From Actinoplanes sp. NBC_00393 (lineage in GTDB: Bacteria; Actinomycetota; Actinomycetes; Mycobacteriales; Micromonosporaceae), in contig NZ_CP107942.1 of NCBI RefSeq assembly GCF_036053395.1, positions 1,206,501-1,270,500 of the forward strand: a DNA stretch of 64,000 nt. The letters are read 5' to 3'. Positions 1 through 64,000 of this stretch are shown here, piece by piece (positions within the stretch are counted from its first letter, which is position 1; each line of letters begins with the position of its first letter). A program made the translations under genes and the position numbers. The notes beneath the pieces are model-generated. The model ran no database searches. It worked only from the letters and a program-made list of their open reading frames with translations, and had not been told where the DNA came from.

Positions 1-1
1 T

Positions 2-373
2 GCGACCGAGGCCGGCATCCGGGCCTCGCGCATCAAGATCGGAAACTTCATCATGACCAGTACGCTCGGCGGCTTCGTCGGCATCATGGAGGCCTTCCGG
101 ATCAACACCATCGACCCCAACATCGGCGGGGGTACGACCCTCACCTTCTACGCCATCTCGGCGGCGGTCATCGGCGGCACCGCCCTGGCCGGCGGTTCCG
201 GCACCATCGTCGGCGCGTTCCTCGGCGCCCTGGTCCTCGCCGAACTGCAGAACGGCTTCAACCTGATCGGCTACAGCGCCAACACCATCTACCTGATCCT
301 CGGGCTGGCCATCCTCGTCTCGATGATCGCCAACCAGTACCTGTCACGACTACGCCGAGCCGGGAGGACGTGA
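2..373 (+). CDS. Sugar ABC transporter permease, C-terminal part (cut by window edge)
   Basis: This is the last 123 residues of an inner-membrane permease of the RbsC/CUT2 sugar importer type. The open frame runs in from the window edge, so the true start lies upstream. The visible part has the glycine-rich conserved segment of this family (YAISAAVIGGTALAGG, then GTIVGAFLGAL) and a final hydrophobic helix ending in basic residues, as expected for a cytoplasmic C-terminus. It overlaps the start of the ATPase gene by one base, so the two are translationally coupled. The substrate cannot be told from this fragment. It belongs to a different transporter from the one at 9853-12828. Confidence 0.85.
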   Translation, partial: ATEAGIRASRIKIGNFIMTSTLGGFVGIMEAFRINTIDPNIGGGTTLTFYAISAAVIGGTALAGGSGTIVGAFLGALVLAELQNGFNLIGYSANTIYLILGLAILVSMIANQYLSRLRRAGRT

Positions 374-1131
374 TGGCCGACGACGCGCTGCGCGTGGTCA
401 ACGTGGCGAAACGGTTCGGCGCCCTCACCGCGCTGCGCGACGTCAACCTGCACGTGGCGAAGGGCGAGGTGCTCGGCCTGATCGGCGACAACGGCGCCGG
501 CAAGTCCACGTTGATGAAGATCATCTGCGGCTTCCACCGCCCCGACGCCGGCCGCATCCTCGTCGACGGCACGGAGGTGACGCTGCGCAGCGTGGACCAT
601 GCCCGCTCGCTCGGCATCGACACCGTCTACCAGGACCTGGCGCTGGTCAACGAGCTGTCGGTCTATCACAACATGTTCCTCAACCGGGAGCTGGTGCGCT
701 GGCCGCTGCTCAACAACCGCGCCATGCGCCGCCGCGCGGAAGAGCACCTGAAGGACATGGGCGTGAACCTGCCCGACGTCACGGTCGAGGTGGCGAAGCT
801 GTCCGGCGGCCAGCGCCAGGCGATCGCGGTGGCCCGCTCGGTCTACTCAGACGCCCGCATCCTGCTGCTCGACGAGCCGTTGGCAGCGATGGGCGCCAAG
901 GAGGGCACCCTGATCCTGGACCTGATCCGAGACCTGAAACAGCGCGGCGAAGTCTCGATCATCATCATCGCCCACAACTACGCCCAGGTCCTCGACGTCT
1001 GCGACCGCGTCAACCTGCTCCGGCACGGCGAGATCACCTTCGACAAGCGAGCCACCGAAACCTCCTTGGAGGAGCTGACCGAACTGGTCGTAGCCGAATA
1101 CCGGGCCTCCCGGCGCCGCCCCGGCCGCTAG
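373..1131 (+). CDS. Sugar ABC transporter ATP-binding protein (single domain)
   Basis: Cytoplasmic ATPase that powers the permease just upstream. It is 252 residues from the ATG at 373, which overlaps the permease stop and follows a GGGAGG ribosome site at 361-366. A GTG at 370 is the alternative. Walker A is GDNGAGKST at residues 38-46, the signature is LSGGQRQ and Walker B is ILLLDEP. Unlike RbsA it holds one ABC domain, not two, so it would work as a homodimer. The D-loop region reads LAAMG where relatives, including the window's second ATPase, read TAALG. The substrate is unknown, probably a monosaccharide or polyol by family. Confidence 0.88.
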   Translation: MADDALRVVNVAKRFGALTALRDVNLHVAKGEVLGLIGDNGAGKSTLMKIICGFHRPDAGRILVDGTEVTLRSVDHARSLGIDTVYQDLALVNELSVYHNMFLNRELVRWPLLNNRAMRRRAEEHLKDMGVNLPDVTVEVAKLSGGQRQAIAVARSVYSDARILLLDEPLAAMGAKEGTLILDLIRDLKQRGEVSIIIIAHNYAQVLDVCDRVNLLRHGEITFDKRATETSLEELTELVVAEYRASRRRPGR

Positions 1132-1370
1132 AGACCCTTCGGAATGGAGGTCTGGAGGCCGGTTCACCGCAACGGAGCGTGATGCGAGGCTCCAGCCGCA
1201 CGGCAGAGCCGTCACCACGGCTGCGCCGCTCCCGTCAGGTGCTGTGCCGGGCCCGGTCATGTGGTCCACATCCAGCGCTACGCAGCACGGCGCCGCGCCG
1301 TCATCCGGCCGGCAACTGCGCACCCTTCCCCAAGTCGAGGCAACACCGCTTTCCCAGGCCGGCCGCGGAT

Positions 1371-1460
1371 CCACCCGCTGGGACCCGGCCGTGGGGCCAC
1401 CCGCTGGCGACCGACCCAGCCGTGGGGCCACCCGCTGGAACCCGGCCGCTGGACCACCCG
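1371..1460. repeat. Tandem CCACCCGCTGG repeat
   Basis: The 11-mer CCACCCGCTGG occurs at 1371-1381, 1397-1407 and 1428-1438, with a partial fourth copy (CCACCCG) at 1454-1460. The spacing is 26, 31 and 26 bases. Copies two and three are each preceded by CCGTGGGG, so the repeating unit is about 26-31 bases. The irregular spacing and lack of a longer conserved unit argue against a CRISPR array. Confidence 0.7.
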
Positions 1461-1531
1461 GCGGGAGTGTCACGGCTACTCCGGCGATCCATAGGTTCCC
1501 GAAATGCCGGCACATCCGTAGTGGGTGTAGG

Positions 1532-1550
1532 CACACCCGCTGCGGGTGTG
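1532..1550. repeat. Palindrome CACACCCGC-T-GCGGGTGTG
   Basis: A perfect inverted repeat of nine bases on each side of a single T. It could be a protein-binding site or a small RNA hairpin. There is no run of T after it and no adjacent gene start, so its role is unclear. Confidence 0.5.
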
Positions 1551-1808
1551 GCCGTTTGCACGGAGGTCTCCCGGGAGGCGGTACCCGCCGCGCGTGATGA
1601 TCTACCCGCCCGTGCGAGTCCGGCGGAATCCCGACCTGTGCGAGGGGCGACCAGGGCCGGGTCGAGGCGGCCTCCGGCCGGCGGCCGGAGCAGACAGGCG
1701 GCCGTGAGACCCCGACATCGACGATCTTTAATTGGCTGCTCGCCGTCCGTCCGCCCACGCTGCACCCCACCCAGCCGGTGCTCGGCCGGTGATTGCCGGA
1801 GAATGTAA

Positions 1809-3547
1809 GGGCTCGTCGAAGAACAAGCCGTTGCTTGGCGGATTTCGATGCGTTGATCTGTTATGGCGGTATCGGAGGAGGAACGGGGCAGGCTGGCAGC
1901 GAAGTTTGAGGTGATCTTGCCGCATCTGGACGAGCGGCAACGCCGGTTGCTGCTGGGTGCTGAGGCTCGGGTGCTGGGGCATGGCGGGATCCGGGCGGTA
2001 GCGCGAGCTGCCGGGGTCCGGGAGGGCACGGTGGCTGCGGGCGTCGATGAGTTGGAGGCCGGGGTGGCGCCGCTGGGCCGGGTCCGCCGTGCCGGTGGCG
2101 GCCGGAAACCGGTGACCGAACATGATCCCGCTCTGATGCCGGCGTTGTTGGGGCTGGTCGAGCCGGACGAGCGGGGGGACCCGATGTCGCCGCTGCGATG
2201 GACGACGAAGTCGTTGCGCCACCTTGCGCAGGAACTGGCCGGGCGGGGTCATAAGGCCGGGCCGGACACGATCGCTGCTCTGCTGTACGGTGAGGGATTC
2301 AGCCTTCAGGGCAATGCCAAGACTCTGGAAGGCAGACGCCATCCCGACCGCGACGCCCAGTTCGGCTACATCAACGAGCAGGTCAAGGATTATCTGTCCA
2401 GCGGTGACCCGGTCGTCAGCGTCGATACGAAGAAGAAGGAACTCGTCGGCGCGTTCGCGAACAAGGGCCGCGAGTGGCGGCCTGCCGGTGAGCCGGCTGT
2501 AGTCCGCACCCACGACTTCGCCGATCCGCAGCTGGGGCAGGTGATCCCCTACGGGGTCTACGACCTGGCCGCCGACACCGGCTGGGTCGCCGTCGGCACC
2601 GACCACAACACCGCCGCGTTCGCCGTCGCCACTCTGCGCCGCTGGTGGGACGGCTACGGCCGTGACCGCTACCCGAACGCCGGACGGCTCTTGATCACCG
2701 CGGACGCCGGCGGATCCAACGGCTACCGCACTCGCGCCTGGAAAACGGATCTGGCCGCTCTCGCCGCCGAAATCGGGCTACCGATCACCGTCTGCCACTT
2801 CCCGCCCGGCACCAGTAAATGGAACCGTATCGAGCATCGCTTGTTCGCCCACATCTCGATGAACTGGCGGGCACGACCCCTGACCAGCCACGAGACCATC
2901 GTCCACACGATCGCCGCGACCACCACCAGCAGCGGGCTGCGCGTGCACGCCGAACTCGACACCGGCCACTACCCGACCGGCGTCGTCATCACCGACGAGC
3001 AGATGAGCACCCTGGCCATCGACCGTCACGACTGGCACGGCGACTGGAACTACACCCTGCGCCCCGACCCGGCCACACCCGCCGGCGAACCCGCGACAGC
3101 CCTACCACCGCTGCATCACCTGGCCGCGCTGGTGCACCCGGCCATCACCGGCATGCCCGACAGCGCATGGAACGACCTGATCAACCGGCTCACCGTTCCC
3201 CATCAAGCCCAACACGAAGCGTTCCTGCACAACCTGCGCGGCCACGCCCGGCCCCGCGGCGGCGGCCGCAAGATCCGCGTCACCCTCAGCCACCAACTAC
3301 TGGCCACCTTGCTCCACGACCGCTACCAACTGCCCCGCAAGGTCATCGCCGATCTGTTCGGCGTCGCCGGCACCACCATCAACGTCGCCATCCGCAACAC
3401 CCGCACCCTGCTCACCCAAATCCAGCACCCCATCGAACCCAGCAACATCCGCCTCACCAACCACACCGACCTCGCCGCTCACACCCGCACCGCCGGATTC
3501 ACCGCACCCGCCTTGATCAAAACAGCGAGTTAAAAATCGACGAGCCC
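1809..3547 (+). mobile_element. ISAzo13-type insertion sequence, apparently intact
   Basis: A single-gene element of about 1.74 kb. The ends are inverted: GGGCTCGTCGA at 1809-1819 and its reverse complement at 3537-3547. TAA stands outside both ends (1806-1808 and 3548-3550) and may be a three-base target duplication. The transposase fills nearly the whole interval and its frame is open. The element lies between the first ABC transporter and the inositol regulator and does not interrupt a recognisable gene. The family is assigned from the transposase, and the end assignment is from reading alone. Confidence 0.82.
1863..3533 (+). CDS. ISAzo13-family transposase
   Basis: DDE transposase of 556 residues that would cut and rejoin the ends of the surrounding element. 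Family marks are the N-terminal helical region with GGGRKPVTEHDP, the central 'SVDTKKKE' block and the 'ITADAGGSNGYR' block. By position the catalytic triad is D188 (SVDTKK), D281 (TADAGG) and E324 (NRIEHRLF). The last 160 residues add a second helical region with a helix-turn-helix look (VIADLFGVAGTTINVAI). The frame has no interruption and the ATG lies 44 bases inside the left end, so it looks functional. Its C-terminal extension is longer than the core Rhodopirellula-type DDE domain. Confidence 0.9.
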   Translation: MAVSEEERGRLAAKFEVILPHLDERQRRLLLGAEARVLGHGGIRAVARAAGVREGTVAAGVDELEAGVAPLGRVRRAGGGRKPVTEHDPALMPALLGLVEPDERGDPMSPLRWTTKSLRHLAQELAGRGHKAGPDTIAALLYGEGFSLQGNAKTLEGRRHPDRDAQFGYINEQVKDYLSSGDPVVSVDTKKKELVGAFANKGREWRPAGEPAVVRTHDFADPQLGQVIPYGVYDLAADTGWVAVGTDHNTAAFAVATLRRWWDGYGRDRYPNAGRLLITADAGGSNGYRTRAWKTDLAALAAEIGLPITVCHFPPGTSKWNRIEHRLFAHISMNWRARPLTSHETIVHTIAATTTSSGLRVHAELDTGHYPTGVVITDEQMSTLAIDRHDWHGDWNYTLRPDPATPAGEPATALPPLHHLAALVHPAITGMPDSAWNDLINRLTVPHQAQHEAFLHNLRGHARPRGGGRKIRVTLSHQLLATLLHDRYQLPRKVIADLFGVAGTTINVAIRNTRTLLTQIQHPIEPSNIRLTNHTDLAAHTRTAGFTAPALIKTAS

Positions 3548-3703
3548 TAACCAGCGTGGGCGACGGCTGGGCTCGCGGACACCGCCATGAGATGCGATCG
3601 CCGCCGGGGGATCGGGCTGCCTCATCCGGCGGGATCGGCGAGGATCGACGGATGGCATCGCTGGCGGTCGCCGCGGCGGTGCTAGCGGCGGTCGCGCTGG
3701 TGG

Positions 3704-3731
3704 GGCGGGTGACCGACTCGGTCAGCCCGCC
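3704..3731 (-). terminator. Hairpin at the end of the GntR-family gene
   Basis: GGCGGGTGACC pairs with GGTCAGCCCGCC around a GACTC loop, with one bulged G at 3725. The regulator's stop codon (3722-3724) sits within the hairpin. There is no T run, as is common in high-GC actinomycetes. Confidence 0.5.
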
Positions 3732-4486
3732 GACAGGTTGATCTCGAAGCTGTAGCGGCTGGCCCGGTAGACGTGGCTGCCGTACTCCAGGACCCGGCCG
3801 TTGGCCTCCCACGCGGTGCGGGTCATGGTGAGCAGTGACGCCCCGCGCTTCTCGCCGAGGGTGCGCGCCTCGGCGCTGGTCGCGGAGCGGGCGCCGATCA
3901 CCTGGGTGGCGATGCGCGGCACGTGGCCGGCGCGGCGCAGCAGCACGTAGAGGCCCTGCTCGGCGAGCTCCTCACGGGCCGGCTGCAGGACAGTGCGCGG
4001 GATGGCGTTGCGCATCAGTGCGAGCGGTTCGCCGGAGGCGTACCGAAGTCTCTCGATCCAGGTGATCTCGGTGCCGGGCGGGAGTTGCAGTGCCTGGGCG
4101 ACCACGTCGCCGGCCGGGATGACCTCCAGCTTGAGGACCTCGGTGCGCGGCTGGCGGTCGCCGGCGACCAGGTCGTCGTAGAGGCTGGACAGTTCGACCG
4201 GGCGCCGCACGTTGGGGTGCGCGACGATCGTGCCGACACCGCGTTTGCGGACCAGCATGCCGCGCTCCACGAGGTACTGGATGGCGCGGCGGGTGGTGGG
4301 CCGGGAGACCTTGAGGCGTTCGGCCAGGTCGACCTCGTTCTCGATGCGGGCGCCGACGCCGATGTCGCCGGATTCGATCAGCTCCTGCAGCTGCGTGGCG
4401 ACCTGGAAGTAGAGCGGGACGGGGCTGGTCCGGTCCACATCGACCCGGCGGACGAGGTTGCCTGGGTCGGACAGTTCCGAGGTCAC
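3722..4486 (-). CDS. GntR/HutC-family regulator of the inositol operon
   Basis: DNA-binding repressor-type protein of 254 residues. The N-terminus is a winged helix (DLAERLKVSRPTTRRAI, wing RGMLVRKRGVGT). Residues from about 105 on form a UTRA ligand-binding domain of the HutC subgroup. The GTG start at 4486 follows AGGGGGA at good spacing. It is divergent from iolC, with 177 bases between them holding a palindrome, so autoregulation and control of the iol operon are likely. The effector is probably an inositol catabolite, by analogy with other iol regulators; this is inference. Confidence 0.88.
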   Translation of the reverse strand: MTSELSDPGNLVRRVDVDRTSPVPLYFQVATQLQELIESGDIGVGARIENEVDLAERLKVSRPTTRRAIQYLVERGMLVRKRGVGTIVAHPNVRRPVELSSLYDDLVAGDRQPRTEVLKLEVIPAGDVVAQALQLPPGTEITWIERLRYASGEPLALMRNAIPRTVLQPAREELAEQGLYVLLRRAGHVPRIATQVIGARSATSAEARTLGEKRGASLLTMTRTAWEANGRVLEYGSHVYRASRYSFEINLSAG

Positions 4487-4523
4487 GACATCCCCCTGTA
4501 GTCGGTCGGCGCGGCTTTGTGAG

Positions 4524-4537
4524 TTTGTCAGGACAAA
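4524..4537. promoter_or_regulatory. Palindrome TTTGTC-AG-GACAAA, candidate regulator operator
   Basis: A perfect six-base inverted repeat around AG lies in the divergent region between the GntR-family gene and iolC. It sits just upstream of the -35-like TTGACG, a good place for the regulator to block both promoters. Operator function is inferred from position and symmetry. Confidence 0.6.
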
Positions 4538-4540
4538 GTA

Positions 4541-4569
4541 TTGACGGGGAAGCCTTCACGTTATTACAT
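4541..4569 (+). promoter_or_regulatory. Candidate promoter for the iol operon
   Basis: TTGACG (4541-4546) and TTACAT (4564-4569) are separated by 17 bases and lie about 95 bases before the iolC start. The surroundings are unusually AT-rich for this genome, including CGTTAACG at 4573-4580 and three TTGATC copies between 4595 and 4640. The -10 match is imperfect. Confidence 0.45.
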
Positions 4570-4663
4570 CGACGTTAACGAACATAGAGTTATCTATTGA
4601 TCACTAACGGTTGATCTTTGGTAAGCGCAGTTGATCTCCGAGCCCGCATCAGAGGGGACACGT

Positions 4664-5623
4664 ATGCCCGCGGACGAGGTACTCACCATGGGGCGTATCG
4701 GGGTCGATCTCTATCCGCAGCAGACCGGAGTGTCGCTGCGTGAGGTCAGCACCTTCGAGAAGTTCCTCGGCGGCAGTCCGTCCAACGTGGCGGTCGCCGC
4801 CGCCCGTTACGGCCGGCGCGCCGCCGTGATCACCCGCACCGGCGCCGACCCGTTCGGCGAGTTCCTGCACGACGCGCTGCGCGGCTTCGGCGTCGACGAC
4901 CGGTACGTGACTGCGGTCCCCGGCCTGCCCACCCCGATCGCGTTCTGCGAGATCTTCCCGCCGGACGACTTCCCGCTCTACTTCTACCGCTACCCGAAGG
5001 CGCCGGACCTGGAGATCCACGAGTCCGAGTTGGATCTGGACGCGATCGCCGCCGCCGACATCTTCTGGGTCACCGGGACCGGCCTGTCCGACGAGCCGTC
5101 CCGCTCCGCGACCCTCGCCGCGCTGCGGCACCGCGACCGTCGCGGCATCACCGTGCTCGACCTCGACTACCGGCCGATGTTCTGGCCGGCGCGCGAGGAC
5201 GCCCGCCGCTGGTACGCCGAGGCCTTGCCGTACGCCACTGTCGCCGTCGGCAACCTCGACGAGGCCGACACCGCCGTCGGGCAGCGCAGCCCGAAGGAGG
5301 CGGCCGCCGCCCTGCACGACGCCGGCATCGAACTGGCCGTCGTCAAGCAGGGCCCGGCCGGCGTCCTCGCCTCCCGGGACGGCACCCAGGTGTCCGTCCC
5401 ACCCGTCCCGGTCCAGGTGGTCAACGGCCTGGGCGCCGGCGACAGCTTCGGTGGCGCGCTCTGCCACGGGCTGCTGGGCGGCTGGGATCTCGAGACGACG
5501 ATGCGCTTCGCCAACGCCGCCGGAGCCATCGTCGCCTCGCGACTGTCCTGTGCCGACGCCATGCCCACCGAGGCCGAGGTCCGCGAGCTGCTGCAGGAGG
5601 CCACCCATGCCGGACGTCGGTGA
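4664..5623 (+). CDS. iolC: 5-dehydro-2-deoxygluconokinase
   Basis: PfkB/ribokinase-family sugar kinase of 319 residues that phosphorylates 5-dehydro-2-deoxygluconate, the fifth step of myo-inositol catabolism. The N-terminal GRIGVDLYPQQTGVSL block is typical of IolC. FLGGSPSNVAVAAARYG is the first PfkB signature, and NGLGAGDSFGGALCHG near the C-terminus carries the catalytic Asp and anion hole. The ATG at 4664 is chosen because GAGGGGA precedes it by five bases; an upstream TTG at 4631 lacks a ribosome site. It is the first gene of the operon and overlaps the next gene by 17 bases. Confidence 0.9.
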   Translation: MPADEVLTMGRIGVDLYPQQTGVSLREVSTFEKFLGGSPSNVAVAAARYGRRAAVITRTGADPFGEFLHDALRGFGVDDRYVTAVPGLPTPIAFCEIFPPDDFPLYFYRYPKAPDLEIHESELDLDAIAAADIFWVTGTGLSDEPSRSATLAALRHRDRRGITVLDLDYRPMFWPAREDARRWYAEALPYATVAVGNLDEADTAVGQRSPKEAAAALHDAGIELAVVKQGPAGVLASRDGTQVSVPPVPVQVVNGLGAGDSFGGALCHGLLGGWDLETTMRFANAAGAIVASRLSCADAMPTEAEVRELLQEATHAGRR

Positions 5624-6464
5624 CCTGGTCGAGGCCCGGGTGAACCGCCCGGAGACGATCGCCGCCGCGGCCGCCCGGCGCCGCCGTCCCGCATCGCTGC
5701 TCGGCCCGCACGGCCGCCTCATGATCATCGCAGCGGACCACCCCGCGCGGGGCGCCCTGCGCGCCGGCCCCGATCCGATGGCCATGGCCAACCGCGCGGA
5801 GCTGCTGGACCGGCTCGCGGTCGCGTTGTCGCGGCCGGGCGTCAACGGTGTGCTCGGCACCCCGGACATCCTCGAGGACCTGCTGCTGCTCGGCGTCCTG
5901 GACGACAAGGTGGTGATCGGGTCGATGAACCGCGGTGGCCTGGCCGGCACCGCGTTCGAGATCGACGACCGGTTCACCGCGTACGACGCGCCGAGCATCG
6001 CGGCCGCCGGCTTCGAGGGCGGCAAGATGCTGCTGCGCATCGACCCGGCCGATCCGTCCACCGTGGCCACCCTGCAGGCCTGCGGCAACGCGGTCACCGA
6101 GCTGGCCGTGCGGCAGGCCATGGCGATGGTCGAGCCGTTCATCTCGCACCGGGTGGACGGCCGGATCCAGAACGAGCTCACCGCCGAGGCGATGATCCGC
6201 GCGGTCACCGTGGCGGCCGGTCTCGGCACCACGTCGGCGTACACCTGGCTCAAGGTGCCGGTGGTCGAGGAGATGGACCGGGTGATGGCAGCGACCACGC
6301 TGCCCGCCCTGATTCTGGGCGGCGAGAAGGCCGCCTCCTACCAGCAGTGGCAGAAGGCGCTGAGCCTGCCCACGGTCCGCGGCCTGGTGATCGGCCGGTC
6401 CCTGTTGTACCCGCCGGACGGCACGGTCGCGGACGCCGTCGACCGGGCCGTGGACCTGTTGTGA
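5607..6464 (+). CDS. Cgl0159-type (beta/alpha)8 aldolase-like protein
   Basis: TIM-barrel protein of 285 residues of the Cgl0159 group, found in actinobacterial inositol operons beside iolC. It resembles class I aldolases, and it probably takes the place of IolJ, splitting 2-deoxy-5-keto-gluconate 6-phosphate into dihydroxyacetone phosphate and malonate semialdehyde. That reaction is inferred from the pathway gap and context. The ATG at 5607 sits inside the end of iolC with GGAGG just ahead. The motif MIIAADHPARGAL near the N-terminus and the ALILGGEKA block near the C-terminus are intact. iolD follows after 10 bases. Confidence 0.8.
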   Translation: MPDVGDLVEARVNRPETIAAAAARRRRPASLLGPHGRLMIIAADHPARGALRAGPDPMAMANRAELLDRLAVALSRPGVNGVLGTPDILEDLLLLGVLDDKVVIGSMNRGGLAGTAFEIDDRFTAYDAPSIAAAGFEGGKMLLRIDPADPSTVATLQACGNAVTELAVRQAMAMVEPFISHRVDGRIQNELTAEAMIRAVTVAAGLGTTSAYTWLKVPVVEEMDRVMAATTLPALILGGEKAASYQQWQKALSLPTVRGLVIGRSLLYPPDGTVADAVDRAVDLL

Positions 6465-6474
6465 AGGGAAGATC

Positions 6475-8331
6475 ATGAGACTGACGGTCGCGCAGGCCGT
6501 GGTGCGGTTCCTGGCGAACCAGTGGACCGAGCGGGACGGCGAGCGCCAGCGGACGATCGCCGGCTGCCTGGGCATTTTCGGTCACGGCAACGTCGCCGGT
6601 GTCGGCCAGGCACTGCTGCAGGCGCAGCGCGAGGGCACCCCCGATCTGCCGTACCGGCTGGCCCGCAACGAGCAGGCGATGGTGCACACCGCTGCCGGTT
6701 TCGCCCGGATGCGCAACCGGCTGTCGACCTATGCGTGCACCGCGTCGATCGGCCCCGGCTCGACGAACATGCTGACCGGCGCCGCCCTGGCCACCGTCAA
6801 CCGGCTGCCGGTGCTGCTGCTGCCCTCGGACGTGTTCGCCACCCGGGTGGCCACGCCGGTGCTGCAGGAACTCGAGCATCCGGGCGCGGGCGACGTGTCG
6901 GTCAACGACGCGTTCCGGCCGGTCTCGGCGTTCTTCGACCGCGTCTGGCGGCCCGAGCAGCTGCCTGCGGCGCTGCTGTCCGCGATGCGGACCCTGACGG
7001 ACCCGGCGCAGACAGGTGCGGTCACCCTCTGTCTTCCCCAGGACGTGCAGGCTGAGGCGTACGAGTATCCGGACGAATTGTTCGCCGAACGTGTCTGGCA
7101 TGTGGCCCGCCCGGTCGCCGAGCCGGCCTTCGTGCAGCGCGCCGCCGAGGTGATCCGTGACGCTCAGCGCCCGCTGCTGATCGCCGGTGGGGGAGTCATC
7201 TACTCCGAGGCGTCCGAGGCCCTCGACCGGTTCGCCCGGGCCACCGGCATCCCGGTCGCCGACACCCAGGCCGGCAAGGGCGCGCTGAGCTGGGACCACC
7301 CGAACTCGGTGGGCGGCGTCGGCTCGACCGGCACGCCGGTGGCCAACAATCTGGCCCGCGACGCTGACGTGATCATCGGGGTGGGCACCCGGTACAGCGA
7401 CTTCACCACCGCGTCGCGGACCGCGTTCCAGCACCCGGGCGTGCGGTTCGTCAACGTCAACGTGGCCGCCTTCGACGCCGCCAAGCAGTCCGCGTACCCG
7501 ATCGTCGCCGACGCCCGCGCCGGGCTCGCCGCGCTGACCGCCGCGCTGGACGGCACCCACTTCGACCTCGGGTACGCCGACGCGGTCACCGCGTGGCAGG
7601 AGAGCGTCGATCGTGCGTACCACCTCAATCATGGCCCGTTGCCCGCCCAGAGTGAGGTGATCGGGATCGTGAACGAAGCGTGCGGAGCACGCGACGTGGT
7701 GGTGCAGGCGGCCGGCAGCATGCCCGGCGACCTGCAGTTGCTGTGGCGCTCGCGCGACCCCAAGCAGTACCACGTCGAGTACGGCTACTCCTGCATGGGT
7801 TTCGAGATCGCCGGGGCGCTCGGGATCAAGCTGGCCGACGAGTCCCGCGAGGTGTACGCGCTGGTCGGCGACGGGTCCTATCTGATGATGTCGCAGGAGA
7901 TCGTCACCGCGGTCGCCGAGGGCATCAAGCTGATCGTGGTGCTGGTGCAGAACCACGGGTTCGCGTCGATCGGCGCGCTCTCCGAGCAGTCCGGCTCACA
8001 GCGGTTCGGCACCGCCTACCGCTACCGCAATCCCGTGACCGGCGACTACGACGGCGCCCGGCTGCCGGTCGACCTGGCCGCGAACGCCGAGAGTCTGGGC
8101 GCGCAGGTGATCCGCTGCCGTACCGTCGCCGACCTCGCCGACGGCCTGAAACGTGCCCGCGAGGCCGACCGGCTGACCGTCGTGCACATCGAGACCGACC
8201 CGCTGTCGCCGGTGCCGTCCTCCGAGTCGTGGTGGGACGTGCCGGTGGCCGCCGTGTCCACGCTGGACAGTACGCGCGCTGCTCGAGAGACCTACGACGC
8301 CGCCAAGCGCGCTCAGCGGCACCACCTGTAG
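6475..8331 (+). CDS. iolD: 3D-(3,5/4)-trihydroxycyclohexane-1,2-dione hydrolase
   Basis: Thiamine-diphosphate enzyme of 618 residues that opens the ring of the diketone made by inosose dehydratase. The N-terminal Pyr domain contains the cofactor-activating glutamate in ARNEQAMVHTAAGFA. The central domain has the AGGGVIYSEA block. The C-terminal PP domain has the metal/diphosphate motif GDGSYLMMSQEI followed by the NHGFASIG segment. Length fits the family. ATG follows GAAGGGA. It lies between the aldolase-like gene and iolA in one transcription unit. Confidence 0.93.
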   Translation: MRLTVAQAVVRFLANQWTERDGERQRTIAGCLGIFGHGNVAGVGQALLQAQREGTPDLPYRLARNEQAMVHTAAGFARMRNRLSTYACTASIGPGSTNMLTGAALATVNRLPVLLLPSDVFATRVATPVLQELEHPGAGDVSVNDAFRPVSAFFDRVWRPEQLPAALLSAMRTLTDPAQTGAVTLCLPQDVQAEAYEYPDELFAERVWHVARPVAEPAFVQRAAEVIRDAQRPLLIAGGGVIYSEASEALDRFARATGIPVADTQAGKGALSWDHPNSVGGVGSTGTPVANNLARDADVIIGVGTRYSDFTTASRTAFQHPGVRFVNVNVAAFDAAKQSAYPIVADARAGLAALTAALDGTHFDLGYADAVTAWQESVDRAYHLNHGPLPAQSEVIGIVNEACGARDVVVQAAGSMPGDLQLLWRSRDPKQYHVEYGYSCMGFEIAGALGIKLADESREVYALVGDGSYLMMSQEIVTAVAEGIKLIVVLVQNHGFASIGALSEQSGSQRFGTAYRYRNPVTGDYDGARLPVDLAANAESLGAQVIRCRTVADLADGLKRAREADRLTVVHIETDPLSPVPSSESWWDVPVAAVSTLDSTRAARETYDAAKRAQRHHL

Positions 8332-8347
8332 ACAAGGAGCCCCCGAA

Positions 8348-9844
8348 GTGGCAACCATCGAGCACTGGATCGGCGGCCAGTTCACCGCCGGCACGTCGAC
8401 GCGCCGCGGGCCGGTCTTCAACCCGGCCACCGGGCAGCAGCAGCACGAGGTGGTGCTGGCCTCCACGGCCGATGTGGACGCCGCCGTACGGGCCGCGGCC
8501 ACCGCGTTCGAGGAGTGGAGCCAGGCGTCGCTGTCCCGCCGTACCAAGATCCTGTTCAGCTTCCGGGAGCTGGTCAACGCGCGGGTCAAGGAGCTCGCCG
8601 AGATCATCTCCGACGAGCACGGCAAGGTGCTCTCGGACGCGGCCGGTGAGGTGCAGCGCGGCCTCGAGGTGATCGAGTTCGCCTGCGGCATCCCGCAGCT
8701 GCTCAAGGGCTCGTACTCGGATCAGGCGTCGACCGGCGTGGACGTGTTCAGTTTCCGGGAGCCGCTCGGCGTGTGCGCCGGGATCACCCCGTTCAATTTC
8801 CCGGCCATGGTGCCGATGTGGATGCATCCGGTCGCGATCGCCTGCGGCAACACGTTTGTGCTGAAGCCCAGCGAACGCGACCCGTCCGCGTCGAACTACG
8901 TGGCCGGGCTGTGGCGGGAGGCCGGCCTGCCGGACGGCGTCTTCAACGTGGTGCACGGCGACAAGGAGGCCGTCGACGCCATCCTGGAGCATCCGGAGGT
9001 CGTCGCGGTTTCGTTCGTCGGCTCCACCCCGATCGCCCGCTACATCCACCAGAAGGCCACCGCGGCCGGCAAGCGGGTGCAGGCGCTCGGCGGCGCGAAG
9101 AACCACGCGATCGTGCTGCCCGACGCCGACCTGGACTTCACCGCCGGGCACCTGACCGCCGCCGCGTTCGGCTCGGCGGGGGAGCGGTGCATGGCGATCT
9201 CCGCAGCGGTGGCGGTCGGCGCGGCCGGGGACCCGCTGATGGAACAGGTCTCCCGGATGGCCTCGGAGGTGGTCGTCGGCCCCGGCCGTGACCCACGCAG
9301 CGAGATGGGCCCGGTCGTCACTGCGGCCGCGAAGCAGCGCATCGAGTCGCTGATCGGCAGCGGTGAACAGCAGGGCGCGAAGGTGCTGGTGGATGGGCGC
9401 GGGCTGAGCGTGCCCGGCCACGAGGACGGCTTCTTCGTCGGCCCGACCGTGATCGACCAGGTGCAGACCTCGATGGACGTCTACACCGAGGAGATCTTCG
9501 GGCCGGTGCTGTCGGTGGTGCGCGCCGACAGTGTCGAGTCGGCCATCGATCTGATCAACAGCAATCCGTACGGAAACGGCACCGCCATCTTCACCAACAA
9601 CGGTGAGGCGGCCCGCCGGTTCCAGCGCGGTGTCAAGGTCGGCATGATCGGCATCAACGTGCCGATCCCGGTGCCGATGGCCTACTACTCCTTCGGCGGC
9701 TGGAAGGACTCGCTCTTCGGCGAGCAGCACATCCACGGGCCCGAGGGCGTCTCCTTCTACACCCGGGCCAAGGTGGTCACCTCACGCTGGCCGCACGTCA
9801 CCACCCCCGCTGACGCATCCCTGCACTTCCCGACAGCCTCGTAA
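8348..9844 (+). CDS. mmsA: Methylmalonate/malonate-semialdehyde dehydrogenase (CoA-acylating)
   Basis: NAD-dependent aldehyde dehydrogenase of 498 residues that converts malonate semialdehyde to acetyl-CoA and CO2, the last step of inositol catabolism (the iolA role). The nucleophile is C281 within GSAGERCMAIS, the characteristic MmsA motif. Other family blocks are ITPFNFPAMVPMWM, SFVGSTPIARYIH and EEIFGPVLSVV. The GTG start follows AAGGAG at 8335-8340. It is tightly placed between iolD and the importer genes, which supports the inositol role over valine catabolism. Confidence 0.92.
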   Translation: MATIEHWIGGQFTAGTSTRRGPVFNPATGQQQHEVVLASTADVDAAVRAAATAFEEWSQASLSRRTKILFSFRELVNARVKELAEIISDEHGKVLSDAAGEVQRGLEVIEFACGIPQLLKGSYSDQASTGVDVFSFREPLGVCAGITPFNFPAMVPMWMHPVAIACGNTFVLKPSERDPSASNYVAGLWREAGLPDGVFNVVHGDKEAVDAILEHPEVVAVSFVGSTPIARYIHQKATAAGKRVQALGGAKNHAIVLPDADLDFTAGHLTAAAFGSAGERCMAISAAVAVGAAGDPLMEQVSRMASEVVVGPGRDPRSEMGPVVTAAAKQRIESLIGSGEQQGAKVLVDGRGLSVPGHEDGFFVGPTVIDQVQTSMDVYTEEIFGPVLSVVRADSVESAIDLINSNPYGNGTAIFTNNGEAARRFQRGVKVGMIGINVPIPVPMAYYSFGGWKDSLFGEQHIHGPEGVSFYTRAKVVTSRWPHVTTPADASLHFPTAS

Positions 9845-9852
9845 GGAGAGTC

Positions 9853-10854
9853 ATGTCCAGATATGGGAAACGGGCGGTTGCGGCCGCCGTGGCGATCGGC
9901 CTCGCGGTCACCGTGGGCGCCTGCAGCAGCTCCGGCGGCAAGGAGGCCGAGGAGAACGCCGAGGGCCTGTCCGGTGGCAAGGCCGACACCCCCACCATGA
10001 CGGTCGCCATGATCACCCACGCGGCGCCCGGCGACACCTTCTGGGACATCATCAAGAAAGGCGCCCAGTCAGCGGCCACCAAGGACAACGTCGACCTGAA
10101 GTACTCGGCCGACCCGAGCTCGGCGAACCAGGCGACGCTGATCCAGAGCGCCATCGACAGCAAGGTCGACGGCATCGCGGTCACCCTGCCGGACCCGCCG
10201 GCGCTGGTGCCGGTGGTGCAGAAGGCGATCGCGGCCGGCATCCCGGTGATCGCGTTCAACGCCGGCATCACCTCGTTCGAGGACTCCGGGGCGCTGGCGT
10301 ACTTCGGTTCGGACGAGTCGGTCGCCGGTGAGACCGCCGGGCAGCGGGCCGCCCAGGACGGCGCCAAGCATGTGCTGTGCGTGGTCCAGGAGCAGGGCCA
10401 GGTGCAGCTGGAGGCGCGCTGCGACGGCGTGCAGAAGGGCTTCGGCGGCGGCGCGTACGACAAGATCTACGTCAACGGCCGGGACATGCCGTCGGTGCAG
10501 ACCACGATCGCCACGAAGCTGCAGCAGGACAAGACGATCGACCTGGTCATCACCCTCGGCGCGCCGTTCGCGCTGGCCTCGATCCAGGCGGTCAAGGACA
10601 CCGGCAGCCAGGCGAAGGTCGCCACCTTCGACTTCAACCCGCAGATCCCGGAGCAGATCCAGTCCGGCGCGCTGCAGTGGGCCATCGACCAGCAGCCGTT
10701 CCTGCAGGGCTATTCGGCGGTCGACGGACTGTGGCTCTACAAGAACAACGGCAACGTGCTCGGCGGTGGCAAGGCCACGCTGACCGGGCCGTACCTGGTC
10801 GACAAGAACAACGTCGACTTCGTCGCGAAGTTCGCGGCGGCCGGTAACCGGTAG
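9853..10854 (+). CDS. Inositol-type ABC transporter substrate-binding lipoprotein
   Basis: Secreted, lipid-anchored binding protein of 333 residues. The signal peptide ends in the lipobox VGAC, so the mature protein starts at C25. The rest is a type I periplasmic-binding fold (Peripla_BP_4), with MITHAAPGDTFWDIIKKGA at the first strand and DGIAVTLPDPPALVPVV. ATG follows AAGGAGAG. It is flanked by inositol catabolic genes and followed by its own permease and ATPase, so myo-inositol or a derivative is the likely ligand. A strong hairpin follows the gene, which may raise its mRNA level above the permease. Confidence 0.88.
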   Translation: MSRYGKRAVAAAVAIGLAVTVGACSSSGGKEAEENAEGLSGGKADTPTMTVAMITHAAPGDTFWDIIKKGAQSAATKDNVDLKYSADPSSANQATLIQSAIDSKVDGIAVTLPDPPALVPVVQKAIAAGIPVIAFNAGITSFEDSGALAYFGSDESVAGETAGQRAAQDGAKHVLCVVQEQGQVQLEARCDGVQKGFGGGAYDKIYVNGRDMPSVQTTIATKLQQDKTIDLVITLGAPFALASIQAVKDTGSQAKVATFDFNPQIPEQIQSGALQWAIDQQPFLQGYSAVDGLWLYKNNGNVLGGGKATLTGPYLVDKNNVDFVAKFAAAGNR

Positions 10855-10861
10855 CCGTTCC

Positions 10862-10885
10862 GCCCGGGGCCGGCAGGCCCCGGGC
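10862..10885 (+). terminator. Intra-operon hairpin after the binding-protein gene
   Basis: GCCCGGGGCC pairs perfectly with GGCCCCGGGC around a GGCA loop. It lies between the binding-protein gene and the permease gene of one operon. It probably acts as a partial terminator or as a 3' stabiliser that gives more binding protein than membrane components. Confidence 0.65.
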
Positions 10886-10918
10886 ACTGAACTCTTCTGA
10901 AGGAATCCGGAGATCGTC

Positions 10919-11979
10919 ATGAGTTCAACTCTCGAGACCAGACCCGGTCCGCCGCCGGCCGCGCCGGCGGACGAGCGGGTCGCCCGGCAGTCCCCGCTGT
11001 CCCGCCTGCTCGCCCGGCCCGAAGTGGGCGCCCTGGTCGGCGCGATCCTGATCTACATCGTCTTCTTCATCGTCGCCCCGCCGTTCCGCCAGCCCGAATC
11101 CCTGTCGTCGGTGCTCTACGTCAGCTCCACGTTCGGCATCATGGCGGTCGCCGTGGCCCTGCTGATGATCGGCGGCGAGTTCGACCTGTCCGCCGGCGTC
11201 GCGGTCACCTCGTCGGCGCTGTTCGCGTCGATGTTCGCCTACCAGTTCACCCTGAACCTGTGGGTCGGCGTCGCCGCCGCGCTGGTGTTCTCCCTGCTCG
11301 TCGGCTTCATCAACGGCTACCTCGTGGTGAAGACGGGCATACCCAGCTTCCTGGTCACCCTCGGCACCTTCTTCATGCTGCGCGGCCTCAACCTGGCGCT
11401 GACCAAGGCGGTCACCGGCAACGTGGCCACCAACGACGTGTCGAACATGGACGGTTTCGACTCCGCGCAGAAGGTGTTCGCCTCGTCGTTCTCGATCGGC
11501 AGCGTCTCCATCCGGATCACCCTGCTGTGGTGGATCCTGTTCGTCGCCGTCGGCACGTGGCTGCTGCTGCGTACCCGGATCGGGAACTGGATCTTCGCGG
11601 TCGGCGGATCGGCGCCCAGCTCGCGGGCGGTCGGCGTGCCGGTCAACAAGGTCAAGATCGGCCTCTTCATGGGCGTCGGATTCCTGGCCTGGTTCATGGG
11701 CATGCACAACCTGTTTGCCTTCAACACCGTGCAGTCCGGCGGTGGCCTCGGCAACGAGTTCATCTACATCGTCGCCGCAGTGGTCGGCGGCTGCCTGCTC
11801 ACCGGCGGCTACGGCTCGGTGATCGGCGCGGCCATCGGCGCCTTCATCTTCGGCATGACCAACCTCGGCATCGTCTACGCCGGCTGGGATCCCGACTGGT
11901 TCTACTTCTTCCTCGGCGCGCTGCTGCTCGGCGCGATCCTGCTCAATTCCTTCGTCCGCAGACGAGCGGAGGCCATGCG

Positions 11980-11983
<4 letters not shown>
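10919..11983 (+). CDS. Inositol-type ABC transporter permease
   Basis: Membrane subunit of 354 residues of the RbsC/BPD_transp_2 type. About 40 hydrophilic residues precede the first helix at roughly 43-62. Family blocks include [19 protein letters not shown] and the C-terminal [26 protein letters not shown]. The ATG at 10919 is preceded by AAGGAATCCGGAG. The stop overlaps the ATPase start in ATGA (11980-11983), so subunit synthesis is coupled. It imports the ligand delivered by the lipoprotein encoded just upstream. Confidence 0.9.
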
Positions 11984-12824
<841 letters not shown>

Positions 12825-12828
<4 letters not shown>

Positions 12829-13733
12829 CCAGGCTTCAACTCGGCAGCTGCCCCGACTCGTGGGGAGTGTGGTTCGCCGACGACCCGCGCCAGACACCCT
12901 GGCACCGGTTCCTCGACGAGCTGGCCGGCGTCGGCTACGAGTGGCTGGAGCTCGGCCCGTACGGCTACCTGCCCACCGACCCGGCCCAGCTCAGCGACGA
13001 GCTGGCCCGCCGCAACCTGCGGGTCGCCGGCGGCACCATGCACGGCTACAGCGGCCTGCACCGCGCCGGCGACTTCCCGGAGATTCTGGAACGGACCCGG
13101 CTGGTCGCCGAACTGACCGCCGCCCTCGGCGCGGAGCACCTGGTGTTCGTGCCGGTGCCCGGCTACCGCGACGACGTGACCGGCGCCTACCTGGAACCGG
13201 GCACCCTCGACGACGACGCCTGGAAGACGCTGGTCCGCGGCACCGACGAACTCGGCCGGGTGCTGTTCGAGGAGTACGGTCTGCGCCTGCAGTTCCACCA
13301 CCACGCCGACAGCTACGTGGAGACCCGCCCGCAGATCGACCGGCTGCTCGCCGAGACCAACCCGGCGTACGTGTCACTCTGCCTGGACACCGGGCACCTC
13401 GCGTACGGCAGCGGGGACGCGGCGATGCTGATCGCCGAGCACCCGGACCGGGTCGGCTACCTGCACATCAAACAGATGGACCCGGCCATCGTCCGGCGCG
13501 CCCGCACCGAGGACCTCGCCTTCGGCCAGGCCGTCGCGATGGGCGCCAGCTGCGAACCACCCGCCGGCGAACCCGACATCCCGACCGTCGTCGAGGCCCT
13601 GCGACAGCGCGGTCAGGACACCTTCGTGATCGTCGAGCAGGACATGTACCCGGTCGAGTTCGACAAGCCGGCGCCGATCGCCGCCCGCACCTACGCGTAC
13701 CTGCGTTCCTGCGGGATCGGGGAGTCATCGTGA
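12825..13733 (+). CDS. iolE: Inosose dehydratase (2-keto-myo-inositol dehydratase)
   Basis: TIM-barrel metal-dependent enzyme of 302 residues that dehydrates 2-keto-myo-inositol, the second catabolic step. The start [15 protein letters not shown] is typical of IolE. Probable metal ligands are in [28 protein letters not shown] and [12 protein letters not shown] overlaps the ATPase stop by four bases and the end overlaps iolG in the same way. Position between importer and iolG supports the assignment over other sugar isomerases of the AP_endonuc_2 family. Confidence 0.87.
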
Positions 13734-14743
13734 TCCGGGTGGGCGTGATCGGCACCGGCATGATCGGGCAGGACCACATCCGGCGGATGACGACCGTGCT
13801 GTCCGGTGTCGAGGTGACCGCGGTGTCCGACGTCAACGCCGAAGCGGCCACCGCCGTCGCCGAGCAGATCGGGGCGCGGGTGCACACCACCGGCCAGGAG
13901 CTGATCGTCTCGCCGCAGGTCGACGCGGTGGTGGTCTGCTCCTGGGGACCCACCCATGAGCAGTACGTGCTCGCCGCCATCGCCGCCGGCAAACCGGTCT
14001 TCTGCGAGAAACCCCTGGCCACCACCACCGAGGCATGCCGGCGGATCATCGAGGCGGAGACCGCGTACGGCAGCCGGCTCGTCCAGGTCGGCTACATGCG
14101 CCGCTACGACAGCGCCTACCGCGCGCTCAAGGCGGTCCTGGACACCGGGCAGATCGGTACGCCACTGATGATGCACTGCGCCCACCGGAATCCGAGCGTG
14201 CCCTCGTTCTACGAGAAGGACATGGCGATCACCGACACCGCGGTGCACGAGATCGACATGATCCGCTGGATGCTCGCCGACGAGGTCGCGGCCGTGCGGG
14301 TCCTGGTGCCCCGCCGCAGCCGCAACGGCGGGCCGCTGCAGGATCCGCTGTTCTTCGTGATGGAGATGGCCGGTGGGGCGATCGCGGACGTGGAGATCTC
14401 GGTCAACATCCGTTACGGGTACGACATCCGCGGGGAGATCGTCGGCGAGGACGGGACCGCGGCGCTGGGGGAGCTGAGCCCGCTCGTGGTCCGGCACGCG
14501 GGGCAGGTCGCCACGCCGGTGCCGGCCGACTGGCGGGAACGGTTCCTTCGGGCGTACGACATCGAGCTGCAGGAATGGATCAACGGGATCGCCGGCGGCG
14601 CGGCGGCCACCGGGCCGAGCAGCTGGGACGGGTACGCGGCCGCGGTCGTCTCGGACGCCGGGGTGAGCGCTCTGCGCAGCGGGGAGCGCGTACCGATCGA
14701 TCTGATGGACAAGCCCAAGCTGTACGCGGAGGTGGCCGCATGA
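13730..14743 (+). CDS. iolG: Inositol 2-dehydrogenase
   Basis: Gfo/Idh/MocA-family NAD-dependent oxidoreductase of 337 residues that oxidises myo-inositol to 2-keto-inositol. The Rossmann motif GVIGTGMIGQDH is at the N-terminus. The catalytic block FCEKPLATT carries the conserved Lys. The DTAVHEIDMIRWML block carries the catalytic Asp and His of the family. GTG at 13730 overlaps the iolE stop (GTGA) and is preceded by GGGGAG. The stop overlaps the next ATG. Specificity for myo- against scyllo- or chiro-inositol cannot be read from sequence alone. Confidence 0.88.
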   Translation: MIRVGVIGTGMIGQDHIRRMTTVLSGVEVTAVSDVNAEAATAVAEQIGARVHTTGQELIVSPQVDAVVVCSWGPTHEQYVLAAIAAGKPVFCEKPLATTTEACRRIIEAETAYGSRLVQVGYMRRYDSAYRALKAVLDTGQIGTPLMMHCAHRNPSVPSFYEKDMAITDTAVHEIDMIRWMLADEVAAVRVLVPRRSRNGGPLQDPLFFVMEMAGGAIADVEISVNIRYGYDIRGEIVGEDGTAALGELSPLVVRHAGQVATPVPADWRERFLRAYDIELQEWINGIAGGAAATGPSSWDGYAAAVVSDAGVSALRSGERVPIDLMDKPKLYAEVAA

Positions 14744-15603
14744 AGATCGCCCTCGACCCGTACATGCTCCGATCCGTTCCCCTGCTGGAATTGCCCCGCA
14801 CGGTGGCCGAACTGGGCTACCGCTACATCGAGATGTCGCCGCGCGACGACTTCCTGCCGTTCTTCCTGCACCCAAGGGTCGACCGGGCCGGGGTGCAGGC
14901 GTTCCGCCGGGAGCTGGCGGCGGCGCAGGTCGAGGTGGCGTCGGTGCTGCCGCTCTACCGCTGGTCCGGGCCGGACGAGGACGAGCGGCAGTCGGCGGTC
15001 CGGTACTGGAAACGGGCCATCGAGATCACCTCGGAGCTCGGGGTGAGCGTGATGAACTCCGAGTTCAACGGCCGGCCGTCGGAGGCGTCGTCGAGCGAGG
15101 CCCAGTTCTGGCGGTCCATGGAGGAGCTGCTGCCGGTCTTCGAGCGGGAGGGCGTACGGCTGGTGCTGGAACCGCACCCGGACGACTTCCTCGAGGACGG
15201 CATCGGCGCGATCAACCTGATCCGCGGCATCAACTCCGACCTGGTCAGCTTCCTGTACTGCGCGCCGCACACCTTCCACCAGGGCGGCGACCTGGAAGCC
15301 ATCATCCGGCACGCCGGGCCGCTGCTCACCCAGCTGCACCTGGCCGACTCGTTCGACCACCGCGCCTCATCCGGCCTGCGCTACATCGTCAACCCGCCCG
15401 GCTCGACCGCGCGCGTACACCAGCACCTGGACATCGGCCAGGGCGAGGTGGACTGGGACCTGTTCTTCCGCACCCTCGCCGACGTCGGCTTCGACGGCAT
15501 CGCCACGGTCTGCGTCTTCGCCTGGGAGGAACGCGCCCAGGACAGCGCCCGCCACAACCTCGCCGAGGTCAACCGCTACCTGGAGAAATACCCGCACCCT
15601 TAG
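14740..15603 (+). CDS. Sugar phosphate isomerase/epimerase, IolH/IolE-like
   Basis: Second TIM-barrel (AP_endonuc_2) protein of the operon, 287 residues, last gene in the unit. It starts MKIALDPYMLRSVPLLELP, with EMSPRDDFLPFF soon after. Probable metal ligands are E in MNSEFNG, the EPHPDDFLEDG block, H in QLHLADSFDH and the C-terminal CVFAWEE. It resembles IolH-type proteins found at the ends of actinobacterial iol operons, whose reaction is not settled. It might epimerise another inositol or inosose stereoisomer. No iolB is present in the window, but this fold differs from the cupin fold of IolB. Confidence 0.75.
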   Translation: MKIALDPYMLRSVPLLELPRTVAELGYRYIEMSPRDDFLPFFLHPRVDRAGVQAFRRELAAAQVEVASVLPLYRWSGPDEDERQSAVRYWKRAIEITSELGVSVMNSEFNGRPSEASSSEAQFWRSMEELLPVFEREGVRLVLEPHPDDFLEDGIGAINLIRGINSDLVSFLYCAPHTFHQGGDLEAIIRHAGPLLTQLHLADSFDHRASSGLRYIVNPPGSTARVHQHLDIGQGEVDWDLFFRTLADVGFDGIATVCVFAWEERAQDSARHNLAEVNRYLEKYPHP

Positions 15604-15662
15604 ACACTGAGTTAGCCGACCGGCCTCTACTCAAGCGCGTTGTTGATCTTTATGCTCCCTGC

Positions 15663-16616
15663 GTGTCGCAACATCCCGACGTCGTCTTCGAGACCGAGGC
15701 CGCCTTCCCGGTCCTGCAGCATCTCCGGTCCGCGCTGGCCCGCCGCGACTGGCCGGGCTGCCGCACCGTGCTCGATTCCGGCAGCTCCATTCTGCGGACC
15801 AACCTGATCCGCTGCGCCGGAACCGGCGACGAGCAGTTCCTGCGCGAGGTCTTCCGCCACGATCCGGGCGACGGCGCGGCCGCGGCGATGCTCGGCGCCT
15901 GCCTCACCCACGTCGGCTGGGAGATCCGTGGCAGCGGGTGGGCCAAGGACGTGAGCCGTGAGCAGTGGGACGGCTTCCACGCCCGGCTGCGCGAGGCCGA
16001 GCAGGTGATGATCGAAGGTGCCGCACGCTCGCCCCGGGATCCGGCGATCTGGACCTGCCGGTTGACCACGGCACGCGGCCTGGAGGCCGGGCACGCCGAG
16101 GCCCGGCGCCGCTACGACCGGGCCGCCGAGATCGACCCGCACCACTACCCGGCGCAGACCACCCTGATTCAGCAGCTCTACCCGAAGTGGGGCGGAACCT
16201 GGGAGGAGGTCCACGGGTTCGCCCGCGAGGCGATGCTCGCCGCACCGGCGGGTGGGCTGCAGGGCGGGCTGGTCGCCGAGGCGCACATCGAGCACTGGGT
16301 CACCCTGCGGCGCAAGGACAAGGACGAGGCGACCGCGTACCTGCACAGCCCCGCCGTGCGCGACGAGATCTACGAGGCCGCGCACCGCTCGGTCGGCTCG
16401 CCGCAGTTCCGGCGCGAATGGGGCTGGGTGGGCGTCGGCAACGAGTTCGCCTTCCTGTTCAGCGAGTACGGCGACCGGGCCGCGGCGGCCTGGCTGTTCA
16501 ACGGCCTCGGCACGCTGGCCACGAAGCATCCCTGGCACTGGCTGCGCGGTGAGGTCGTCGACAACATCCGCGAGCGCCGGGCCTGGGCACGCGGCGAGGG
16601 GGAGCTGACCCGATGA
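15663..16616 (+). CDS. TPR-like protein coupled to the M16 peptidase
   Basis: Cytoplasmic protein of 317 residues, no signal peptide or membrane segment. I do not recognise a named family. It is helical throughout, and the middle part reads like tetratricopeptide repeats: RDPAIWTCRLTTARGLEAG and EIDPHHYPAQTTLIQQLYPKWGG. Tryptophan-rich segments near the end (REWGWVG, HPWHWLRGE) look like a conserved surface. It begins at GTG 15663. The stop overlaps the M16 gene start in ATGA at 16613-16616, so the two products are made together and may form a complex. Confidence 0.75.
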   Translation: MSQHPDVVFETEAAFPVLQHLRSALARRDWPGCRTVLDSGSSILRTNLIRCAGTGDEQFLREVFRHDPGDGAAAAMLGACLTHVGWEIRGSGWAKDVSREQWDGFHARLREAEQVMIEGAARSPRDPAIWTCRLTTARGLEAGHAEARRRYDRAAEIDPHHYPAQTTLIQQLYPKWGGTWEEVHGFAREAMLAAPAGGLQGGLVAEAHIEHWVTLRRKDKDEATAYLHSPAVRDEIYEAAHRSVGSPQFRREWGWVGVGNEFAFLFSEYGDRAAAAWLFNGLGTLATKHPWHWLRGEVVDNIRERRAWARGEGELTR

Positions 16617-18292
16617 TCCACTACTACGACGTCGACGGCCTCCCCGTCCTCTACACCGCGACCGACGGGCCGCTGCACGCCGGCATCGCGTTCCGGGTCG
16701 GTCTCGCCGACGAGCCGCTGGCCCGGCGCGGCCTGACCCACCTCGTCGAACACCTCGCACTGAACTTCCGCGGCGTCGCCGACAACCACAGCTACAGCAC
16801 CGTCGGCGACGAGATCACCTACTTCCACATCGGCGGCTCCGAGACCGAGGTGGTCCAGTTCCTCAACGGGGTCTGTGCGGCCCTGTCCGACCTGCCGGTG
16901 CACCGCCTGCCGATCGAAAAGGACATCCTGCGCGTCGAACAGCACAGCCAGCAGGTCGCGGTCGACGAGATGCTGGCCCTGCACCGGCACGGCGCCCGCG
17001 ACTTCGGCATGCGCGGCTACCTCGAGATGGGTCTGAGCAACATCACCCCGGAGGTGTTGCGGGCCTGGACCGCCCGGTTCTTCAACCGGGCCAACGCGGC
17101 AGTGTGGATCTCCGGCCGGACTTTGCCGGCCGGGTTGCAGCTGACGCTTCCCGGCGGCTACCGGCAGCCGGTGCCCGCCGCGTCGTCCGCACTTCCGGAA
17201 CGCCCGGCGCACCTGTCCGGTCCGCCCGGCCTGTTGACCTGGAACGCCGTGGTGCGCCGCCGGCCCGCCGCCGCGGTCTTCGCCGGCGTGCTGCAGCGGG
17301 CCATGTTCCGGTCGCTGCGCCAACAGGCCGGCATCTCCTACACCGTCGCCGCCGGCCATGACACCCGCGGCGACGGCACGACGGTGCTCACCGCCACCGC
17401 GGACGCGCTACCGGCCAAACAGTCCGCCGTCGTCGGCGGTTTCGTCGACGTGATGGCCTCGCTGCGCTACGTCGGCGCGGACCCGGCCGAGGTCACCGCG
17501 GTCGTCGGGCAGCGCTGCGAGAGCATCGCGGACGCCGCCCGGCAGGGCACGCTGCTGCCCGGCCTGGTGTGCGACCTGCTCACCGGTCAACCGGTGCGCG
17601 ACGCGGAACAACAGCTGGCCGAAACTCGGGCGGTCACCGCCGAAGAGGTACGCGAGGTGGCCGCCGAGGCCTGGGCCGACGGCCTGCTGATGGCGCCGGC
17701 CGAAGCCAACGCCGCCTGGACCGGACTCGTGCCGGTGCCGACCCGCTCACCGTTCGCGGTGACCGGCACGGCGTACCCGGCGATCGCCGACGACGAGATC
17801 CGCCTCGTCGTCGGCCGGCCCGGTATCTCCCTGGTCAGCGGCGACTCGGACTGCGTCACCGTCCGCTTCGACGAATGCGCGGCCATGCTCGCCCACGCCG
17901 ACGGCGGCCGCCGGCTGATCGGCAACGACGGCCTCACCGTCCCGATCGAGCCGACCCTGTTCGAGAACGGGACGGCCGTGGTCGCGCAGGTCGACGCCCG
18001 CATCCACCCGGATCTGCGCATCGACCTGCCGGCTCGGGACGCCGAGGACATCCCGCAGCCGAAGGTCGAGGAGACCTGCTGCGACGACGACTGCTGCGAC
18101 AGCGACTGCTGCGACGGGGACTGCTGCTCCGACGACGACTGCGCCGGTGACTGCTGCGATCAGTGCTGCGACGACGACTGCTGTGACAGCGACTGCTGCG
18201 ATGGGGACTGCTGCTCCGACGACGCCTGCCAGGGCAGGTGCTGCACCGGCGGGCGCGTCGGTCGCGCATTGCGTCGCTTGCGAAGGCGCTGA
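16613..18292 (+). CDS. M16-family metallopeptidase with a cysteine-aspartate-rich C-terminal tail
   Basis: Protein of 559 residues. Residues 1-180 are an insulinase-type M16 domain with the inverted zinc motif H43-L-V-E46-H47 and a third ligand candidate E119, 72 residues on. Residues 200-385 look like the second M16 half, with LRQQAGISYTVAAG. A further domain spans about 400-475. Residues 489-544 are an extreme tail with 22 Cys and 21 Asp, mostly CC pairs split by two or three acidic or small residues. A 20-residue block at 489-508 recurs at 518-537. The protein ends in a basic stretch. No signal peptide is visible. Zinc or other metal storage, redox sensing, or a fused substrate region are all possible. 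Confidence 0.82.
   Translation: MIHYYDVDGLPVLYTATDGPLHAGIAFRVGLADEPLARRGLTHLVEHLALNFRGVADNHSYSTVGDEITYFHIGGSETEVVQFLNGVCAALSDLPVHRLPIEKDILRVEQHSQQVAVDEMLALHRHGARDFGMRGYLEMGLSNITPEVLRAWTARFFNRANAAVWISGRTLPAGLQLTLPGGYRQPVPAASSALPERPAHLSGPPGLLTWNAVVRRRPAAAVFAGVLQRAMFRSLRQQAGISYTVAAGHDTRGDGTTVLTATADALPAKQSAVVGGFVDVMASLRYVGADPAEVTAVVGQRCESIADAARQGTLLPGLVCDLLTGQPVRDAEQQLAETRAVTAEEVREVAAEAWADGLLMAPAEANAAWTGLVPVPTRSPFAVTGTAYPAIADDEIRLVVGRPGISLVSGDSDCVTVRFDECAAMLAHADGGRRLIGNDGLTVPIEPTLFENGTAVVAQVDARIHPDLRIDLPARDAEDIPQPKVEETCCDDDCCDSDCCDGDCCSDDDCAGDCCDQCCDDDCCDSDCCDGDCCSDDACQGRCCTGGRVGRALRRLRRR
18077..18244 (+). repeat. Duplicated Cys/Asp-coding block
   Basis: The 60-base block at 18077-18136 recurs at 18164-18223. 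The protein repeat is exact over 20 residues, while some codons differ silently (TGC to TGT, GAC to GAT). This suggests an old duplication kept under selection at the protein level. Confidence 0.7.
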
Positions 18293-18303
18293 TCCGTACG
18301 CCG

Positions 18304-18681
18304 TCAGCCGTTGGGCCGGCGGTCGATGGCCTGCAGTGACCAGCTGTTGCCGTCGGGGTCCCGGAAGTGGACGAACTTGCCCCACGGCTGTTCGTCCACC
18401 TCGCCGGCCTCGACACCGAGCTCGATCAGGTGCTTGCGTGCGGTGTACGCATCCGGCACCACGACCTGGATCTCCTGGCTGCCCGGCACCTTCTCGGTGA
18501 TGCCGTCACCGAGCGCGATGGAGCACGCCGAGCCGGGCGGGGTGAACTGCACGAACCGCAGCCCCTCATGCACCTGGTGGTCGTAGTCGGCGTTGAAGCC
18601 GATCTTCTCGTAGAACGCCTTGGCCCGGTCGACGTCGGTCACCGGCACCGGGATGAGCTCGATCTTCCACGTCGTTGTCAT
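18304..18681 (-). CDS. VOC/glyoxalase-family protein
   Basis: Small cytoplasmic protein of 125 residues with the vicinal-oxygen-chelate fold. It has the VPVTDVDRAKAFYEKIGF entry and the C-terminal KFVHFRDPDGNSWSLQ block typical of the family. Members act as dioxygenases, lyases or resistance proteins, and the substrate here is unknown. The ATG at 18681 starts MTTTWKIE; a longer open frame upstream is not supported. The gene converges on the M16 gene with only 11 bases between the stops. Confidence 0.85.
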   Translation of the reverse strand: MTTTWKIELIPVPVTDVDRAKAFYEKIGFNADYDHQVHEGLRFVQFTPPGSACSIALGDGITEKVPGSQEIQVVVPDAYTARKHLIELGVEAGEVDEQPWGKFVHFRDPDGNSWSLQAIDRRPNG

Positions 18682-18727
18682 GGATTCATCGTGCCAACCA
18701 TTGCGGTCACTATCTGTCCGCTTGCGG

Positions 18728-19117
18728 TCAGTGTCCGACAAGAATGCGGTCGGGCCGCAGCTCCACGATGACGCGGTCCGGAGTCCACCCCGGGTCATCG
18801 AGCCGCTCCGGCATGTACTTGGCCAGCAACGGCCGGGCCAACTCGTCATGGCCGTCCTCGACGAGCCGAGCCGTGCCGTACGCCGCGACATAGAACTTGT
18901 TGTCGAAATCATCGATGAGCAGGGAGATCGACGGGTCACGCCGCAGATTCAGATACTTGGCGCGGCCGCGGGTGGTGCTGAACCGAAAGGCCTCGCCGTC
19001 CCACACGAACCACACCACACTCAGCTGCGGCGCACCTTGCGCCCGGTTGACCCCGACGACAGCATGACGCGCGTCGGCGAGCAGTCGCCCAACCTCGGGC
19101 CGCTGAAGAACATCCAT
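18728..19117 (-). CDS. Pyridoxamine 5'-phosphate oxidase-like flavin/F420 protein
   Basis: Split-beta-barrel protein of about 129 residues from the ATG at 19117. The block RHAVVGVNRAQGAPQLSVVWFVWDGEAF is the typical start of PNPOx-like and F420-binding reductases of actinomycetes, followed by TTRGRAKYLNLRRDPSISLLI and a C-terminal PDRILVGH. The likely cofactor is F420 or FMN, and the substrate is unknown. An in-frame upstream start at 19159 is possible. The N-terminal coding region abuts a truncated gene remnant just upstream. Confidence 0.8.
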   Translation of the reverse strand: MDVLQRPEVGRLLADARHAVVGVNRAQGAPQLSVVWFVWDGEAFRFSTTRGRAKYLNLRRDPSISLLIDDFDNKFYVAAYGTARLVEDGHDELARPLLAKYMPERLDDPGWTPDRVIVELRPDRILVGH

Positions 19118-19134
19118 ACGATGAGCGTAGATCC

Positions 19135-19290
19135 CCCCGATAGGCTGATCACGACGCAACCGTCCATCGTGAGCCGCTGATTGACCTCCGCGAACTCAGC
19201 CTCGAACCTGGTCGAGCCGCAGAGCGTGATGACCTTCGCATCACCCTCGGCCGACTGCGGCGCCGGCAAGGCGCGAGCCGGCTCAGTCAC
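19135..19290 (-). pseudogene. Truncated remnant of a deoxyribosyltransferase-like (DUF4406-type) gene
   Basis: The frame from GTG at 19290 reads KVITLCGSTRFEAEFAEVNQ and then LTMDGCVVISL. This is the conserved N-terminus of a family of nucleoside 2-deoxyribosyltransferase-like proteins. After about 52 residues the similarity stops and the frame runs on into unrelated sequence that overlaps the next gene. The GTG overlaps the stop of the phosphotransferase gene (GTGA), as in an intact operon. The rest of the gene, normally over 100 residues, is missing, so I call a 3' deletion. Confidence 0.65.
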
Positions 19291-20213
19291 GCGTCAGCCC
19301 GGCGGAGGCGTTCGGCAGCCTGCGCTCGCAGCGCATCGCCGCCGGCCGGGTCGCCACCGCACAATGCCATCTCCCGGGCGTTGTACGCGGCCATCCACAA
19401 ACCGGCCGCCCAAGCGATCTCCAGCTCACCAGACGTGAACATCCGCCCTCGACAATCTTGATACGCCGTCAGGAACGCCTCGGAGCTCTCGATCGGCGCC
19501 AGCGTCGGCGGCCCGGAACTGGCGAATGACCCGCTCGCCGCTCCCACCAGCGCCGCCTCCGGCTGCCACGCCAGACTGTCCCAGTCGTGCACCGTCCACA
19601 CCTGCCCGCCCCGCCACCGCAGGTTCTGCGCCTCGAAGTCGGCGTGCCCGAGTACGCACGGCAGACCGGTGGCCAGCAGCCGTCCCCGAGCCCGCTCCGC
19701 CGTCCGAACAATGTGCTCCGACACGACACTCTGGTCCCGGTTGTCGAGAAGGGCGTTCGCCGGCCACAACGCAGCATCGGCGTGGTCCCAGCGCACCCAC
19801 GGCGGATTCGGCAGCGGCGGCGCGACGGCCACTCCGGCAAGCTCGACCATCAGCCGCGCGAACACCTCCGCGCAGCCACGGGCTGTGTCCGGCGAATCCC
19901 CGTGCACCACCTCACCGCCGGGCCGGAACTCCTCGGCGTGCACGGCCAGCGCACCGACGCCGACCACCGGCGTGAGCGGACGGGCACACGGAAACCCCCG
20001 CTCGGCCAACCTGGTCTGCGCCGCGACGCACGACGTGGCCCGGCCGGCGTCGGCACGCGCCTTGACCACGACGTCCCTGCCACCGTCCAACCGCAGACCG
20101 AACACCATCGCGACCTGCCGCGACCGGAACAGCACGCCGACGGGTACGCCGCCCAGATGCTCAAGACACCAAGCCGGTAACCAGTCCGGGAGCTCGTCCA
20201 GGCTGTCGTTCAG
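19287..20213 (-). CDS. Aminoglycoside phosphotransferase-family kinase
   Basis: Cytoplasmic kinase-fold protein. The catalytic loop reads VLGHADFEAQNLRW, matching HxDxxxxN, and the metal-binding Asp is in VHDWDSLAW. DVVVKARAD carries the ATP-binding lysine. The first usual start codon is GTG at 20135, but the frame upstream stays open and coding (LDELPDWLPAWCLEHLGG), with no ATG, GTG or TTG. A CTG at 20213 overlaps the stop of the preceding gene (CTGA) and has GGAG ahead, so I extend to it and give 308 residues. Substrate unknown; aminoglycosides, choline or other small alcohols are possible. Confidence 0.78.
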   Translation of the reverse strand: MNDSLDELPDWLPAWCLEHLGGVPVGVLFRSRQVAMVFGLRLDGGRDVVVKARADAGRATSCVAAQTRLAERGFPCARPLTPVVGVGALAVHAEEFRPGGEVVHGDSPDTARGCAEVFARLMVELAGVAVAPPLPNPPWVRWDHADAALWPANALLDNRDQSVVSEHIVRTAERARGRLLATGLPCVLGHADFEAQNLRWRGGQVWTVHDWDSLAWQPEAALVGAASGSFASSGPPTLAPIESSEAFLTAYQDCRGRMFTSGELEIAWAAGLWMAAYNAREMALCGGDPAGGDALRAQAAERLRRADA

Positions 20214-21142
20214 AGTGTTCTCCGTCGGCGGATCATCATCAGCGCAAGCGCACCTACGCCCACGGCGACCAGCGAGCCGCCCAGCACGGCGAACGGCAAG
20301 GAGTTGCTGCTCTCGCCGCTCACAGCCTCGAGATCGGGCGGCGCCCCCGCGGCCACGCTCGTCTCCGGCTCGGGTACCGCGTCCACCACCGATACAGGTG
20401 ACGGCGAGGTTTTGACGGGCACGGCCACGGCGTTCAGAGTCAGCTGCGCCTTCGCCGCGTCACCGGCGGTGCCCTGAACGGTGGTGCGGGCGGTGCGGTA
20501 GCCGTCCTTGACCGCGACGACCTTGATCGCGCCCGCAGCGATCGGCTTGCCGGCGCGCGACTTGATCGAGAACCGGCCGTCCTGGTTGCTGGTCGCGCGG
20601 TATTCGTGCCCGGCGCTGTCGCGCATGGTGATGGCTACGCCGCCGATCGCTTTCCCGCCGGTGTCGCGGACCCGGCCGGACACCTGCTTGACCCCGGGCG
20701 ACGGTTTGTCCGTGCCGGGAGTCGAGGTGCCGGAGCCATGGACGTAGACCATCTTGTGGTCGTAGCTGTTCTGCCCGCCGAGCCGCACCGCGACCGAGAT
20801 GTTGCGACCGCTCGTCTCACCTGCGGCAACCTTGGGCGCGACGAGGGTGGCCCCGAAGTCCTGGCTCTGGCCGGGTCGGAGATTGGGCTCAGCCCGGCAT
20901 CCGGTAGCGCAATCCAGGCCACCACCGACCACCACGACGGCGGTCTCGGCCCCTTGCCCGGTGTTGGTCACGCGGAACTGCACGCGCACCTTGTCGCCGG
21001 GCTCCACGTTCTCCGCGGACACGCTCAGGATGCGGATGGGTGTCGGCGCGCCCGCCACGGGCGCCGCCGCCACCACAAGCGTCCCCCCGAGCAGCGCAAC
21101 CAATGCGGCGGCGCGGGCCCATCGCGCACGTAAGCGCGTCAC
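20210..21142 (-). CDS. Secreted membrane-anchored protein with adhesion-type domains
   Basis: Surface protein of 310 residues. A signal peptide (residues 1-31, ending AAPVAGA) is followed by a CARDB/Ig-like domain (GDKVRVQFRVTNTGQGAETAVVVV). Next comes a carboxypeptidase-regulatory-like beta sandwich (VSGRVRDTGGKAIGGVAITM). Near the C-terminus a transmembrane helix (PFAVLGGSLVAVGVGALALMM) is followed by RRRR, so the protein is anchored with its domains outside. No LPxTG sortase motif is seen. The gene is divergent from the secreted-protein gene at 21376. Confidence 0.78.
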   Translation of the reverse strand: MTRLRARWARAAALVALLGGTLVVAAAPVAGAPTPIRILSVSAENVEPGDKVRVQFRVTNTGQGAETAVVVVGGGLDCATGCRAEPNLRPGQSQDFGATLVAPKVAAGETSGRNISVAVRLGGQNSYDHKMVYVHGSGTSTPGTDKPSPGVKQVSGRVRDTGGKAIGGVAITMRDSAGHEYRATSNQDGRFSIKSRAGKPIAAGAIKVVAVKDGYRTARTTVQGTAGDAAKAQLTLNAVAVPVKTSPSPVSVVDAVPEPETSVAAGAPPDLEAVSGESSNSLPFAVLGGSLVAVGVGALALMMIRRRRTL

Positions 21143-21375
21143 TACTTCCCACCACTTTCACCAGGAGCAGGCAACACCGGCCGATGACGCCGCGGACACT
21201 ATGCCCTGCCGGGGAGGATCGCGCGACCCGCGGGGCCACAGTTCAAGGTCACCAACGAAAAGTGACCCACCCGCCGGAGGGGGCGATCTCCCTCTCCAAG
21301 GGGATCGAAGCGCGTCCCGCGTCGTCGAACGTAGAGCTCACGAAGCCGCGACCACGCGGCCGGAAGGAGACGACG

Positions 21376-21969
21376 ATGCGCAAGGCAGTGGGATGGGGAG
21401 CCGCCGCAGCGGCTCTGCTCGTGGCCGTGGCGGGGGTGCCGGCCGGGGCGACGGAGCAGGGGCCCGCACGGGTGAGTGGCTGGGCGGAGTTCGCCCTGCC
21501 CTTCGGAGCGGACGCCGATGTGCGCTCGTTCGCCTTCGATGCCCGATCGGTGCCGTGGAGCCGGCCGATCCCGGTCAAGGGCGGGGAGCACGGCTCACCG
21601 GCAGATGCCACCGGCACCGTACGCGTGACGCACTACCTGGCCTCCAAAAATGTCACCGTTCGCTGGGAGGCGGCGGTCGACTGCCTGATGACCAGCCCGG
21701 GGCACGCCACGGTGACCGCGATCGTCAATCGCGCTGACGACTACGCAAAAAGCCTGCTCGGTACGCGCGTCGGCTTCAGCGTGCAGGACGGCGGCCGCGG
21801 CCGGGACCGGGTCGGCTTCACCTGGGACGCGACCTTCGACCAGAACGAGGCCGGTGAGTGGGGCCCGTCCCGGATCGGGCCGTGCCTGTCCACCGCCGCA
21901 TTCGGCACGGTGACACGCGGCGACTTCCGGATGCGGCACGCCGAGCTGACACCGCCGCCGAGCCGGTAG
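21376..21969 (+). CDS. Secreted protein of unknown function
   Basis: Protein of 197 residues with a clear signal peptide (MRKAVGWGAAAAALLVAVAGVPAGAT). I do not recognise the mature domain. It has beta-rich segments such as GTVRVTHYLASKNVTVRWEAAVDCL and only two Cys, likely one disulphide after export. ATG at 21376 follows GGAAGGAGA. Similar secreted proteins are common in actinomycetes as unnamed repeats and cell-envelope proteins. Confidence 0.75.
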   Translation: MRKAVGWGAAAAALLVAVAGVPAGATEQGPARVSGWAEFALPFGADADVRSFAFDARSVPWSRPIPVKGGEHGSPADATGTVRVTHYLASKNVTVRWEAAVDCLMTSPGHATVTAIVNRADDYAKSLLGTRVGFSVQDGGRGRDRVGFTWDATFDQNEAGEWGPSRIGPCLSTAAFGTVTRGDFRMRHAELTPPPSR

Positions 21970-22043
21970 CCCAGCGACCTGCCGATCGGCGGGCCGCGCT
22001 CAGGTCCTCCACTGAGCCGGGCCGGATGAGTGCGCCGGTGTCG

Positions 22044-22835
22044 TTACCTCGGGAGGTCGTCGAGCCAGCGGAGGATATGGTCGGCGACCTCCTGCCAGCC
22101 GTCGTCGAGCATCATGTCGTGCGCTGTGGGCAGCAGCGTCGCCGAGGTTCGGTACGCCGCCGCGGTGGCTTCGACCTCCGAGCGGCTGATGATCGTGTCG
22201 CGGTGGGCACCGAGAACGAGTACCGGCGCTCGCACCCGTTTCGGGTCAGGCCGGTCCAACGCGATGAGGTCGAGGAACGCCCGGAACGACTCGTCCTGCA
22301 ATCGAGCGTGGTACGCCATCAGCCTGGCTTCGGCGATGCCGGCGCTGAAGAACGCCGTCCGAGTCTGCTGGGGCGTCGCGATCAACGGGCGCAGCGAGCG
22401 GGTCGCGGCCACCTTCAGCATGGCAACCGGGTAACGCCGGGCCAGCCGCACAGCGGGGTGCAAGCCCCCGGACGGTGGCAAGGTCGCCAGGAGGGCAGCG
22501 CCGGCCCCGGCCCGAGACTCCAGATACTTCTGTACGACCACGCCCCCCATCGAGTGCCCGACGAGCGCAGGAGTGCCGTCCAGACCGCGGACGACGCAGT
22601 CCAGGTCGTCGACGTAGTCGGCGATCCGGTGCGTGCGCAGACCACCGGCGCCGTCGCTGCGACCGTGCCCGCGCAGATCAAAGGCGTGCGCCGCATAGCC
22701 GTGCCGCGCAAAGTATGGAAGGAAATGCTCGGCCCAGCACCACGCACCGTGCCAGGCGCCGTGGACGAACACCACCGGCGTAGCGCGCGGCGAACCGCAC
22801 GGTTGCCTGCTCACCTGGTTCAGACGCACGGACAT
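22044..22835 (-). CDS. Alpha/beta-hydrolase
   Basis: Cytoplasmic hydrolase of 263 residues. The oxyanion region is FVHGAWHGAWCW, the nucleophile is S95 in GHSMGG, the acid probably the Asp in LVLGAHRDT and the base the His in TAHDMMLDDGW. Length and motif order match esterase- or lipase-like members such as those that cleave small esters, lactones or acyl chains. It stands alone between a secreted-protein gene and a GNAT gene, so context gives no substrate. Confidence 0.87.
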   Translation of the reverse strand: MSVRLNQVSRQPCGSPRATPVVFVHGAWHGAWCWAEHFLPYFARHGYAAHAFDLRGHGRSDGAGGLRTHRIADYVDDLDCVVRGLDGTPALVGHSMGGVVVQKYLESRAGAGAALLATLPPSGGLHPAVRLARRYPVAMLKVAATRSLRPLIATPQQTRTAFFSAGIAEARLMAYHARLQDESFRAFLDLIALDRPDPKRVRAPVLVLGAHRDTIISRSEVEATAAAYRTSATLLPTAHDMMLDDGWQEVADHILRWLDDLPR

Positions 22836-22860
22836 CCGCTCGTCCTCCTGAGGGTCATGC

Positions 22861-23052
22861 TCAGGCCGATAGTGGCCCCAGCGCCGGTAAGCATGTCCTC
22901 ATCGGGTTGAACGGATCTTTGTCAGACATTGGCGGCACATTGGCGAGAGGGATCACACGCGCTTTCTGTTGTTCCTTCAACGCCCGCGTGCAACGACTGC
23001 AGGTCGCGCTCCATCGGGACATCGGGGCCCCGGTGTTGCTGAGGAGCACCAT
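22861..23052 (-). CDS. Possible small CxxC protein (weak)
   Basis: In the 220-base gap between the hydrolase and the acetyltransferase a 63-codon frame holds a C-x-x-C (ATCSRCTRALKEQQK) and a third Cys near the end. The third-position GC is only moderate for this genome and no ribosome site is convincing. It may be chance. I list it because zinc-ribbon-like small proteins are easily missed. Confidence 0.22.
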   Translation of the reverse strand: MVLLSNTGAPMSRWSATCSRCTRALKEQQKARVIPLANVPPMSDKDPFNPMRTCLPALGPLSA

Positions 23053-23056
23053 GCGG

Positions 23057-23719
23057 CTACCTAGGGTCGGGAACGTTGCCGGGTGTCGTGGCGATCAGAA
23101 CGTCGGCCGCCGGCTGCCAGCCGAGCGTCGAATACAGGCGCTGACCCTCTTCGCTGGCGATGAGAATGCCGTGTTCGGCGCCCTCGAGAATTGCCGCACG
23201 GGTCAAGCCGCTCATGATTGCGCTGGCCAGCCCTCTGCGGCGATGCGCGGGCACCGTTTCGATCCGGTCCGCGATGGCGTCCGTACCGGTCAGGCCCATC
23301 GTGCCGCGTGCGCCCACCTCTCCCGACTCGTCCTGCACCGTGGCCGTGACCACCTCGGCGTCGAGTTCGGTCCGCAACCGGTAGGGCGCGGCGGGCGCTT
23401 TCTGCGGCAGCCCGCGCAGATCGGCTGTCATCAGCATCTCTGAGCGCTTGATCAGGCTAAGCCCGGCGGCCTCCAGCGCCGAGGCCGTCCCCACCGGGTC
23501 GGTGGTCGGCACGGTCAGCCAGGTGACGGCGTCCTCGGCGGCGACGAGCTTCGCCAGCCTGCTCAGCGACGCCGAGTCGAGCGCCACGTACTCGACGTCG
23601 CGGCCGGGCTGCAGGCATCGCACCCGCAACCCGCCGCCGACATCTTCCGCGGTGGGCAGCGCGCGGGCCACACTCCAGCCGCGCTGCCACCGGACGACAA
23701 GATCGCGCAGTTCAGTCAC
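23057..23719 (-). CDS. GNAT-family N-acetyltransferase
   Basis: Protein of 220 residues. The C-terminal half carries the acetyl-CoA site: DRIETVPAHRRRGLASAIMSGL is motif A and YSTLGWQPAADVLI is motif B with the usual Tyr. The N-terminal half (residues 1-110) is a less conserved, GNAT-like fold with WLTVPTTDPVGTASALEAAG. Substrate unknown. It is divergent from the carboxymuconolactone decarboxylase-like gene. Confidence 0.83.
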   Translation of the reverse strand: MTELRDLVVRWQRGWSVARALPTAEDVGGGLRVRCLQPGRDVEYVALDSASLSRLAKLVAAEDAVTWLTVPTTDPVGTASALEAAGLSLIKRSEMLMTADLRGLPQKAPAAPYRLRTELDAEVVTATVQDESGEVGARGTMGLTGTDAIADRIETVPAHRRRGLASAIMSGLTRAAILEGAEHGILIASEEGQRLYSTLGWQPAADVLIATTPGNVPDPR

Positions 23720-23780
23720 CCGTACTGTTTACCTGTCAGGGAATTGGTTCGGCGAGGCGGACCGGCGAATGTTACTGGGC

Positions 23781-24326
23781 ATGACGACATACCCGATCGA
23801 CACGGCCCCAGAGGGTTCCCGGCCAGCCCTGGCGGCGCTGCGGGGAGCGCTCGGCCTCGTACCGAATCTGGCCGCCACGATGGCCAACGCCCCCTCGCTG
23901 ATCAGCACCTTCGTTGCCGCGTTCGGCCAGTTCGGCGGCACCCGCTTCACCGACGCCGAACGGCAGGTGCTGCTGCTGTCCAACGCGGTCACCAACCGCT
24001 GCGCCTGGGCGGTGGCCTTCCACTCCACGGTCGCGCTTGCTCACGGCGCCCCCGCAGACGCGGTCGAAGCGATTCGCCGCCGTGAGCTCCCCGACGATCC
24101 GCGGCTCGCCGCCCTGTCCGCGACGACCCGGGCGCTCATCGACAAGCGCGGCCACCTCGACGAAGGCGACGTCAAGACATTCACGGCCGGCGGCTTCGAC
24201 GAGGTACAGCTCCTCGACGTGATCACCGGCCTGGCGATCTCCACGATGGCCAACTACACCGGCAACGTCGCCGATCCGCCGCTGGATCCGCCGTTCCGGG
24301 CGCAGGCCTGGAACGACGGATACTGA
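23781..24326 (+). CDS. Carboxymuconolactone decarboxylase/AhpD-like protein lacking the second cysteine
   Basis: All-helical protein of 181 residues related to AhpD and PF02627 proteins. Alkylhydroperoxidase relatives have C-x-x-C followed by a His. Here the site reads NRCAWAVAFHS, so C74 is kept, the second Cys is A77 and H81 remains. The ATG at 23781 is chosen, with one at 23769 also possible. It is followed after four bases by an MmyB-type regulator gene, an arrangement that suggests co-regulation. Peroxidase activity seems unlikely without the second Cys. Confidence 0.8.
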   Translation: MTTYPIDTAPEGSRPALAALRGALGLVPNLAATMANAPSLISTFVAAFGQFGGTRFTDAERQVLLLSNAVTNRCAWAVAFHSTVALAHGAPADAVEAIRRRELPDDPRLAALSATTRALIDKRGHLDEGDVKTFTAGGFDEVQLLDVITGLAISTMANYTGNVADPPLDPPFRAQAWNDGY

Positions 24327-24330
24327 CCGG

Positions 24331-25101
24331 ATGAGCGGTGACGTCGGCGCCCTGCTGCAGCGGTGGCGCAAGGCTCGGCGGCTGAGCCAGCTGGGACTCG
24401 CCGCCGAGGCCGCCGTGTCGATCCGGCATCTGTGTTTCATCGAGACCGGCCGGGCCCGGCCCAGCCGGACCATGGTGTTGCGCCTCGCCGAGGTCCTCGA
24501 CGTGCCGCTGCGCGAACGCAACACCCTGCTGCTCGCCGCCGGCTTCGCTCCCCAGTACGAGGAGTCGGCTCTCGACGCCCCCGCGCTCGCCGCCGTGCAG
24601 GTGGCGATCGACGCGATCCTGGCGCAGCAGGAGCCGTACCCGGCCGTGGTGATGGACCGCGACTGGACCATCCGGACCACCAACACGGCCGCCGAACGGT
24701 TCTTCGGCTTCCTGCTCGCCGGTCACCAGCCCATCAGTGGTCCGGCCAATGTGCTTCGGCTGATGTTTCACCCCGATGGGGTACGCCCACACGTCACGAA
24801 CTGGCCCGAGGTGGCTCAGGCGCTGGTGCGACGGGTACGCCGGGAGGCCCTCGGCGGGGTGACCGACGAGCGCGCCCAGCGCATCCTCGCCGAGGTTCTC
24901 GCCTATCCGGGCGTACCCCTCTCGGTTGCCAAAACCGACCCACTGGCACCGCAACTGCCGATCGTGCCGGTGCGTTTCGCCCGGGACGGCCGGCAGTTCG
25001 ACTACTTCTCCACCGTGACCACGCTCGGCACGCCGCAGGACGTGACCTTGCAGGAGCTGCGGATCGAGTGTTTCTTCCCGGCCGGCGAACGGATGCGCTG
25101 A
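24331..25101 (+). CDS. XRE/MmyB-family transcriptional regulator
   Basis: Protein of 256 residues. Residues 5-60 are a Cro/CI helix-turn-helix (LLQRWRKARRLSQLGLAAEA, then FIETGRARPSR). Residues 95-250 are the PAS-like MmyB ligand-binding domain (VMDRDWTIRTTNTAAERFFG), which binds fatty acid-like ligands in a studied member. It starts four bases after the decarboxylase-like gene, a common pairing in which the regulator controls its partner. The effector is unknown. Confidence 0.88.
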   Translation: MSGDVGALLQRWRKARRLSQLGLAAEAAVSIRHLCFIETGRARPSRTMVLRLAEVLDVPLRERNTLLLAAGFAPQYEESALDAPALAAVQVAIDAILAQQEPYPAVVMDRDWTIRTTNTAAERFFGFLLAGHQPISGPANVLRLMFHPDGVRPHVTNWPEVAQALVRRVRREALGGVTDERAQRILAEVLAYPGVPLSVAKTDPLAPQLPIVPVRFARDGRQFDYFSTVTTLGTPQDVTLQELRIECFFPAGERMR

Positions 25102-25111
25102 CGCGTCCGCA

Positions 25112-25480
25112 TCAGCCGCACGCCCGGCGAAGCATCTCGTCGAGTTCGGGATCGGGCATCAGCTCCCGAACCTCCTGCGCGCACCGGCATGATTCCGCGA
25201 TCCGGCCGGCCCAGGTCTCCGCTTCCTCGCGGGTGGCCACGTCGAGGACCACGAACCCGCCGATGACCTCTTTGGTCTCCGGGTACGGTCCGTCGGTGAC
25301 CAGCCCGTCCGTGCCCACGATGCTCGCCCGCTGCCGTTCGAGTCCGGTGCCGAACACGAACACCCCGGCGTTCACCGCGTCCTGCATCACCGCGTGCGCG
25401 GCCTTGCCCACGTCCGGCATCTCCTCGGCGGGGATGTGGTCCATCGCGCCGTCGTTGAACGAGATCAGGTACCGCTTCAT
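25112..25480 (-). CDS. YciI/DGPF-domain protein
   Basis: Small ferredoxin-like-fold protein of 122 residues. The start MKRYLISFNDGAMDHIP and TDGPYPETKEVIGGFVVLDVATREEA are typical of the DGPF/YCII family, often found near ECF sigma factors. ATG at 25480 follows GGGAG. The biochemical role is unknown in this family. It converges on the regulator gene with 10 bases between stops. Confidence 0.85.
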   Translation of the reverse strand: MKRYLISFNDGAMDHIPAEEMPDVGKAAHAVMQDAVNAGVFVFGTGLERQRASIVGTDGLVTDGPYPETKEVIGGFVVLDVATREEAETWAGRIAESCRCAQEVRELMPDPELDEMLRRACG

Positions 25481-25804
25481 CCATCGACTCCCTTGTCCCG
25501 GCGGCCTCGTCCAGCCGCCCTCACGTGCTCTACGAACGGCCCATCCCGGATCCGACGCTATGTCACAAGAATTTTTCGGGCGACCGTGGACTCCACCGGT
25601 TGGCCGCCGGTCGATGGTGGCCGGCAAGCCGTCTTCGCGATGCTCAACCTGTTGGTCGCGGCGGTGCTCGTCACCGGCCTGGCATGCCGGGCGCTCAACC
25701 GGCCGCACGATAGTTGGTCGGCAGTGGCCCCGGTTCGGTATCCGCGATTCGGCACTGCCGCGGACAGCGGATCGTAATCTCCGGTACGGGGAGGTCGAGC
25801 TGTC
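25481..25804. other. Intergenic stretch before the chemotaxis-receptor gene
   Basis: About 320 bases with no gene I can support. A 45-codon frame at 25640-25777 has one hydrophobic stretch (MLNLLVAAVLVTGLACRAL) but no clear ribosome site. The sequence probably holds the divergent promoters of the YciI and chemoreceptor genes. Confidence 0.5.
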
Positions 25805-27484
25805 GTGGAGCAACGTACCGGGCGATCGGTGAAGCAAGCGACCCTGACCTGGGGCACCGCGGTGATGCTCGCCGTGCTCGCCGTCCTGCTGGGCTACACC
25901 GCTCTGACTCTCGGGCAGGCCATCACCGACGAGCGGGTGGCGTACGAGCGGCAGGGCCAGTACAAGCAGCTCGCCATCGACCTGGGCGCAGCGTCGGACC
26001 TGTTGACCAATGAGGCCCGGATGTACGCGGTCACCGGGGACAAGGGCCACCTGGATGCGTACTGGAAAGAGATCGACGAGACCAAGACCCGGGACCGGGT
26101 GATCGCCGAACTGGAGAGCCTGGGCGCCCCGGACGCCCTGTTCGACCTGCTGGAGACGGCGAAGACGAACTCGGATGCGCTGATCAACACCGAGACCCGG
26201 GCGATGCGCCTGGTGCTGGAGGCGGACGACACCGCGCCCGCGCAGATGCCGGCCCCGGTCGCCGACTTCCAGCTCAGCGCGGCCGACGCGGCGCTGAGCG
26301 ACTCGCGCAAGATGGCCCGGGCCGCGCAGATCATGTCCGACGAGCAGTACGCCAAGGACAAGGCGCTGATCACCGCGCCGGTCGGGCAGTTCCAGGAGCA
26401 ACTGCAGCGTGCCGCTCAGGAGCAGGTCGCCGAGGCGGAGTCGACCACGCGCCGGCTGATGACCACGCTGGTCGTCCTGGCCGTGCTGGTCGCGGCCGGC
26501 ATCACCGCGGCGCTCGTGCTGATCCACCGGCTGATGGGCCGCATCATCGTTCGGTACGCGACCGTGCTGCGTCATCGGGACCCGAAGAACCTCGACTTCG
26601 TCCTGCGGCCCGAGGGCACCACCGAGCTGCGGGAGCTGGCGGACGGCTTCAACAGCCAGTTCGACCAGGTCCGGCAGCTGGTGACGGCGGTCTGCGCCAG
26701 CGCCGACGAGGTGCACGCCTCGGCGCAGCAGCTGACCGGGCTCAGTTCCGACCTGCTGTCGTCGACCGCCACGGCCTCCGACCGCACCGGCAATGTCTCC
26801 ACCGTGGCCGACGAGGTCTCCTACAACGTGGCGACCGTGTCGGCCGGTGTCGAGGAGATGTCCGCCTCGATCACCGAGATCTCCCAGAACGCCGCCAACG
26901 CGGCACAGGTCGCGACCTCCGCCGTGCAGGTGGCCGAGTCGACCCGCAACACCGTGGCCCGGCTGGGGGAGAGTTCCGCCGAGATCAGCGGCGTGGTCAG
27001 CCTGATCAACGGGATCGCCGAGCAGACCAACCTGCTCGCGCTCAACGCCACCATCGAGGCGGCGCGCGCCGGTGAACTGGGCAAGGGCTTCGCGGTGGTG
27101 GCCAGCGAGGTCAAGGACCTCGCCCAGGAGACCGCCCGCGCCACCGGTGACATCACCAGCCGGATGGACACCATCCAGGCCGACACCGCCGCGGTCGTGA
27201 CGGCGATCAGTGAGATCAGCGCGATCATCGACCGCATCAGCGACTCGCAGAACACGATCGCCTCCGCCGTCGAGGAGCAGACCGCGACCACCTCGGAGAT
27301 CAGCCGCAGCCTCAACCAGGCCGCGGGCGGCGCACAGCAGATCGCCGGCAACACCGCCGACGTGCGAACTGCCAGCGAGCAGGCACAGTCCGCCGCCAAC
27401 GTGACCCAGCGGGCCTGCGACGACCTGGCCACCATGGCGGCCCGGCTGCACGAACTGGTCAGCGACTACCAGCTGGCACGCTGA
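25805..27484 (+). CDS. Methyl-accepting chemotaxis protein
   Basis: Membrane receptor of 559 residues that senses an external signal and drives the CheA pathway. A first helix at about 17-38 is followed by an extracytoplasmic four-helix-type sensor (residues 40-215) and a second helix at about 218-242. Then come a HAMP-like linker and a long coiled coil. The signalling tip [24 protein letters not shown] with [15 protein letters not shown] is intact. It starts at GTG 25805. Its presence fits an actinomycete with motile spores. No other chemotaxis or flagellar gene is in view. A strong hairpin terminator follows. Confidence 0.92.
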
Positions 27485-27492
27485 ACGCCGGC

Positions 27493-27526
27493 CGGGCCGG
27501 CCACGCCGGGTGGCGTGGCCGGCCCG
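27493..27526. terminator. Bidirectional terminator between the receptor and cellulase genes
   Basis: CGGGCCGGCCACGCC pairs perfectly with its 15-base complement around a GGGT loop. It sits between two convergent stop codons and would serve both genes. Confidence 0.85.
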
Positions 27527-27532
27527 AGAGAA

Positions 27533-28909
27533 TCAGAAATCGTCAGGGGTACGGATACGGTCGCGGATCCAGGCGCCGGCCTCCTTCAGGCGGCCCGTGC
27601 CGGAGTAGGCGCCGGCGTTGCAGGTGCCCTGGGTGAAGACGGCGCCGGTGCGCATGTCGTCGGAGTAGTTCCAGTTGACCCAGCTGACCTTGTTCTGGGC
27701 CATCAGGTCCAGGTACTTCTGGGCCTGCGTGAAGTTGTTGCCGCCGTCGCCGGAGGCCTGCTGCGTGCCGAACTCGGTGACGAACATCGGCAGCTTTGCG
27801 ATGGCGTCGCGGAAGGTGTTCAGGTAGTAGTCGTCGTGCGAGGCGGCGTAGAAGTGGAACGTGTACATGATGTTGGTGGCGTTCACCGGGCTGGCCAGGA
27901 TGCGCGCGACGCCCTGACCGTCGCCGGAGGCGCCCAGCGAGGACCAGTCCTCGGTGCCGACCAGCACCACACCGTCCGCGTCCTCGGCACGGATCACCGG
28001 GATGATCTGGTCGGCGTACGACTTGATCGACGACCAGTGGACGTCGCTGGGCTCGTTCGCGATCTCGTACAGAATGTTGGTCTTGTTCTTGTGTTTTGCC
28101 GCGATCTGCTGGAAGAACGTCTTGGCGCGGGCCAGGTTGAAGTTGGGGTCACCGGGCGAGAGCATGTGCCAGTCGACGATCGCGTAGAGGCCGCGGGCGG
28201 TGGCCTTCTCGATCAGGTCGTTGACCTTGGCGGTGAATCCGGCCGGGTCGGTCTCGTAGCCGCCCTCCTGGATGTACATCGAGATCCGCAGGACGTCGGC
28301 GTTCCACTCCTTGGCGAGCACGTCCAGGGAGCTGTCGGTGACGCAGTTGGCGTACCACTGCAGGCCGTGCGTGCTCATGCCGCGCAACTGGATCGCCTTG
28401 CCCTGCGCGTTGCACAGCTGCCGGCCGCAGACCTTGAGCTGCCCGTTCTTGGCGGCCGGCGTAGTGCCCACCGGAGGCGGCGAGGTTGCCGGTGAGGTCG
28501 TCGGGGTGGTGGTTCCGGTGCAGGACACGCCGTTCAGCTTGCACCCGGTGGGAGTGCCGGGCCCGGAGCCGAGGAAGCCGAACTTGACCGAGGCGCCGGG
28601 CGCCACGGTGCCGTTCCAGGACCGGTTCGTGGCGGTGACGTGCTGCCCGGAGACGCTGACCAGCGCGTCCCAGTAGGAGCCGAGCGAGGTGCCGGCCGGC
28701 AGGTCGAACTCGACCCGCCACGAGGTCAGGGCGGACGTGCCGCCGTTGGTGATCGTGTACTCGCCCTGCCAGCCGGACCCCCAGTCGGACACCTTCGCGA
28801 AGGTGGCGCTGGGAGTCGCGGCCGAGGCGGGGGAGACGGCGTAGAGGGCCAGACCGGCGGCGACGACCGCGGCGGCGACGGACAGGATGAGGGAACGGGT
28901 GCGGCGCAT
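27533..28909 (-). CDS. Secreted endo-beta-1,4-glucanase, CBM2-GH5
   Basis: Extracellular cellulase of 458 residues. A signal peptide (1-30) is followed by a CBM2 cellulose-binding domain at 31-130, with WNGTVAPGASVKFGF and a disulphide pair C123-C130. A Thr/Pro linker runs to about 150 and a GH5 catalytic domain to 450. The acid is E286 in IANEP and the nucleophile E379 in VTEFG. Domain order, length and the glycine-rich end fit GH5 endoglucanases of actinomycetes. The upstream region (28918-28970) is unusually AT-rich and holds the promoter. Confidence 0.93.
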   Translation of the reverse strand: MRRTRSLILSVAAAVVAAGLALYAVSPASAATPSATFAKVSDWGSGWQGEYTITNGGTSALTSWRVEFDLPAGTSLGSYWDALVSVSGQHVTATNRSWNGTVAPGASVKFGFLGSGPGTPTGCKLNGVSCTGTTTPTTSPATSPPPVGTTPAAKNGQLKVCGRQLCNAQGKAIQLRGMSTHGLQWYANCVTDSSLDVLAKEWNADVLRISMYIQEGGYETDPAGFTAKVNDLIEKATARGLYAIVDWHMLSPGDPNFNLARAKTFFQQIAAKHKNKTNILYEIANEPSDVHWSSIKSYADQIIPVIRAEDADGVVLVGTEDWSSLGASGDGQGVARILASPVNATNIMYTFHFYAASHDDYYLNTFRDAIAKLPMFVTEFGTQQASGDGGNNFTQAQKYLDLMAQNKVSWVNWNYSDDMRTGAVFTQGTCNAGAYSGTGRLKEAGAWIRDRIRTPDDF

Positions 28910-28917
28910 GGGGAAAG

Positions 28918-28970
28918 CCCTCCGCAGATATTGACGGGGGCCTAATTATTAAGGCAGTTAACAGTCCTGT
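28918..28970 (-). promoter_or_regulatory. AT-rich promoter region of the cellulase gene
   Basis: On the coding strand TTAACTGCCTTAATAATTAGG runs about 40 bases ahead of the start and stands out from the GC-rich background. The AT-rich site is a candidate for the -10 region and a regulator site. No CebR-like TGGGAGCGCTCCCA box is seen. Confidence 0.35.
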
Positions 28971-28991
28971 CCACCGCACGGGGCGATCGAA

Positions 28992-31900
28992 TCAATCCCG
29001 TAGGTACTTCGCGCGTTCCTGCGGAGTGAAGTCCCGTGTGGTCCGCTGCCGGGCCAGCGCGAGCACCTCGTCGATCGGTCGGCACACCTCGCACGGAGTG
29101 AAGTGGACAGTCGTCCCGTGCAGTGTGATGAGCTGCAGGCCGTCGGCGCTGAAGGCGATCTGCCGGGCGTCAGCGGGATGATCGAAGGTCAGGACCTCGC
29201 CGTTGCCGTCGGTGTTCCACAGGCGTACGACGTCGTCGGTGCTGACGCCGGCGATCAGTTTGCCGTCCGGGCTGAAGCTCATCGCCGAGATGGTCCCCAC
29301 GGTGCCGGTGAGCACGACCGGGTCCTCGTCGCGGTCGATGGCCCAGACCCGGATCGCCCCGTCGTCGCCCGCGACGGCCAGCCGCCGACCGTCCCGGCTG
29401 AACCGGATCTGGTCGGGATGCCCGCTGTGGCCCTGCAACGTCCGCACCGTCCGCCCGGTCTCCGGATCCCACAGCACCAACTCCTGCGATTGCTGCAGCA
29501 TCGCCATGAGGGTTCCGTCATGGTTGATCGCGATCGGGCCCGAGCCGGCGGCCCGGCTCACCACCTGCCGATCGCCGGCCCGCCACACGCGGATCTGGAG
29601 GTCGCCGCAGTCGACGGCGAGCACGTGTCCGTCGTCGCTCAAGACAGCTTGGTTGGTGGTGAACATGGCGAGCCGGCGCCCGCATTCGAGAGTCGCCGGT
29701 TCAGTTCCTGCCGCGGTCTGCCACCAGCGGATCTCCTCACTGTCGACGCTCGTCGCCGCGACGCCGTGCCCGCCTCCGCTGACGGTGAGGAACCGGAAGT
29801 CCTTCGAAACGTCGCGCAGCGTCGTCGCGTTCTGCGGCGTACGGGTGGGAAAGATCGAGAGCACGCCGGACGCCGAGGACGCCGCCGCGACGGTGCCGTC
29901 GCCGCTGAGCTGAGCCGCTATGCCCTGCGACGGCGGGGGTAGCTCGACCGTCGTGCGGTTGGTGGCGGCGGTGTCCCACACCCGTACGGTGGAGTCGTCG
30001 CTGCCGGACAGGAGCCGGCGGCTGTCCGGGCTGAACGCCAGGTCCCACACGGCGCCGCGGTGACCGCGCAGCGCGAGTCCGCGGGTGTTGTCGGAGACGT
30101 CCCAGACCCGCACGGTCCGCTCCGTTCCGGCGGCGATGCGGCGTCCGTCCGGGCTGAACGCCACGCTGGCGTACTGGAACTCCTGGCCGCGGTAGAGCTC
30201 CGGTCCGGTGCGCCCGTCAGTGGACCACACTCGGACACCCTCGAATCCGCCGGCGGCGACCCGGCGCCCGTCCGGGCTGACTGCCACCGAGGTGGGCAGG
30301 ATTCCCGCCGGCTGACGAATGATGACTGGCGCGGCCGTACTGTCGAGGTCCCAGATCCTGATGGTGCCGTCATCTGCGGCAGCCGCCAGCAGCCCGTCCG
30401 GGCCGAAGGCGACGTTGCCGGAGCACCCCGTGTAGGGCATTGATCTCGGTGAACCGCCTCGGGTGGTGTCCCAGACGTGCACCATCGAGTCGTTGCCGAT
30501 CGCCGCGACCCAGCGGCCGTCCGGGCTGTAGGCCACGTCGCCCACACCGGCCGGCAGGACCGGGTTCAGCAGTCGAGGACCGTCCGGGTCCTCGGGGCGC
30601 CACAGGACGATCTGATTGCCCGAGCCTTTCCGGTCCGAACTGGCGATCGCCAGCTCACCGTCCGGGCCGAGGTCGACGAAGGTGCCTCGCACGGGCGCGG
30701 TGACCGGTGGCGTCCGGCCCTGGAGGTCCCACACCCGGACCATGCCGTCGGTGTCCGCGCTGGCCACCCGGGAACCGCTGACGGCGACCGAATAGACCTC
30801 CGCGTCGTGCGCATCCATCGTGAACGTCGAGCGTGCGTCGGCCGTGGCCTGGCGCAGCACCGACTCGGTCTGCGAATCCGGATGAATACGGTACGCCTGC
30901 GATGCGAGCAGCAGCGCCAGCTCAGGATCGGTCATCCGTTCGGCCCGCGCGCCCGCCGCCAGCTCCCGGGCCACGGCCCGGTCCCGCTCGGCCGCGGCGC
31001 GCCGCGCGGAAACGACCGCGCCGGTTGCGAGCACGCAGACGACAGCCATGACCGCGGCGAGTCCGGCGAAAACCCAGCGGGTACGACGCTGACGTAGCCG
31101 CGCCTTACCGTCGCGTAACGCGCGGCCGGCTTCCAGGAAATCCCGTTCCGCTGCGCTCAGGGCGATGACTCCGGCGTCCACCGCCTCCACGGTGCTGGAC
31201 AGCCGAAGTCCTCGGTACAACGCGCCCTCGTCGCGGCCCAGCGACTCCCAGGCGGCGGCCGCCTCGGTGAGTTGGCGGTGCAGCCGCAGGCCGGCCCGGC
31301 TCTCCTCCACCCAGCCACGCAGCCGCGGCCACGCCCGGATCAGCGCCTCATGCGCGATCTCCACGGTGTCACGGTCGGTGCTGACCAGCCGCGCGGCGGT
31401 GAACGCGTCGATCACCGCCGTCGCCGACTCGATCGTTCCCATTTCAGCGCGGCTCAGCCGCCGTCGGGTGATCAACCCGTCGGTCCCGACGTCAACCATC
31501 CGCAGCAGCAGTCGCTGGGCGACGAGCCGTTCGGGCTCGGGCAGCCGCTCATACGTCTGTTCCGCGGTGTGGGCCACCGCCCCGGCCACACCCCCCGCGG
31601 CCTGGTATCCGGCCAGGGTGACCATCGCGCCCTGGCGGCGGCGCCACGCCTCGCGCAGCGCGTGCGCCGCCAGTGGCAGCGCGCCCGGGGAGTCGGCCAC
31701 CTCGGCCACGATCGTGGCCACCAGCGCCCCCTCCACCCGGGCCCCGTACTGCTCGGCCGGCCTGGTCACCGCCTCGCGCAGCTCCGCCGGGCTCATCCCG
31801 CCGATCAGCATCTGCGCGTCCGCCAGCACGGTCAGCAGCTCGGGGTGCTCGGTGAACCGGGCGTAGTGGTCGGCGCGCACCGCCAGCACCACCCGCGCCC

Positions 31901-32696
31901 GGCTGTCCGGCCCGCGGCACATCGCCAGCAACGCCGCGACGAAATCCGCCCGCTCGGCCGGATCGGCGCAGGTCGCGAAGGTCTCCTCGAACTGATCCAC
32001 CACCAACAAAAGATCTTCGGGTACGCCGCACAGGCCCTGCCGCACCAGCAGATTCGCCTGCGCCGGGTCCTTACGCAGCTCCTCCGGCAGCCCGGCGGCC
32101 GACACACCGGCATGCCGCGCGAGATGTACCGCCAGCTCTTCGATCGGGTGCGCACCCGGTGTCAACACCACCGCCGGCCCCGCGACCGCCGGGACCAGCC
32201 CCGCCCGGACCAGCGACGACTTACCGGTACCCGACGGCCCGAACACCGCCAGGAAACGCTTCTGCTGCAGTCGGCGTACCAGGTCGTCCACCAGCGTGGT
32301 GCGGCCGAAGAACAGCTGCGCGTCCTCCGGCTGGAACATCGCCAGCCCCGGATACGGCGACCGCCCGTACCCGTTCGCCGCAGCCGGGTCCTCGGCGGGC
32401 GCCACGCTCAGCCGTTCCGCCTCCCGCCAACGCCGCTCCCACTCGACGAGATCACCGTCGCACGCAGCAACGTACGCAAGGGTCACCTCCAGCGTCGGCA
32501 ACCGCCGCCCCGACGCCGCCGCCGACAACGTCGCCACCGAATAGTTCGCCCGCGCGGCCATCTGCCGGTAACCCGGCTTGCCGGCCTTCTCCCGCAACTG
32601 CCGCAGCCCGGCCGCCAGTTGCTCGACCGGGCTGTCCAGCCCGTCCAGGGGCCGCTCCGGTCTCGGCACTCCACCCTCCCCGTGACGCCCTGACAT
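28992..32696 (-). CDS. HTH-STAND ATPase-WD40 repeat protein
   Basis: Very large regulator-like protein of 1234 residues. Residues 22-80 are an XRE-type helix-turn-helix (RQLREKAGKPGYRQMAARA, LSAAASGRRLPTLE). Residues 112-500 are an nSTAND-type ATPase: Walker A GPSGTGKS at 153-160 and Walker B LLVVDQFEE ending at 238. A hydrophobic segment near 545-570 is followed by a helical arm (ELALLLASQAYR). The C-terminal 600 residues form many WD40 repeats, such as FSPDGRRIAAGTERTVRVWDVS. Such proteins act as signal-sensing switches, and some are thought to act in defence, but no target is known. It is divergent from a small secreted-protein gene. Confidence 0.88.
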   Translation of the reverse strand: MSGRHGEGGVPRPERPLDGLDSPVEQLAAGLRQLREKAGKPGYRQMAARANYSVATLSAAASGRRLPTLEVTLAYVAACDGDLVEWERRWREAERLSVAPAEDPAAANGYGRSPYPGLAMFQPEDAQLFFGRTTLVDDLVRRLQQKRFLAVFGPSGTGKSSLVRAGLVPAVAGPAVVLTPGAHPIEELAVHLARHAGVSAAGLPEELRKDPAQANLLVRQGLCGVPEDLLLVVDQFEETFATCADPAERADFVAALLAMCRGPDSRARVVLAVRADHYARFTEHPELLTVLADAQMLIGGMSPAELREAVTRPAEQYGARVEGALVATIVAEVADSPGALPLAAHALREAWRRRQGAMVTLAGYQAAGGVAGAVAHTAEQTYERLPEPERLVAQRLLLRMVDVGTDGLITRRRLSRAEMGTIESATAVIDAFTAARLVSTDRDTVEIAHEALIRAWPRLRGWVEESRAGLRLHRQLTEAAAAWESLGRDEGALYRGLRLSSTVEAVDAGVIALSAAERDFLEAGRALRDGKARLRQRRTRWVFAGLAAVMAVVCVLATGAVVSARRAAAERDRAVARELAAGARAERMTDPELALLLASQAYRIHPDSQTESVLRQATADARSTFTMDAHDAEVYSVAVSGSRVASADTDGMVRVWDLQGRTPPVTAPVRGTFVDLGPDGELAIASSDRKGSGNQIVLWRPEDPDGPRLLNPVLPAGVGDVAYSPDGRWVAAIGNDSMVHVWDTTRGGSPRSMPYTGCSGNVAFGPDGLLAAAADDGTIRIWDLDSTAAPVIIRQPAGILPTSVAVSPDGRRVAAGGFEGVRVWSTDGRTGPELYRGQEFQYASVAFSPDGRRIAAGTERTVRVWDVSDNTRGLALRGHRGAVWDLAFSPDSRRLLSGSDDSTVRVWDTAATNRTTVELPPPSQGIAAQLSGDGTVAAASSASGVLSIFPTRTPQNATTLRDVSKDFRFLTVSGGGHGVAATSVDSEEIRWWQTAAGTEPATLECGRRLAMFTTNQAVLSDDGHVLAVDCGDLQIRVWRAGDRQVVSRAAGSGPIAINHDGTLMAMLQQSQELVLWDPETGRTVRTLQGHSGHPDQIRFSRDGRRLAVAGDDGAIRVWAIDRDEDPVVLTGTVGTISAMSFSPDGKLIAGVSTDDVVRLWNTDGNGEVLTFDHPADARQIAFSADGLQLITLHGTTVHFTPCEVCRPIDEVLALARQRTTRDFTPQERAKYLRD

Positions 32697-32706
32697 CCAT
32701 CGTCAA

Positions 32707-32763
32707 TTGTCTCTGCGTTGTCCAGTGTTGTTTGTCTGACCGCCGGGCGCGGGGGCCAGACAA
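32707..32763. promoter_or_regulatory. Repeat-rich divergent promoter of the WD40-ATPase gene
   Basis: TTGTCY occurs three times in one direction (32707-32712, 32718-32723, 32732-32737). TTGTCTG at 32732-32738 forms a perfect inverted repeat with CAGACAA at 32757-32763. Possibly the helix-turn-helix of the WD40 protein binds here. The assignment is inferred from position. Confidence 0.45.
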
Positions 32764-32820
32764 CCGTTGCGGCACTAGACAGAGATCTCGTCAGCCGGAC
32801 GGACCTGAGGAGGCCCCGCG

Positions 32821-33210
32821 GTGAACCGAAGATCGACGTTACGGACCCGGATCTCATTGATCTCGATAACCACCCTGATCGCCGCCGCAGGAGGAGTGGC
32901 GGCGGGTCCGGCAGCACCCGCAGCCGCCAGCTGTTCCCACGGCCACAGCCCGCTCGCAACCAACGGGCCTCTACGGGTGACAGGCACCTCGGTGACCATG
33001 CGCACGGGTCCGCACATCGGATGCGACCCGGTCAGCTACTTCAGTGGGACGTACATGACGCCGTGGTGCTGGACGAGCGGTGACAACGTCACCAGAGGTA
33101 ACCAGTCGTCGAACACCTGGTCTTTCGTGAGCGTTGCCGCTTGGGGCGAGCCGGTGGGCTGGATGTCGGATCTCTACCTGGAGCAGAACGGGGCGAACCG
33201 CCACTGCTGA
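32821..33210 (+). CDS. Small secreted protein with an SH3-like look
   Basis: Protein of 129 residues with a signal peptide of about 35 residues (ITTLIAAAGGVAAGPAAPAAAS). The mature part is short, has four or more Cys and reads VTGTSVTMRTGPHIGCDPVSYF, similar to SH3-type domains of cell-wall-associated proteins. The start GTG at 32821 is weak in ribosome site. Function unknown. It is divergent from the WD40-ATPase gene and may share its promoter region. Confidence 0.6.
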   Translation: MNRRSTLRTRISLISITTLIAAAGGVAAGPAAPAAASCSHGHSPLATNGPLRVTGTSVTMRTGPHIGCDPVSYFSGTYMTPWCWTSGDNVTRGNQSSNTWSFVSVAAWGEPVGWMSDLYLEQNGANRHC

Positions 33211-33363
33211 CCCGGCGCGGCGGCAGTGCGTACTGCAGCGGCCAGGAAGGGATTCGCTACAACGTCATCGTCAGTGTCGCGCTGAGTGCCGCAGCGACAC
33301 GGTGAGGCCACCGGGTTTGCGACTTCAACGGGTTCTGCGGAGCGCCGCTGCTTTGAAGATTTT

Positions 33364-34158
33364 CTAGATGTCCAGAACCAGCGCGCGGTGGTCCGAGACC
33401 TCTGGTTCGGCCAGGACTTCGATGTGTTTGACGGCGGCCGTGTCCGAGATGAGCATGTAGCTGGCGTGCCTCACGGCCTTTCGATAGTGCGAGGTCCGGG
33501 TGTCGGCGGCGCCGACCAGGTCGGTGAGGCCGGCTTCGGCCAGGATGCCGAACGTCTCGCTGCCGGGCAGCAGGTTGAAGTCGCCGCAGACCACGACCAG
33601 GTCATGGGGCCTGCGGATGCGCTGCACGAGCTCGGCGAGCCGTTCGGCCTGGCCGCGGCGGGCCGGCGTGTCGGCCTTGCCGGAGGGGTCGCGCAGGCCA
33701 TGCATCTGTACGACCCACACCGCACGGCCGGCGGCGCGGTCGACTGTCTGCACCGCGAGGGCGACCCGGGGACGGTCACCCGCCGCCCATGCGATGTGAT
33801 CGGTGAACTGGCCGTGCACGAACGCGGAGTCGACGCCGACGACCGGCAGATCCTCCCCGACCAGGGTTGCCAAGCCGAAGTCCTGGCGGAAGGTGCGGCC
33901 CGTGTCGTCGCGCACCGGGCCGGAATCGCTGGACACGAAGATCGCCTGATGCCGGGGCAACGCGGTGCGGGCGTCGTCGAACAGGGCGGCCCGCTGCGGC
34001 AGGCTTCGTTCTCCGTCGGTGAAATGCGTCCAGCCGGTGAGGCCCGCAGTTCGCGTCACCTCTTGCAGGCACAGGACGTCCGCCTCGCAGTTCGGCAGCC
34101 AGTTGAGGAGGTCGTCGGCCAGGGCTCCGCCCCAGGCGTTGAGGCTCACAATGCGCAC
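33364..34158 (-). CDS. Endonuclease/exonuclease/phosphatase-family protein
   Basis: EEP-fold hydrolase of 264 residues. It begins MRIVSLNAWGG at GTG 34158, where the N of SLNAW is the conserved first metal-site residue. LCLQEV carries the Glu ligand. VVCGDFNLLP and EVSDHRALVLDI hold the catalytic and metal-binding Asp and His. Members cut nucleic acids or phosphodiesters. The frame runs on upstream to 34287, but the conserved part starts at 34158. No ribosome site is clear, so the start is uncertain. Confidence 0.82.
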   Translation of the reverse strand: MRIVSLNAWGGALADDLLNWLPNCEADVLCLQEVTRTAGLTGWTHFTDGERSLPQRAALFDDARTALPRHQAIFVSSDSGPVRDDTGRTFRQDFGLATLVGEDLPVVGVDSAFVHGQFTDHIAWAAGDRPRVALAVQTVDRAAGRAVWVVQMHGLRDPSGKADTPARRGQAERLAELVQRIRRPHDLVVVCGDFNLLPGSETFGILAEAGLTDLVGAADTRTSHYRKAVRHASYMLISDTAAVKHIEVLAEPEVSDHRALVLDI

Positions 34159-34290
34159 ACGCCCGAATCTATTCGCCAAGCGCGTCGCGGATCGCAAGGG
34201 GCTCGCCGGGGTGAAGCCGGACTGGAGTCGTAGTGCAACCGGTTGATGTTCGACTCTCATCGACGTGATCGGGATTGATGGGAGCAAGCG

Positions 34291-34613
34291 ATGAGATCGG
34301 CAATGCGAGTGCTGGTGGGCCTGGTGGCGATGGGGCTGCTCCTGGCGGGTGTGCAGAGTGCCGCGAGGGCGTCGCCGGGGTTTACGGAGCAGGCCCGCTC
34401 GGCCGGCCTGTCGGCCGTTGAGGCGAAGGGACTGCAGGCGAAGGTCGACCAGTACCGTGGTTCAGCGTCGGGTCCTGGGTCAACAAGCAGACCGACGGCA
34501 CCCGGCCTCGGCTGTTCTTCACCAACGGCTCCTGGTGGGACATGCCGCCCGCGCCATCCTGGCAGCCCAATGACGTGAACTGGCGGCCCGTGCACTCCAT
34601 CACCAACTGCTGA
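34291..34613 (+). pseudogene. Internally deleted, frameshifted secreted peptidase-inhibitor-like gene
   Basis: The first frame, from ATG 34291, encodes a signal peptide (VLVGLVAMGLLLAGVQSAARA) and a helical segment (GLQAKVDQYR). It then loses sense. A second frame, shifted by two bases, picks up from 34461 and reads FSVGSWVNKQTDGTR and then FFTNGSWWDMPPAP to a stop at 34611. Together they look like the two ends of a secreted protein of the I36 inhibitor-like type, whose Cys-containing middle is missing. So the junction probably marks an internal deletion that put the ends out of frame. A sequencing error alone would not explain the missing middle. Confidence 0.6.
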
Positions 34614-34626
34614 CCGTTCGTTCATC

Positions 34627-34660
34627 GAGGCCGCCCGGGGTACGCCACCCGGGCGGCCTC
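34627..34660. terminator. Strong hairpin terminator
   Basis: GAGGCCGCCCGGG pairs perfectly over 13 bases with CCCGGGCGGCCTC around an eight-base loop. It lies just after the pseudogene stop and before the next start. Confidence 0.8.
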
Positions 34661-34761
34661 GTCGCATGAGGGAAGCCGGTCGGCGATGGATCGATCCGAA
34701 ACCTGCTGCTTGCCGTACTGCGTAGCGCCGGGATATGCATTCCGGTGGATGGAGGTGCCAG

Positions 34762-35997
34762 GTGACCGACCAGTTCGACCGAGCGTCGTCGGATCAGCGA
34801 CGCGCGAACGCCGGGTCGGGGTCCTGGTTCCAGGCCGGCCCATGGGCGCCGCCGGAAGGCTCTACCGGAGTCCCGGTCGGCGGTCCGGCGTCCGGCGGCC
34901 CTACCGGCGTCCCGGCGGGCAGTCCGGCCTCCGGCCGCCCCACCGGAGTCCCGGCCGGCAGTCCGGCGTCCGGCCGCCCCACCGGAGTTCCGGTCGGCAG
35001 TCCGGCGTCCGGTCGCCCTACCGTTCCGTTGACCGGCAACGCGCCGATGCTGCCGCCCAGCGGCTTGGCTGAGGCGCGGCCGGTCAGCGCCCCACCCGGC
35101 GGCTCCCGGCTGCTGGGCAGCCCTGCGGGCCCAAGGCTGCCTGCTGAGCCGGCATCGCGCACCGTGCCACCGCGGTTCGCCGGGCGGGTTGTGCTCATCT
35201 ATGAGGAGCAGATCCGCCGGCCCTGGCGGTTGTTGGTGTTCACGGCCGTGCTCGTGGCCTTGACCATCGGGGTGGTGCTGGGCCAGGCAGAGGCCTACCG
35301 GCCGGCGTCGTCGCGTTCGGCGTCGACCGCGCAGGTCGGCGGGGACGCAGCACCGCCGCCGTCCGCCGCCATCCCGACGCCCCCGGCGCCGCTGACCGCC
35401 CCGCTCGGCGCGCTCCAGCAGCGCCGGCTCGAGATTGCCGGGGCGGCGACCACACTGCGCATCCGCACGGCAGAGCTGGGTGAGTCACTCTTCACGATCG
35501 CCGCGCTCGACCAGAGCGCCGTGCCCCAACTGGCCGACACCGGCAACGGCTCGCTGCTCACCCTGACCCCGGGGCTGACCGGCACGGTCGGCGCTGACGT
35601 GGTGCTCAACGCCAAGGTGGCCTGGACGCTCGTGCTCACCGGCGGCGCGACCGAGCTCGACGTGGACTCGCGGGCCGGCGGTCTCGTGGGCCTCGAACTG
35701 ACCGCAGGCGTGTCCCGCGGGGTGCTGCAGTTGGCAAAGCCCAAGGGCGCGGTGCCGTTTACGATCTCCGGCTCGGTGGGCGAGCTGACCGTGCGCACCG
35801 ACGCGGGCGTCCCGGTCCGGGTCCGCTTGGGCAAGGGCGCCGGCCTGGCCACCATCAACGGCAAGGCCAGGCGCGGCGTCAAGGCCGGCACGGCCCTGCG
35901 GGATTCCGGTTGGTCCGCCGCCGAAGACAAGTACGACGTGCGCGCCACCGCCCAGGTGAGCACCCTCCTGGTCGAACGCCTGGTTGCCGGCCGCTGA
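34762..35997 (+). CDS. Membrane protein with repetitive Pro/Gly-rich cytoplasmic N-terminus
   Basis: Protein of 411 residues from GTG 34762, chosen because GGAGG lies six bases ahead. The N-terminal 140 residues are disordered and contain four copies of a 13-residue unit (GSPASGRPTGVPA and variants). One transmembrane helix follows (LLVFTAVLVALTIGVVLGQ). The external part (about 200-411) is beta-rich with regular short strands such as AWTLVLTGGATELDVDSRAGGL, like the solenoid beta-prism seen in cell-surface proteins with DUF4097-like folds. Function unknown. It converges on the sugar-isomerase gene. Confidence 0.72.
   Translation: MTDQFDRASSDQRRANAGSGSWFQAGPWAPPEGSTGVPVGGPASGGPTGVPAGSPASGRPTGVPAGSPASGRPTGVPVGSPASGRPTVPLTGNAPMLPPSGLAEARPVSAPPGGSRLLGSPAGPRLPAEPASRTVPPRFAGRVVLIYEEQIRRPWRLLVFTAVLVALTIGVVLGQAEAYRPASSRSASTAQVGGDAAPPPSAAIPTPPAPLTAPLGALQQRRLEIAGAATTLRIRTAELGESLFTIAALDQSAVPQLADTGNGSLLTLTPGLTGTVGADVVLNAKVAWTLVLTGGATELDVDSRAGGLVGLELTAGVSRGVLQLAKPKGAVPFTISGSVGELTVRTDAGVPVRVRLGKGAGLATINGKARRGVKAGTALRDSGWSAAEDKYDVRATAQVSTLLVERLVAGR
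34869..35027 (+). repeat. 39-base coding repeat (four copies)
   Basis: About four in-frame copies of a 39-base unit encode GVPAGSPASGRPT-like 13-residue repeats. The copies differ by a few bases, mostly at silent or Ala/Val positions. Tandem expansion within the disordered N-terminus explains it. Confidence 0.7.
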
Positions 35998-36008
35998 TCG
36001 CCTGCGTT

Positions 36009-37007
36009 TCAGATGCCGGCTTTCTGGCCGGCGGCGATCAGGTTCTGGGCGGCCTGGCGCAGGCCCTCGATCTGGTCGAGCTCGGTGTCCTCGTGCTCGA
36101 TGTTGACCGCCATGTCCGGGTTGACGGCGTGCAGGGCCTGCAGGAACGGGACCCAGAACTCCTCGCCGTGGCCGCGGCCGACGGCGACGAACTGCCAGGC
36201 GGCGTCGGCCGGCCACTGGTTGAGAGTGTTGTTGCCGCCGATGTTGAGCGGGTTGCGGTCGGACGGCGTACGCGAGAAACGGTCGTCCAGGACCCCGTAG
36301 AGCCGCACGTTGTCCGCGTTGATGCGGGTGTCCTTGGCGGCGGCGTGGAAGACCAGCGAGCCCAGGTGCTCGATCGCGGCGACCGGGTCGATGCCCTGCC
36401 AGAACAGGTGGCTGGGGTCCATCTCGGCGCCGACGTGGGTGGCATTGGTCTGCTCGACGAGGCGTTGCAGGGTGGGTGGGTTGAACACCAGGTTGTGCGG
36501 GTGCATCTCGATGCACACCTTGACGTCGGCGGTGGCGGCGCGGGCCTGGATGTCCTTCCAGAAGTCGACGGCGAGCTGCCACTGGTAGTCGAGCACGTCC
36601 AGATATTGACTGTCCCAGGGGTTGACGATCCAGTTGGCGGCGGTGGCGCCGGGATGGCCGCCGGGCAGGCCGGACATGGCGACGACCCGTCTGACGCCGA
36701 GGGCGGCGGCGACGTCGATGGCCTGGTGCAGGTCGTCGGCGTGTTTCGGGCCGACAAGCGGGTCCGGGTTGAGCGGGTTGCCGTTGACGTTAAGGCCGGT
36801 CAGGGCGACGCCGGCCTGGGTGAAGCGGCCCAGGTAGTCCTCGCGGGCGCCGGCGCTGGCGAGCAGGTCGCCGATCGGCAGGTGCGGGGTGCCGACGAAG
36901 CCGCCGGCGTTGATCTCGGCGCTGGTCAGGCCGAGTTCGCCGAGGATCTTCAGGGCTTCGTCGAGGGGACGGTCGTGCAGGCAGGCGGTGTAGGCGCCGA
37001 GTCGCAT
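36009..37007 (-). CDS. Sugar phosphate isomerase/epimerase
   Basis: TIM-barrel (AP_endonuc_2) protein of 332 residues, starting MRLGAYTACLHDRPLDEALKIL. Probable metal ligands are in VCIEMHPHNLV, GAEMDPSHLFWQG, FHAAAKDTR and NIEHED. It follows the oxidoreductase gene with an 11-base gap and AGGAG ahead of the ATG at 37007. Such isomerase-oxidoreductase pairs, with a LacI regulator opposite, are usual in sugar or polyol breakdown units. The substrate is unknown. A longer open frame upstream is the shadow of the oxidoreductase gene. Confidence 0.82.
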   Translation of the reverse strand: MRLGAYTACLHDRPLDEALKILGELGLTSAEINAGGFVGTPHLPIGDLLASAGAREDYLGRFTQAGVALTGLNVNGNPLNPDPLVGPKHADDLHQAIDVAAALGVRRVVAMSGLPGGHPGATAANWIVNPWDSQYLDVLDYQWQLAVDFWKDIQARAATADVKVCIEMHPHNLVFNPPTLQRLVEQTNATHVGAEMDPSHLFWQGIDPVAAIEHLGSLVFHAAAKDTRINADNVRLYGVLDDRFSRTPSDRNPLNIGGNNTLNQWPADAAWQFVAVGRGHGEEFWVPFLQALHAVNPDMAVNIEHEDTELDQIEGLRQAAQNLIAAGQKAGI

Positions 37008-37018
37008 CGGGGAACTCC

Positions 37019-38188
37019 TCAGAGGTGGCTGGGCTTGTCGACGGCCGCGACGACGGCCTCGAGGACGCGCAGGTTGTGCAGGCCGTGGGCCATGGTCGGA
37101 CAGGGCGGCAGGGCAGTCACGCCGGCGATCTGGTCGAGGAACGCACGGGCCTGGTAGACGAAGAAGTCGTTCTGCCCGTGGCCGACGGTGGGAAAGTCCA
37201 TCGGCAGGCCCTGCGCCACATAGGGGTGCCAGGGGCCGATGAAGACCTGGCGGGGGCCGTTGACCACGGCGGCGGGCGCGCCGTCGACGATGGTGAACTC
37301 GGCCGGGCGGGTCAGGTCGAACGAGGCGGAGCCGTTCTCGCAGAACAGGTCGATGCGCAGCGTGTTGGCGTGCCCGTAGGCGACCCGCGACAGCGAGAAG
37401 GTGCCGACCGCGCCGCTGTCGTAGCTGGTGGTGAAGGTGCAGACGTCCTCGTTCTCCACCGGGACGCGCTCGTCGCTGAGCTGCACCCCGCCGGCGTGCC
37501 CGACGGCGACGCCGAGCGGTCTGGGCCGGTCTTTGACCAGGGTGGCCATCATGGTGCCCTGCACGGCGCTGGTCGGGCCGCAGAAGAACTCGGCCAGGTC
37601 GACCATGTGGCTGCCGATGTCGGCGAGCACGCCGGAGCCGGGGGCGCCCTGGTAGCGCCAGCTCATCGGGCGCTGCGGGTCGTGCCCGTAGTCGCACCAG
37701 TAGTTGCCGACGAAGTGCCGGACCGGGCCGAGCCGCTGCTCGACCTCGCGGCGGATCGCGTTGATCGCCGGGGAGCGGCGGAAGGTGAAACCGACCGCGT
37801 CGACCTGCCCGGACGCGGCCGCGGCGGCGTCGACCATGGCCTGGGCGTCGGCGACCGTGGGGGCGAGCGGTTTCTCGCAGAGGACGTGTTTGCCGGCGGC
37901 CAGGGCGGCCTCGGTGATCTCGCGGTGCAGGTTGTTGGCGACGGCGACGCTGACGGCGTCGATGTCGGGGGAGTCGATCGCGGCGCGCCAGTCGGTGAGG
38001 GCGCGCTCGAAGCCGTAACGCCGGGCGGCGTCGGCGGCGAACGGCTCGTACACGTCCACGATCGCCACCAGGCGCGGCGGCGGACGGTCCAGATCGAAGA
38101 CGGTGGCGGCATTCCGGTACGCATTCGCGTGGGCCCGGCCGACCATGCCGGCTCCGATCACGGCGACGCCGGGGGAGGGGTGTGTCAT
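37019..38188 (-). CDS. Gfo/Idh/MocA-family oxidoreductase
   Basis: NAD(P)-dependent sugar or polyol dehydrogenase of 389 residues. The Rossmann motif is VAVIGAGMVGRAHANAY, the catalytic block is LCEKPLAPTVADA and the C-terminal alpha/beta domain includes WRYQGAPGSGVLADIGSHMVDLAEF. The gene is first in a two-gene unit with the isomerase at 36009. It starts 90 bases from the divergent LacI gene, and a LacI-type operator lies between. The exact substrate is not readable. Confidence 0.88.
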   Translation of the reverse strand: MTHPSPGVAVIGAGMVGRAHANAYRNAATVFDLDRPPPRLVAIVDVYEPFAADAARRYGFERALTDWRAAIDSPDIDAVSVAVANNLHREITEAALAAGKHVLCEKPLAPTVADAQAMVDAAAAASGQVDAVGFTFRRSPAINAIRREVEQRLGPVRHFVGNYWCDYGHDPQRPMSWRYQGAPGSGVLADIGSHMVDLAEFFCGPTSAVQGTMMATLVKDRPRPLGVAVGHAGGVQLSDERVPVENEDVCTFTTSYDSGAVGTFSLSRVAYGHANTLRIDLFCENGSASFDLTRPAEFTIVDGAPAAVVNGPRQVFIGPWHPYVAQGLPMDFPTVGHGQNDFFVYQARAFLDQIAGVTALPPCPTMAHGLHNLRVLEAVVAAVDKPSHL

Positions 38189-38204
38189 CGTGGGCTCCTG
38201 GCTT

Positions 38205-38216
38205 TAAAACGCTTTA
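38205..38216. promoter_or_regulatory. LacI-type operator TAAAAC-GCTTTA
   Basis: A near-perfect palindrome with a central CG, typical of LacI-family sites, with one mismatch. It lies 16 bases ahead of the oxidoreductase start and 62 ahead of the LacI gene, so it would serve both. Confidence 0.65.
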
Positions 38217-38278
38217 GGACCCCTGTACTCTCAATGTCGATCACGAGCTGTGTCAATGCCGTCACGCGAGGTGTTCAG

Positions 38279-39385
38279 ATGGTGAAGCGTCCGCGGCTGA
38301 CCGACGTCGCCGCCCGGGTCGGGGTGTCGCCCGCCTCGGTGTCGCTCGTCCTGCGCGGCGTTCCGGGTCCCAGCGCCGAGACCCGCGACCGGGTCCTGGC
38401 GGCCGCCGCCGAGCTTGGCTACCGCGCTGACCGCACGGCCAGCATGCTCGCCCGCCGCCGCCGGCAGCTGCTCGGTGTGATGCTGGACGTGCGCAACCCG
38501 TTCCATGCCGAGCTGGCCGAGGAGATCCACGTCGCCGCCGGCCACGCGGGCTACGAGGTGGTCCTGGCGACCCTGACCCGCGACAGCGACGAGCGCAGCG
38601 CCACCGAGACCCTGCTCGACTTCCGCTGCGAAGCTTTGATCCTGCTCGGCCCCGAGTCGGCGCCGTCCGAGCTGGACGCTCTGGCCGCGCAGGTGCCGTG
38701 CGTCGCCGTCGGCACCGCCGTGCGCGGGGCCGCGGTCGACGTGGTCCGCTCCGCCGACGACGTGGGGGTGGAGGCCGCCCTGGATCATTTGATCGGGCTC
38801 GGGCACAGCCGGATCGCGTTCCTCGACGGCGGCGCCGGCCCGGTGGCCGCGATGCGCCGCCGCGGCTACCGCCGGGCCATGCGCCGGGCCGGGCTCCCCG
38901 AGCAGGTCCTGCCCGGCGACCACACCGAGGCCGGCGGCATCCGAGCCGGCCGGGCCCTGCTGACCGGCCCGGCCGGCGAGGGAAGCGAGCGAAGCACGGC
39001 GGGCGAAGGAAGCGAGCGAAGCACGGCGGCCGAAAAGAGCGAGCGGAGCCCGGCCGGTGAACGAAGCGAGCGGAGCCCGGCCGGAGAGAAGGGCCGGCCG
39101 ACGGCCGTCGTCGCCTCCAACGACCGCCTCGCGGTCGGCCTGATGGACGCGCTGCTGCGGGCCGGCGTCAGCGTGCCCGGAGAGATCTCCGTGGTGGGGT
39201 ACGACGACAGCACCCTGGCCCGGCTCGCCCACATCGACCTGACCTCGGTCAACCAGAAGGCGCCGGAGCAGGCCCACCACGCCGTGCAGGCCGCGATCTC
39301 CCGCCTCGACCACGGCCGCGACCGCCGGATTGAAACGGTCCTGGTCCCCAGCCTCGTGATCCGCGGCAGCACAGCGCCGCCATGA
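38279..39385 (+). CDS. LacI-family transcriptional regulator with a repetitive insertion
   Basis: Regulator of 368 residues that should repress the divergent sugar unit. Residues 4-50 are the helix-turn-helix and hinge (RLTDVAARVGVSPASVSLVLRG). The rest is a periplasmic-binding-like sensor (VMLDVRNPFHAELAEEI, VVASNDRLAVGLMDALLRAG, VVGYDDSTLARLAHIDLTSV). Between the segment ALLTGPA and RPTAVVASND an insertion of about 40 residues holds four GERSERSxA-like units. This insert is unlike anything in the family. ATG 38279 is favoured. The long frame upstream is a shadow of the oxidoreductase gene. Confidence 0.9.
   Translation: MVKRPRLTDVAARVGVSPASVSLVLRGVPGPSAETRDRVLAAAAELGYRADRTASMLARRRRQLLGVMLDVRNPFHAELAEEIHVAAGHAGYEVVLATLTRDSDERSATETLLDFRCEALILLGPESAPSELDALAAQVPCVAVGTAVRGAAVDVVRSADDVGVEAALDHLIGLGHSRIAFLDGGAGPVAAMRRRGYRRAMRRAGLPEQVLPGDHTEAGGIRAGRALLTGPAGEGSERSTAGEGSERSTAAEKSERSPAGERSERSPAGEKGRPTAVVASNDRLAVGLMDALLRAGVSVPGEISVVGYDDSTLARLAHIDLTSVNQKAPEQAHHAVQAAISRLDHGRDRRIETVLVPSLVIRGSTAPP
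38977..39097 (+). repeat. Tandem repeat inside the LacI gene (SERS-type units)
   Basis: Four imperfect 30-base copies (GAAGCGAGCGAAGCACGGCG-like) insert about 40 residues rich in Ser, Glu and Arg. The reading frame is kept. The copies are two near-identical pairs. Such GAGCGAAGC-type repeats are known in actinomycete genomes as low-complexity insertions; here one sits in a regulator's sensor domain. Confidence 0.75.
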
Positions 39386-39730
39386 TCAGAACAGGAACAC
39401 GGTCAGCTGGATCACCGCCCCGACGAAGAGCAGAGCGGCCAGCACCAGGTAGGCCACGGCGGTCCGGCGCAGACCGCTCGAGTAGGCGGCACCGGCGATC
39501 GCCAGCGGGCCGAGGCCGACGAACGCCACGGCGGCCACCAGGGTGAGGATCGCCATGCTCTCGATGGACTCGCCGCCGCCGGGAGACTCTCCCCAGGTCG
39601 ACATGAAGAACCAGAAGGACACCAGCGCCAGGCTGACGGTACCGATCAGCCAGCCCACGGTCAGGGCAGCGATCGTGAGCGGCGCTATCACCCGCGACTT
39701 CGGTGTCGATCTATCCGGCATGGTCGCCAC
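39386..39730 (-). CDS. Small three- or four-helix membrane protein
   Basis: Protein of 114 residues with hydrophobic helices at about 17-45, 58-82 and 92-114 (ALTVGWLIGTVSLALVSFWFF; AILTLVAAVAFVGLGPLAIAG; VAYLVLAALLFVGAVIQLTVFLF). No family recognised. The stop abuts the LacI stop with no bases between. The gene lies 25 bases downstream of the UbiB-type kinase gene, so it may be expressed with it. Start GTG at 39730, or ATG at 39721. Confidence 0.62.
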   Translation of the reverse strand: MATMPDRSTPKSRVIAPLTIAALTVGWLIGTVSLALVSFWFFMSTWGESPGGGESIESMAILTLVAAVAFVGLGPLAIAGAAYSSGLRRTAVAYLVLAALLFVGAVIQLTVFLF

Positions 39731-39755
39731 CGTAGGCGGTGCCGGCCACTGAAGA

Positions 39756-41714
39756 TCATTCGCGGCGGAAGATGACCGCCAGGACGCGCAGGATCAGGAC
39801 CACCGAGACGATCAGCAGGCCGTACCCGAGCAGCGAGAACAACCCGATGCCGGTGCCCGTCCGCGGCCCATCGCCGCTGCCCAGCAGCAGGGTGGCCATC
39901 ACCCCGGCGGACGCGCCGATCACCGCGAGCAGCGCCTGATGGAACAGCCCGGTGAGCAGCCGCCGGTCCTGGTCGTCGGAGAACAGCCGGACGTTGAGGC
40001 GCAGCCGTCCGTTCTCCACGGCGTCGCCGATGCGGTCGAGACGACGAGGCAGGCCGCGCAGCAGCGGCAGCAGGGCGAGCAGCTCCTCTTCCAGGGTGCC
40101 GCGCAGCCGATGCGGGGCGATGGCCTCGGCGATGCGCCGGCCGCCGGACGCCCGGGCCTGCCCGATCAGGTCGAAGCCGGGCCGCAGCAGGGTCAGGGTG
40201 CCCTCCAGGGTGGCGAAGGCCCGGAACACCGCGGCGACCGGCGCGGGCACGCCCAGCCCGTACGCGGTGAAGGTGCGCAGCAGAGCGGTCACCGCGGTGA
40301 CGCCGGCGGTGGCGCCGGGCGCCGCGTAACGCACCAGCAGCGTGCCGATGGTGCGCTGCAACTGCCGTTCGTCGACCTCGCCGCTGTGGTCGACGAGCTG
40401 CAGCAGGGCGTCGCTGGCGGCCACCGAGTCGCCGCGGCCGACCGCTTCGAGCAGGCGGCCGATCGCGGTCCGGGTCACCGCGTCGAGCCGGCCGACCGAG
40501 CCCAGATCGAGCATCCCGAGGTTGCCGTCGTCGTCGACGAGCAGGTTGCCCGGGTGCAGGTCGGCGTGGAAGACCCCGTGGATCAGCACCTGGTCGAGCA
40601 TGCTGTCGAGCAGCCCGGCCGCCGCCGTCTCGCGCTGGGCGTCGTCGAGCGTGGCCGTGCCGAGCGTGGTGCCGGGGAGCCGGTCCATCACCAGGACCCG
40701 TTCCGAGCTGAGCGAGGAATGCACGCGCGGTACCCGTACCCCGCGGTGGGGTGAGGTTGCCAGCGCGGCGGCCATGGTCTGCAGGTTGTCGCGTTCCACG
40801 GTGAAGTCGAGCTCTTCGCGCAAGGCCTCGGCGAAGCCGAGGGCGAGATTGCGTACGCCGAACGAGCGACCCCAGGACGTGCGGGTCTCCAGGGTGTCGG
40901 CGAGCCGCGACACGATGTCCAGGTCGCGTTCGACGACGGTGGCGATGCCGGGCCGGCGCACCTTGACCACCACGTCGGTGCCGTCGTGCAGCCGCGCCGC
41001 GTGCACCTGGGCCACCGACGCCGCAGCGAGCGGTTCGGTGTCGATGGTCGCGAAGACGTCCTCGACCGGTGCGTCGAGTTCGGCGGTGAGCGCGGCCGAG
41101 ACCTGCTCCCACGGCACCGGGGCGGCCTTGTCCTGCAGCGCGGTCAGTTCGTCGACGAACTCGGCCGGCAGCAGGTCACGCCGGGTGGAGAGCAACTGGC
41201 CGACCTTCACGAAGGTCACGCCGCCCTCGTCGAGGGCGGCGCGCAGCGAGCGGGCCAGCCGCCGCCGCGACGCCGCGGAGTCGGGTCCGGGGCCGGGCCG
41301 TCCGCGCAGAAACCGGCCGAGGCCGTGCCGCAGCGCGATCCGCATGATGCTCCAGTAGCGCCGGGTGCGGGCGACCCGCCGGCGCGCGCTGCGCCACATC
41401 TCCACCGGCCCGGGCAGCGAACCGGTCGGCAGCAGCACTTCGAGGACGACCAGGACGGCCATCGCGAGCAGGGCCGCCACGGTGGCCGAGGTGAGGAACA
41501 GCAGGAAGGCCTGGCCGCCGCTGACCGCATCCGGGTCGGGCGGTGCGAGCGCCGCCAGGATCGGGGTGGCCATGAACAGCGCCAGCAGGGCTGCCGCCAG
41601 CGTCCGGATCGGACCGACGCGTACGCCGAGCAGGCGCCGGATCACCGCGGCGAACAGCAGCACCGTCACCGCGAGCGTCGGAATGAACAGCGTGGCCCCT
41701 ATCGCGTTCTCCAC
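39756..41714 (-). CDS. UbiB/ABC1/ADCK-family atypical kinase with membrane segments
   Basis: Protein of 652 residues. N-terminal hydrophobic helices (residues 8-30, 40-60, 75-100) are followed by the UbiB domain: the KxGQ motif in FVKVGQLLSTRRDLLPAEF, the alanine-rich loop AAASVAQVHAA, the Lys in DVVVKVRRPG, the catalytic loop HADLHPGNLLV and the DLG of MLDLGSVGRL. Two further helices stand at the C-terminus. The family supports quinone or isoprenoid lipid metabolism or acts as unusual ATPases. The target here is unknown. A GTG at 41714 is chosen, since the frame beyond it is the shadow of the opposite gene. Confidence 0.85.
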   Translation of the reverse strand: MENAIGATLFIPTLAVTVLLFAAVIRRLLGVRVGPIRTLAAALLALFMATPILAALAPPDPDAVSGGQAFLLFLTSATVAALLAMAVLVVLEVLLPTGSLPGPVEMWRSARRRVARTRRYWSIMRIALRHGLGRFLRGRPGPGPDSAASRRRLARSLRAALDEGGVTFVKVGQLLSTRRDLLPAEFVDELTALQDKAAPVPWEQVSAALTAELDAPVEDVFATIDTEPLAAASVAQVHAARLHDGTDVVVKVRRPGIATVVERDLDIVSRLADTLETRTSWGRSFGVRNLALGFAEALREELDFTVERDNLQTMAAALATSPHRGVRVPRVHSSLSSERVLVMDRLPGTTLGTATLDDAQRETAAAGLLDSMLDQVLIHGVFHADLHPGNLLVDDDGNLGMLDLGSVGRLDAVTRTAIGRLLEAVGRGDSVAASDALLQLVDHSGEVDERQLQRTIGTLLVRYAAPGATAGVTAVTALLRTFTAYGLGVPAPVAAVFRAFATLEGTLTLLRPGFDLIGQARASGGRRIAEAIAPHRLRGTLEEELLALLPLLRGLPRRLDRIGDAVENGRLRLNVRLFSDDQDRRLLTGLFHQALLAVIGASAGVMATLLLGSGDGPRTGTGIGLFSLLGYGLLIVSVVLILRVLAVIFRRE

Positions 41715-42018
41715 GGGGAGCGACGATATCCGCAGATTGCCACCGAGGGGCTGGACGACAACCTGAGCGGGCGCAATCCCGACTCCGCGGCCGCCGCGGC
41801 CCGCCGACCCGGTCCCGGAGCACCTGCTCACCAACGGCGTCACCGACGAGCCGATCCGGTACGCCCGGGCGGCAACGGCGCCGGCCCGGCTTGAACCGCG
41901 GGTTTCCTGGGTACGGCGTTGCGCGCAAGACCGCTCGCGAGTGACCCGTGTCCCCACAGGGCCGCACGGCCGGTTACCGTGAGACCGGGTTGGCCCGCGG
42001 CAAGGAGATCTGCACAGG
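41715..42018. other. Divergent intergenic region between the kinase genes
   Basis: About 300 bases between the UbiB-type gene and the hybrid histidine kinase gene. Open frames cross it but have no support. It should hold promoters for both genes. A RBS-like CAAGGAGA lies 11 bases ahead of the kinase start. Confidence 0.45.
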
Positions 42019-45000
42019 ATGAGCGGTAGCGAACACCGGCCGTCGCCACGGTCCGGGGTCGACGTCTTCGCGGCCGACCGTGAGGTCGGAACGGATCTGG
42101 CCGGCGTCGACTGGGCGTCGACGCCGCTGGGCCCGCCGGCCGGCTGGCCGCAGAGTCTGCAGACCGCGGTCAGCATCCTGCTCTCGTCGCGGTTCCCGAT
42201 GTGGATGGCCTGGGGGCCGCAGCTGACGTTCTTCTGCAACGCCGCCTACCGCCGGGACACGCTGGGCCGTAAGTACCCGTGGGCGCTGGGCCGGCCGGCC
42301 GGCGAGGTGTGGGCGGAGATCTGGGACGACATCGGCCCGCGCATCGACACCGTGCTGACCACCGGCGAGGCGACCTGGGACGAGGCGTTGCTGCTGTTCC
42401 TGGAGCGCTCGGGGTATTCGGAGGAGTCGTACCACACGTTCTCCTACAGCCCGCTGCGCGACGACGACGGCACGCTGATCGGCATGCTCTGCGTGGTCAG
42501 CGAGGACACCGAACGGGTGATCGGCGAGCGGCGGATGGCGACGCTGCGCGATCTCGGCTCGGATCCCAGCGTGGTGCGCACCGAGCAGGAGATGCTGGCC
42601 TTCGCCGGCCGCCAGCTCGACCGCAACCTGCGGGATCTGCCGTTCACGCTGACGTACCTGTTCAGCGAGGACGGCGGCGCGCGACTGGCCGCGGCCACCG
42701 GCATCACCGCCGAGCACCCGGCGTCGGCCGCCGGGCTGTGGCCGACGGCGACGCTGGCCGCGCAGGAGCCGGTGCTGATGGCACTCGACGGCGAGGCGTT
42801 CGCCGCTCTGCCCGCCGGGGACTGGCCGGAGCCACCCACCCAGGCGCTGGTGGTGCCGCTGCTGCGGCAGGGCGGGGCGCCGTACGGGTTCCTGGTCGCC
42901 GGGCTCAACCGGTACCGGCAACTCGACGACGGCTACCGCGGCTTCGTCGAGCTGACCGCCGGCCACATCGCGGCGGGGATCGCCAGCGCCCGCAGTTACC
43001 AGGCTCAGCAACGGCGGGCCGAGGAGCTTGCCGAACTGGACCGGGCGAAGACCGCCTTCTTCTCCAACATCAGCCACGAGTTCCGTACCCCGTTGACCTT
43101 GATCATGGGCCCGGTTGAGGAGCTGCGGACCCAGTTGGCCGGCTCCGGCGACCGGGTGCACGAGGAGCTGGAGGTCATCCACCGCAACGGGCTGCGGCTC
43201 GGCAAGCTGGTCAACACGCTGCTCGACTTCTCCCGGATCGAGGCGGGCCGGATGCAGGCCCGTTACGAGCCGGTCGACCTGGCCGCCGCCACCGCTGATC
43301 TGGCGAGTGTGTTCCGTTCCGCCGTCGACCGGGCCGGCCTGACGTTCGAGGTGGACTGCCCACCGCTGCCGCAGCCGGTCTACCTGGACCGGGGCATGTG
43401 GGAGAAGGTCGTTCTCAACCTGCTCAGCAACGCCCTCAAGTTCACCTTCGACGGCGGGATCCGGGTGGCGGTGCGTGCCGGCGATGACCAGGCCGTCGTC
43501 ACCATCGCGGACAGCGGTGTCGGCGTTCCGGCGGCCGAGATGCCGCGACTGTTCGAACGCTTCCACCGCATCGAGAACGCGCGGTCCCGCTCGAACGAGG
43601 GCAGCGGCATCGGCCTGGCGCTGGTGAAAGAGCTGGTCGGCCTGCACGGCGGCACCATCACCGCGGACAGCACCCTCGGCGAGGGCACGGTCTTCACCAT
43701 CCGGCTGCGGTTCGGCACCGCGCACCTGCCGGACGACCCGGTCACCGCACCCGACGACGTCACCCCGGTCTCGGTCAACGCCGACCCGTTCCTGCAGGAG
43801 GCGCTGCGCTGGCTGCCCGCCTCCGGCCCGGCCGGGGATGCGGCGGTGCTGGCGGTGCAGCCGACCGGGCAGCCGGCCGACGGCGCGGCGGCGGTGCTGG
43901 TCGCCGACGACAACGCGGACATGCGCGACTACCTGACCCGGCTGCTGCGCGCCGCCGGGCACGACGTGACCGCGGTCAGCGACGGGCAGGCCGCCCTGGA
44001 AGCGGCCCGCCACGACGTGCCGGACGTCATCGTCAGCGACGTGATGATGCCCCGCCTCGACGGGTTGCAACTGGTCGCCGCGCTGCGCGCCGACCCGCGT
44101 ACTGCGGGGACGCCGGTGCTGCTGCTGTCGGCGCGGGCCGGGCAGGAGGCCTCCATCGAAGGGTTGGAGGCGGGGGCCGACGACTACCTGTTCAAGCCGT
44201 TCTCGGCGGCGGAGCTGCTGGCGCGCGTACGCGGCAATGTCGCCCTCGCCCGCCTGCGCAACCACCATGCCCGCTGGCGCACCGCCCTGATCGATTCGCT
44301 GCAGGAGGCGTTCTTCGTCTGCGACGACAGCGGCGCCGTCATCGAGATCAACACGGCGTTCACCGACATCCTCGGGTACGGGCCGGAGGGCCTGCCCTAC
44401 GCCCCGGTCCACCCGTGGTGGCCGGACGCGAGCCTCGACGCCGGCGGGCACCAGGCGGTCGCCGACGCCTTCGACATGCTGCTCGAACAGTCGCAGGGCA
44501 CGTACACGATCCCGGTCGTGCACCGCGACGGCCGCAGACTGTGGGCCGCGGCCTCGTTCAACCAGGTGGTCGACCCGGACACCGGCAAACGCGTCATCGT
44601 CGGCACCTTCCGCGATGTCACCGCCGAGCACTACGCCGTGCAGCAGGACAGCGCGCTGGCCGCGCTCGGCATGCACCTGTCGCGCGCCGAGAACATCACC
44701 GAGGCGCTCAGCGGCGTGCTGCGTGAGCTGCGCGACCTGTGGCAGGCGCGGTACGTGCTGGCGGCCGTCTTCGACGACTCCGGCACCCCCGGAGTGACCG
44801 CCACCGACCCCGGCGTGACCTGGGAGAACCTGTCCGAGGAGCAGCGCAGCGCGGTCCTGGCGGTGCGTGACCGGCCGGTGCTGACCTCGGCCACCGACAC
44901 CACCACGCTCACCGGCATCTCCCTGGACCATCCGGGCGGCACCATGGCCCTGTGGATCGAGCTGGCCGGCGGCCGGCCGTTCACCGCGCAGGACCAGACG

Positions 45001-46143
45001 CTGCTGGCCCTGCTGGCCGGGCACATCAGCCAGGGGCTGCACCGCATCCACCAGATCGACGAGCAGCGCGAGACCGCCCTCGCCCTGCAACGCGCCATCC
45101 TCGGGCCGGCCCAGCTGCCGTCCGGGTTCGCCGTGCGCTACCAGCCGGCCACCCGCCCGCTGAAGGTCGGCGGTGACTGGTACGACACCATCCAGCTCGC
45201 CGACGGCCGGATCGGCATCGTCGTCGGCGACTGCGTCGGGCACGGTCTGCGCGCCGCCACCGTGATGGGCCAGCTGCGCAGCGCCTGCCGGGCCCTGCTG
45301 TTGCAGGACTCCAGCCCGTCCCGCGCGCTGATGGCCCTCGACCGGTTCGCCGCCCTGCTGCCCGGCGCCGCCTGCGCCACGGTGTTCTGCGGTGTGCTAG
45401 ACCCGGTCAGCGGCCGGCTCGCCTACTCCAGCGCCGGACATCCACCGGCCATCGTCGGGCACGCCGACGGCACCACCCACCTGCTCGACCAGGGCCGGTC
45501 ACGTCCGGTCGCGATCCGTCCCGGCCTGCACCGGCCGGAAGCCGAGTACATGGTGCCGCCGCGCGCCACCCTGCTGCTCTACACCGACGGCCTGGTGGAA
45601 CGCCGGCGACAGCCGCTGACCGCGGGCATCGACGAGGCCGGCGACGCGGTCCGGCACGGCCTGCACACCCCGATCGAGGACCTGGCCACCGAGATCATGG
45701 ACCGGCTCACTCCCGAACGCGGCTACGACGACGACGTGGCGCTGCTGATCTACCGCCACCCCGGCCCGCTGGAGCTGGAATTCCCGGCCGAAGCGACCCG
45801 GCTCGCGCAGGTCCGCACGGCGCTGCGCGGCTGGCTCGACCGCGCCGGAATCGACCCGGCCACCGCGCAGAACGTGCTCGTCGCCGTCGGCGAGGCCTGC
45901 GCCAACGCGGTCGAGCACGGCCACCGCGCCAGCCCCGGCGGCCGGATCCGGCTGCGGGCCGCCGCCACCGCCAGCGACCTGCGCCTGATCATCGCCGACA
46001 GCGGCGAATGGCGGGCGCCGGACCCCGCCGCGAACCCGTACCGTGGGCGCGGCCTCAAACTGATGCACGCCTTCATGCAAGCGGTCACCGTGATTCCCGG
46101 CAAGACCGGCACTATCGTCGACATGCACACGAGGATCGCCTGA
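42019..46143 (+). CDS. Hybrid histidine kinase-receiver-PAS-GAF-PP2C-RsbW signalling protein
   Basis: Giant signalling protein of 1374 residues combining a two-component and a partner-switch system. In order: PAS-like region (20-170), GAF-like region (180-330), HisKA with H353 in SHEFRTPLTL, HATPase (about 450-575), a receiver (625-740; D629/D630, phospho-acceptor D674 in VSDVMMP, K726), a PAS domain (750-870), a GAF-like region, a SpoIIE/PP2C phosphatase (1015-1235; DWYDTIQLADG and VVGDCVGHG with metal Asp) and an RsbW-type HATPase (1255-1374). No transmembrane helix. Its substrate is probably the STAS protein encoded two bases downstream. All catalytic blocks look intact. Confidence 0.88.
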   Translation: MSGSEHRPSPRSGVDVFAADREVGTDLAGVDWASTPLGPPAGWPQSLQTAVSILLSSRFPMWMAWGPQLTFFCNAAYRRDTLGRKYPWALGRPAGEVWAEIWDDIGPRIDTVLTTGEATWDEALLLFLERSGYSEESYHTFSYSPLRDDDGTLIGMLCVVSEDTERVIGERRMATLRDLGSDPSVVRTEQEMLAFAGRQLDRNLRDLPFTLTYLFSEDGGARLAAATGITAEHPASAAGLWPTATLAAQEPVLMALDGEAFAALPAGDWPEPPTQALVVPLLRQGGAPYGFLVAGLNRYRQLDDGYRGFVELTAGHIAAGIASARSYQAQQRRAEELAELDRAKTAFFSNISHEFRTPLTLIMGPVEELRTQLAGSGDRVHEELEVIHRNGLRLGKLVNTLLDFSRIEAGRMQARYEPVDLAAATADLASVFRSAVDRAGLTFEVDCPPLPQPVYLDRGMWEKVVLNLLSNALKFTFDGGIRVAVRAGDDQAVVTIADSGVGVPAAEMPRLFERFHRIENARSRSNEGSGIGLALVKELVGLHGGTITADSTLGEGTVFTIRLRFGTAHLPDDPVTAPDDVTPVSVNADPFLQEALRWLPASGPAGDAAVLAVQPTGQPADGAAAVLVADDNADMRDYLTRLLRAAGHDVTAVSDGQAALEAARHDVPDVIVSDVMMPRLDGLQLVAALRADPRTAGTPVLLLSARAGQEASIEGLEAGADDYLFKPFSAAELLARVRGNVALARLRNHHARWRTALIDSLQEAFFVCDDSGAVIEINTAFTDILGYGPEGLPYAPVHPWWPDASLDAGGHQAVADAFDMLLEQSQGTYTIPVVHRDGRRLWAAASFNQVVDPDTGKRVIVGTFRDVTAEHYAVQQDSALAALGMHLSRAENITEALSGVLRELRDLWQARYVLAAVFDDSGTPGVTATDPGVTWENLSEEQRSAVLAVRDRPVLTSATDTTTLTGISLDHPGGTMALWIELAGGRPFTAQDQTLLALLAGHISQGLHRIHQIDEQRETALALQRAILGPAQLPSGFAVRYQPATRPLKVGGDWYDTIQLADGRIGIVVGDCVGHGLRAATVMGQLRSACRALLLQDSSPSRALMALDRFAALLPGAACATVFCGVLDPVSGRLAYSSAGHPPAIVGHADGTTHLLDQGRSRPVAIRPGLHRPEAEYMVPPRATLLLYTDGLVERRRQPLTAGIDEAGDAVRHGLHTPIEDLATEIMDRLTPERGYDDDVALLIYRHPGPLELEFPAEATRLAQVRTALRGWLDRAGIDPATAQNVLVAVGEACANAVEHGHRASPGGRIRLRAAATASDLRLIIADSGEWRAPDPAANPYRGRGLKLMHAFMQAVTVIPGKTGTIVDMHTRIA

Positions 46144-46144
46144 G

Positions 46145-46444
46145 ATGACCACCGCGCTCACCCTCACCACCGATTCCCGGCCCGACGGGTTGCAGCTCAC
46201 CGCCGTGGGCGAGATCGACATGAGCAACGCCGAGATCTTCGCGAACGCGCTGACCGCGGCCGTCGCCGAAGCCGACGGGGAACGGCTCGTCGTCGACCTC
46301 ACCGGGGTGCAGTATCTCGACAGTGCCGGGCTGGCCGCGCTGTTCGCCCAGGCGGCCCACCTGCAGGTGCGGACCGGGCCGCTGATCGCGCCGCTGCTGG
46401 AGGTCTCCGGCCTGGCCGATCTCACCACGGTCGAGCACGCCTGA
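46145..46444 (+). CDS. STAS-domain anti-sigma-factor antagonist
   Basis: Small protein of 99 residues of the SpoIIAA/RsbV type. The phosphorylatable Ser is S60 in VQYLDSAGLAALF. It is encoded two bases after the giant kinase-phosphatase, so it is the obvious substrate: the RsbW-type domain would phosphorylate S60 and the PP2C domain would reverse it. No sigma factor gene sits next to them, so the sigma or other target is elsewhere. A hairpin follows. Confidence 0.92.
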   Translation: MTTALTLTTDSRPDGLQLTAVGEIDMSNAEIFANALTAAVAEADGERLVVDLTGVQYLDSAGLAALFAQAAHLQVRTGPLIAPLLEVSGLADLTTVEHA

Positions 46445-46470
46445 GCCGCACCCGTTCCGCAGCGCACGGC

Positions 46471-46492
46471 GGACGCGGCAATCGCCGCGTCC
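46471..46492. terminator. Bidirectional hairpin terminator after the STAS gene
   Basis: GGACGCGGC pairs perfectly with GCCGCGTCC around AATC. It is placed between two convergent genes. Confidence 0.7.
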
Positions 46493-46497
46493 CGCCC

Positions 46498-46935
46498 TCA
46501 GCGCCCGCGGAGCCACTTGGTGCAGTAGATCCGCGCCGCGTCCTGGGCGCAGGCACGGATGTACTCGTTTCGGCCGATCGGCCACACTCCGGTGTAGGCA
46601 GACTTGCTGCCGTCCTGGCGGTCGTACCGGGAGAGCATGCCGTTCTCCCAGAACTCCACGTAGACACTGGCCTTCCGGCCGCCGTTGTAGAGCCCCCAGG
46701 CGCAGTCGGCGTCACCGTTGTAACGCAGTTCGACCTTGTTGAAGCTGGTCCCGTCGATCCAGGTCTCGGTGGTCGGTGTGGTGAAATCATCGATGGAGGC
46801 CCAGTAGCGGGCCGTCGACCGTAGGCCGCCGTCACAGCCGATCGCGGCCGAGGCGGGGGTGCCGCCCCCGAGGGCCGCGACGGTGGCGAGCGGGACGACG
46901 GCGATGACGAAGGCGGCGATCCGGCGAAGGTCCAT
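46498..46935 (-). CDS. Secreted protein, DUF2690-like
   Basis: Extracellular protein of 145 residues. A signal peptide (FVIAVVPLATVAALGGGTPASA) precedes a mature part with four Cys and the pattern NKVELRYNGDADCAWGLY, like DUF2690-type proteins of actinomycetes (VELRYSxxCxAAW). The C-terminus (RACAQDAARIYCTKW) has two further Cys. Function unknown. ATG at 46935 follows CAAGGAAC. Confidence 0.7.
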   Translation of the reverse strand: MDLRRIAAFVIAVVPLATVAALGGGTPASAAIGCDGGLRSTARYWASIDDFTTPTTETWIDGTSFNKVELRYNGDADCAWGLYNGGRKASVYVEFWENGMLSRYDRQDGSKSAYTGVWPIGRNEYIRACAQDAARIYCTKWLRGR

Positions 46936-47185
46936 GGGTGTTCCTTGCTCCTCAGTAGGTCCGCGCGTCTCGCGAACTCACTGGTCAGCACCCCACTTCG
47001 ACCGAAACGGTTCAGCACCTGACCAACCATCACCCTCCCGGATGACACCAGCGGTTCACCGCAGCGCCCGCGGACGGGCCACCTCGTCATCCCGAGTCGG
47101 TCGATCGGCCGAACGTATCGCCTTGACTGGACGTGGCGTCCCTTTGCGCACCTCGACGGCACTGGTAGGCAGAACGTCTACCTTG

Positions 47186-47818
47186 ATGACGGAGGTGTTC
47201 TCCATAGCCGCCACCACTTCACCGCCCTCCGATCCGCCCGAATCGTCGGGGTGGCGCAGGTCGGTCAGCGCTCCCCACATCGGTGCTCTGGTCGGGATGG
47301 CCGGGCTCGGTGTCGCCATCATCAGCGCGTTCATCGGTTACGCCTCCTGGCGCGGCGACGAGAAGGAGCGACAGGGCGCCATCTCCGGCGCATCGAGTGC
47401 TTCGCCCTCACCCGCCGGCGCCTCACCCTCTCCCTCGCCTCCCGTCGGTCCGCTCCGGTTCAAGCTCGACAGCGAGCGAGTCGACGCCCACACCGTCGAA
47501 GTGACGCCCACGTCCACCGGTGCTGCGAGGAAGGGGTTGACCTACTGGTTCGTCGTCGCGGTGAGCTGGGGCGACGGGAACACCGACTACTACCCGCGGT
47601 TCGAGCTGCACGGTGATGACGACCCGTTCCTAGTCACGATCCCCGAGGACGCCAGCGCCGACGCGACCCGGACCGGCCGGGTCTACGCGTTCAATGCGCA
47701 GCAGACCGCGGACGCCAAGATCCGGGTGGAACGCCAGAAGACACGCGACGGCGAGGACTTCTTTCCCGAGGACACCGGCGATCCCGTGTCGACCGCGGTC
47801 CCGTTGCCCTTCGGCTGA
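47186..47818 (+). CDS. Membrane-anchored protein of unknown function
   Basis: Protein of 210 residues from ATG 47186. A single transmembrane helix at about 33-53 (ALVGMAGLGVAIISAFIGYASW) is followed by a Ser/Pro linker and an external beta-rich domain of about 110 residues (LTYWFVVAVSWGDGNTDYYP). No family recognised. The start is uncertain because the frame is open upstream. It lies directly before a gene of similar size class and orientation at 47851, and may belong with it. Confidence 0.6.
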   Translation: MTEVFSIAATTSPPSDPPESSGWRRSVSAPHIGALVGMAGLGVAIISAFIGYASWRGDEKERQGAISGASSASPSPAGASPSPSPPVGPLRFKLDSERVDAHTVEVTPTSTGAARKGLTYWFVVAVSWGDGNTDYYPRFELHGDDDPFLVTIPEDASADATRTGRVYAFNAQQTADAKIRVERQKTRDGEDFFPEDTGDPVSTAVPLPFG

Positions 47819-47850
47819 TTCTGTCGGTGGTGGCTGTTACGGTCCGGCCC

Positions 47851-49326
47851 ATGACAGGCCACTCCGACGTACTCGCGGTGCTGCGCCAGCGACCTGATCT
47901 GGCTCGGCTGGCTGCGGGCTCCTTCGACTTCGATCTCGACCGCGTCGAGCATGTTGAAGAGGTCCGGCTGGCGAGCGGAGCGCCGCTGACGGCCGTGGCC
48001 GGCGATGACACCGGTGGGACCTATTTCGTCTGTGCCGGCGGGGCCGTGCTCTACGCGAGCTCTGAAGGCGAAGCAGGGCTCATCGGCGCGAGCATGGACG
48101 AGGCTTTGGAGATCCTTTTCGGTCTGCCGGGCTGGTACGACTACATCGATCTCGAGGCCGACGACCAGGCGGTGGAGGAGGCCTTCGCCCGGACCGAGGA
48201 CGAGATCCGAAGTTCGTACGCTCCTCGGCTGGACGTTGATCGCAGCACGCTGCTCGACGGGCTGGGGCTGCGCCAACTCCCGAAGCGGGAGCTGCTGCGG
48301 AGGCTTCAGGGAGCACTTCTGCGTACGGAGCCCGAGTTTCTCCTGCTGAATACGGACGAAGCCTGCGCGTACGCATTGTTGGACCACCTTGATCGTCCGC
48401 CGCTCTGGCAGGCGGTCCTGGCTCCCGGCCAGGTTGATCTTGCCCGGATGCGGGCCGACCGTGAGATCGCGGACGATCCGGTACGGCGGGCCACCGTCCT
48501 ACGCGCCGCGCAGTACGACCGGCAGGCGGCTGACCTGCAGCTGCTGCGCCTGCTCCTGCAGCACGAGGCTCGCAGCGGCGCTACCGAGGAGTTGCGTCTC
48601 GCCGCGGTCCTGGTCGGCCTGCACGGTCAGGCAGACGATCACCTCCTGTTGGACTCCCTGCGCAAGGCCAACCCCGATGTCCACTTCCTGCTCGGCGGCT
48701 TCCCGGACTCCGCTGAAGCGCTTGCTCGGTGGGCGGCCGACTTCGACTCGTCGAACTACGGCCAGGACCCGCACGACGAGAACGACCTCACCTGGACGGC
48801 ATTGGCCCGCCGCCAGGGCCAGCACGAACTCGCCCGTTGTGCGCTGATCCGCATGCTCGACGACGCGGGCCCATTCGATGAGATCCTGCTCGGGTCGCTA
48901 GCCCGCGAGTTCGAGACCCTCGGCGACCTCACGCAGGCCATCCGGGCACGCGGACTGCACGCGTCTCTGCAGGACGATGCCGGCAAGCGCGGTGTGGCCC
49001 TCACGAGCTTGGCCTCTTTACAGCGCCGTGGTGGCGAAGTCGCGGCAGCCTGGCAGTCGCTTCAGCAGGCGGTCGCCGTCCTTGATGCCGGTCCACCGCA
49101 ACCTCCCAGCCCGGCCATCACCTGGCGGGAGGTCGGGCTGGGGCTGCGAGTCACCGAGGAACACTTCCTCATCACGCAGGCTGCCGCGCACCTCGGTCTC
49201 ACCGACCTGGCTCAGGAAGCCCTCGAGTCCGGGCAGGCCATCCTCGACAGCCTGCGGTCACCCGGCGACAGGCTCCGGCACCAGGCCGCCGTCGCGACGG
49301 CCACTCAGACCGGCGGTCGCAGGTAG
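47851..49326 (+). CDS. Hypothetical protein with SUKH-like N-terminus and helical repeat C-terminus
   Basis: Cytoplasmic protein of 491 residues. The N-terminal 130 residues read TAVAGDDTGGTYFVCAGG and VLYASSEGEAGLIGASMDEAL, reminiscent of SUKH/SMI1-type immunity domains. The remaining part is helical, with TPR-like repeats such as LGDLTQAIRARGLHASLQDDAGKRGVALTSLASL and a C-terminal helix pair. Function unknown; the combination fits a toxin-immunity or sensing role, which is inference. Its end overlaps the opposite gene at 49305 by 22 bases. Confidence 0.68.
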   Translation: MTGHSDVLAVLRQRPDLARLAAGSFDFDLDRVEHVEEVRLASGAPLTAVAGDDTGGTYFVCAGGAVLYASSEGEAGLIGASMDEALEILFGLPGWYDYIDLEADDQAVEEAFARTEDEIRSSYAPRLDVDRSTLLDGLGLRQLPKRELLRRLQGALLRTEPEFLLLNTDEACAYALLDHLDRPPLWQAVLAPGQVDLARMRADREIADDPVRRATVLRAAQYDRQAADLQLLRLLLQHEARSGATEELRLAAVLVGLHGQADDHLLLDSLRKANPDVHFLLGGFPDSAEALARWAADFDSSNYGQDPHDENDLTWTALARRQGQHELARCALIRMLDDAGPFDEILLGSLAREFETLGDLTQAIRARGLHASLQDDAGKRGVALTSLASLQRRGGEVAAAWQSLQQAVAVLDAGPPQPPSPAITWREVGLGLRVTEEHFLITQAAAHLGLTDLAQEALESGQAILDSLRSPGDRLRHQAAVATATQTGGRR

Positions 49327-49805
49327 CCGTGCTCGGCGAGAGCGCCGGCATGCCTCTCATAGTCGGCCGGATCGGTCGGGGTGAGCGTGTTGAGCCCGTC
49401 CACATAGCGGTTGAACATGCTGAACGCCGCCGCGATCAGCACGGTGTCGTGAATGGTCCGGTCGTCGGCGCCGGCCGCGCGTGCCTGCCCGATGTCCTCG
49501 GGGGTCACCGACCGGCCGTCCACCCGGACCTTGTCGGCGACGGCCAGCAACGCGGCCATCAGAGGATCAGTTTCGGACTCGCCGTCGCTCAGCCGCCGCG
49601 CGACGGCGCCATGCGTCTCGGCGCAGAAAGTGCATTCGTTGCGGCGAGAAACGTACGCGGCAATGGTTTCCCGCTGTGCCGGGGTGAGCGGCGAAGGGCC
49701 TCGCAGCAGGGTCTCGGCGAGGCTGTTGAGCGGTTCTGCGGTCTGGGGGTAGCCGGCCAGCAACCCGGCGATTCCGGGCAGCGGCGGCAGATCGATGTGC
49801 GGCAC
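49305..49805 (-). CDS. AhpD-like carboxymuconolactone decarboxylase-family protein
   Basis: Helical protein of 166 residues with an intact alkylhydroperoxidase-type site: C58-T-F-C61-A-E-T-H65 in RRNECTFCAETHGA. That distinguishes it from the relative at 23781, which lacks the second Cys. It may reduce hydroperoxides or act in redox sensing with a thiol partner. It converges with the SUKH-like gene, and the two coding ends overlap by 22 bases. Confidence 0.85.
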   Translation of the reverse strand: MPHIDLPPLPGIAGLLAGYPQTAEPLNSLAETLLRGPSPLTPAQRETIAAYVSRRNECTFCAETHGAVARRLSDGESETDPLMAALLAVADKVRVDGRSVTPEDIGQARAAGADDRTIHDTVLIAAAFSMFNRYVDGLNTLTPTDPADYERHAGALAEHGYLRPPV

Positions 49806-49954
49806 ACCTCACGTGATCATGTTCAGCGATCGATATCCACGTCCGAACGGCCAGCCTTGGGCCGTCCGATAGGCGACGACGAACGCGAATGGATCTCGTG
49901 GTCCCGATCTCGTAGAATCGGGCGCCTCGCGTCAAGGACGACAGGGGGATCCTG

Positions 49955-50779
49955 GTGAGCACCGACCGCTCGGACATCGCGGCCCGCATCGACATGACAA
50001 GACCGCACCCCGCGCGACGGTACGACTACTGGCTCGGCGGCAAGGACAACTTCCAGGCCGACCGCGACGCGGCCGAGGCGATCGCTGCTGTCTTCCCGCA
50101 CATTCGCACGGCCGCCCGCGAGAACCGTGCCTTCATGCAGCGGGCGGTCAAGTTCCTCGCCGCCGAGGCGGGCATCCGGCAGTTCCTGGACATCGGCACC
50201 GGCCTGCCGACCGCCGACAACGTGCACGACGTCGCGCAGGCGATCGCCCCCGAGTCGCGGATCGTCTATGTGGACAACGACCCGCTCGTGCTCGTGCACG
50301 CCCGAGCGCTGCTGACCAGCTCGGACGAAGGCGCCACCGCCTACATCGACGCGGACGCGAGAACGCCGGAGAAGATCCTCGCCGATCCGACCCTGCGGAG
50401 CACGCTGGACTTCTCGCAGCCGATCGCGTTGCTGATGGTGGCCCTGCTGCATTTCGTCGAGGACCACGAGGATCCGTACGAGATCGTGAGACAGCTGGTC
50501 GCCGCATTGCCCGCCGGCAGCTACCTGGTGTTGTCACATGCGACGTTCGACCCGCTCGACGCGGAGACGATCGCCGCGATGGACGCGGTGAACAAGAACA
50601 TCAAGCCGCTGTTCTCTCCCCGCCCGTTCGCGGAGGTCTCCCGGTTCTTCGACGGCCTCGAGCTGCTGGAGCCCGGGCTGGTCTCGGTCTCCGACTGGCG
50701 GCCGCAGCCGGGCCCGCGCCCGACCCCCGCCGAAGCCACCGGATACGGCGCCGTCGCACGGATCACCGGGAGCCGCTGA
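49955..50779 (+). CDS. SAM-dependent methyltransferase, PF04672/DUF574 type
   Basis: Class I methyltransferase-fold protein of 274 residues. HPARRYDYWLGGKDNFQADR and the SAM-binding block FLDIGTGLPTADNVHDVAQ are marks of the actinobacterial PF04672 family, common in Streptomyces and Micromonosporaceae. Then VYVDNDPLVLVHARALL follows. The substrate of the family is poorly known. It starts at GTG 49955 after GGGGGAT. The following NACHT gene begins 41 bases later on the same strand, so the two may be co-transcribed. Confidence 0.88.
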   Translation: MSTDRSDIAARIDMTRPHPARRYDYWLGGKDNFQADRDAAEAIAAVFPHIRTAARENRAFMQRAVKFLAAEAGIRQFLDIGTGLPTADNVHDVAQAIAPESRIVYVDNDPLVLVHARALLTSSDEGATAYIDADARTPEKILADPTLRSTLDFSQPIALLMVALLHFVEDHEDPYEIVRQLVAALPAGSYLVLSHATFDPLDAETIAAMDAVNKNIKPLFSPRPFAEVSRFFDGLELLEPGLVSVSDWRPQPGPRPTPAEATGYGAVARITGSR

Positions 50780-50820
50780 GGCCGGTCGCGCCGCGCAGCG
50801 GTCGCTGCCATCATGAGCCG

Positions 50821-53817
50821 ATGACCGACGGCGGGCGTCCCGCCACCGGCTGGCTGCCGGTGGCGATCGGAGTGCTGCTCGTCGTCGCGGTCGGCGTGTT
50901 CACCAACGTCTTCACCAGCGCGCTGCCGGCCGACTGGACCTGGGCCCGCGACTGGAAACTGATGGCCGCCGGCCTGGCCCTGGTCACTCTGGTCAGCATC
51001 GTGCGGACCCGGATGCTGAGCGCCGGCCGCACGATCCGACGGCCGCTGCGCTCGTTGCGGTACGGCCACCACTACCGCCGCTGGGTGCGGAACTCCCGGC
51101 GCACCCTCGACGCCAAAGGACTCGCCACGATCGGCCCGTCCAGCCCCGAACTCGACGCCGTCTTCGTGAACGTGGCCCTCATGTCCCAGGCGCCCAGCAA
51201 GGTGTCCACCGGTGTCGTCGGCGGCGGCACCGGCGACGGTAAGCGGCGTTCGATCTGGGAGTTCCTCGATCAACGGGACCGCACCGTGCTGGCCGTGCTC
51301 GGTGCTCCCGGCGGCGGCAAGACCACCCTGCTCAGCCACGTCGCCCGGGAAACCGCCGCGACCCACCGGGAGAAGCTGCGGCCCGTGCCGGTGCTGCTGC
51401 AGCTGCGCGACCACGCCTCGACGATCAGCGGCAAGCTGTCGATCACCCTGCCCGAACTGATCAGGGCGACCGTGCCCCCGCTGATCGGCACGGAACCGGC
51501 CGGCTGGTGGGAGAAGCAGCTCCGGGCGGGGCGATGCGTGGTGCTTTTCGACGGGTTGGACGAGGTGGCCGAGGGAGACACACGACGGGCGGTGGTGTCC
51601 TGGATCAACGCGCAGGTCGACGTGCACGCGGGCAACGACTTCGTGGTCACGTCCCGGCCGCACGGCTATCGCGACTCGTTCGTCCGCACGAGAGACACCG
51701 TGCAGGTGCTGCCGTTCACCCAAGCGCAGGTCCAGATCTTCCTGCGCAAGTGGTATGAAGCAGCCGAACCGAAGGCGGATGTCGATACCACGGCTGCCGA
51801 CCGGCTCTTCCGGCAGCTCTGCGCCAGCCCCGCGCTGCGTGATCTCGCCGAGAACCCGCTGCTGCTCACCATGATCGCGTACGTTCACCGGTACCGGGGA
51901 GAACTGCCGGACAACCGTGCCACGCTCTACAGCGAGGTCTGCGACGTCATGCTGTTCCGCCGCGACCAGGAGAAAGGTGTCACGTTCGCCCTGTCCGGCG
52001 CCGAACGTCTGGACCTGCTGGGACGGCTCGCCTGCTCCTGGATGCTGACGACGCGCCGGGACGCCGGGCGGCGCGCGTTGCTGGACGAGCTGAGGCCGTG
52101 GCTCGCCGGGATCACGCCCGAGGACTTCCTGGCGGAGATGGAAGCCACCGGCCTGCTGGTCGAGCAGACCCCGGATCTGTACGCGTTCGCGCACCTGACC
52201 TTCCAGGAATTCCTGGCCGCCCGGCACCTCACCGAACACGCCGAGCAGGAGGTGCCGCTCGAGGCGATCGGTGATTCCTGGTGGCGGGAGACGACCCTGC
52301 TCCACCTGCTCTACTCGCCTGAGAACGATCCCGACTCGATCGTGCTAGGCGCCGTGCGAGCCGGGACCGCCCGGGCGCTGTCCTTCGCGTACGAGATCGT
52401 CGACCTCGGGTTCGCCGTCTCGGCCGGAGCACGTGCGAGGCTCGACGAGGTGCTGCGCAAAGGTGTGGCCCCCGAGTCGGATGCCACCCGGCGTCGGATC
52501 GCCGTGGATGTGCTCGTCGACCGTCTGGTGTCGGACGCGATGCAACTCCCGGGCGGCGGCGAGATCTGCCGGCATCCGGTCAGCAACCAGATCTACGACC
52601 TGTTCCGTCCGAGCGCCAGCCCATCGTCTCCGGATGATCCGGCACGCGGCATGTGGCGCAGCGAGGCGCTGGCGTTTCTCGGCCGGCTCAACGAGGAGAT
52701 CGCGGCCACCTCAGGCGGATCCACTTTCCGGCTGCCCACCTATGCGGAGCTTCGCCTGCTGGAGCCGCCGGGGCCGGTTTGGACCAGTGACGCACACTCG
52801 GAGCAGACCTGGCCGGACGGCTGGAGCGTCAGCGTCACCGGCAGCGACCTCCGGGAAGCCCTCGCCATCGATCTTCGGAACTCGTCGCTCCTCGCGTTCG
52901 CGCTGTTCGAGGGGGTGCAGCACAGAATCTCCGGGCTACGGCACCGTGCGGCCGCCGTCAACAAGGAGGCGGCCAACGTCGCGGCGGCCGTGCGGCAGGC
53001 GGTAGCCGACGAGACCTACGCCCACCTGGATCTCGAACGCTTGCACGCCCGCCAAGGCAGCGAACGCATCGTCGGTGACGCGATGTCCCGGGTGATGTCG
53101 GCACTCCAGCATGACGTCAATCTGCTGATCACCGACCTGCAGTGCCTTCCCTCGCTGGAGAACGCCGCTGTCAGCGATCTTTCCGCGGCTCTCGCCGGCA
53201 TCGATCTCGGGCCGGCACATCGCATCGTGAGCCAGGCCCGCCCACGACACAGCAGGATGCCCAACCTGCGCATCAGGTCGATCGACGACACGCTGCAGAG
53301 AATCAGACAGAGTCTCGCCGGCGCACCGCGGCTGGTGACCGCGCGCCCGCCCGGGGATGATCCTTCGCGGTCACCGGTGGACCACGTCCTCGGCCCGGGG
53401 CGGCGCCTGGACATCACCGGCCGGCAGTCTCCGCTGGACGATCGCAGCACTGTCGAGCTCCTTGCGGAGGCGCTACTACCGGAGGGTTTCTGGACCGTCT
53501 ATATCGATCTGGATGCGCTGACAGCGACGGTCGACCGTCTGGCCGACCCGGCTCTCGCGCTTCCGCCGGGCCTGAGCGAGTTCGACCGGGTCCTCCAGCG
53601 GCTGGCGCGGGCCGCCGAGCCGGTGGTCACCCGCAAGCTGCCGATCACCCCGGCGAGGGCGGCGAGCGTACGCGTCCCCGCGTTGTTCATCGCGCGAACG
53701 GTGCCTGTGAAGAGCGACCAACTTCACCGGGACCTGGTCGAACTGGCCGCCGCCATGTGCGTGCTGGAGCGACGGGCGATGCGCCGGTCGGAGACGCTTC
53801 ACCTGGTCCGCGACTGA
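50821..53817 (+). CDS. Membrane-anchored NACHT/STAND ATPase
   Basis: Large protein of 998 residues. Two transmembrane helices at about 11-32 and 42-62 are followed by a NACHT domain: Walker A GAPGGGKTT at 161-169, Walker B LFDGLDE at 242-248, and the SRPHGYRDSF sensor. A helical winged region follows (HLTFQEFLAARHL). The C-terminal half has no recognised repeats or effector domain. NACHT proteins of this size include bacterial antiphage sensors, but also plain signalling proteins. No nuclease or other effector is visible, so membrane action is a guess. It follows a methyltransferase gene. Confidence 0.85.
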   Translation: MTDGGRPATGWLPVAIGVLLVVAVGVFTNVFTSALPADWTWARDWKLMAAGLALVTLVSIVRTRMLSAGRTIRRPLRSLRYGHHYRRWVRNSRRTLDAKGLATIGPSSPELDAVFVNVALMSQAPSKVSTGVVGGGTGDGKRRSIWEFLDQRDRTVLAVLGAPGGGKTTLLSHVARETAATHREKLRPVPVLLQLRDHASTISGKLSITLPELIRATVPPLIGTEPAGWWEKQLRAGRCVVLFDGLDEVAEGDTRRAVVSWINAQVDVHAGNDFVVTSRPHGYRDSFVRTRDTVQVLPFTQAQVQIFLRKWYEAAEPKADVDTTAADRLFRQLCASPALRDLAENPLLLTMIAYVHRYRGELPDNRATLYSEVCDVMLFRRDQEKGVTFALSGAERLDLLGRLACSWMLTTRRDAGRRALLDELRPWLAGITPEDFLAEMEATGLLVEQTPDLYAFAHLTFQEFLAARHLTEHAEQEVPLEAIGDSWWRETTLLHLLYSPENDPDSIVLGAVRAGTARALSFAYEIVDLGFAVSAGARARLDEVLRKGVAPESDATRRRIAVDVLVDRLVSDAMQLPGGGEICRHPVSNQIYDLFRPSASPSSPDDPARGMWRSEALAFLGRLNEEIAATSGGSTFRLPTYAELRLLEPPGPVWTSDAHSEQTWPDGWSVSVTGSDLREALAIDLRNSSLLAFALFEGVQHRISGLRHRAAAVNKEAANVAAAVRQAVADETYAHLDLERLHARQGSERIVGDAMSRVMSALQHDVNLLITDLQCLPSLENAAVSDLSAALAGIDLGPAHRIVSQARPRHSRMPNLRIRSIDDTLQRIRQSLAGAPRLVTARPPGDDPSRSPVDHVLGPGRRLDITGRQSPLDDRSTVELLAEALLPEGFWTVYIDLDALTATVDRLADPALALPPGLSEFDRVLQRLARAAEPVVTRKLPITPARAASVRVPALFIARTVPVKSDQLHRDLVELAAAMCVLERRAMRRSETLHLVRD

Positions 53818-53822
53818 ATGCC

Positions 53823-53864
53823 CGGACCGGCCGGCCTCGCGGCGCCGAGCGCACGACCGGTCCG
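53823..53864 (+). terminator. Possible terminator after the NACHT gene
   Basis: CGGACCGG pairs with CCGGTCCG over eight bases around a long 26-base loop. Convergent genes flank it. The long loop lowers confidence. Confidence 0.4.
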
Positions 53865-53879
53865 TTGGGCCTTTGACCC

Positions 53880-54473
53880 CTACGGCGTGTAGGGAGTCGC
53901 CGCGTTGATCGACCATGTCTGGCCGCTGGGGTTGCCGAAGCAACTCTTCACCAGGATGCGGTGAGTTGTTGAGTGCTGATCCAGGCATTCGTCCTTGCCC
54001 TCGTGCAGCCACGAGCCGATGTTCTTCAATATGTACCGCTTGGTCGCGCCGTTGTAGAACGCCTCCCACTGCAGGTACTTGTTGGCCGTCCAATTGCAGT
54101 TGCTGAGGAAGGCCTGCTCGGTGGCGGCATCATGGACGAGGCAGGAGCCGGGGCTGCCCTGGCTCTCCAGCACCCACAGCTTGCCCGTGTGGGTGCCGGG
54201 GAACGCCTCCTCCGCCTTCTCGTGCACCCACCACTTGGCGTACTGGTTGTTCGGGTTGCTGCAGGCCGCGGCGTAGACGTTGCGGCCCCGATCGGCGGGC
54301 GTCCATACGCAATTGCCGCTCCAGAGGGCGCCGATGGCGCGGCTGTACCGGCCGACCACGGCCTGCGCCGGGGTCACCACCGCGGTGAGCGCGACGGTGA
54401 CGCCGACCAGGACAGCGGCAAGGAGCCGGAACGCAGCACGACGCCGGCCCAGCGTGATGTTCATGGATGACAT
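53880..54473 (-). CDS. Secreted ricin-type lectin-like protein
   Basis: Extracellular protein of 197 residues. A signal peptide (FRLLAAVLVGVTVALTAVVTPAQA) precedes a beta-trefoil-like domain with QxW-like repeats: SNPNNQYAKWWVHEK, NWTANKYLQWEAFYN, NPSGQTWSI. Six or more Cys give disulphides. Such domains bind carbohydrate, so a role in polysaccharide binding is likely. It lies downstream of, and on the same strand as, the sugar dehydrogenase but with a 58-base gap; a separate unit is likely. ATG at 54473 or 54464. Confidence 0.72.
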   Translation of the reverse strand: MSSMNITLGRRRAAFRLLAAVLVGVTVALTAVVTPAQAVVGRYSRAIGALWSGNCVWTPADRGRNVYAAACSNPNNQYAKWWVHEKAEEAFPGTHTGKLWVLESQGSPGSCLVHDAATEQAFLSNCNWTANKYLQWEAFYNGATKRYILKNIGSWLHEGKDECLDQHSTTHRILVKSCFGNPSGQTWSINAATPYTP

Positions 54474-54531
54474 CGCAGCATCATCACGTCCACAGTGGTC
54501 GGTCGCAAGGAGCCACTCAGTGCTGCGGTGA

Positions 54532-55536
54532 TCATTTCCGGGGGGCGGCGAGGATCTTCGGGCCCGGGCCGGCGCCCGGTGGCCGGTTCCCGGCCAAGGC
54601 GTCGGCGATGCCTTCCAGACTGACGGTTGCGGCGACCAGGGGGCGGGGGTTCACAGCGCCTGATGCGTACGCGGAGACGGCGTCTGCCAGTCCGGCGGAG
54701 GCGCCCAGGATGCCGACTGCGGTGACGTCCTTGAGCACGATGTCGCGGGTGTCGACGGTGCTCGGGGTGCCGGACAGGCCGATCCAGACGACTCGGCGGC
54801 CCGGCTCGACCAGCTGGACCGCCAGGTCGGGCAACTCCGGGGCGTTGGAGGCGTCGATCACGGCGTCCCACGCCAGGGCGGGCAAGGTGTCGCGGGTCCA
54901 GGACTGGGTGAAGCCCAGCTCGCGGGCGAAGTCCAGGTGCTGGCCGAGCAGGTGCACCTCGATGCCGCGGGCTCGGGCGATCATCGCGGCGAGCAGGCCG
55001 ATGGTGCCGGTGCCGAGGATCAGCAGGCGCTCGCCGGGGTCGACGGCGGCTGCGGTCACGCTGCGCTGGGCGTTGCCGCCCGGTTCGACGAGGGCGCCGA
55101 CTGTGGCGTCAACGGTGTCGGGTAGCTCGTACAGATAAGGGGCTGGGAAGGCCAACTGCTCGGCCAGCGCGCCCGGCAGGCCGTCGCGGATGCCCAGCTC
55201 GCGCATGCCGTCGCAGACGTGGTGGCGGCCGCCGCGGCAGCGATGGCAGCTGCCGCAGGCGATCATGGTGTCGCCGGTGACGCGCTTGCCGAGCCAGGAT
55301 TCGTCGACGCCGGCGCCGACGGCGGTCACCCGGCCGGACCATTCGTGGCCGGGGCGCAGCGGGTAGGACGACACCCCGGAGTGCAGGTAGCTCATCTCGC
55401 CGGTGAACAGCTCGACGTCGGTGCCGCAGATGCCGGCGCGTTCCACGTCGACGATGACCTGCCCGGCCGCGGCGACGGGGGCCGGCACGTCGAGGACCTC
55501 GGCTTTGCCGGGACCGGTGAAGACCAGGGCGCGCAT
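54532..55536 (-). CDS. Zinc-dependent alcohol/sugar dehydrogenase (MDR)
   Basis: Medium-chain dehydrogenase of 334 residues. C37 and the GHEW block (H64, E65) form the catalytic zinc site. C94, C97, C100 and C108 form the structural zinc lobe (ACGSCHRCRGGRHHVC). The Rossmann motif is LILGTGTIGLLAAM. The gene is second in the unit with the SMP-30 lactonase and overlaps it in ATGA at 55533-55536. With the opposite dehydratase this suggests oxidation of an aldose to a lactone. The precise sugar is not readable. Confidence 0.87.
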   Translation of the reverse strand: MRALVFTGPGKAEVLDVPAPVAAAGQVIVDVERAGICGTDVELFTGEMSYLHSGVSSYPLRPGHEWSGRVTAVGAGVDESWLGKRVTGDTMIACGSCHRCRGGRHHVCDGMRELGIRDGLPGALAEQLAFPAPYLYELPDTVDATVGALVEPGGNAQRSVTAAAVDPGERLLILGTGTIGLLAAMIARARGIEVHLLGQHLDFARELGFTQSWTRDTLPALAWDAVIDASNAPELPDLAVQLVEPGRRVVWIGLSGTPSTVDTRDIVLKDVTAVGILGASAGLADAVSAYASGAVNPRPLVAATVSLEGIADALAGNRPPGAGPGPKILAAPRK

Positions 55537-56387
55537 CAGAGAACCGGATTCCAGTACGGGGTGGGCAGGCCGGTCGCGCCGACCCGGGCGGTGAACAGCC
55601 GGCCCGAGTCGGGGTACGCCTCCTGGTCGCTCGCGGACAGGTGCTGGGTGGCGGTGGTGATCACCAGGACGTCCAGGTCGGGGCCGGCGAAGGCGACGCT
55701 GGAGGTGTGCGGGGCGTTGACCTCGACGATGCCGAGCAGATCGCCGATGGGGGAGCGGTGTTCGACCCGGCTGCCGCCCCACACGGCGAGCCACAGGTCA
55801 CCGGCGCTGTCCACGCAGAGGCCGTCGGGGTAGCCGTCGGCGACCGTGAACAGCTGCCGGCGCGGACCGTCGGGGTAGTCGCGGACGAAGACGGTGCTGG
55901 TCATCGTGTCGACGCTGTAGAAGCGGCCGCCGTCAGGACTCCAAGCCAGGCCGTTGGACAGGGTCAGGTCGTCGTCGATCGTGGTGCAGGCGCCGTTCTC
56001 GTAGCGGACCAGCACCTCCCGGTCGCCGCCGAGACTGCCGACCAGGAACCGGCCGGCCGGGTCCACGGCGCCGTCGTTGAGCCGGCCGGGGCGGCCTTCG
56101 GGCAGGACGCGCGCGAGATGCGTACGCGTGCCGTCCAAATGCACGTGGGTGAGTGAGCCGCGTTCGGCGACCAGCAGATCGCCGGCCTCGGCGACGGCGA
56201 CCGCGCCGGTGCTCTCCTCGAACGAGATCCGGTCGGTGTGCCGGATCAACCCGGTCGACACGTCGAGGGCGCCGAAGTGCACGTCACCGGCCTCGACGTC
56301 GACCCAGAGCAGCCGCTGCCGGACGGCGTCCCAGACCGGGCCCTCGCCGAGGAAGTAGCTGTCGTCGCTGGCCGCGCGGGCTCTCAT
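55536..56387 (-). CDS. SMP-30/gluconolactonase-family sugar lactonase
   Basis: Six-bladed beta-propeller of 283 residues that should hydrolyse the lactone made by the neighbouring dehydrogenase. Metal-site blocks are present: the Glu in LGEGPVWDAVRQRL, RLNDGAVDPAGRF, TLSNGLAWSPDGG, and DGYPDGLCVDSAGDLW. First gene of the unit. ATG at 56387. Its promoter shares the 66-base region with the opposite dehydratase gene. The long open frame upstream on this strand is the shadow of the dehydratase. Confidence 0.88.
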   Translation of the reverse strand: MRARAASDDSYFLGEGPVWDAVRQRLLWVDVEAGDVHFGALDVSTGLIRHTDRISFEESTGAVAVAEAGDLLVAERGSLTHVHLDGTRTHLARVLPEGRPGRLNDGAVDPAGRFLVGSLGGDREVLVRYENGACTTIDDDLTLSNGLAWSPDGGRFYSVDTMTSTVFVRDYPDGPRRQLFTVADGYPDGLCVDSAGDLWLAVWGGSRVEHRSPIGDLLGIVEVNAPHTSSVAFAGPDLDVLVITTATQHLSASDQEAYPDSGRLFTARVGATGLPTPYWNPVL

Positions 56388-56410
56388 GACTGCCGATCTT
56401 AGTCGCCGCC

Positions 56411-56426
56411 ACTTATGATCCGGATA
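56411..56426. promoter_or_regulatory. Candidate operator TTAT-N7-ATAA in the divergent promoter
   Basis: TTAT and ATAA stand seven bases apart as an inverted repeat, within the 66 bases between the lactonase and dehydratase genes. It is an obvious place for a regulator, but no regulator gene is adjacent and the symmetric part is short. Confidence 0.35.
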
Positions 56427-56453
56427 ACTCCGCCATCGGATCGGAGGTCGACG

Positions 56454-58169
56454 ATGCCCCAGCGGCGCAGCGCCCAGTGGTATGCCGGGGACGACCGCAA
56501 CAGCTACATCCATCGCGCCTGGATGCGCCGGGGGTTGCCGGCCGACGCGTTCGACGGGCGCCCGCACATCGCGATCGCGAACACCGCCTCGGATCTGACA
56601 CCGTGCAACGCCCACTTCGACGAGGTGTCGCGCAGTGTGGCCGCCGGGATTCAGCAGGCCGGTGGGATCGCGCTGAACCTGCCGGTGATGTCGCTGGGCG
56701 AGACCCAGGTCCGGCCGACGGCGATGTTGTGGCGCAATCTGGCTGCGATGGGGATCGAGGAGATGCTGCGGGCCAACCCGATCGACGGGGTGGTGCTGCT
56801 CGGCGGCTGCGACAAGACGATTCCGGCGCTGCTGATGGGTGCCGCCTCGGTGGATCTGCCCGCGGTGGTGGTGCCGGGTGGGCCGATGCTGACGGGCACG
56901 TTCCGGGGTGTGCCGCTGGGCTGCGGGACTGACGTGTGGAAGCTGTCCGAAGAGGTTCGGGCGGGCACGTTGAGCGCGGCCGAGTTCCAGCGGTCGGAGT
57001 CGTCGATGATCCGCAGCCGGGGGCACTGCAACACCATGGGTACGGCTTCGACGATGGGCCTGCTCGCTGAGGTGCTCGGGATGACCCTGCCGGGGGTGGC
57101 GGGCACTCCGGCGCCGGACAGTCGCCTGCTGGAAGCGGCCCATGCGACCGGTGTGCTCGCTGTGGAATTGGCGGAGAAGGACCGCAGGCCGAGTACGGTT
57201 CTGACGCGCGGTTCCTTTCACAATGCGATCGTCGCGCTTGCCGCGCTGGGTGGCTCGACGAACGCGGTGGTGCACCTCCTGGCGATCGCCGGGCGGCTCG
57301 GGGTCGAGCTCACCCAGGACGACTTCGACACGATCGGCGCGGACGTGCCGCTGTTGGTGGATCTGTTGCCGGCCGGCCGGTTCCTGATGGATGACCTGTA
57401 CCGGGCTGGTGGTCTGCATGCTGTGCTCGCGGAGATCCGTGACCTGCTGGACCCGGCGGCGATCACGGTCACCGGCCGGCCGCTTGTCGATCACCTGGAC
57501 GGGGCTCTCGTCTACGACCGTGAGGTGATCCGGCCGCGGGAGGAGCCGTTGTTGCCGCACGCGGGGATCGCGGTGCTTTACGGCAACCTGGCGCCGGACG
57601 GGGCGGTGGTGAAACCGGCGGCCGCCTCACCGCATCTGCTGCGGCACCGGGGCCCGGCCGTGGTGTTCGACTCGGTGGAGGATCTGCACGCCCGGCTGGA
57701 CGACCCGGATCTGGAGGTCACTGCGGACTCGGTGCTGGTGTTGCGCGGGTGCGGGCCGAAGGGATATCCCGGGATGCCGGAGGTGTCCAACATGCCGCTG
57801 CCGGCGAAGTTGCTCGAGCAGGGGGTGCGCGACATGGTTCGCGTCTGCGACGGGCGGATGTCGGGTACGGCGTACGGAACCGTGGTTTTGCATGTGACCC
57901 CGGAGGCCGCCGCCGGCGGCCCGCTCGCCAAGGTCCGCACCGGCGACTTCATCATCCTGGACATCGAGAATCGCCGCCTTGATGTAGACATTCCGGACGC
58001 TGAGTTGGAGGCGCGTGCGCCGGCGCCGGAGACCGTCCAGGCGTACGCGGCGCCGCGCCGCGGCTGGGAGCGCCTATATGTCGACACGGTGGGGCAGGCG
58101 AACACCGGCGCCGACTGCGATTTCCTGCTGGGTTCCAGCGGCGACCGCGTCTCCCGCGAGTCACATTGA
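56454..58169 (+). CDS. IlvD/Edd-family sugar acid dehydratase
   Basis: Iron-sulphur dehydratase of 571 residues that removes water from an aldonate to give a 2-keto-3-deoxy sugar acid. Cluster ligand candidates are C51 (LTPCN), C119 (GGCDKT) and C192 (GHCNTMGTAS). The sequence resembles L-arabinonate, D-xylonate or similar dehydratases rather than IlvD itself. The start is ATG 56454, after GGAGG at 56442-56446. It is divergent from the lactonase and dehydrogenase, giving a compact oxidative sugar pathway. No aldolase for the keto-deoxy acid is in the window. Confidence 0.88.
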   Translation: MPQRRSAQWYAGDDRNSYIHRAWMRRGLPADAFDGRPHIAIANTASDLTPCNAHFDEVSRSVAAGIQQAGGIALNLPVMSLGETQVRPTAMLWRNLAAMGIEEMLRANPIDGVVLLGGCDKTIPALLMGAASVDLPAVVVPGGPMLTGTFRGVPLGCGTDVWKLSEEVRAGTLSAAEFQRSESSMIRSRGHCNTMGTASTMGLLAEVLGMTLPGVAGTPAPDSRLLEAAHATGVLAVELAEKDRRPSTVLTRGSFHNAIVALAALGGSTNAVVHLLAIAGRLGVELTQDDFDTIGADVPLLVDLLPAGRFLMDDLYRAGGLHAVLAEIRDLLDPAAITVTGRPLVDHLDGALVYDREVIRPREEPLLPHAGIAVLYGNLAPDGAVVKPAAASPHLLRHRGPAVVFDSVEDLHARLDDPDLEVTADSVLVLRGCGPKGYPGMPEVSNMPLPAKLLEQGVRDMVRVCDGRMSGTAYGTVVLHVTPEAAAGGPLAKVRTGDFIILDIENRRLDVDIPDAELEARAPAPETVQAYAAPRRGWERLYVDTVGQANTGADCDFLLGSSGDRVSRESH

Positions 58170-58208
58170 CGAGCCCGTAGCGTCAAGATTCGTCTCGAGT
58201 AGCGCAAC

Positions 58209-58223
58209 CGAACGCGGCGTTCG
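58209..58223 (+). terminator. Small hairpin after the dehydratase gene
   Basis: CGAACG pairs with CGTTCG around CGG. It is short and lies 39 bases after the stop, so it is only a weak terminator candidate. Confidence 0.35.
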
Positions 58224-58246
58224 CTCGTCTTGCTGCTCATGAAACG

Positions 58247-58512
58247 GACGAAGGCAGGCGACCCTGGTCCGGGTTTACGCCGCGTGGGCGAGGATCAAGA
58301 GCAAGGACCCTTATGCGTACGCCCGTGCGGTGCTCACCAATCTGGTCACCGACGAGTGGCGCCGCCCCATGCGGGAGTACGCGACCGAAACCATGCCGGA
58401 ACAGCCCACCGCGCATGACGTCGCCGACGTCGTGGCGAAACGGCGCTGGCTGATCGGCGCGTGGCAGGCGCTGTCGCCCCGGGAACGGGCGGTGGTGGTG
58501 CTGCGGACTTCG
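58247..58512 (+). pseudogene. Doubly truncated ECF sigma factor (SigE-like)
   Basis: The frame reads ATLVRVYAAWARIKSKDPYAYARAVL and then DEWRRPMREYATE, and ends QALSPRERAVVVLR. This is the middle of a SigE-type ECF sigma factor. The N-terminus (first 45 or so residues of region 2) is absent, as a stop stands just upstream in frame. The sequence after VVVLR turns to TSTRYLWTWPT and stops at 58542, so the DNA-binding helix-turn-helix of region 4 is gone too. The downstream gene appears to have been joined at the same break. Confidence 0.72.
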
Positions 58513-58541
58513 ACCCGGTACCTCTGGACCTGGCCCACGTG

Positions 58542-59210
58542 ATGAACGCCGGTGGCCGAATGCGCCGTCGCCGTCAGCTCGCCGTCGGCGGGGCGTCCGC
58601 GCTCACGGTGGCGGCCCTGCTGTTCGGCGGCAGCCAGCTGGCCGACCCGCAGCGCGCGCCCGGCGGGATCCCGGCCGCCGGGCAGTCCACGCCGGTCGGC
58701 GGCCCATCGGCACCGATGCCGTCGGACGGTTACTCCTCGGCCCCCGGCATCCTCGGCACGGTCGTCGAGACGGGCAACAAGGTCGACGGCCGGCAATGGA
58801 TTCTGTACGTCGAGACCACCGACCCGGACGATCTGAACAGCACTCTCACGCTGGTGCTCGGGCACACGAAGACCCGCACCATCGACGACTTCGACATCGA
58901 GATCGTCGGCAGCGACCCCGGCGCCGGCCGGATGAAGCCGGGCTTCCACGCGGTCGAGGCTGGGCGGCTGCTCGACGGCCGTACCACGCCGACGTTTGGC
59001 TATCACGTCGGCGACGCTGCCAGGATCACCGCCCGCAACACCGCTACCGGCAATATCGTCGAGGCGCACCGCACGCCGTGGAGCGGCTTCGAAAAGGCGG
59101 ACAAGATGCAGATCTTCTGGTTCGACTTCGCCCAGGGCCAGGCGCCGGCGACGCTGACCGATCTGACCGCGTACGACAGGAACGGCGCCGAACTGCCCGC
59201 TGGCAGCTGA
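58542..59210 (+). CDS. Truncated membrane protein, formerly beside the sigma factor
   Basis: The frame includes DFDPVPLDLAHVMNAGG before the ATG at 58542, typical of the start of proteins encoded after SigE-type sigma factors. The original N-terminus is missing at the junction. From 58542 the product would be 222 residues: RMRRRRQLAVGG, a transmembrane helix (SALTVAALLFGGSQLA), then an external beta-rich domain (WILYVETTDPDDLNSTL). The sigma remnant's stop and this ATG overlap (TGATG), so coupling may persist. It may still be made, but control by the lost sigma factor is not possible here. Confidence 0.6.
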   Translation: MNAGGRMRRRRQLAVGGASALTVAALLFGGSQLADPQRAPGGIPAAGQSTPVGGPSAPMPSDGYSSAPGILGTVVETGNKVDGRQWILYVETTDPDDLNSTLTLVLGHTKTRTIDDFDIEIVGSDPGAGRMKPGFHAVEAGRLLDGRTTPTFGYHVGDAARITARNTATGNIVEAHRTPWSGFEKADKMQIFWFDFAQGQAPATLTDLTAYDRNGAELPAGS

Positions 59211-59460
59211 CGCGGTTGATCCTCCGCGGTGGTTAGGCGCCCCTGCCGTTGCTCATCCGTCCTGCCCCATCTCCTATCTACTCACCGCACGTGGCCGATC
59301 TGCGGGCATGGCAGTAGTCGCTCAGCGCCGAACGGAAATCGACAGGCTCGAGCGCGCCTTGCTTGGGCAGCGGCCGTAGCGCCTCGGCCGCGGGACGCCG
59401 GCCGTCACTGAATGGCATTCGAAGAGGCCCGCATCGGTCAGATTCGGCCGGGCTCGCCAC
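59211..59460. other. Intergenic stretch
   Basis: About 250 bases between two convergent genes, with no supported gene and no strong hairpin. Open frames across it lack any ribosome site or recognisable content. Confidence 0.45.
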
Positions 59461-60120
59461 TCAGATCGAGGGCTGACTCCGCAGCCGGTCGGCCAGGGCG
59501 AGGACTTCGTAGAGGTTCGGCACCTCGTGGGCCGGCACGGTCGGCAAGCAGGTCCTGTTTCTCAGGTCGTCGAACCGGACGAGGGCGTCGGCGGCCCACA
59601 CTCGCCCGATCGAGGCCCACTCGGCGGTGCGGCGCCCGACCGTGACGCTGGTGGCGTCGAAGGCGATGTCGCCGAAGGCCAGCCGCTCGCCGGCCCGGAT
59701 CCGGGCCGCGTCGGCGGGGAACCGGGCGTTGGTGACCCGGCTCTGAATCTCCGGCCCCCACTTCTGCGCCTCGGTGAACATCGGCCCGCGAACGACCTCA
59801 CGCGCACCCAGCCGCCGCAGGGTCCGACCGAGAACGCTGTGGTTGCCGATCCCGATCGTCAGCGCCCGGCCGTCGGTGTCGATGAGCGTGTAGGCCGCCT
59901 CCACCAGAAGCCCGTTGACCGAGATGAGGTTCTGCAGTACCGAGGTGGTCGCGTAGTGGTAGATGCGCGGCGGCTCGGCCGGCGCGGTGACGGCCAGCCC
60001 GTCGGCGAACAGCTCCAGCCGGGAGTCACGCCAGCGGCGGCCGAACATCGACTTCTTCGGTAGCGCAGTCAGCACCAGCGCGCCCAGCTCGGCGGTGCGA
60101 TCGTCCACTGCGGCCTCCAC
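59461..60120 (-). CDS. Unrecognised cytoplasmic protein
   Basis: Protein of 219 residues without signal peptide or transmembrane helix. I do not recognise a family. It begins with about 70 residues that look like a compact beta domain (LELFADGLAVTAPAEPPRIYHYATT), then VLQNLISVNGLLVEAAYTLIDTDGRALTIGIGN and a second beta-rich part (LAFGDIAFDATSVTVGRRTAEW). The repeated 'supply a value, apply a format' look suggests a PH-like or similar fold twice over. Start at 60120. Its neighbours give no clue. Confidence 0.6.
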   Translation of the reverse strand: MEAAVDDRTAELGALVLTALPKKSMFGRRWRDSRLELFADGLAVTAPAEPPRIYHYATTSVLQNLISVNGLLVEAAYTLIDTDGRALTIGIGNHSVLGRTLRRLGAREVVRGPMFTEAQKWGPEIQSRVTNARFPADAARIRAGERLAFGDIAFDATSVTVGRRTAEWASIGRVWAADALVRFDDLRNRTCLPTVPAHEVPNLYEVLALADRLRSQPSI

Positions 60121-60340
60121 GTGTTCACGGTTGTCGATCAGCGGTGATCGTACGCCGGTCTGTGTCGGCCACTGTCAGTGACGCAGTTCGAGGATCTGCG
60201 CAACAGGCCCGGCCAGAGCCGGTGACCGTGCGTGGGCAAGTCGGCTCAGATGCAGGAAGCCAGTCAGACCCAACGAATACACGCACGGACACCAGACCAC
60301 TGCCCAGCACCGTCAGGCTGCGGCAGCGATCCTCGCGCAG

Positions 60341-60958
60341 TCAGCCCAGGATCGCTCGGATGACTGCAGTGTTCCCGTCCAGTTCCAGCAGGTGTACGAC
60401 GTACCCTCCCGGCTCGGGTTCGTCTCCGGGTTGGTCGCATCCGACTCGCCCGCCGCCGTCGGCGTGTACCGCCACACTGCACCCGGGCCCTGCCATGAAG
60501 CCGCCACCGCCGCCCAAGCCGTTGGGCTTGGTCAGTCGGACACTGACACCGCCATTCTCCGTGTAGGCCGACACCGTCCACCTGGCGAGTGGGAATTTGA
60601 CCGAGCCGGAGAAAGACACTTTGCAGTCACCGTCGGCACACTTCGTGTACTTCGTGCCGCCCCCGCTTGGCGCTTTCGTCTTCTGCGGCGCTTTGGGTTT
60701 CTGTGACGCTTTGGGCTTGCGTGACGCATCCGCCTCCCCTGACTCGGCCACGGTGGAGGAGGACGCGGACGGTTCGACGTCACGAGAACTTGGGGTGGAA
60801 ACTGCGCGGGAGGCGACCGCCGCAGCGGCGGCGTCGGGGCTCGACGGCGTGGTATCGGAGGACGATTCCGCCTTGGAGTTGCAGCCGGCCACGGCCAAGA
60901 GCAGCAGTAGCACCCCGATCGCTGTGCGTTTTGTGAAGGAAAGTCGGCAATGCTGCAT
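60341..60958 (-). CDS. Lipoprotein with Lys/Pro-rich spacer
   Basis: Lipid-anchored exported protein of 205 residues. The signal peptide ends in the lipobox LAVAGC (C26). A Ser/Ala-rich stretch and three KPKA-type repeats (KPKASQKPKAPQKTKAP) form a long spacer. The C-terminal 100 residues are a compact domain with four Cys (KYTKCADGDCKVSFSGSVKFP; AGPGCSVAVHADGGGRVGCDQPG). Function unknown. It is divergent from the beta-helix protein gene. Confidence 0.75.
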   Translation of the reverse strand: MQHCRLSFTKRTAIGVLLLLLAVAGCNSKAESSSDTTPSSPDAAAAAVASRAVSTPSSRDVEPSASSSTVAESGEADASRKPKASQKPKAPQKTKAPSGGGTKYTKCADGDCKVSFSGSVKFPLARWTVSAYTENGGVSVRLTKPNGLGGGGGFMAGPGCSVAVHADGGGRVGCDQPGDEPEPGGYVVHLLELDGNTAVIRAILG

Positions 60959-61128
60959 GCGCGGAGTCTAACGACCCGATCTTGCCCGAGCCGGTCGAGT
61001 AGTTCCACGGCCTTCCCCCGGCCGACCGACGTTCAGGTCGGCGAATATTGATCAAAAGGACGATCAGCATCGGGTCACGAGGCACTTTAGGATCAACCGT
61101 CCTTGTGATCATCGGGGGGAGTTTTGTC

Positions 61129-63852
61129 GTGTTTTTAGGTGGCAGGTCGAGGTCATGGCGGCGCAAAGCCGTGGTGGCGGGGATCGGGTCCGTGTTGGTG
61201 GTCGGCGGAGGGTGGGTCGCTCTGCCGGCGTCCGCCGCGACCGTCCACCATGTCGCGGTCGGGGGTAGTGGCGAGGCCTGCACCGAGGCGCAGCCATGCG
61301 GCCGGATCAGCGACGCGCTGAGCGTCGCCGTCAACGGCGACACCATCATGGTCGGTCCCGGCACCTACGCCGAGAACGTCGAGGTGCCGAGCGGTCTCGG
61401 CGTGACCATCGCCGGTGCCGGCACCGCCACCACGGTGATCGATGGGCAAAGAAAACGCGTCGCCGTCTTGGTGCCGCCGACCTCGACCCTCACTCTCACC
61501 GGGATCGCCGTGATCAAAGGGATCGGGGCGGTCAAGAACGAAGGCACCCTCCGGATGGAGCGGGTCAGCCTGAGCGACAGCGGCGGCGCCTTTGGTGCGG
61601 GTCTCTACAACGCTGGTGACGCCACCGTTGTGGACAGCACCATCTCGGGGAACATGGCGGCTGTGCATGGCGGTGGCATCAACAATTCCGGAAGTCTCAC
61701 CATCCGGCGATCCACGATCGCGGGGAACTCGGCGGCCGTCGGCACCCCGGCCGCCACTGCGATCTTCAATGAGGGCCGGGTGGAGATGCACGACTCCACG
61801 GTCACCGGCAACGGGATGAACAGAGGCAACGCGGGCGGCGCGATCGTGTCGTTCGACGGCACACAGCCGAGCCCCACCGGGATTACCTTCGTCGGCACCC
61901 ACAACACGATCGTGGGTAACCGAGGGCCCGCGTTCATGACCTATGGCGGGGGGACGGACGGCGCCACGGTCAGGCTCGAAGCCTCGATCGTGAGTGGGCA
62001 GAGCACTCCGCCGCCGCCGCAGCCGCCGGACAACAGCCCGAACTGCCGCGACGTGAACTTCAGCGGCCGTTACAACGTGATGAGCGACGACTCGTGCGGG
62101 ACGGACCCGGAGACCGATGTGATCGGCGACCCGCAGGTGGCGGACCTGGCCCACGACGGCGGCCATACCGCCACCCATGCGCTCACCGCGACCAGCCCGG
62201 CCCGTAACGCGATCCCGGCCGATTCCCCGTTGTGCGGCGGCACCGACCAGCGTGGCGCCATCCGGCTGTTCCTCTACGCCACGACCTGCGACATCGGCGC
62301 CTACCAGTACACCGAGCCCGCGCCGAAGCTGACGCTGGAACCCGCCGACGGTATCCCGTTCGGCGAGCAGAACCTCGGCTCGACCACCACCCGCACCCTG
62401 ACCGTGCGCAACACCGGCGGGCGGCCGCTGGGCCTGGCCCAGATCAGCGTGGCCGGCGCCGGCTATGCGGTGGCCGCGACCACCTGTCAGAAGGACGGAG
62501 CGGCCGCGCCGGTGCCGCCCGGCGGAGACTGCGCGATCGACGTCTCGTTCACCCCGGCCTCGGCCGGGAACCTACCGGGCACGTTGACGCTGGCCGCCAA
62601 CGACGGTGACACCCAGGACCCGGCCGGCGTCACCAGGACCGTGCCGCTGACCGGCGCCGGATCGGGTGCCGTCCCGGTGGTCGCCGCACCGCCGAGCATC
62701 GCCGGGACCGCCGCGGTCGGTGCGACGCTGACCGCGCAGCCGGGCAGCTGGAACGGCCAGCCGATGTCGTACACGTACGCCTACCAGTGGCAGCGGTGCA
62801 CGGCCCAGGGCGCCGACTGTGCCGACATCGGCGGGGCCACCGACGCCACCTACCAGGTCACCGGTGCGGACGCCGGGTCACGGCTGCGGGTGCAGGTCAC
62901 CGCGAGCAACACCACCGGCGCCGGGACCCCGGCCGCCTCGGAGCCCACCGCTGTAGTGGTCGAGCCGCCCACCGGCCCGGTCAACAGCGCCCTGCCCACC
63001 GTCACCGGGCCGGCCACGGTCGGTGGGACGCTGACCGCGCGACCCGGCACCTGGACCGGCACGGCCCCGATCCAGTACGCGTATCAGTGGCAGCGGTGCA
63101 CCACCGCATGTGCTCCGATCGACGGCGCCACCGACGCCACCTACCGGCCCACCGCCGCGGACACCGGCGCCCGGCTGCGGGTCCAGGTCACCGCGACCAA
63201 CGCCGCCGGCCCGGGCGCCCCGGCGATCTCCGAGGTCACCGCCGAGGTGACGCAGCCGTCCCGCCCGGTCAACCGTGGCGTGCCCACCGTCACGGGGCAG
63301 GCCACGGTCGGGAAGGTGCTGACCGCCCAGCCGGGCACCTGGACCGGCACGGCCCCGATCCAGTACGGCTTCCAGTGGATGCGCTGCGCTGCCAACGGCA
63401 ACGGCTGCGCCCCGATCAAGGGCGCCACCAAAGCGACGTACCGCCCGGTCGTCGCCGACGTGGGCCGCAGGCTGCGGATCCGGGTCGCCGCGACCAACCC
63501 GGTCGGTACCGGGACGCCCGCCATCTCAGCGGCGACCGTGGCCATCCAGGCCGTCCGCCCGGCCAACCACAGCCGGCCCACCATCACCGGCTCCACCAAG
63601 ATGGGCAAGGTGCTCACCGCCAAGCCCGGCACCTGGACCGGCACCGCCCCGATCCGCTACACCTTCCAATGGCTGCGCTGCACCGACACCGGTAAGAGCT
63701 GCGTCGTGGTCCGTGGCGCCACCGCCAAGACCTACCGGCAGACACTGCGCGACGTGGGTAAACGGCTGCAGGTCCGGGTCACGGCCGGCAACACCGGCGG
63801 GACCGGCACCGTGACGTCACGCCCCGCGGGAGTCACCCGGCTCACCCGCTGA
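61129..63852 (+). CDS. Secreted right-handed beta-helix protein with four Ig-like repeats
   Basis: Large extracellular protein of 907 residues from GTG 61129, eight bases after GGGGGGA. A signal peptide ends ALPASA. Residues about 45-400 are a pectate-lyase-like parallel beta-helix (ISDALSVAVNGDTIMVGPGTY, GGGINNSGSLTIRRSTI). Residues about 405-515 form an ASH-type sandwich (FGEQNLGSTTTRTLTVRNTGG). The rest is four Ig-like repeats of about 97 residues (VGKVLTAQPGTWTGTAP). It may bind or cut a polysaccharide; no catalytic residues are confidently seen. Confidence 0.85.
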   Translation: MFLGGRSRSWRRKAVVAGIGSVLVVGGGWVALPASAATVHHVAVGGSGEACTEAQPCGRISDALSVAVNGDTIMVGPGTYAENVEVPSGLGVTIAGAGTATTVIDGQRKRVAVLVPPTSTLTLTGIAVIKGIGAVKNEGTLRMERVSLSDSGGAFGAGLYNAGDATVVDSTISGNMAAVHGGGINNSGSLTIRRSTIAGNSAAVGTPAATAIFNEGRVEMHDSTVTGNGMNRGNAGGAIVSFDGTQPSPTGITFVGTHNTIVGNRGPAFMTYGGGTDGATVRLEASIVSGQSTPPPPQPPDNSPNCRDVNFSGRYNVMSDDSCGTDPETDVIGDPQVADLAHDGGHTATHALTATSPARNAIPADSPLCGGTDQRGAIRLFLYATTCDIGAYQYTEPAPKLTLEPADGIPFGEQNLGSTTTRTLTVRNTGGRPLGLAQISVAGAGYAVAATTCQKDGAAAPVPPGGDCAIDVSFTPASAGNLPGTLTLAANDGDTQDPAGVTRTVPLTGAGSGAVPVVAAPPSIAGTAAVGATLTAQPGSWNGQPMSYTYAYQWQRCTAQGADCADIGGATDATYQVTGADAGSRLRVQVTASNTTGAGTPAASEPTAVVVEPPTGPVNSALPTVTGPATVGGTLTARPGTWTGTAPIQYAYQWQRCTTACAPIDGATDATYRPTAADTGARLRVQVTATNAAGPGAPAISEVTAEVTQPSRPVNRGVPTVTGQATVGKVLTAQPGTWTGTAPIQYGFQWMRCAANGNGCAPIKGATKATYRPVVADVGRRLRIRVAATNPVGTGTPAISAATVAIQAVRPANHSRPTITGSTKMGKVLTAKPGTWTGTAPIRYTFQWLRCTDTGKSCVVVRGATAKTYRQTLRDVGKRLQVRVTAGNTGGTGTVTSRPAGVTRLTR
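62680..63845 (+). repeat. Four tandem ~291-base coding repeats
   Basis: Repeats begin near 62680, 62978, 63269 and 63560, with 291-298 bases between starts. Each encodes TVTGxAxVGxxLTAxPGTWTGTAP, then YxxQWxRC, then a Gly-Ala-Thr stretch and VQVTATN. The second to fourth copies are closest. Confidence 0.75.
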
Positions 63853-63862
63853 CACCAACCCG

Positions 63863-63908
63863 GGTGTGGGGAGTCGCGGGCGCACCAGCCAGCGCGTCTC
63901 CCCACACC
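63863..63908. terminator. Bidirectional hairpin terminator
   Basis: GGTGTGGGGAG pairs perfectly over 11 bases with CTCCCCACACC around a 24-base loop. It lies between the beta-helix gene and the opposite gene at the window end. Confidence 0.65.
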
Positions 63909-63950
63909 GGCTCGGGGGATGGCCGTCGTCCCGGCGCGGGACCTCAAGGC

Positions 63951-64000
63951 TTACAGACCGGCGACGGCGGTCTCGATCTTCTTTGCACGTGACGGCTTGA
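63951..64000 (-). CDS. C-terminal end of a minus-strand gene (cut by window edge)
   Basis: The minus-strand frame reads KPSRAKKIETAVAGL and then a TAA stop. The rest lies beyond the window. The convergent position and the hairpin between it and the beta-helix gene support a real gene, but fifteen codons are too few to identify it. Confidence 0.4.
   Translation of the reverse strand, partial: KPSRAKKIETAVAGL

Follow-up and report, generated by a model that had tools for sequence, protein, structure and literature searches.

The window, the whole stretch of 64,000 nucleotides analyzed here, contains a two-gene unit on its plus strand. A gene for a TPR-like partner (15663..16616; 317 aa) is followed, with a 4-nucleotide overlap (ATGA) at the start of the second gene, by a gene for an M16B-type peptidase with a Cys- and Asp-rich tail (16613..18292; 559 aa). 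Directly upstream of the unit lies an inositol/rhizopine-type operon (9853-15603) with a binding protein, a permease, an ATPase, an IolG-like dehydrogenase, a sugar isomerase/epimerase-like gene (14740-15603), and a further gene (12825-13733); its NCBIfam scores are below the equivalog cutoffs. Elsewhere, the window carries a transposase with a DDE_Tnp_ISAZ013 domain (1863-3533; E 2.5e-141), a 1234-aa nSTAND1-WD40 protein (28992-32696, minus strand), a 998-aa NACHT protein (50821-53817), and a 1374-aa chain with GAF, HisKA, HATPase, receiver, PAS, and SpoIIE domains and a second ATPase domain (42019-46143). Proteins of the nSTAND1-WD40 and NACHT types are often linked to signaling or defense. 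Phage and defense families show no match to the peptidase or its partner, and no Rfam family is found within the window at gathering scores.

The core of the peptidase is, judged from its predicted model, an M16 fold of the subfamily B type. The model, built from 47 sequences, shows pLDDT block means of mostly 89 to 98 over residues 1-480, with a value of 65 for block 51-60. Its top PDB match in Foldseek is 3eoq (E 8.5e-21, TM-score by target of 0.73), followed by the zinc-protease and M16B entries 7v4y, 3ami, 3hdi, and 3amj. A family profile of 47 members aligns with 4nnz (E 1.8e-08), which places both the EH pair of HxxEH and the distal glutamate in register. The window protein by itself gives weaker matches: Pfam M16_C reaches 20.7 bits, below its cutoff of 23, and none of the NCBIfam M16 models matches it. 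The initial annotation, made from the sequence alone, had named an M16 metallopeptidase with an intact zinc site, and both the fold and the motif H43-L-V-E46-H47 in the translation (16739..16753) bear this out. Among the closest 120 of 646 homologues, which form the sample examined, H43, E46, H47, and E109 are each kept in 120/120. E109 (16937..16939), which aligns with the glutamate of 4nnz, is a candidate for the distal zinc ligand. R236 (120/120) and Y243 (119/120), encoded at 17318..17341 and lying 7 residues apart, are candidates for the substrate-binding R/Y pair, assigned by their spacing; this equals that of R298/Y305 of PttP1/PttP2, as given in PMC8960859.

The window protein resembles described M16B metallopeptidases such as Sphingomonas 3amj, Thermus TTHA1264/TTHA1265, and PttP1/PttP2 in its two-domain fold and in the presence of HxxEH, distal glutamate, and R/Y pair. 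In contrast to the PttP and Bcn pairs, in which HxxEH and R/Y are found on separate partners according to PMC8960859, the window protein carries both in one chain, which would fit a homodimer. It further differs from these enzymes in extra predicted strands at residues ∼385-445 and in the Cys/Asp tail.

The tail comprises residues 489-544. Of these 56 residues, 22 are Cys and 21 are Asp, a composition that agrees on recounting with the one first reported, and His is absent. The reported recurrence of residues 489-508 at 518-537 is likewise accurate, with identical protein and 2 differences in 60 nucleotides, both silent. The true modules exceed this 20-residue block: module 1 spans residues 489-517 (18077..18163; 29 residues) and module 2 spans residues 518-544 (18164..18244; 27 residues). 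Each contains 11 Cys in the order CC-x3-CC-x3-CC-x3-CC-x4-C-x3-CC; across the clade of tailed proteins, the pattern reads CC-x3-CC-x3-C(C/x)-x3-CC-x4-C-x3-CC, with Asp separating the Cys pairs. A basic end of 15 residues follows (residues 545-559; 18245..18289), with a net charge of +7 compared to -22 for residues 485-544. The tail is predicted to be disordered, with pLDDT values of <50 across most of 499-548. A chance origin is excluded by the low Cys content elsewhere in the window, 0.84% (152/18127 residues, other genes from a simple gene caller), by the open frame, and by the recurrence of the tail in 8 further proteins and in the DNA of three other genomes. As noted initially, no signal peptide is visible by eye at the N terminus.

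Eight homologues carrying the tail are 58 to 76% identical to the window protein and together with it make up P0001-P0009. On a quick core tree of the 120 homologues, calculated without the tail, these nine proteins form one clade with an SH-aLRT support of 100. The sample divides into three C-terminal types: 9 proteins with the Cys tail, 91 with transmembrane (TM) stretches, and 20 with neither, TM stretches being predicted with our own hydropathy threshold. The TM class shows one to three such stretches, two in 66 of the 91, and none is predicted in any of the 9 tail proteins. The tail label changes once on the tree, while TM and "neither" alternate, giving 13 changes over all labels. TM-tailed Actinoplanes M16 proteins (for example, P0010 and P0011; loci L040 and L041) are ∼46 to 58% identical to the window protein and share the TPR-like partner; their C terminus consists of the predicted TM stretches, with 0 to 4 Cys after residue 484. 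The tail occupies the C-terminal place at which most of its close relatives have predicted membrane helices, which the initial annotation had missed, as it had the restriction of the tail to one clade. The exchange would have run from helix to tail, on a tree that is unrooted. At sequence level, the tail is a trait of the clade, a conserved C-terminal difference on a known enzyme type, and this clade-wide conservation makes the finding more than a repeat artifact.

The position of the tail at the site of the TM stretches is also what a role in docking or targeting would lead one to expect. Here, the acidic tail and basic end would take over from the membrane anchor, attaching the protein electrostatically or through a bound partner, and the Cys residues would serve partner contact. 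Four arginines of the basic end, R554, R555, R557, and R559, are indeed invariant across the nine tail proteins. Taken alone, such a role leaves the particularly strong constraint on Cys, the highest of any residue, unexplained, and it is regarded as rather improbable.

The constraint on the tail is centered on its cysteines. In the nine-row alignment, with gaps ignored, 20 of the 22 tail Cys columns show no variation wherever the module is present, compared to 14/34 of the other tail columns and 182/484 of the core columns. The two variable Cys columns, 500 and 529, take the equivalent place in each module. Silent TGC/TGT changes occur at 6 of the 22 Cys codons across four genomes. For 5 of 6 genome pairs, a rough pN/pS, uncorrected and based on 31 to 56 tail codons, gives the tail a lower value than the core; P0007-P0008 lies barely on this side (tail 0.526, core 0.544), and P0005-P0008 is the sole reversed pair (tail 0.574, core 0.391). 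Given the small number of codons and the lack of correction, more weight is placed on the Cys columns.

Two modules are present in 7 of the 9 tail proteins, with a single one in P0008 and P0009. The ending of module 1 is C-A/T-G-E/D-CC, shortened by two residues in P0007, and that of module 2 is C-P/Q-G-x-CC. These module-specific endings are kept in both subclades, which indicates that the doubling is probably older than the subclade split; P0008, nested among two-module rows, has probably lost one module. Over the first 20 codons, modules 1 and 2 differ at 2 of 60 nucleotides in the window copy compared to 10 in P0005 and 13 in P0007, which suggests a recent conversion between the modules of the window copy. 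The idea that TGC/GAC codons merely expanded neutrally, as low-complexity sequence within a GC-rich gene, draws on these same features, since an agreement at 58/60 nucleotides means that recent duplication or conversion does happen and since two proteins have one module only. The invariance of Cys at 58 to 76% protein identity, the silent changes in its codons, and the module signatures common to both subclades speak against it, and a neutrally expanding repeat, which the initial annotation had named as a possible refutation, is contradicted to the point of being hardly credible. Read from these alignments, the tail is under constraint and neither a one-off nor neutral, and the earlier view of it as real and unusual for M16 stands.

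Searches for relatives of the tail lead back to the M16 clade. Residues 484-559 find 7 proteins, all of them M16 proteins of the tail clade and including P0001; this search recovers 7 of the 9 known tails, missing P0006 and P0008, and is thus not exhaustive. A Pfam scan of 7 tails yields only keratin high-sulfur models, all under cutoff. No tail sequence matches a metallothionein or another Cys-rich metal-domain family (Pfam above cutoff; PDB at E up to 1), nor any PDB chain at E up to 1. No alternative frame of the DNA of TM tails resembles the tail at 12 loci (L004, L006, L007, L010, L014, L015, L016, L017, L019, L021, L028, and L030), a weak test of a frameshift or inversion origin. A literature search outside supplements and subscription journals listed no report of an M16 peptidase carrying a tail of this kind.

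At the DNA level, the pattern CCDD(D/E)CC occurs at at least 118 loci in genome contigs, with 128 matches listed. The 30 most Cys-surrounded of these listed matches were read, and none is M16-like; the 80 record titles listed include no Actinoplanes, though tail genomes exist. Dense CCDDDCC/CCCDDECC runs are found in small MAG proteins titled Clostridia or Oscillospiraceae (L099 5811-6137; L092 7600-7827; L088 7405-7896, minus strand), of which L099 and L092 show an N-terminal hydrophobic stretch and L088 shows CPxCG motifs. These proteins resemble the tail in their runs, are short, and read as unrelated to it; their Cys/Asp element is apparently convergent. A 451-aa frame at L123 (612-1967), hydrophobic in its N-terminal part and continuing with a CCDDDCCGDSCCGDDCC stretch, reads by eye like an exported, porin-like protein.

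The tail could also be a built-in precursor, a Cys-rich peptide freed by the attached or another peptidase in the manner of class III lanthipeptide maturation by M16B pairs. M16B pairs with HxxEH and R/Y are described as lanthipeptide proteases in PMC8960859. Among 294 size-matched candidates, no free-standing tail peptide is found at E up to 10, and among the selected genes scanned by the four tail loci, no lanthipeptide precursor or modification enzyme is recognized, though such peptidases can act remotely. A precursor role is considered very unlikely.

The tailed gene is rare. At E up to 0.001, the tail query matches 6 of the 67 genomes searched within the genus, and at E up to 0.0001, it matches 5 of the 354 searched within the family. 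The weak matches in G015 (L035) and G048 (L036) were rejected as short frames in DNA that looks noncoding by eye. The tail is retained in 4 of the 354 family genomes, namely the window genome (G000), G056, G105, and G029, which all belong to one of 44 genera. Tail and peptidase occur together in everything searched, in the four genomes as well as in the protein search, as the initial annotation had proposed to check. Each of the four genomes has at least 2 further M16 matches ending before the tail. A tail-less homologue in the same context, which had been named as a possible refutation, is not found in a comparison that leaves out P0002, P0003, P0004, P0006, and P0009; tail-less M16 proteins are common, and in the tail-bearing genomes they are separate copies elsewhere.

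The surroundings of the tailed copies differ, with the window copy following the inositol-type operon and those at L037, L038, and L039 lying beside other genes. The only exception among the four loci is G056 and G105, which have a nearby gene in common (82% identical; L037 4761-5174 and L038 11330-11860) with a below-cutoff DUF3040 match. The tail-less copies of G000 and G047, on the other hand, lie in a common gene order near two IMP-dehydrogenase-like genes, named from their sequences. From these different surroundings and the shared order of the tail-less copies, the tailed gene is treated as an extra paralogue.

The TPR-like partner gene belongs to the peptidase unit, a further feature absent from the initial annotation. 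The protein matches TPR_19 (E 2.2e-05; 25.1 bits at a cutoff of 25) and, below cutoff, DUF4034 (E 0.0042). Across 46 genomes, with the window included, 69 M16 places were compared, and 54 of them have a gene of this kind directly upstream. At 10 of the 15 other places a second typed M16 lies nearby, and at 5 it does not; one of these 5, in G032, is close to additional fragments of M16 and partner genes that fall outside the rule used. Three of the 46 genomes (G010, G014, and G046) show no partner among the typed rows. Numerous weaker paralogues of the partner have no listed M16 beside them, so that it is not exclusive to the M16 unit. In G029, the match to the partner of the one-module peptidase is split between two reading frames (G029:C1:3726893-3727680, minus strand; L039), which may reflect a broken gene or a sequencing error.

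Metal-ion binding or a thiol switch is the probable function of the tail. The 20 invariant thiols, the acidic spacers, and the missing export signal place soft-metal binding first. The tailed peptidase would be a soluble, presumably cytoplasmic paralogue within an Actinoplanes M16B-type family that mostly carries a C-terminal predicted helix pair, with the helix stretch exchanged in one clade for a disordered tail that usually has two modules. This tail would wrap soft metals, namely Zn, Cd, or Cu(I), like a metallothionein, and metal loading would signal to the attached peptidase when to act, probably jointly with the TPR-like partner; alternatively, the tail would shield the attached peptidase from metal stress. 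We infer the metal binding, the metal concerned, its effect on the peptidase, the cytoplasmic location, and the substrate. The tail shares dense Cys and a disordered stretch with metallothioneins but shows no sequence match to them, is Asp-rich, is fused to an enzyme, and has C-x3-C spacing instead of the CxC of metallothioneins. Its lack of His and its content of 21 Asp, unusual for a metallothionein, count against this reading. So do the neighboring genes: no metal-handling gene is recognized beside the window copy, the surroundings differ between most of the four tail loci, and the one nearby gene shared by G056 and G105 has no known metal role.

A closer working likeness is offered by the sigma factors CorE, CorE2, and OrbS, cytoplasmic proteins whose Cys-rich C-terminal regions respond to Cu, Cd/Zn, and Fe, although these regions contain 4 to 5 Cys and not 22 (both from PMC9023288). 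These proteins are transcription factors and not peptidases, and homology is not expected. Metal-dependent control of the M16 peptidase by a metallothionein-like tail module is tentatively put forward as a plausible reading that falls a little short of probable. The more specific proposal of an on-board two-module metallothionein, in which the metal or oxidation state of the 20 conserved thiols gates proteolysis and an anchor was swapped for a thiol module to turn a membrane-bound enzyme into a soluble one, is possible but doubtful.

The conservation centered on Cys is shared by a thiol-redox switch, in which the Cys pairs would become disulfide-bonded on oxidation of the cell, either inside one tail or from one peptidase chain to another, and thereby alter the activity or oligomeric state of the M16 dimer. 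According to PMC12731061, the functional form of M16B enzymes is dimeric, so that the tail could link chains. In G105, the convergent neighbor of the tailed peptidase is a 477-aa membrane-type protein (L038 7245-8678) that weakly matches DsbD_2 (E 0.00073; 19.9 bits), a family of membrane proteins related to thiol redox chemistry. This match is below the cutoff of 24.9 and found at one of four loci, with nothing similar recognized in the window, and gives a thin hint of thiol chemistry. For redox switches, a few Cys usually suffice, and vicinal Cys seldom pair together. A redox switch is considered unlikely, and metal-dependent control remains the preferred reading.

According to PMC8960859, M16B peptidases occur widely among bacteria, and what they do biologically has been unclear. 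Tailed and tail-less copies within one genome would offer a clean comparison for the control of such an enzyme, and the same comparison would bear on the possible regulation of a protease by a metal-binding tail.
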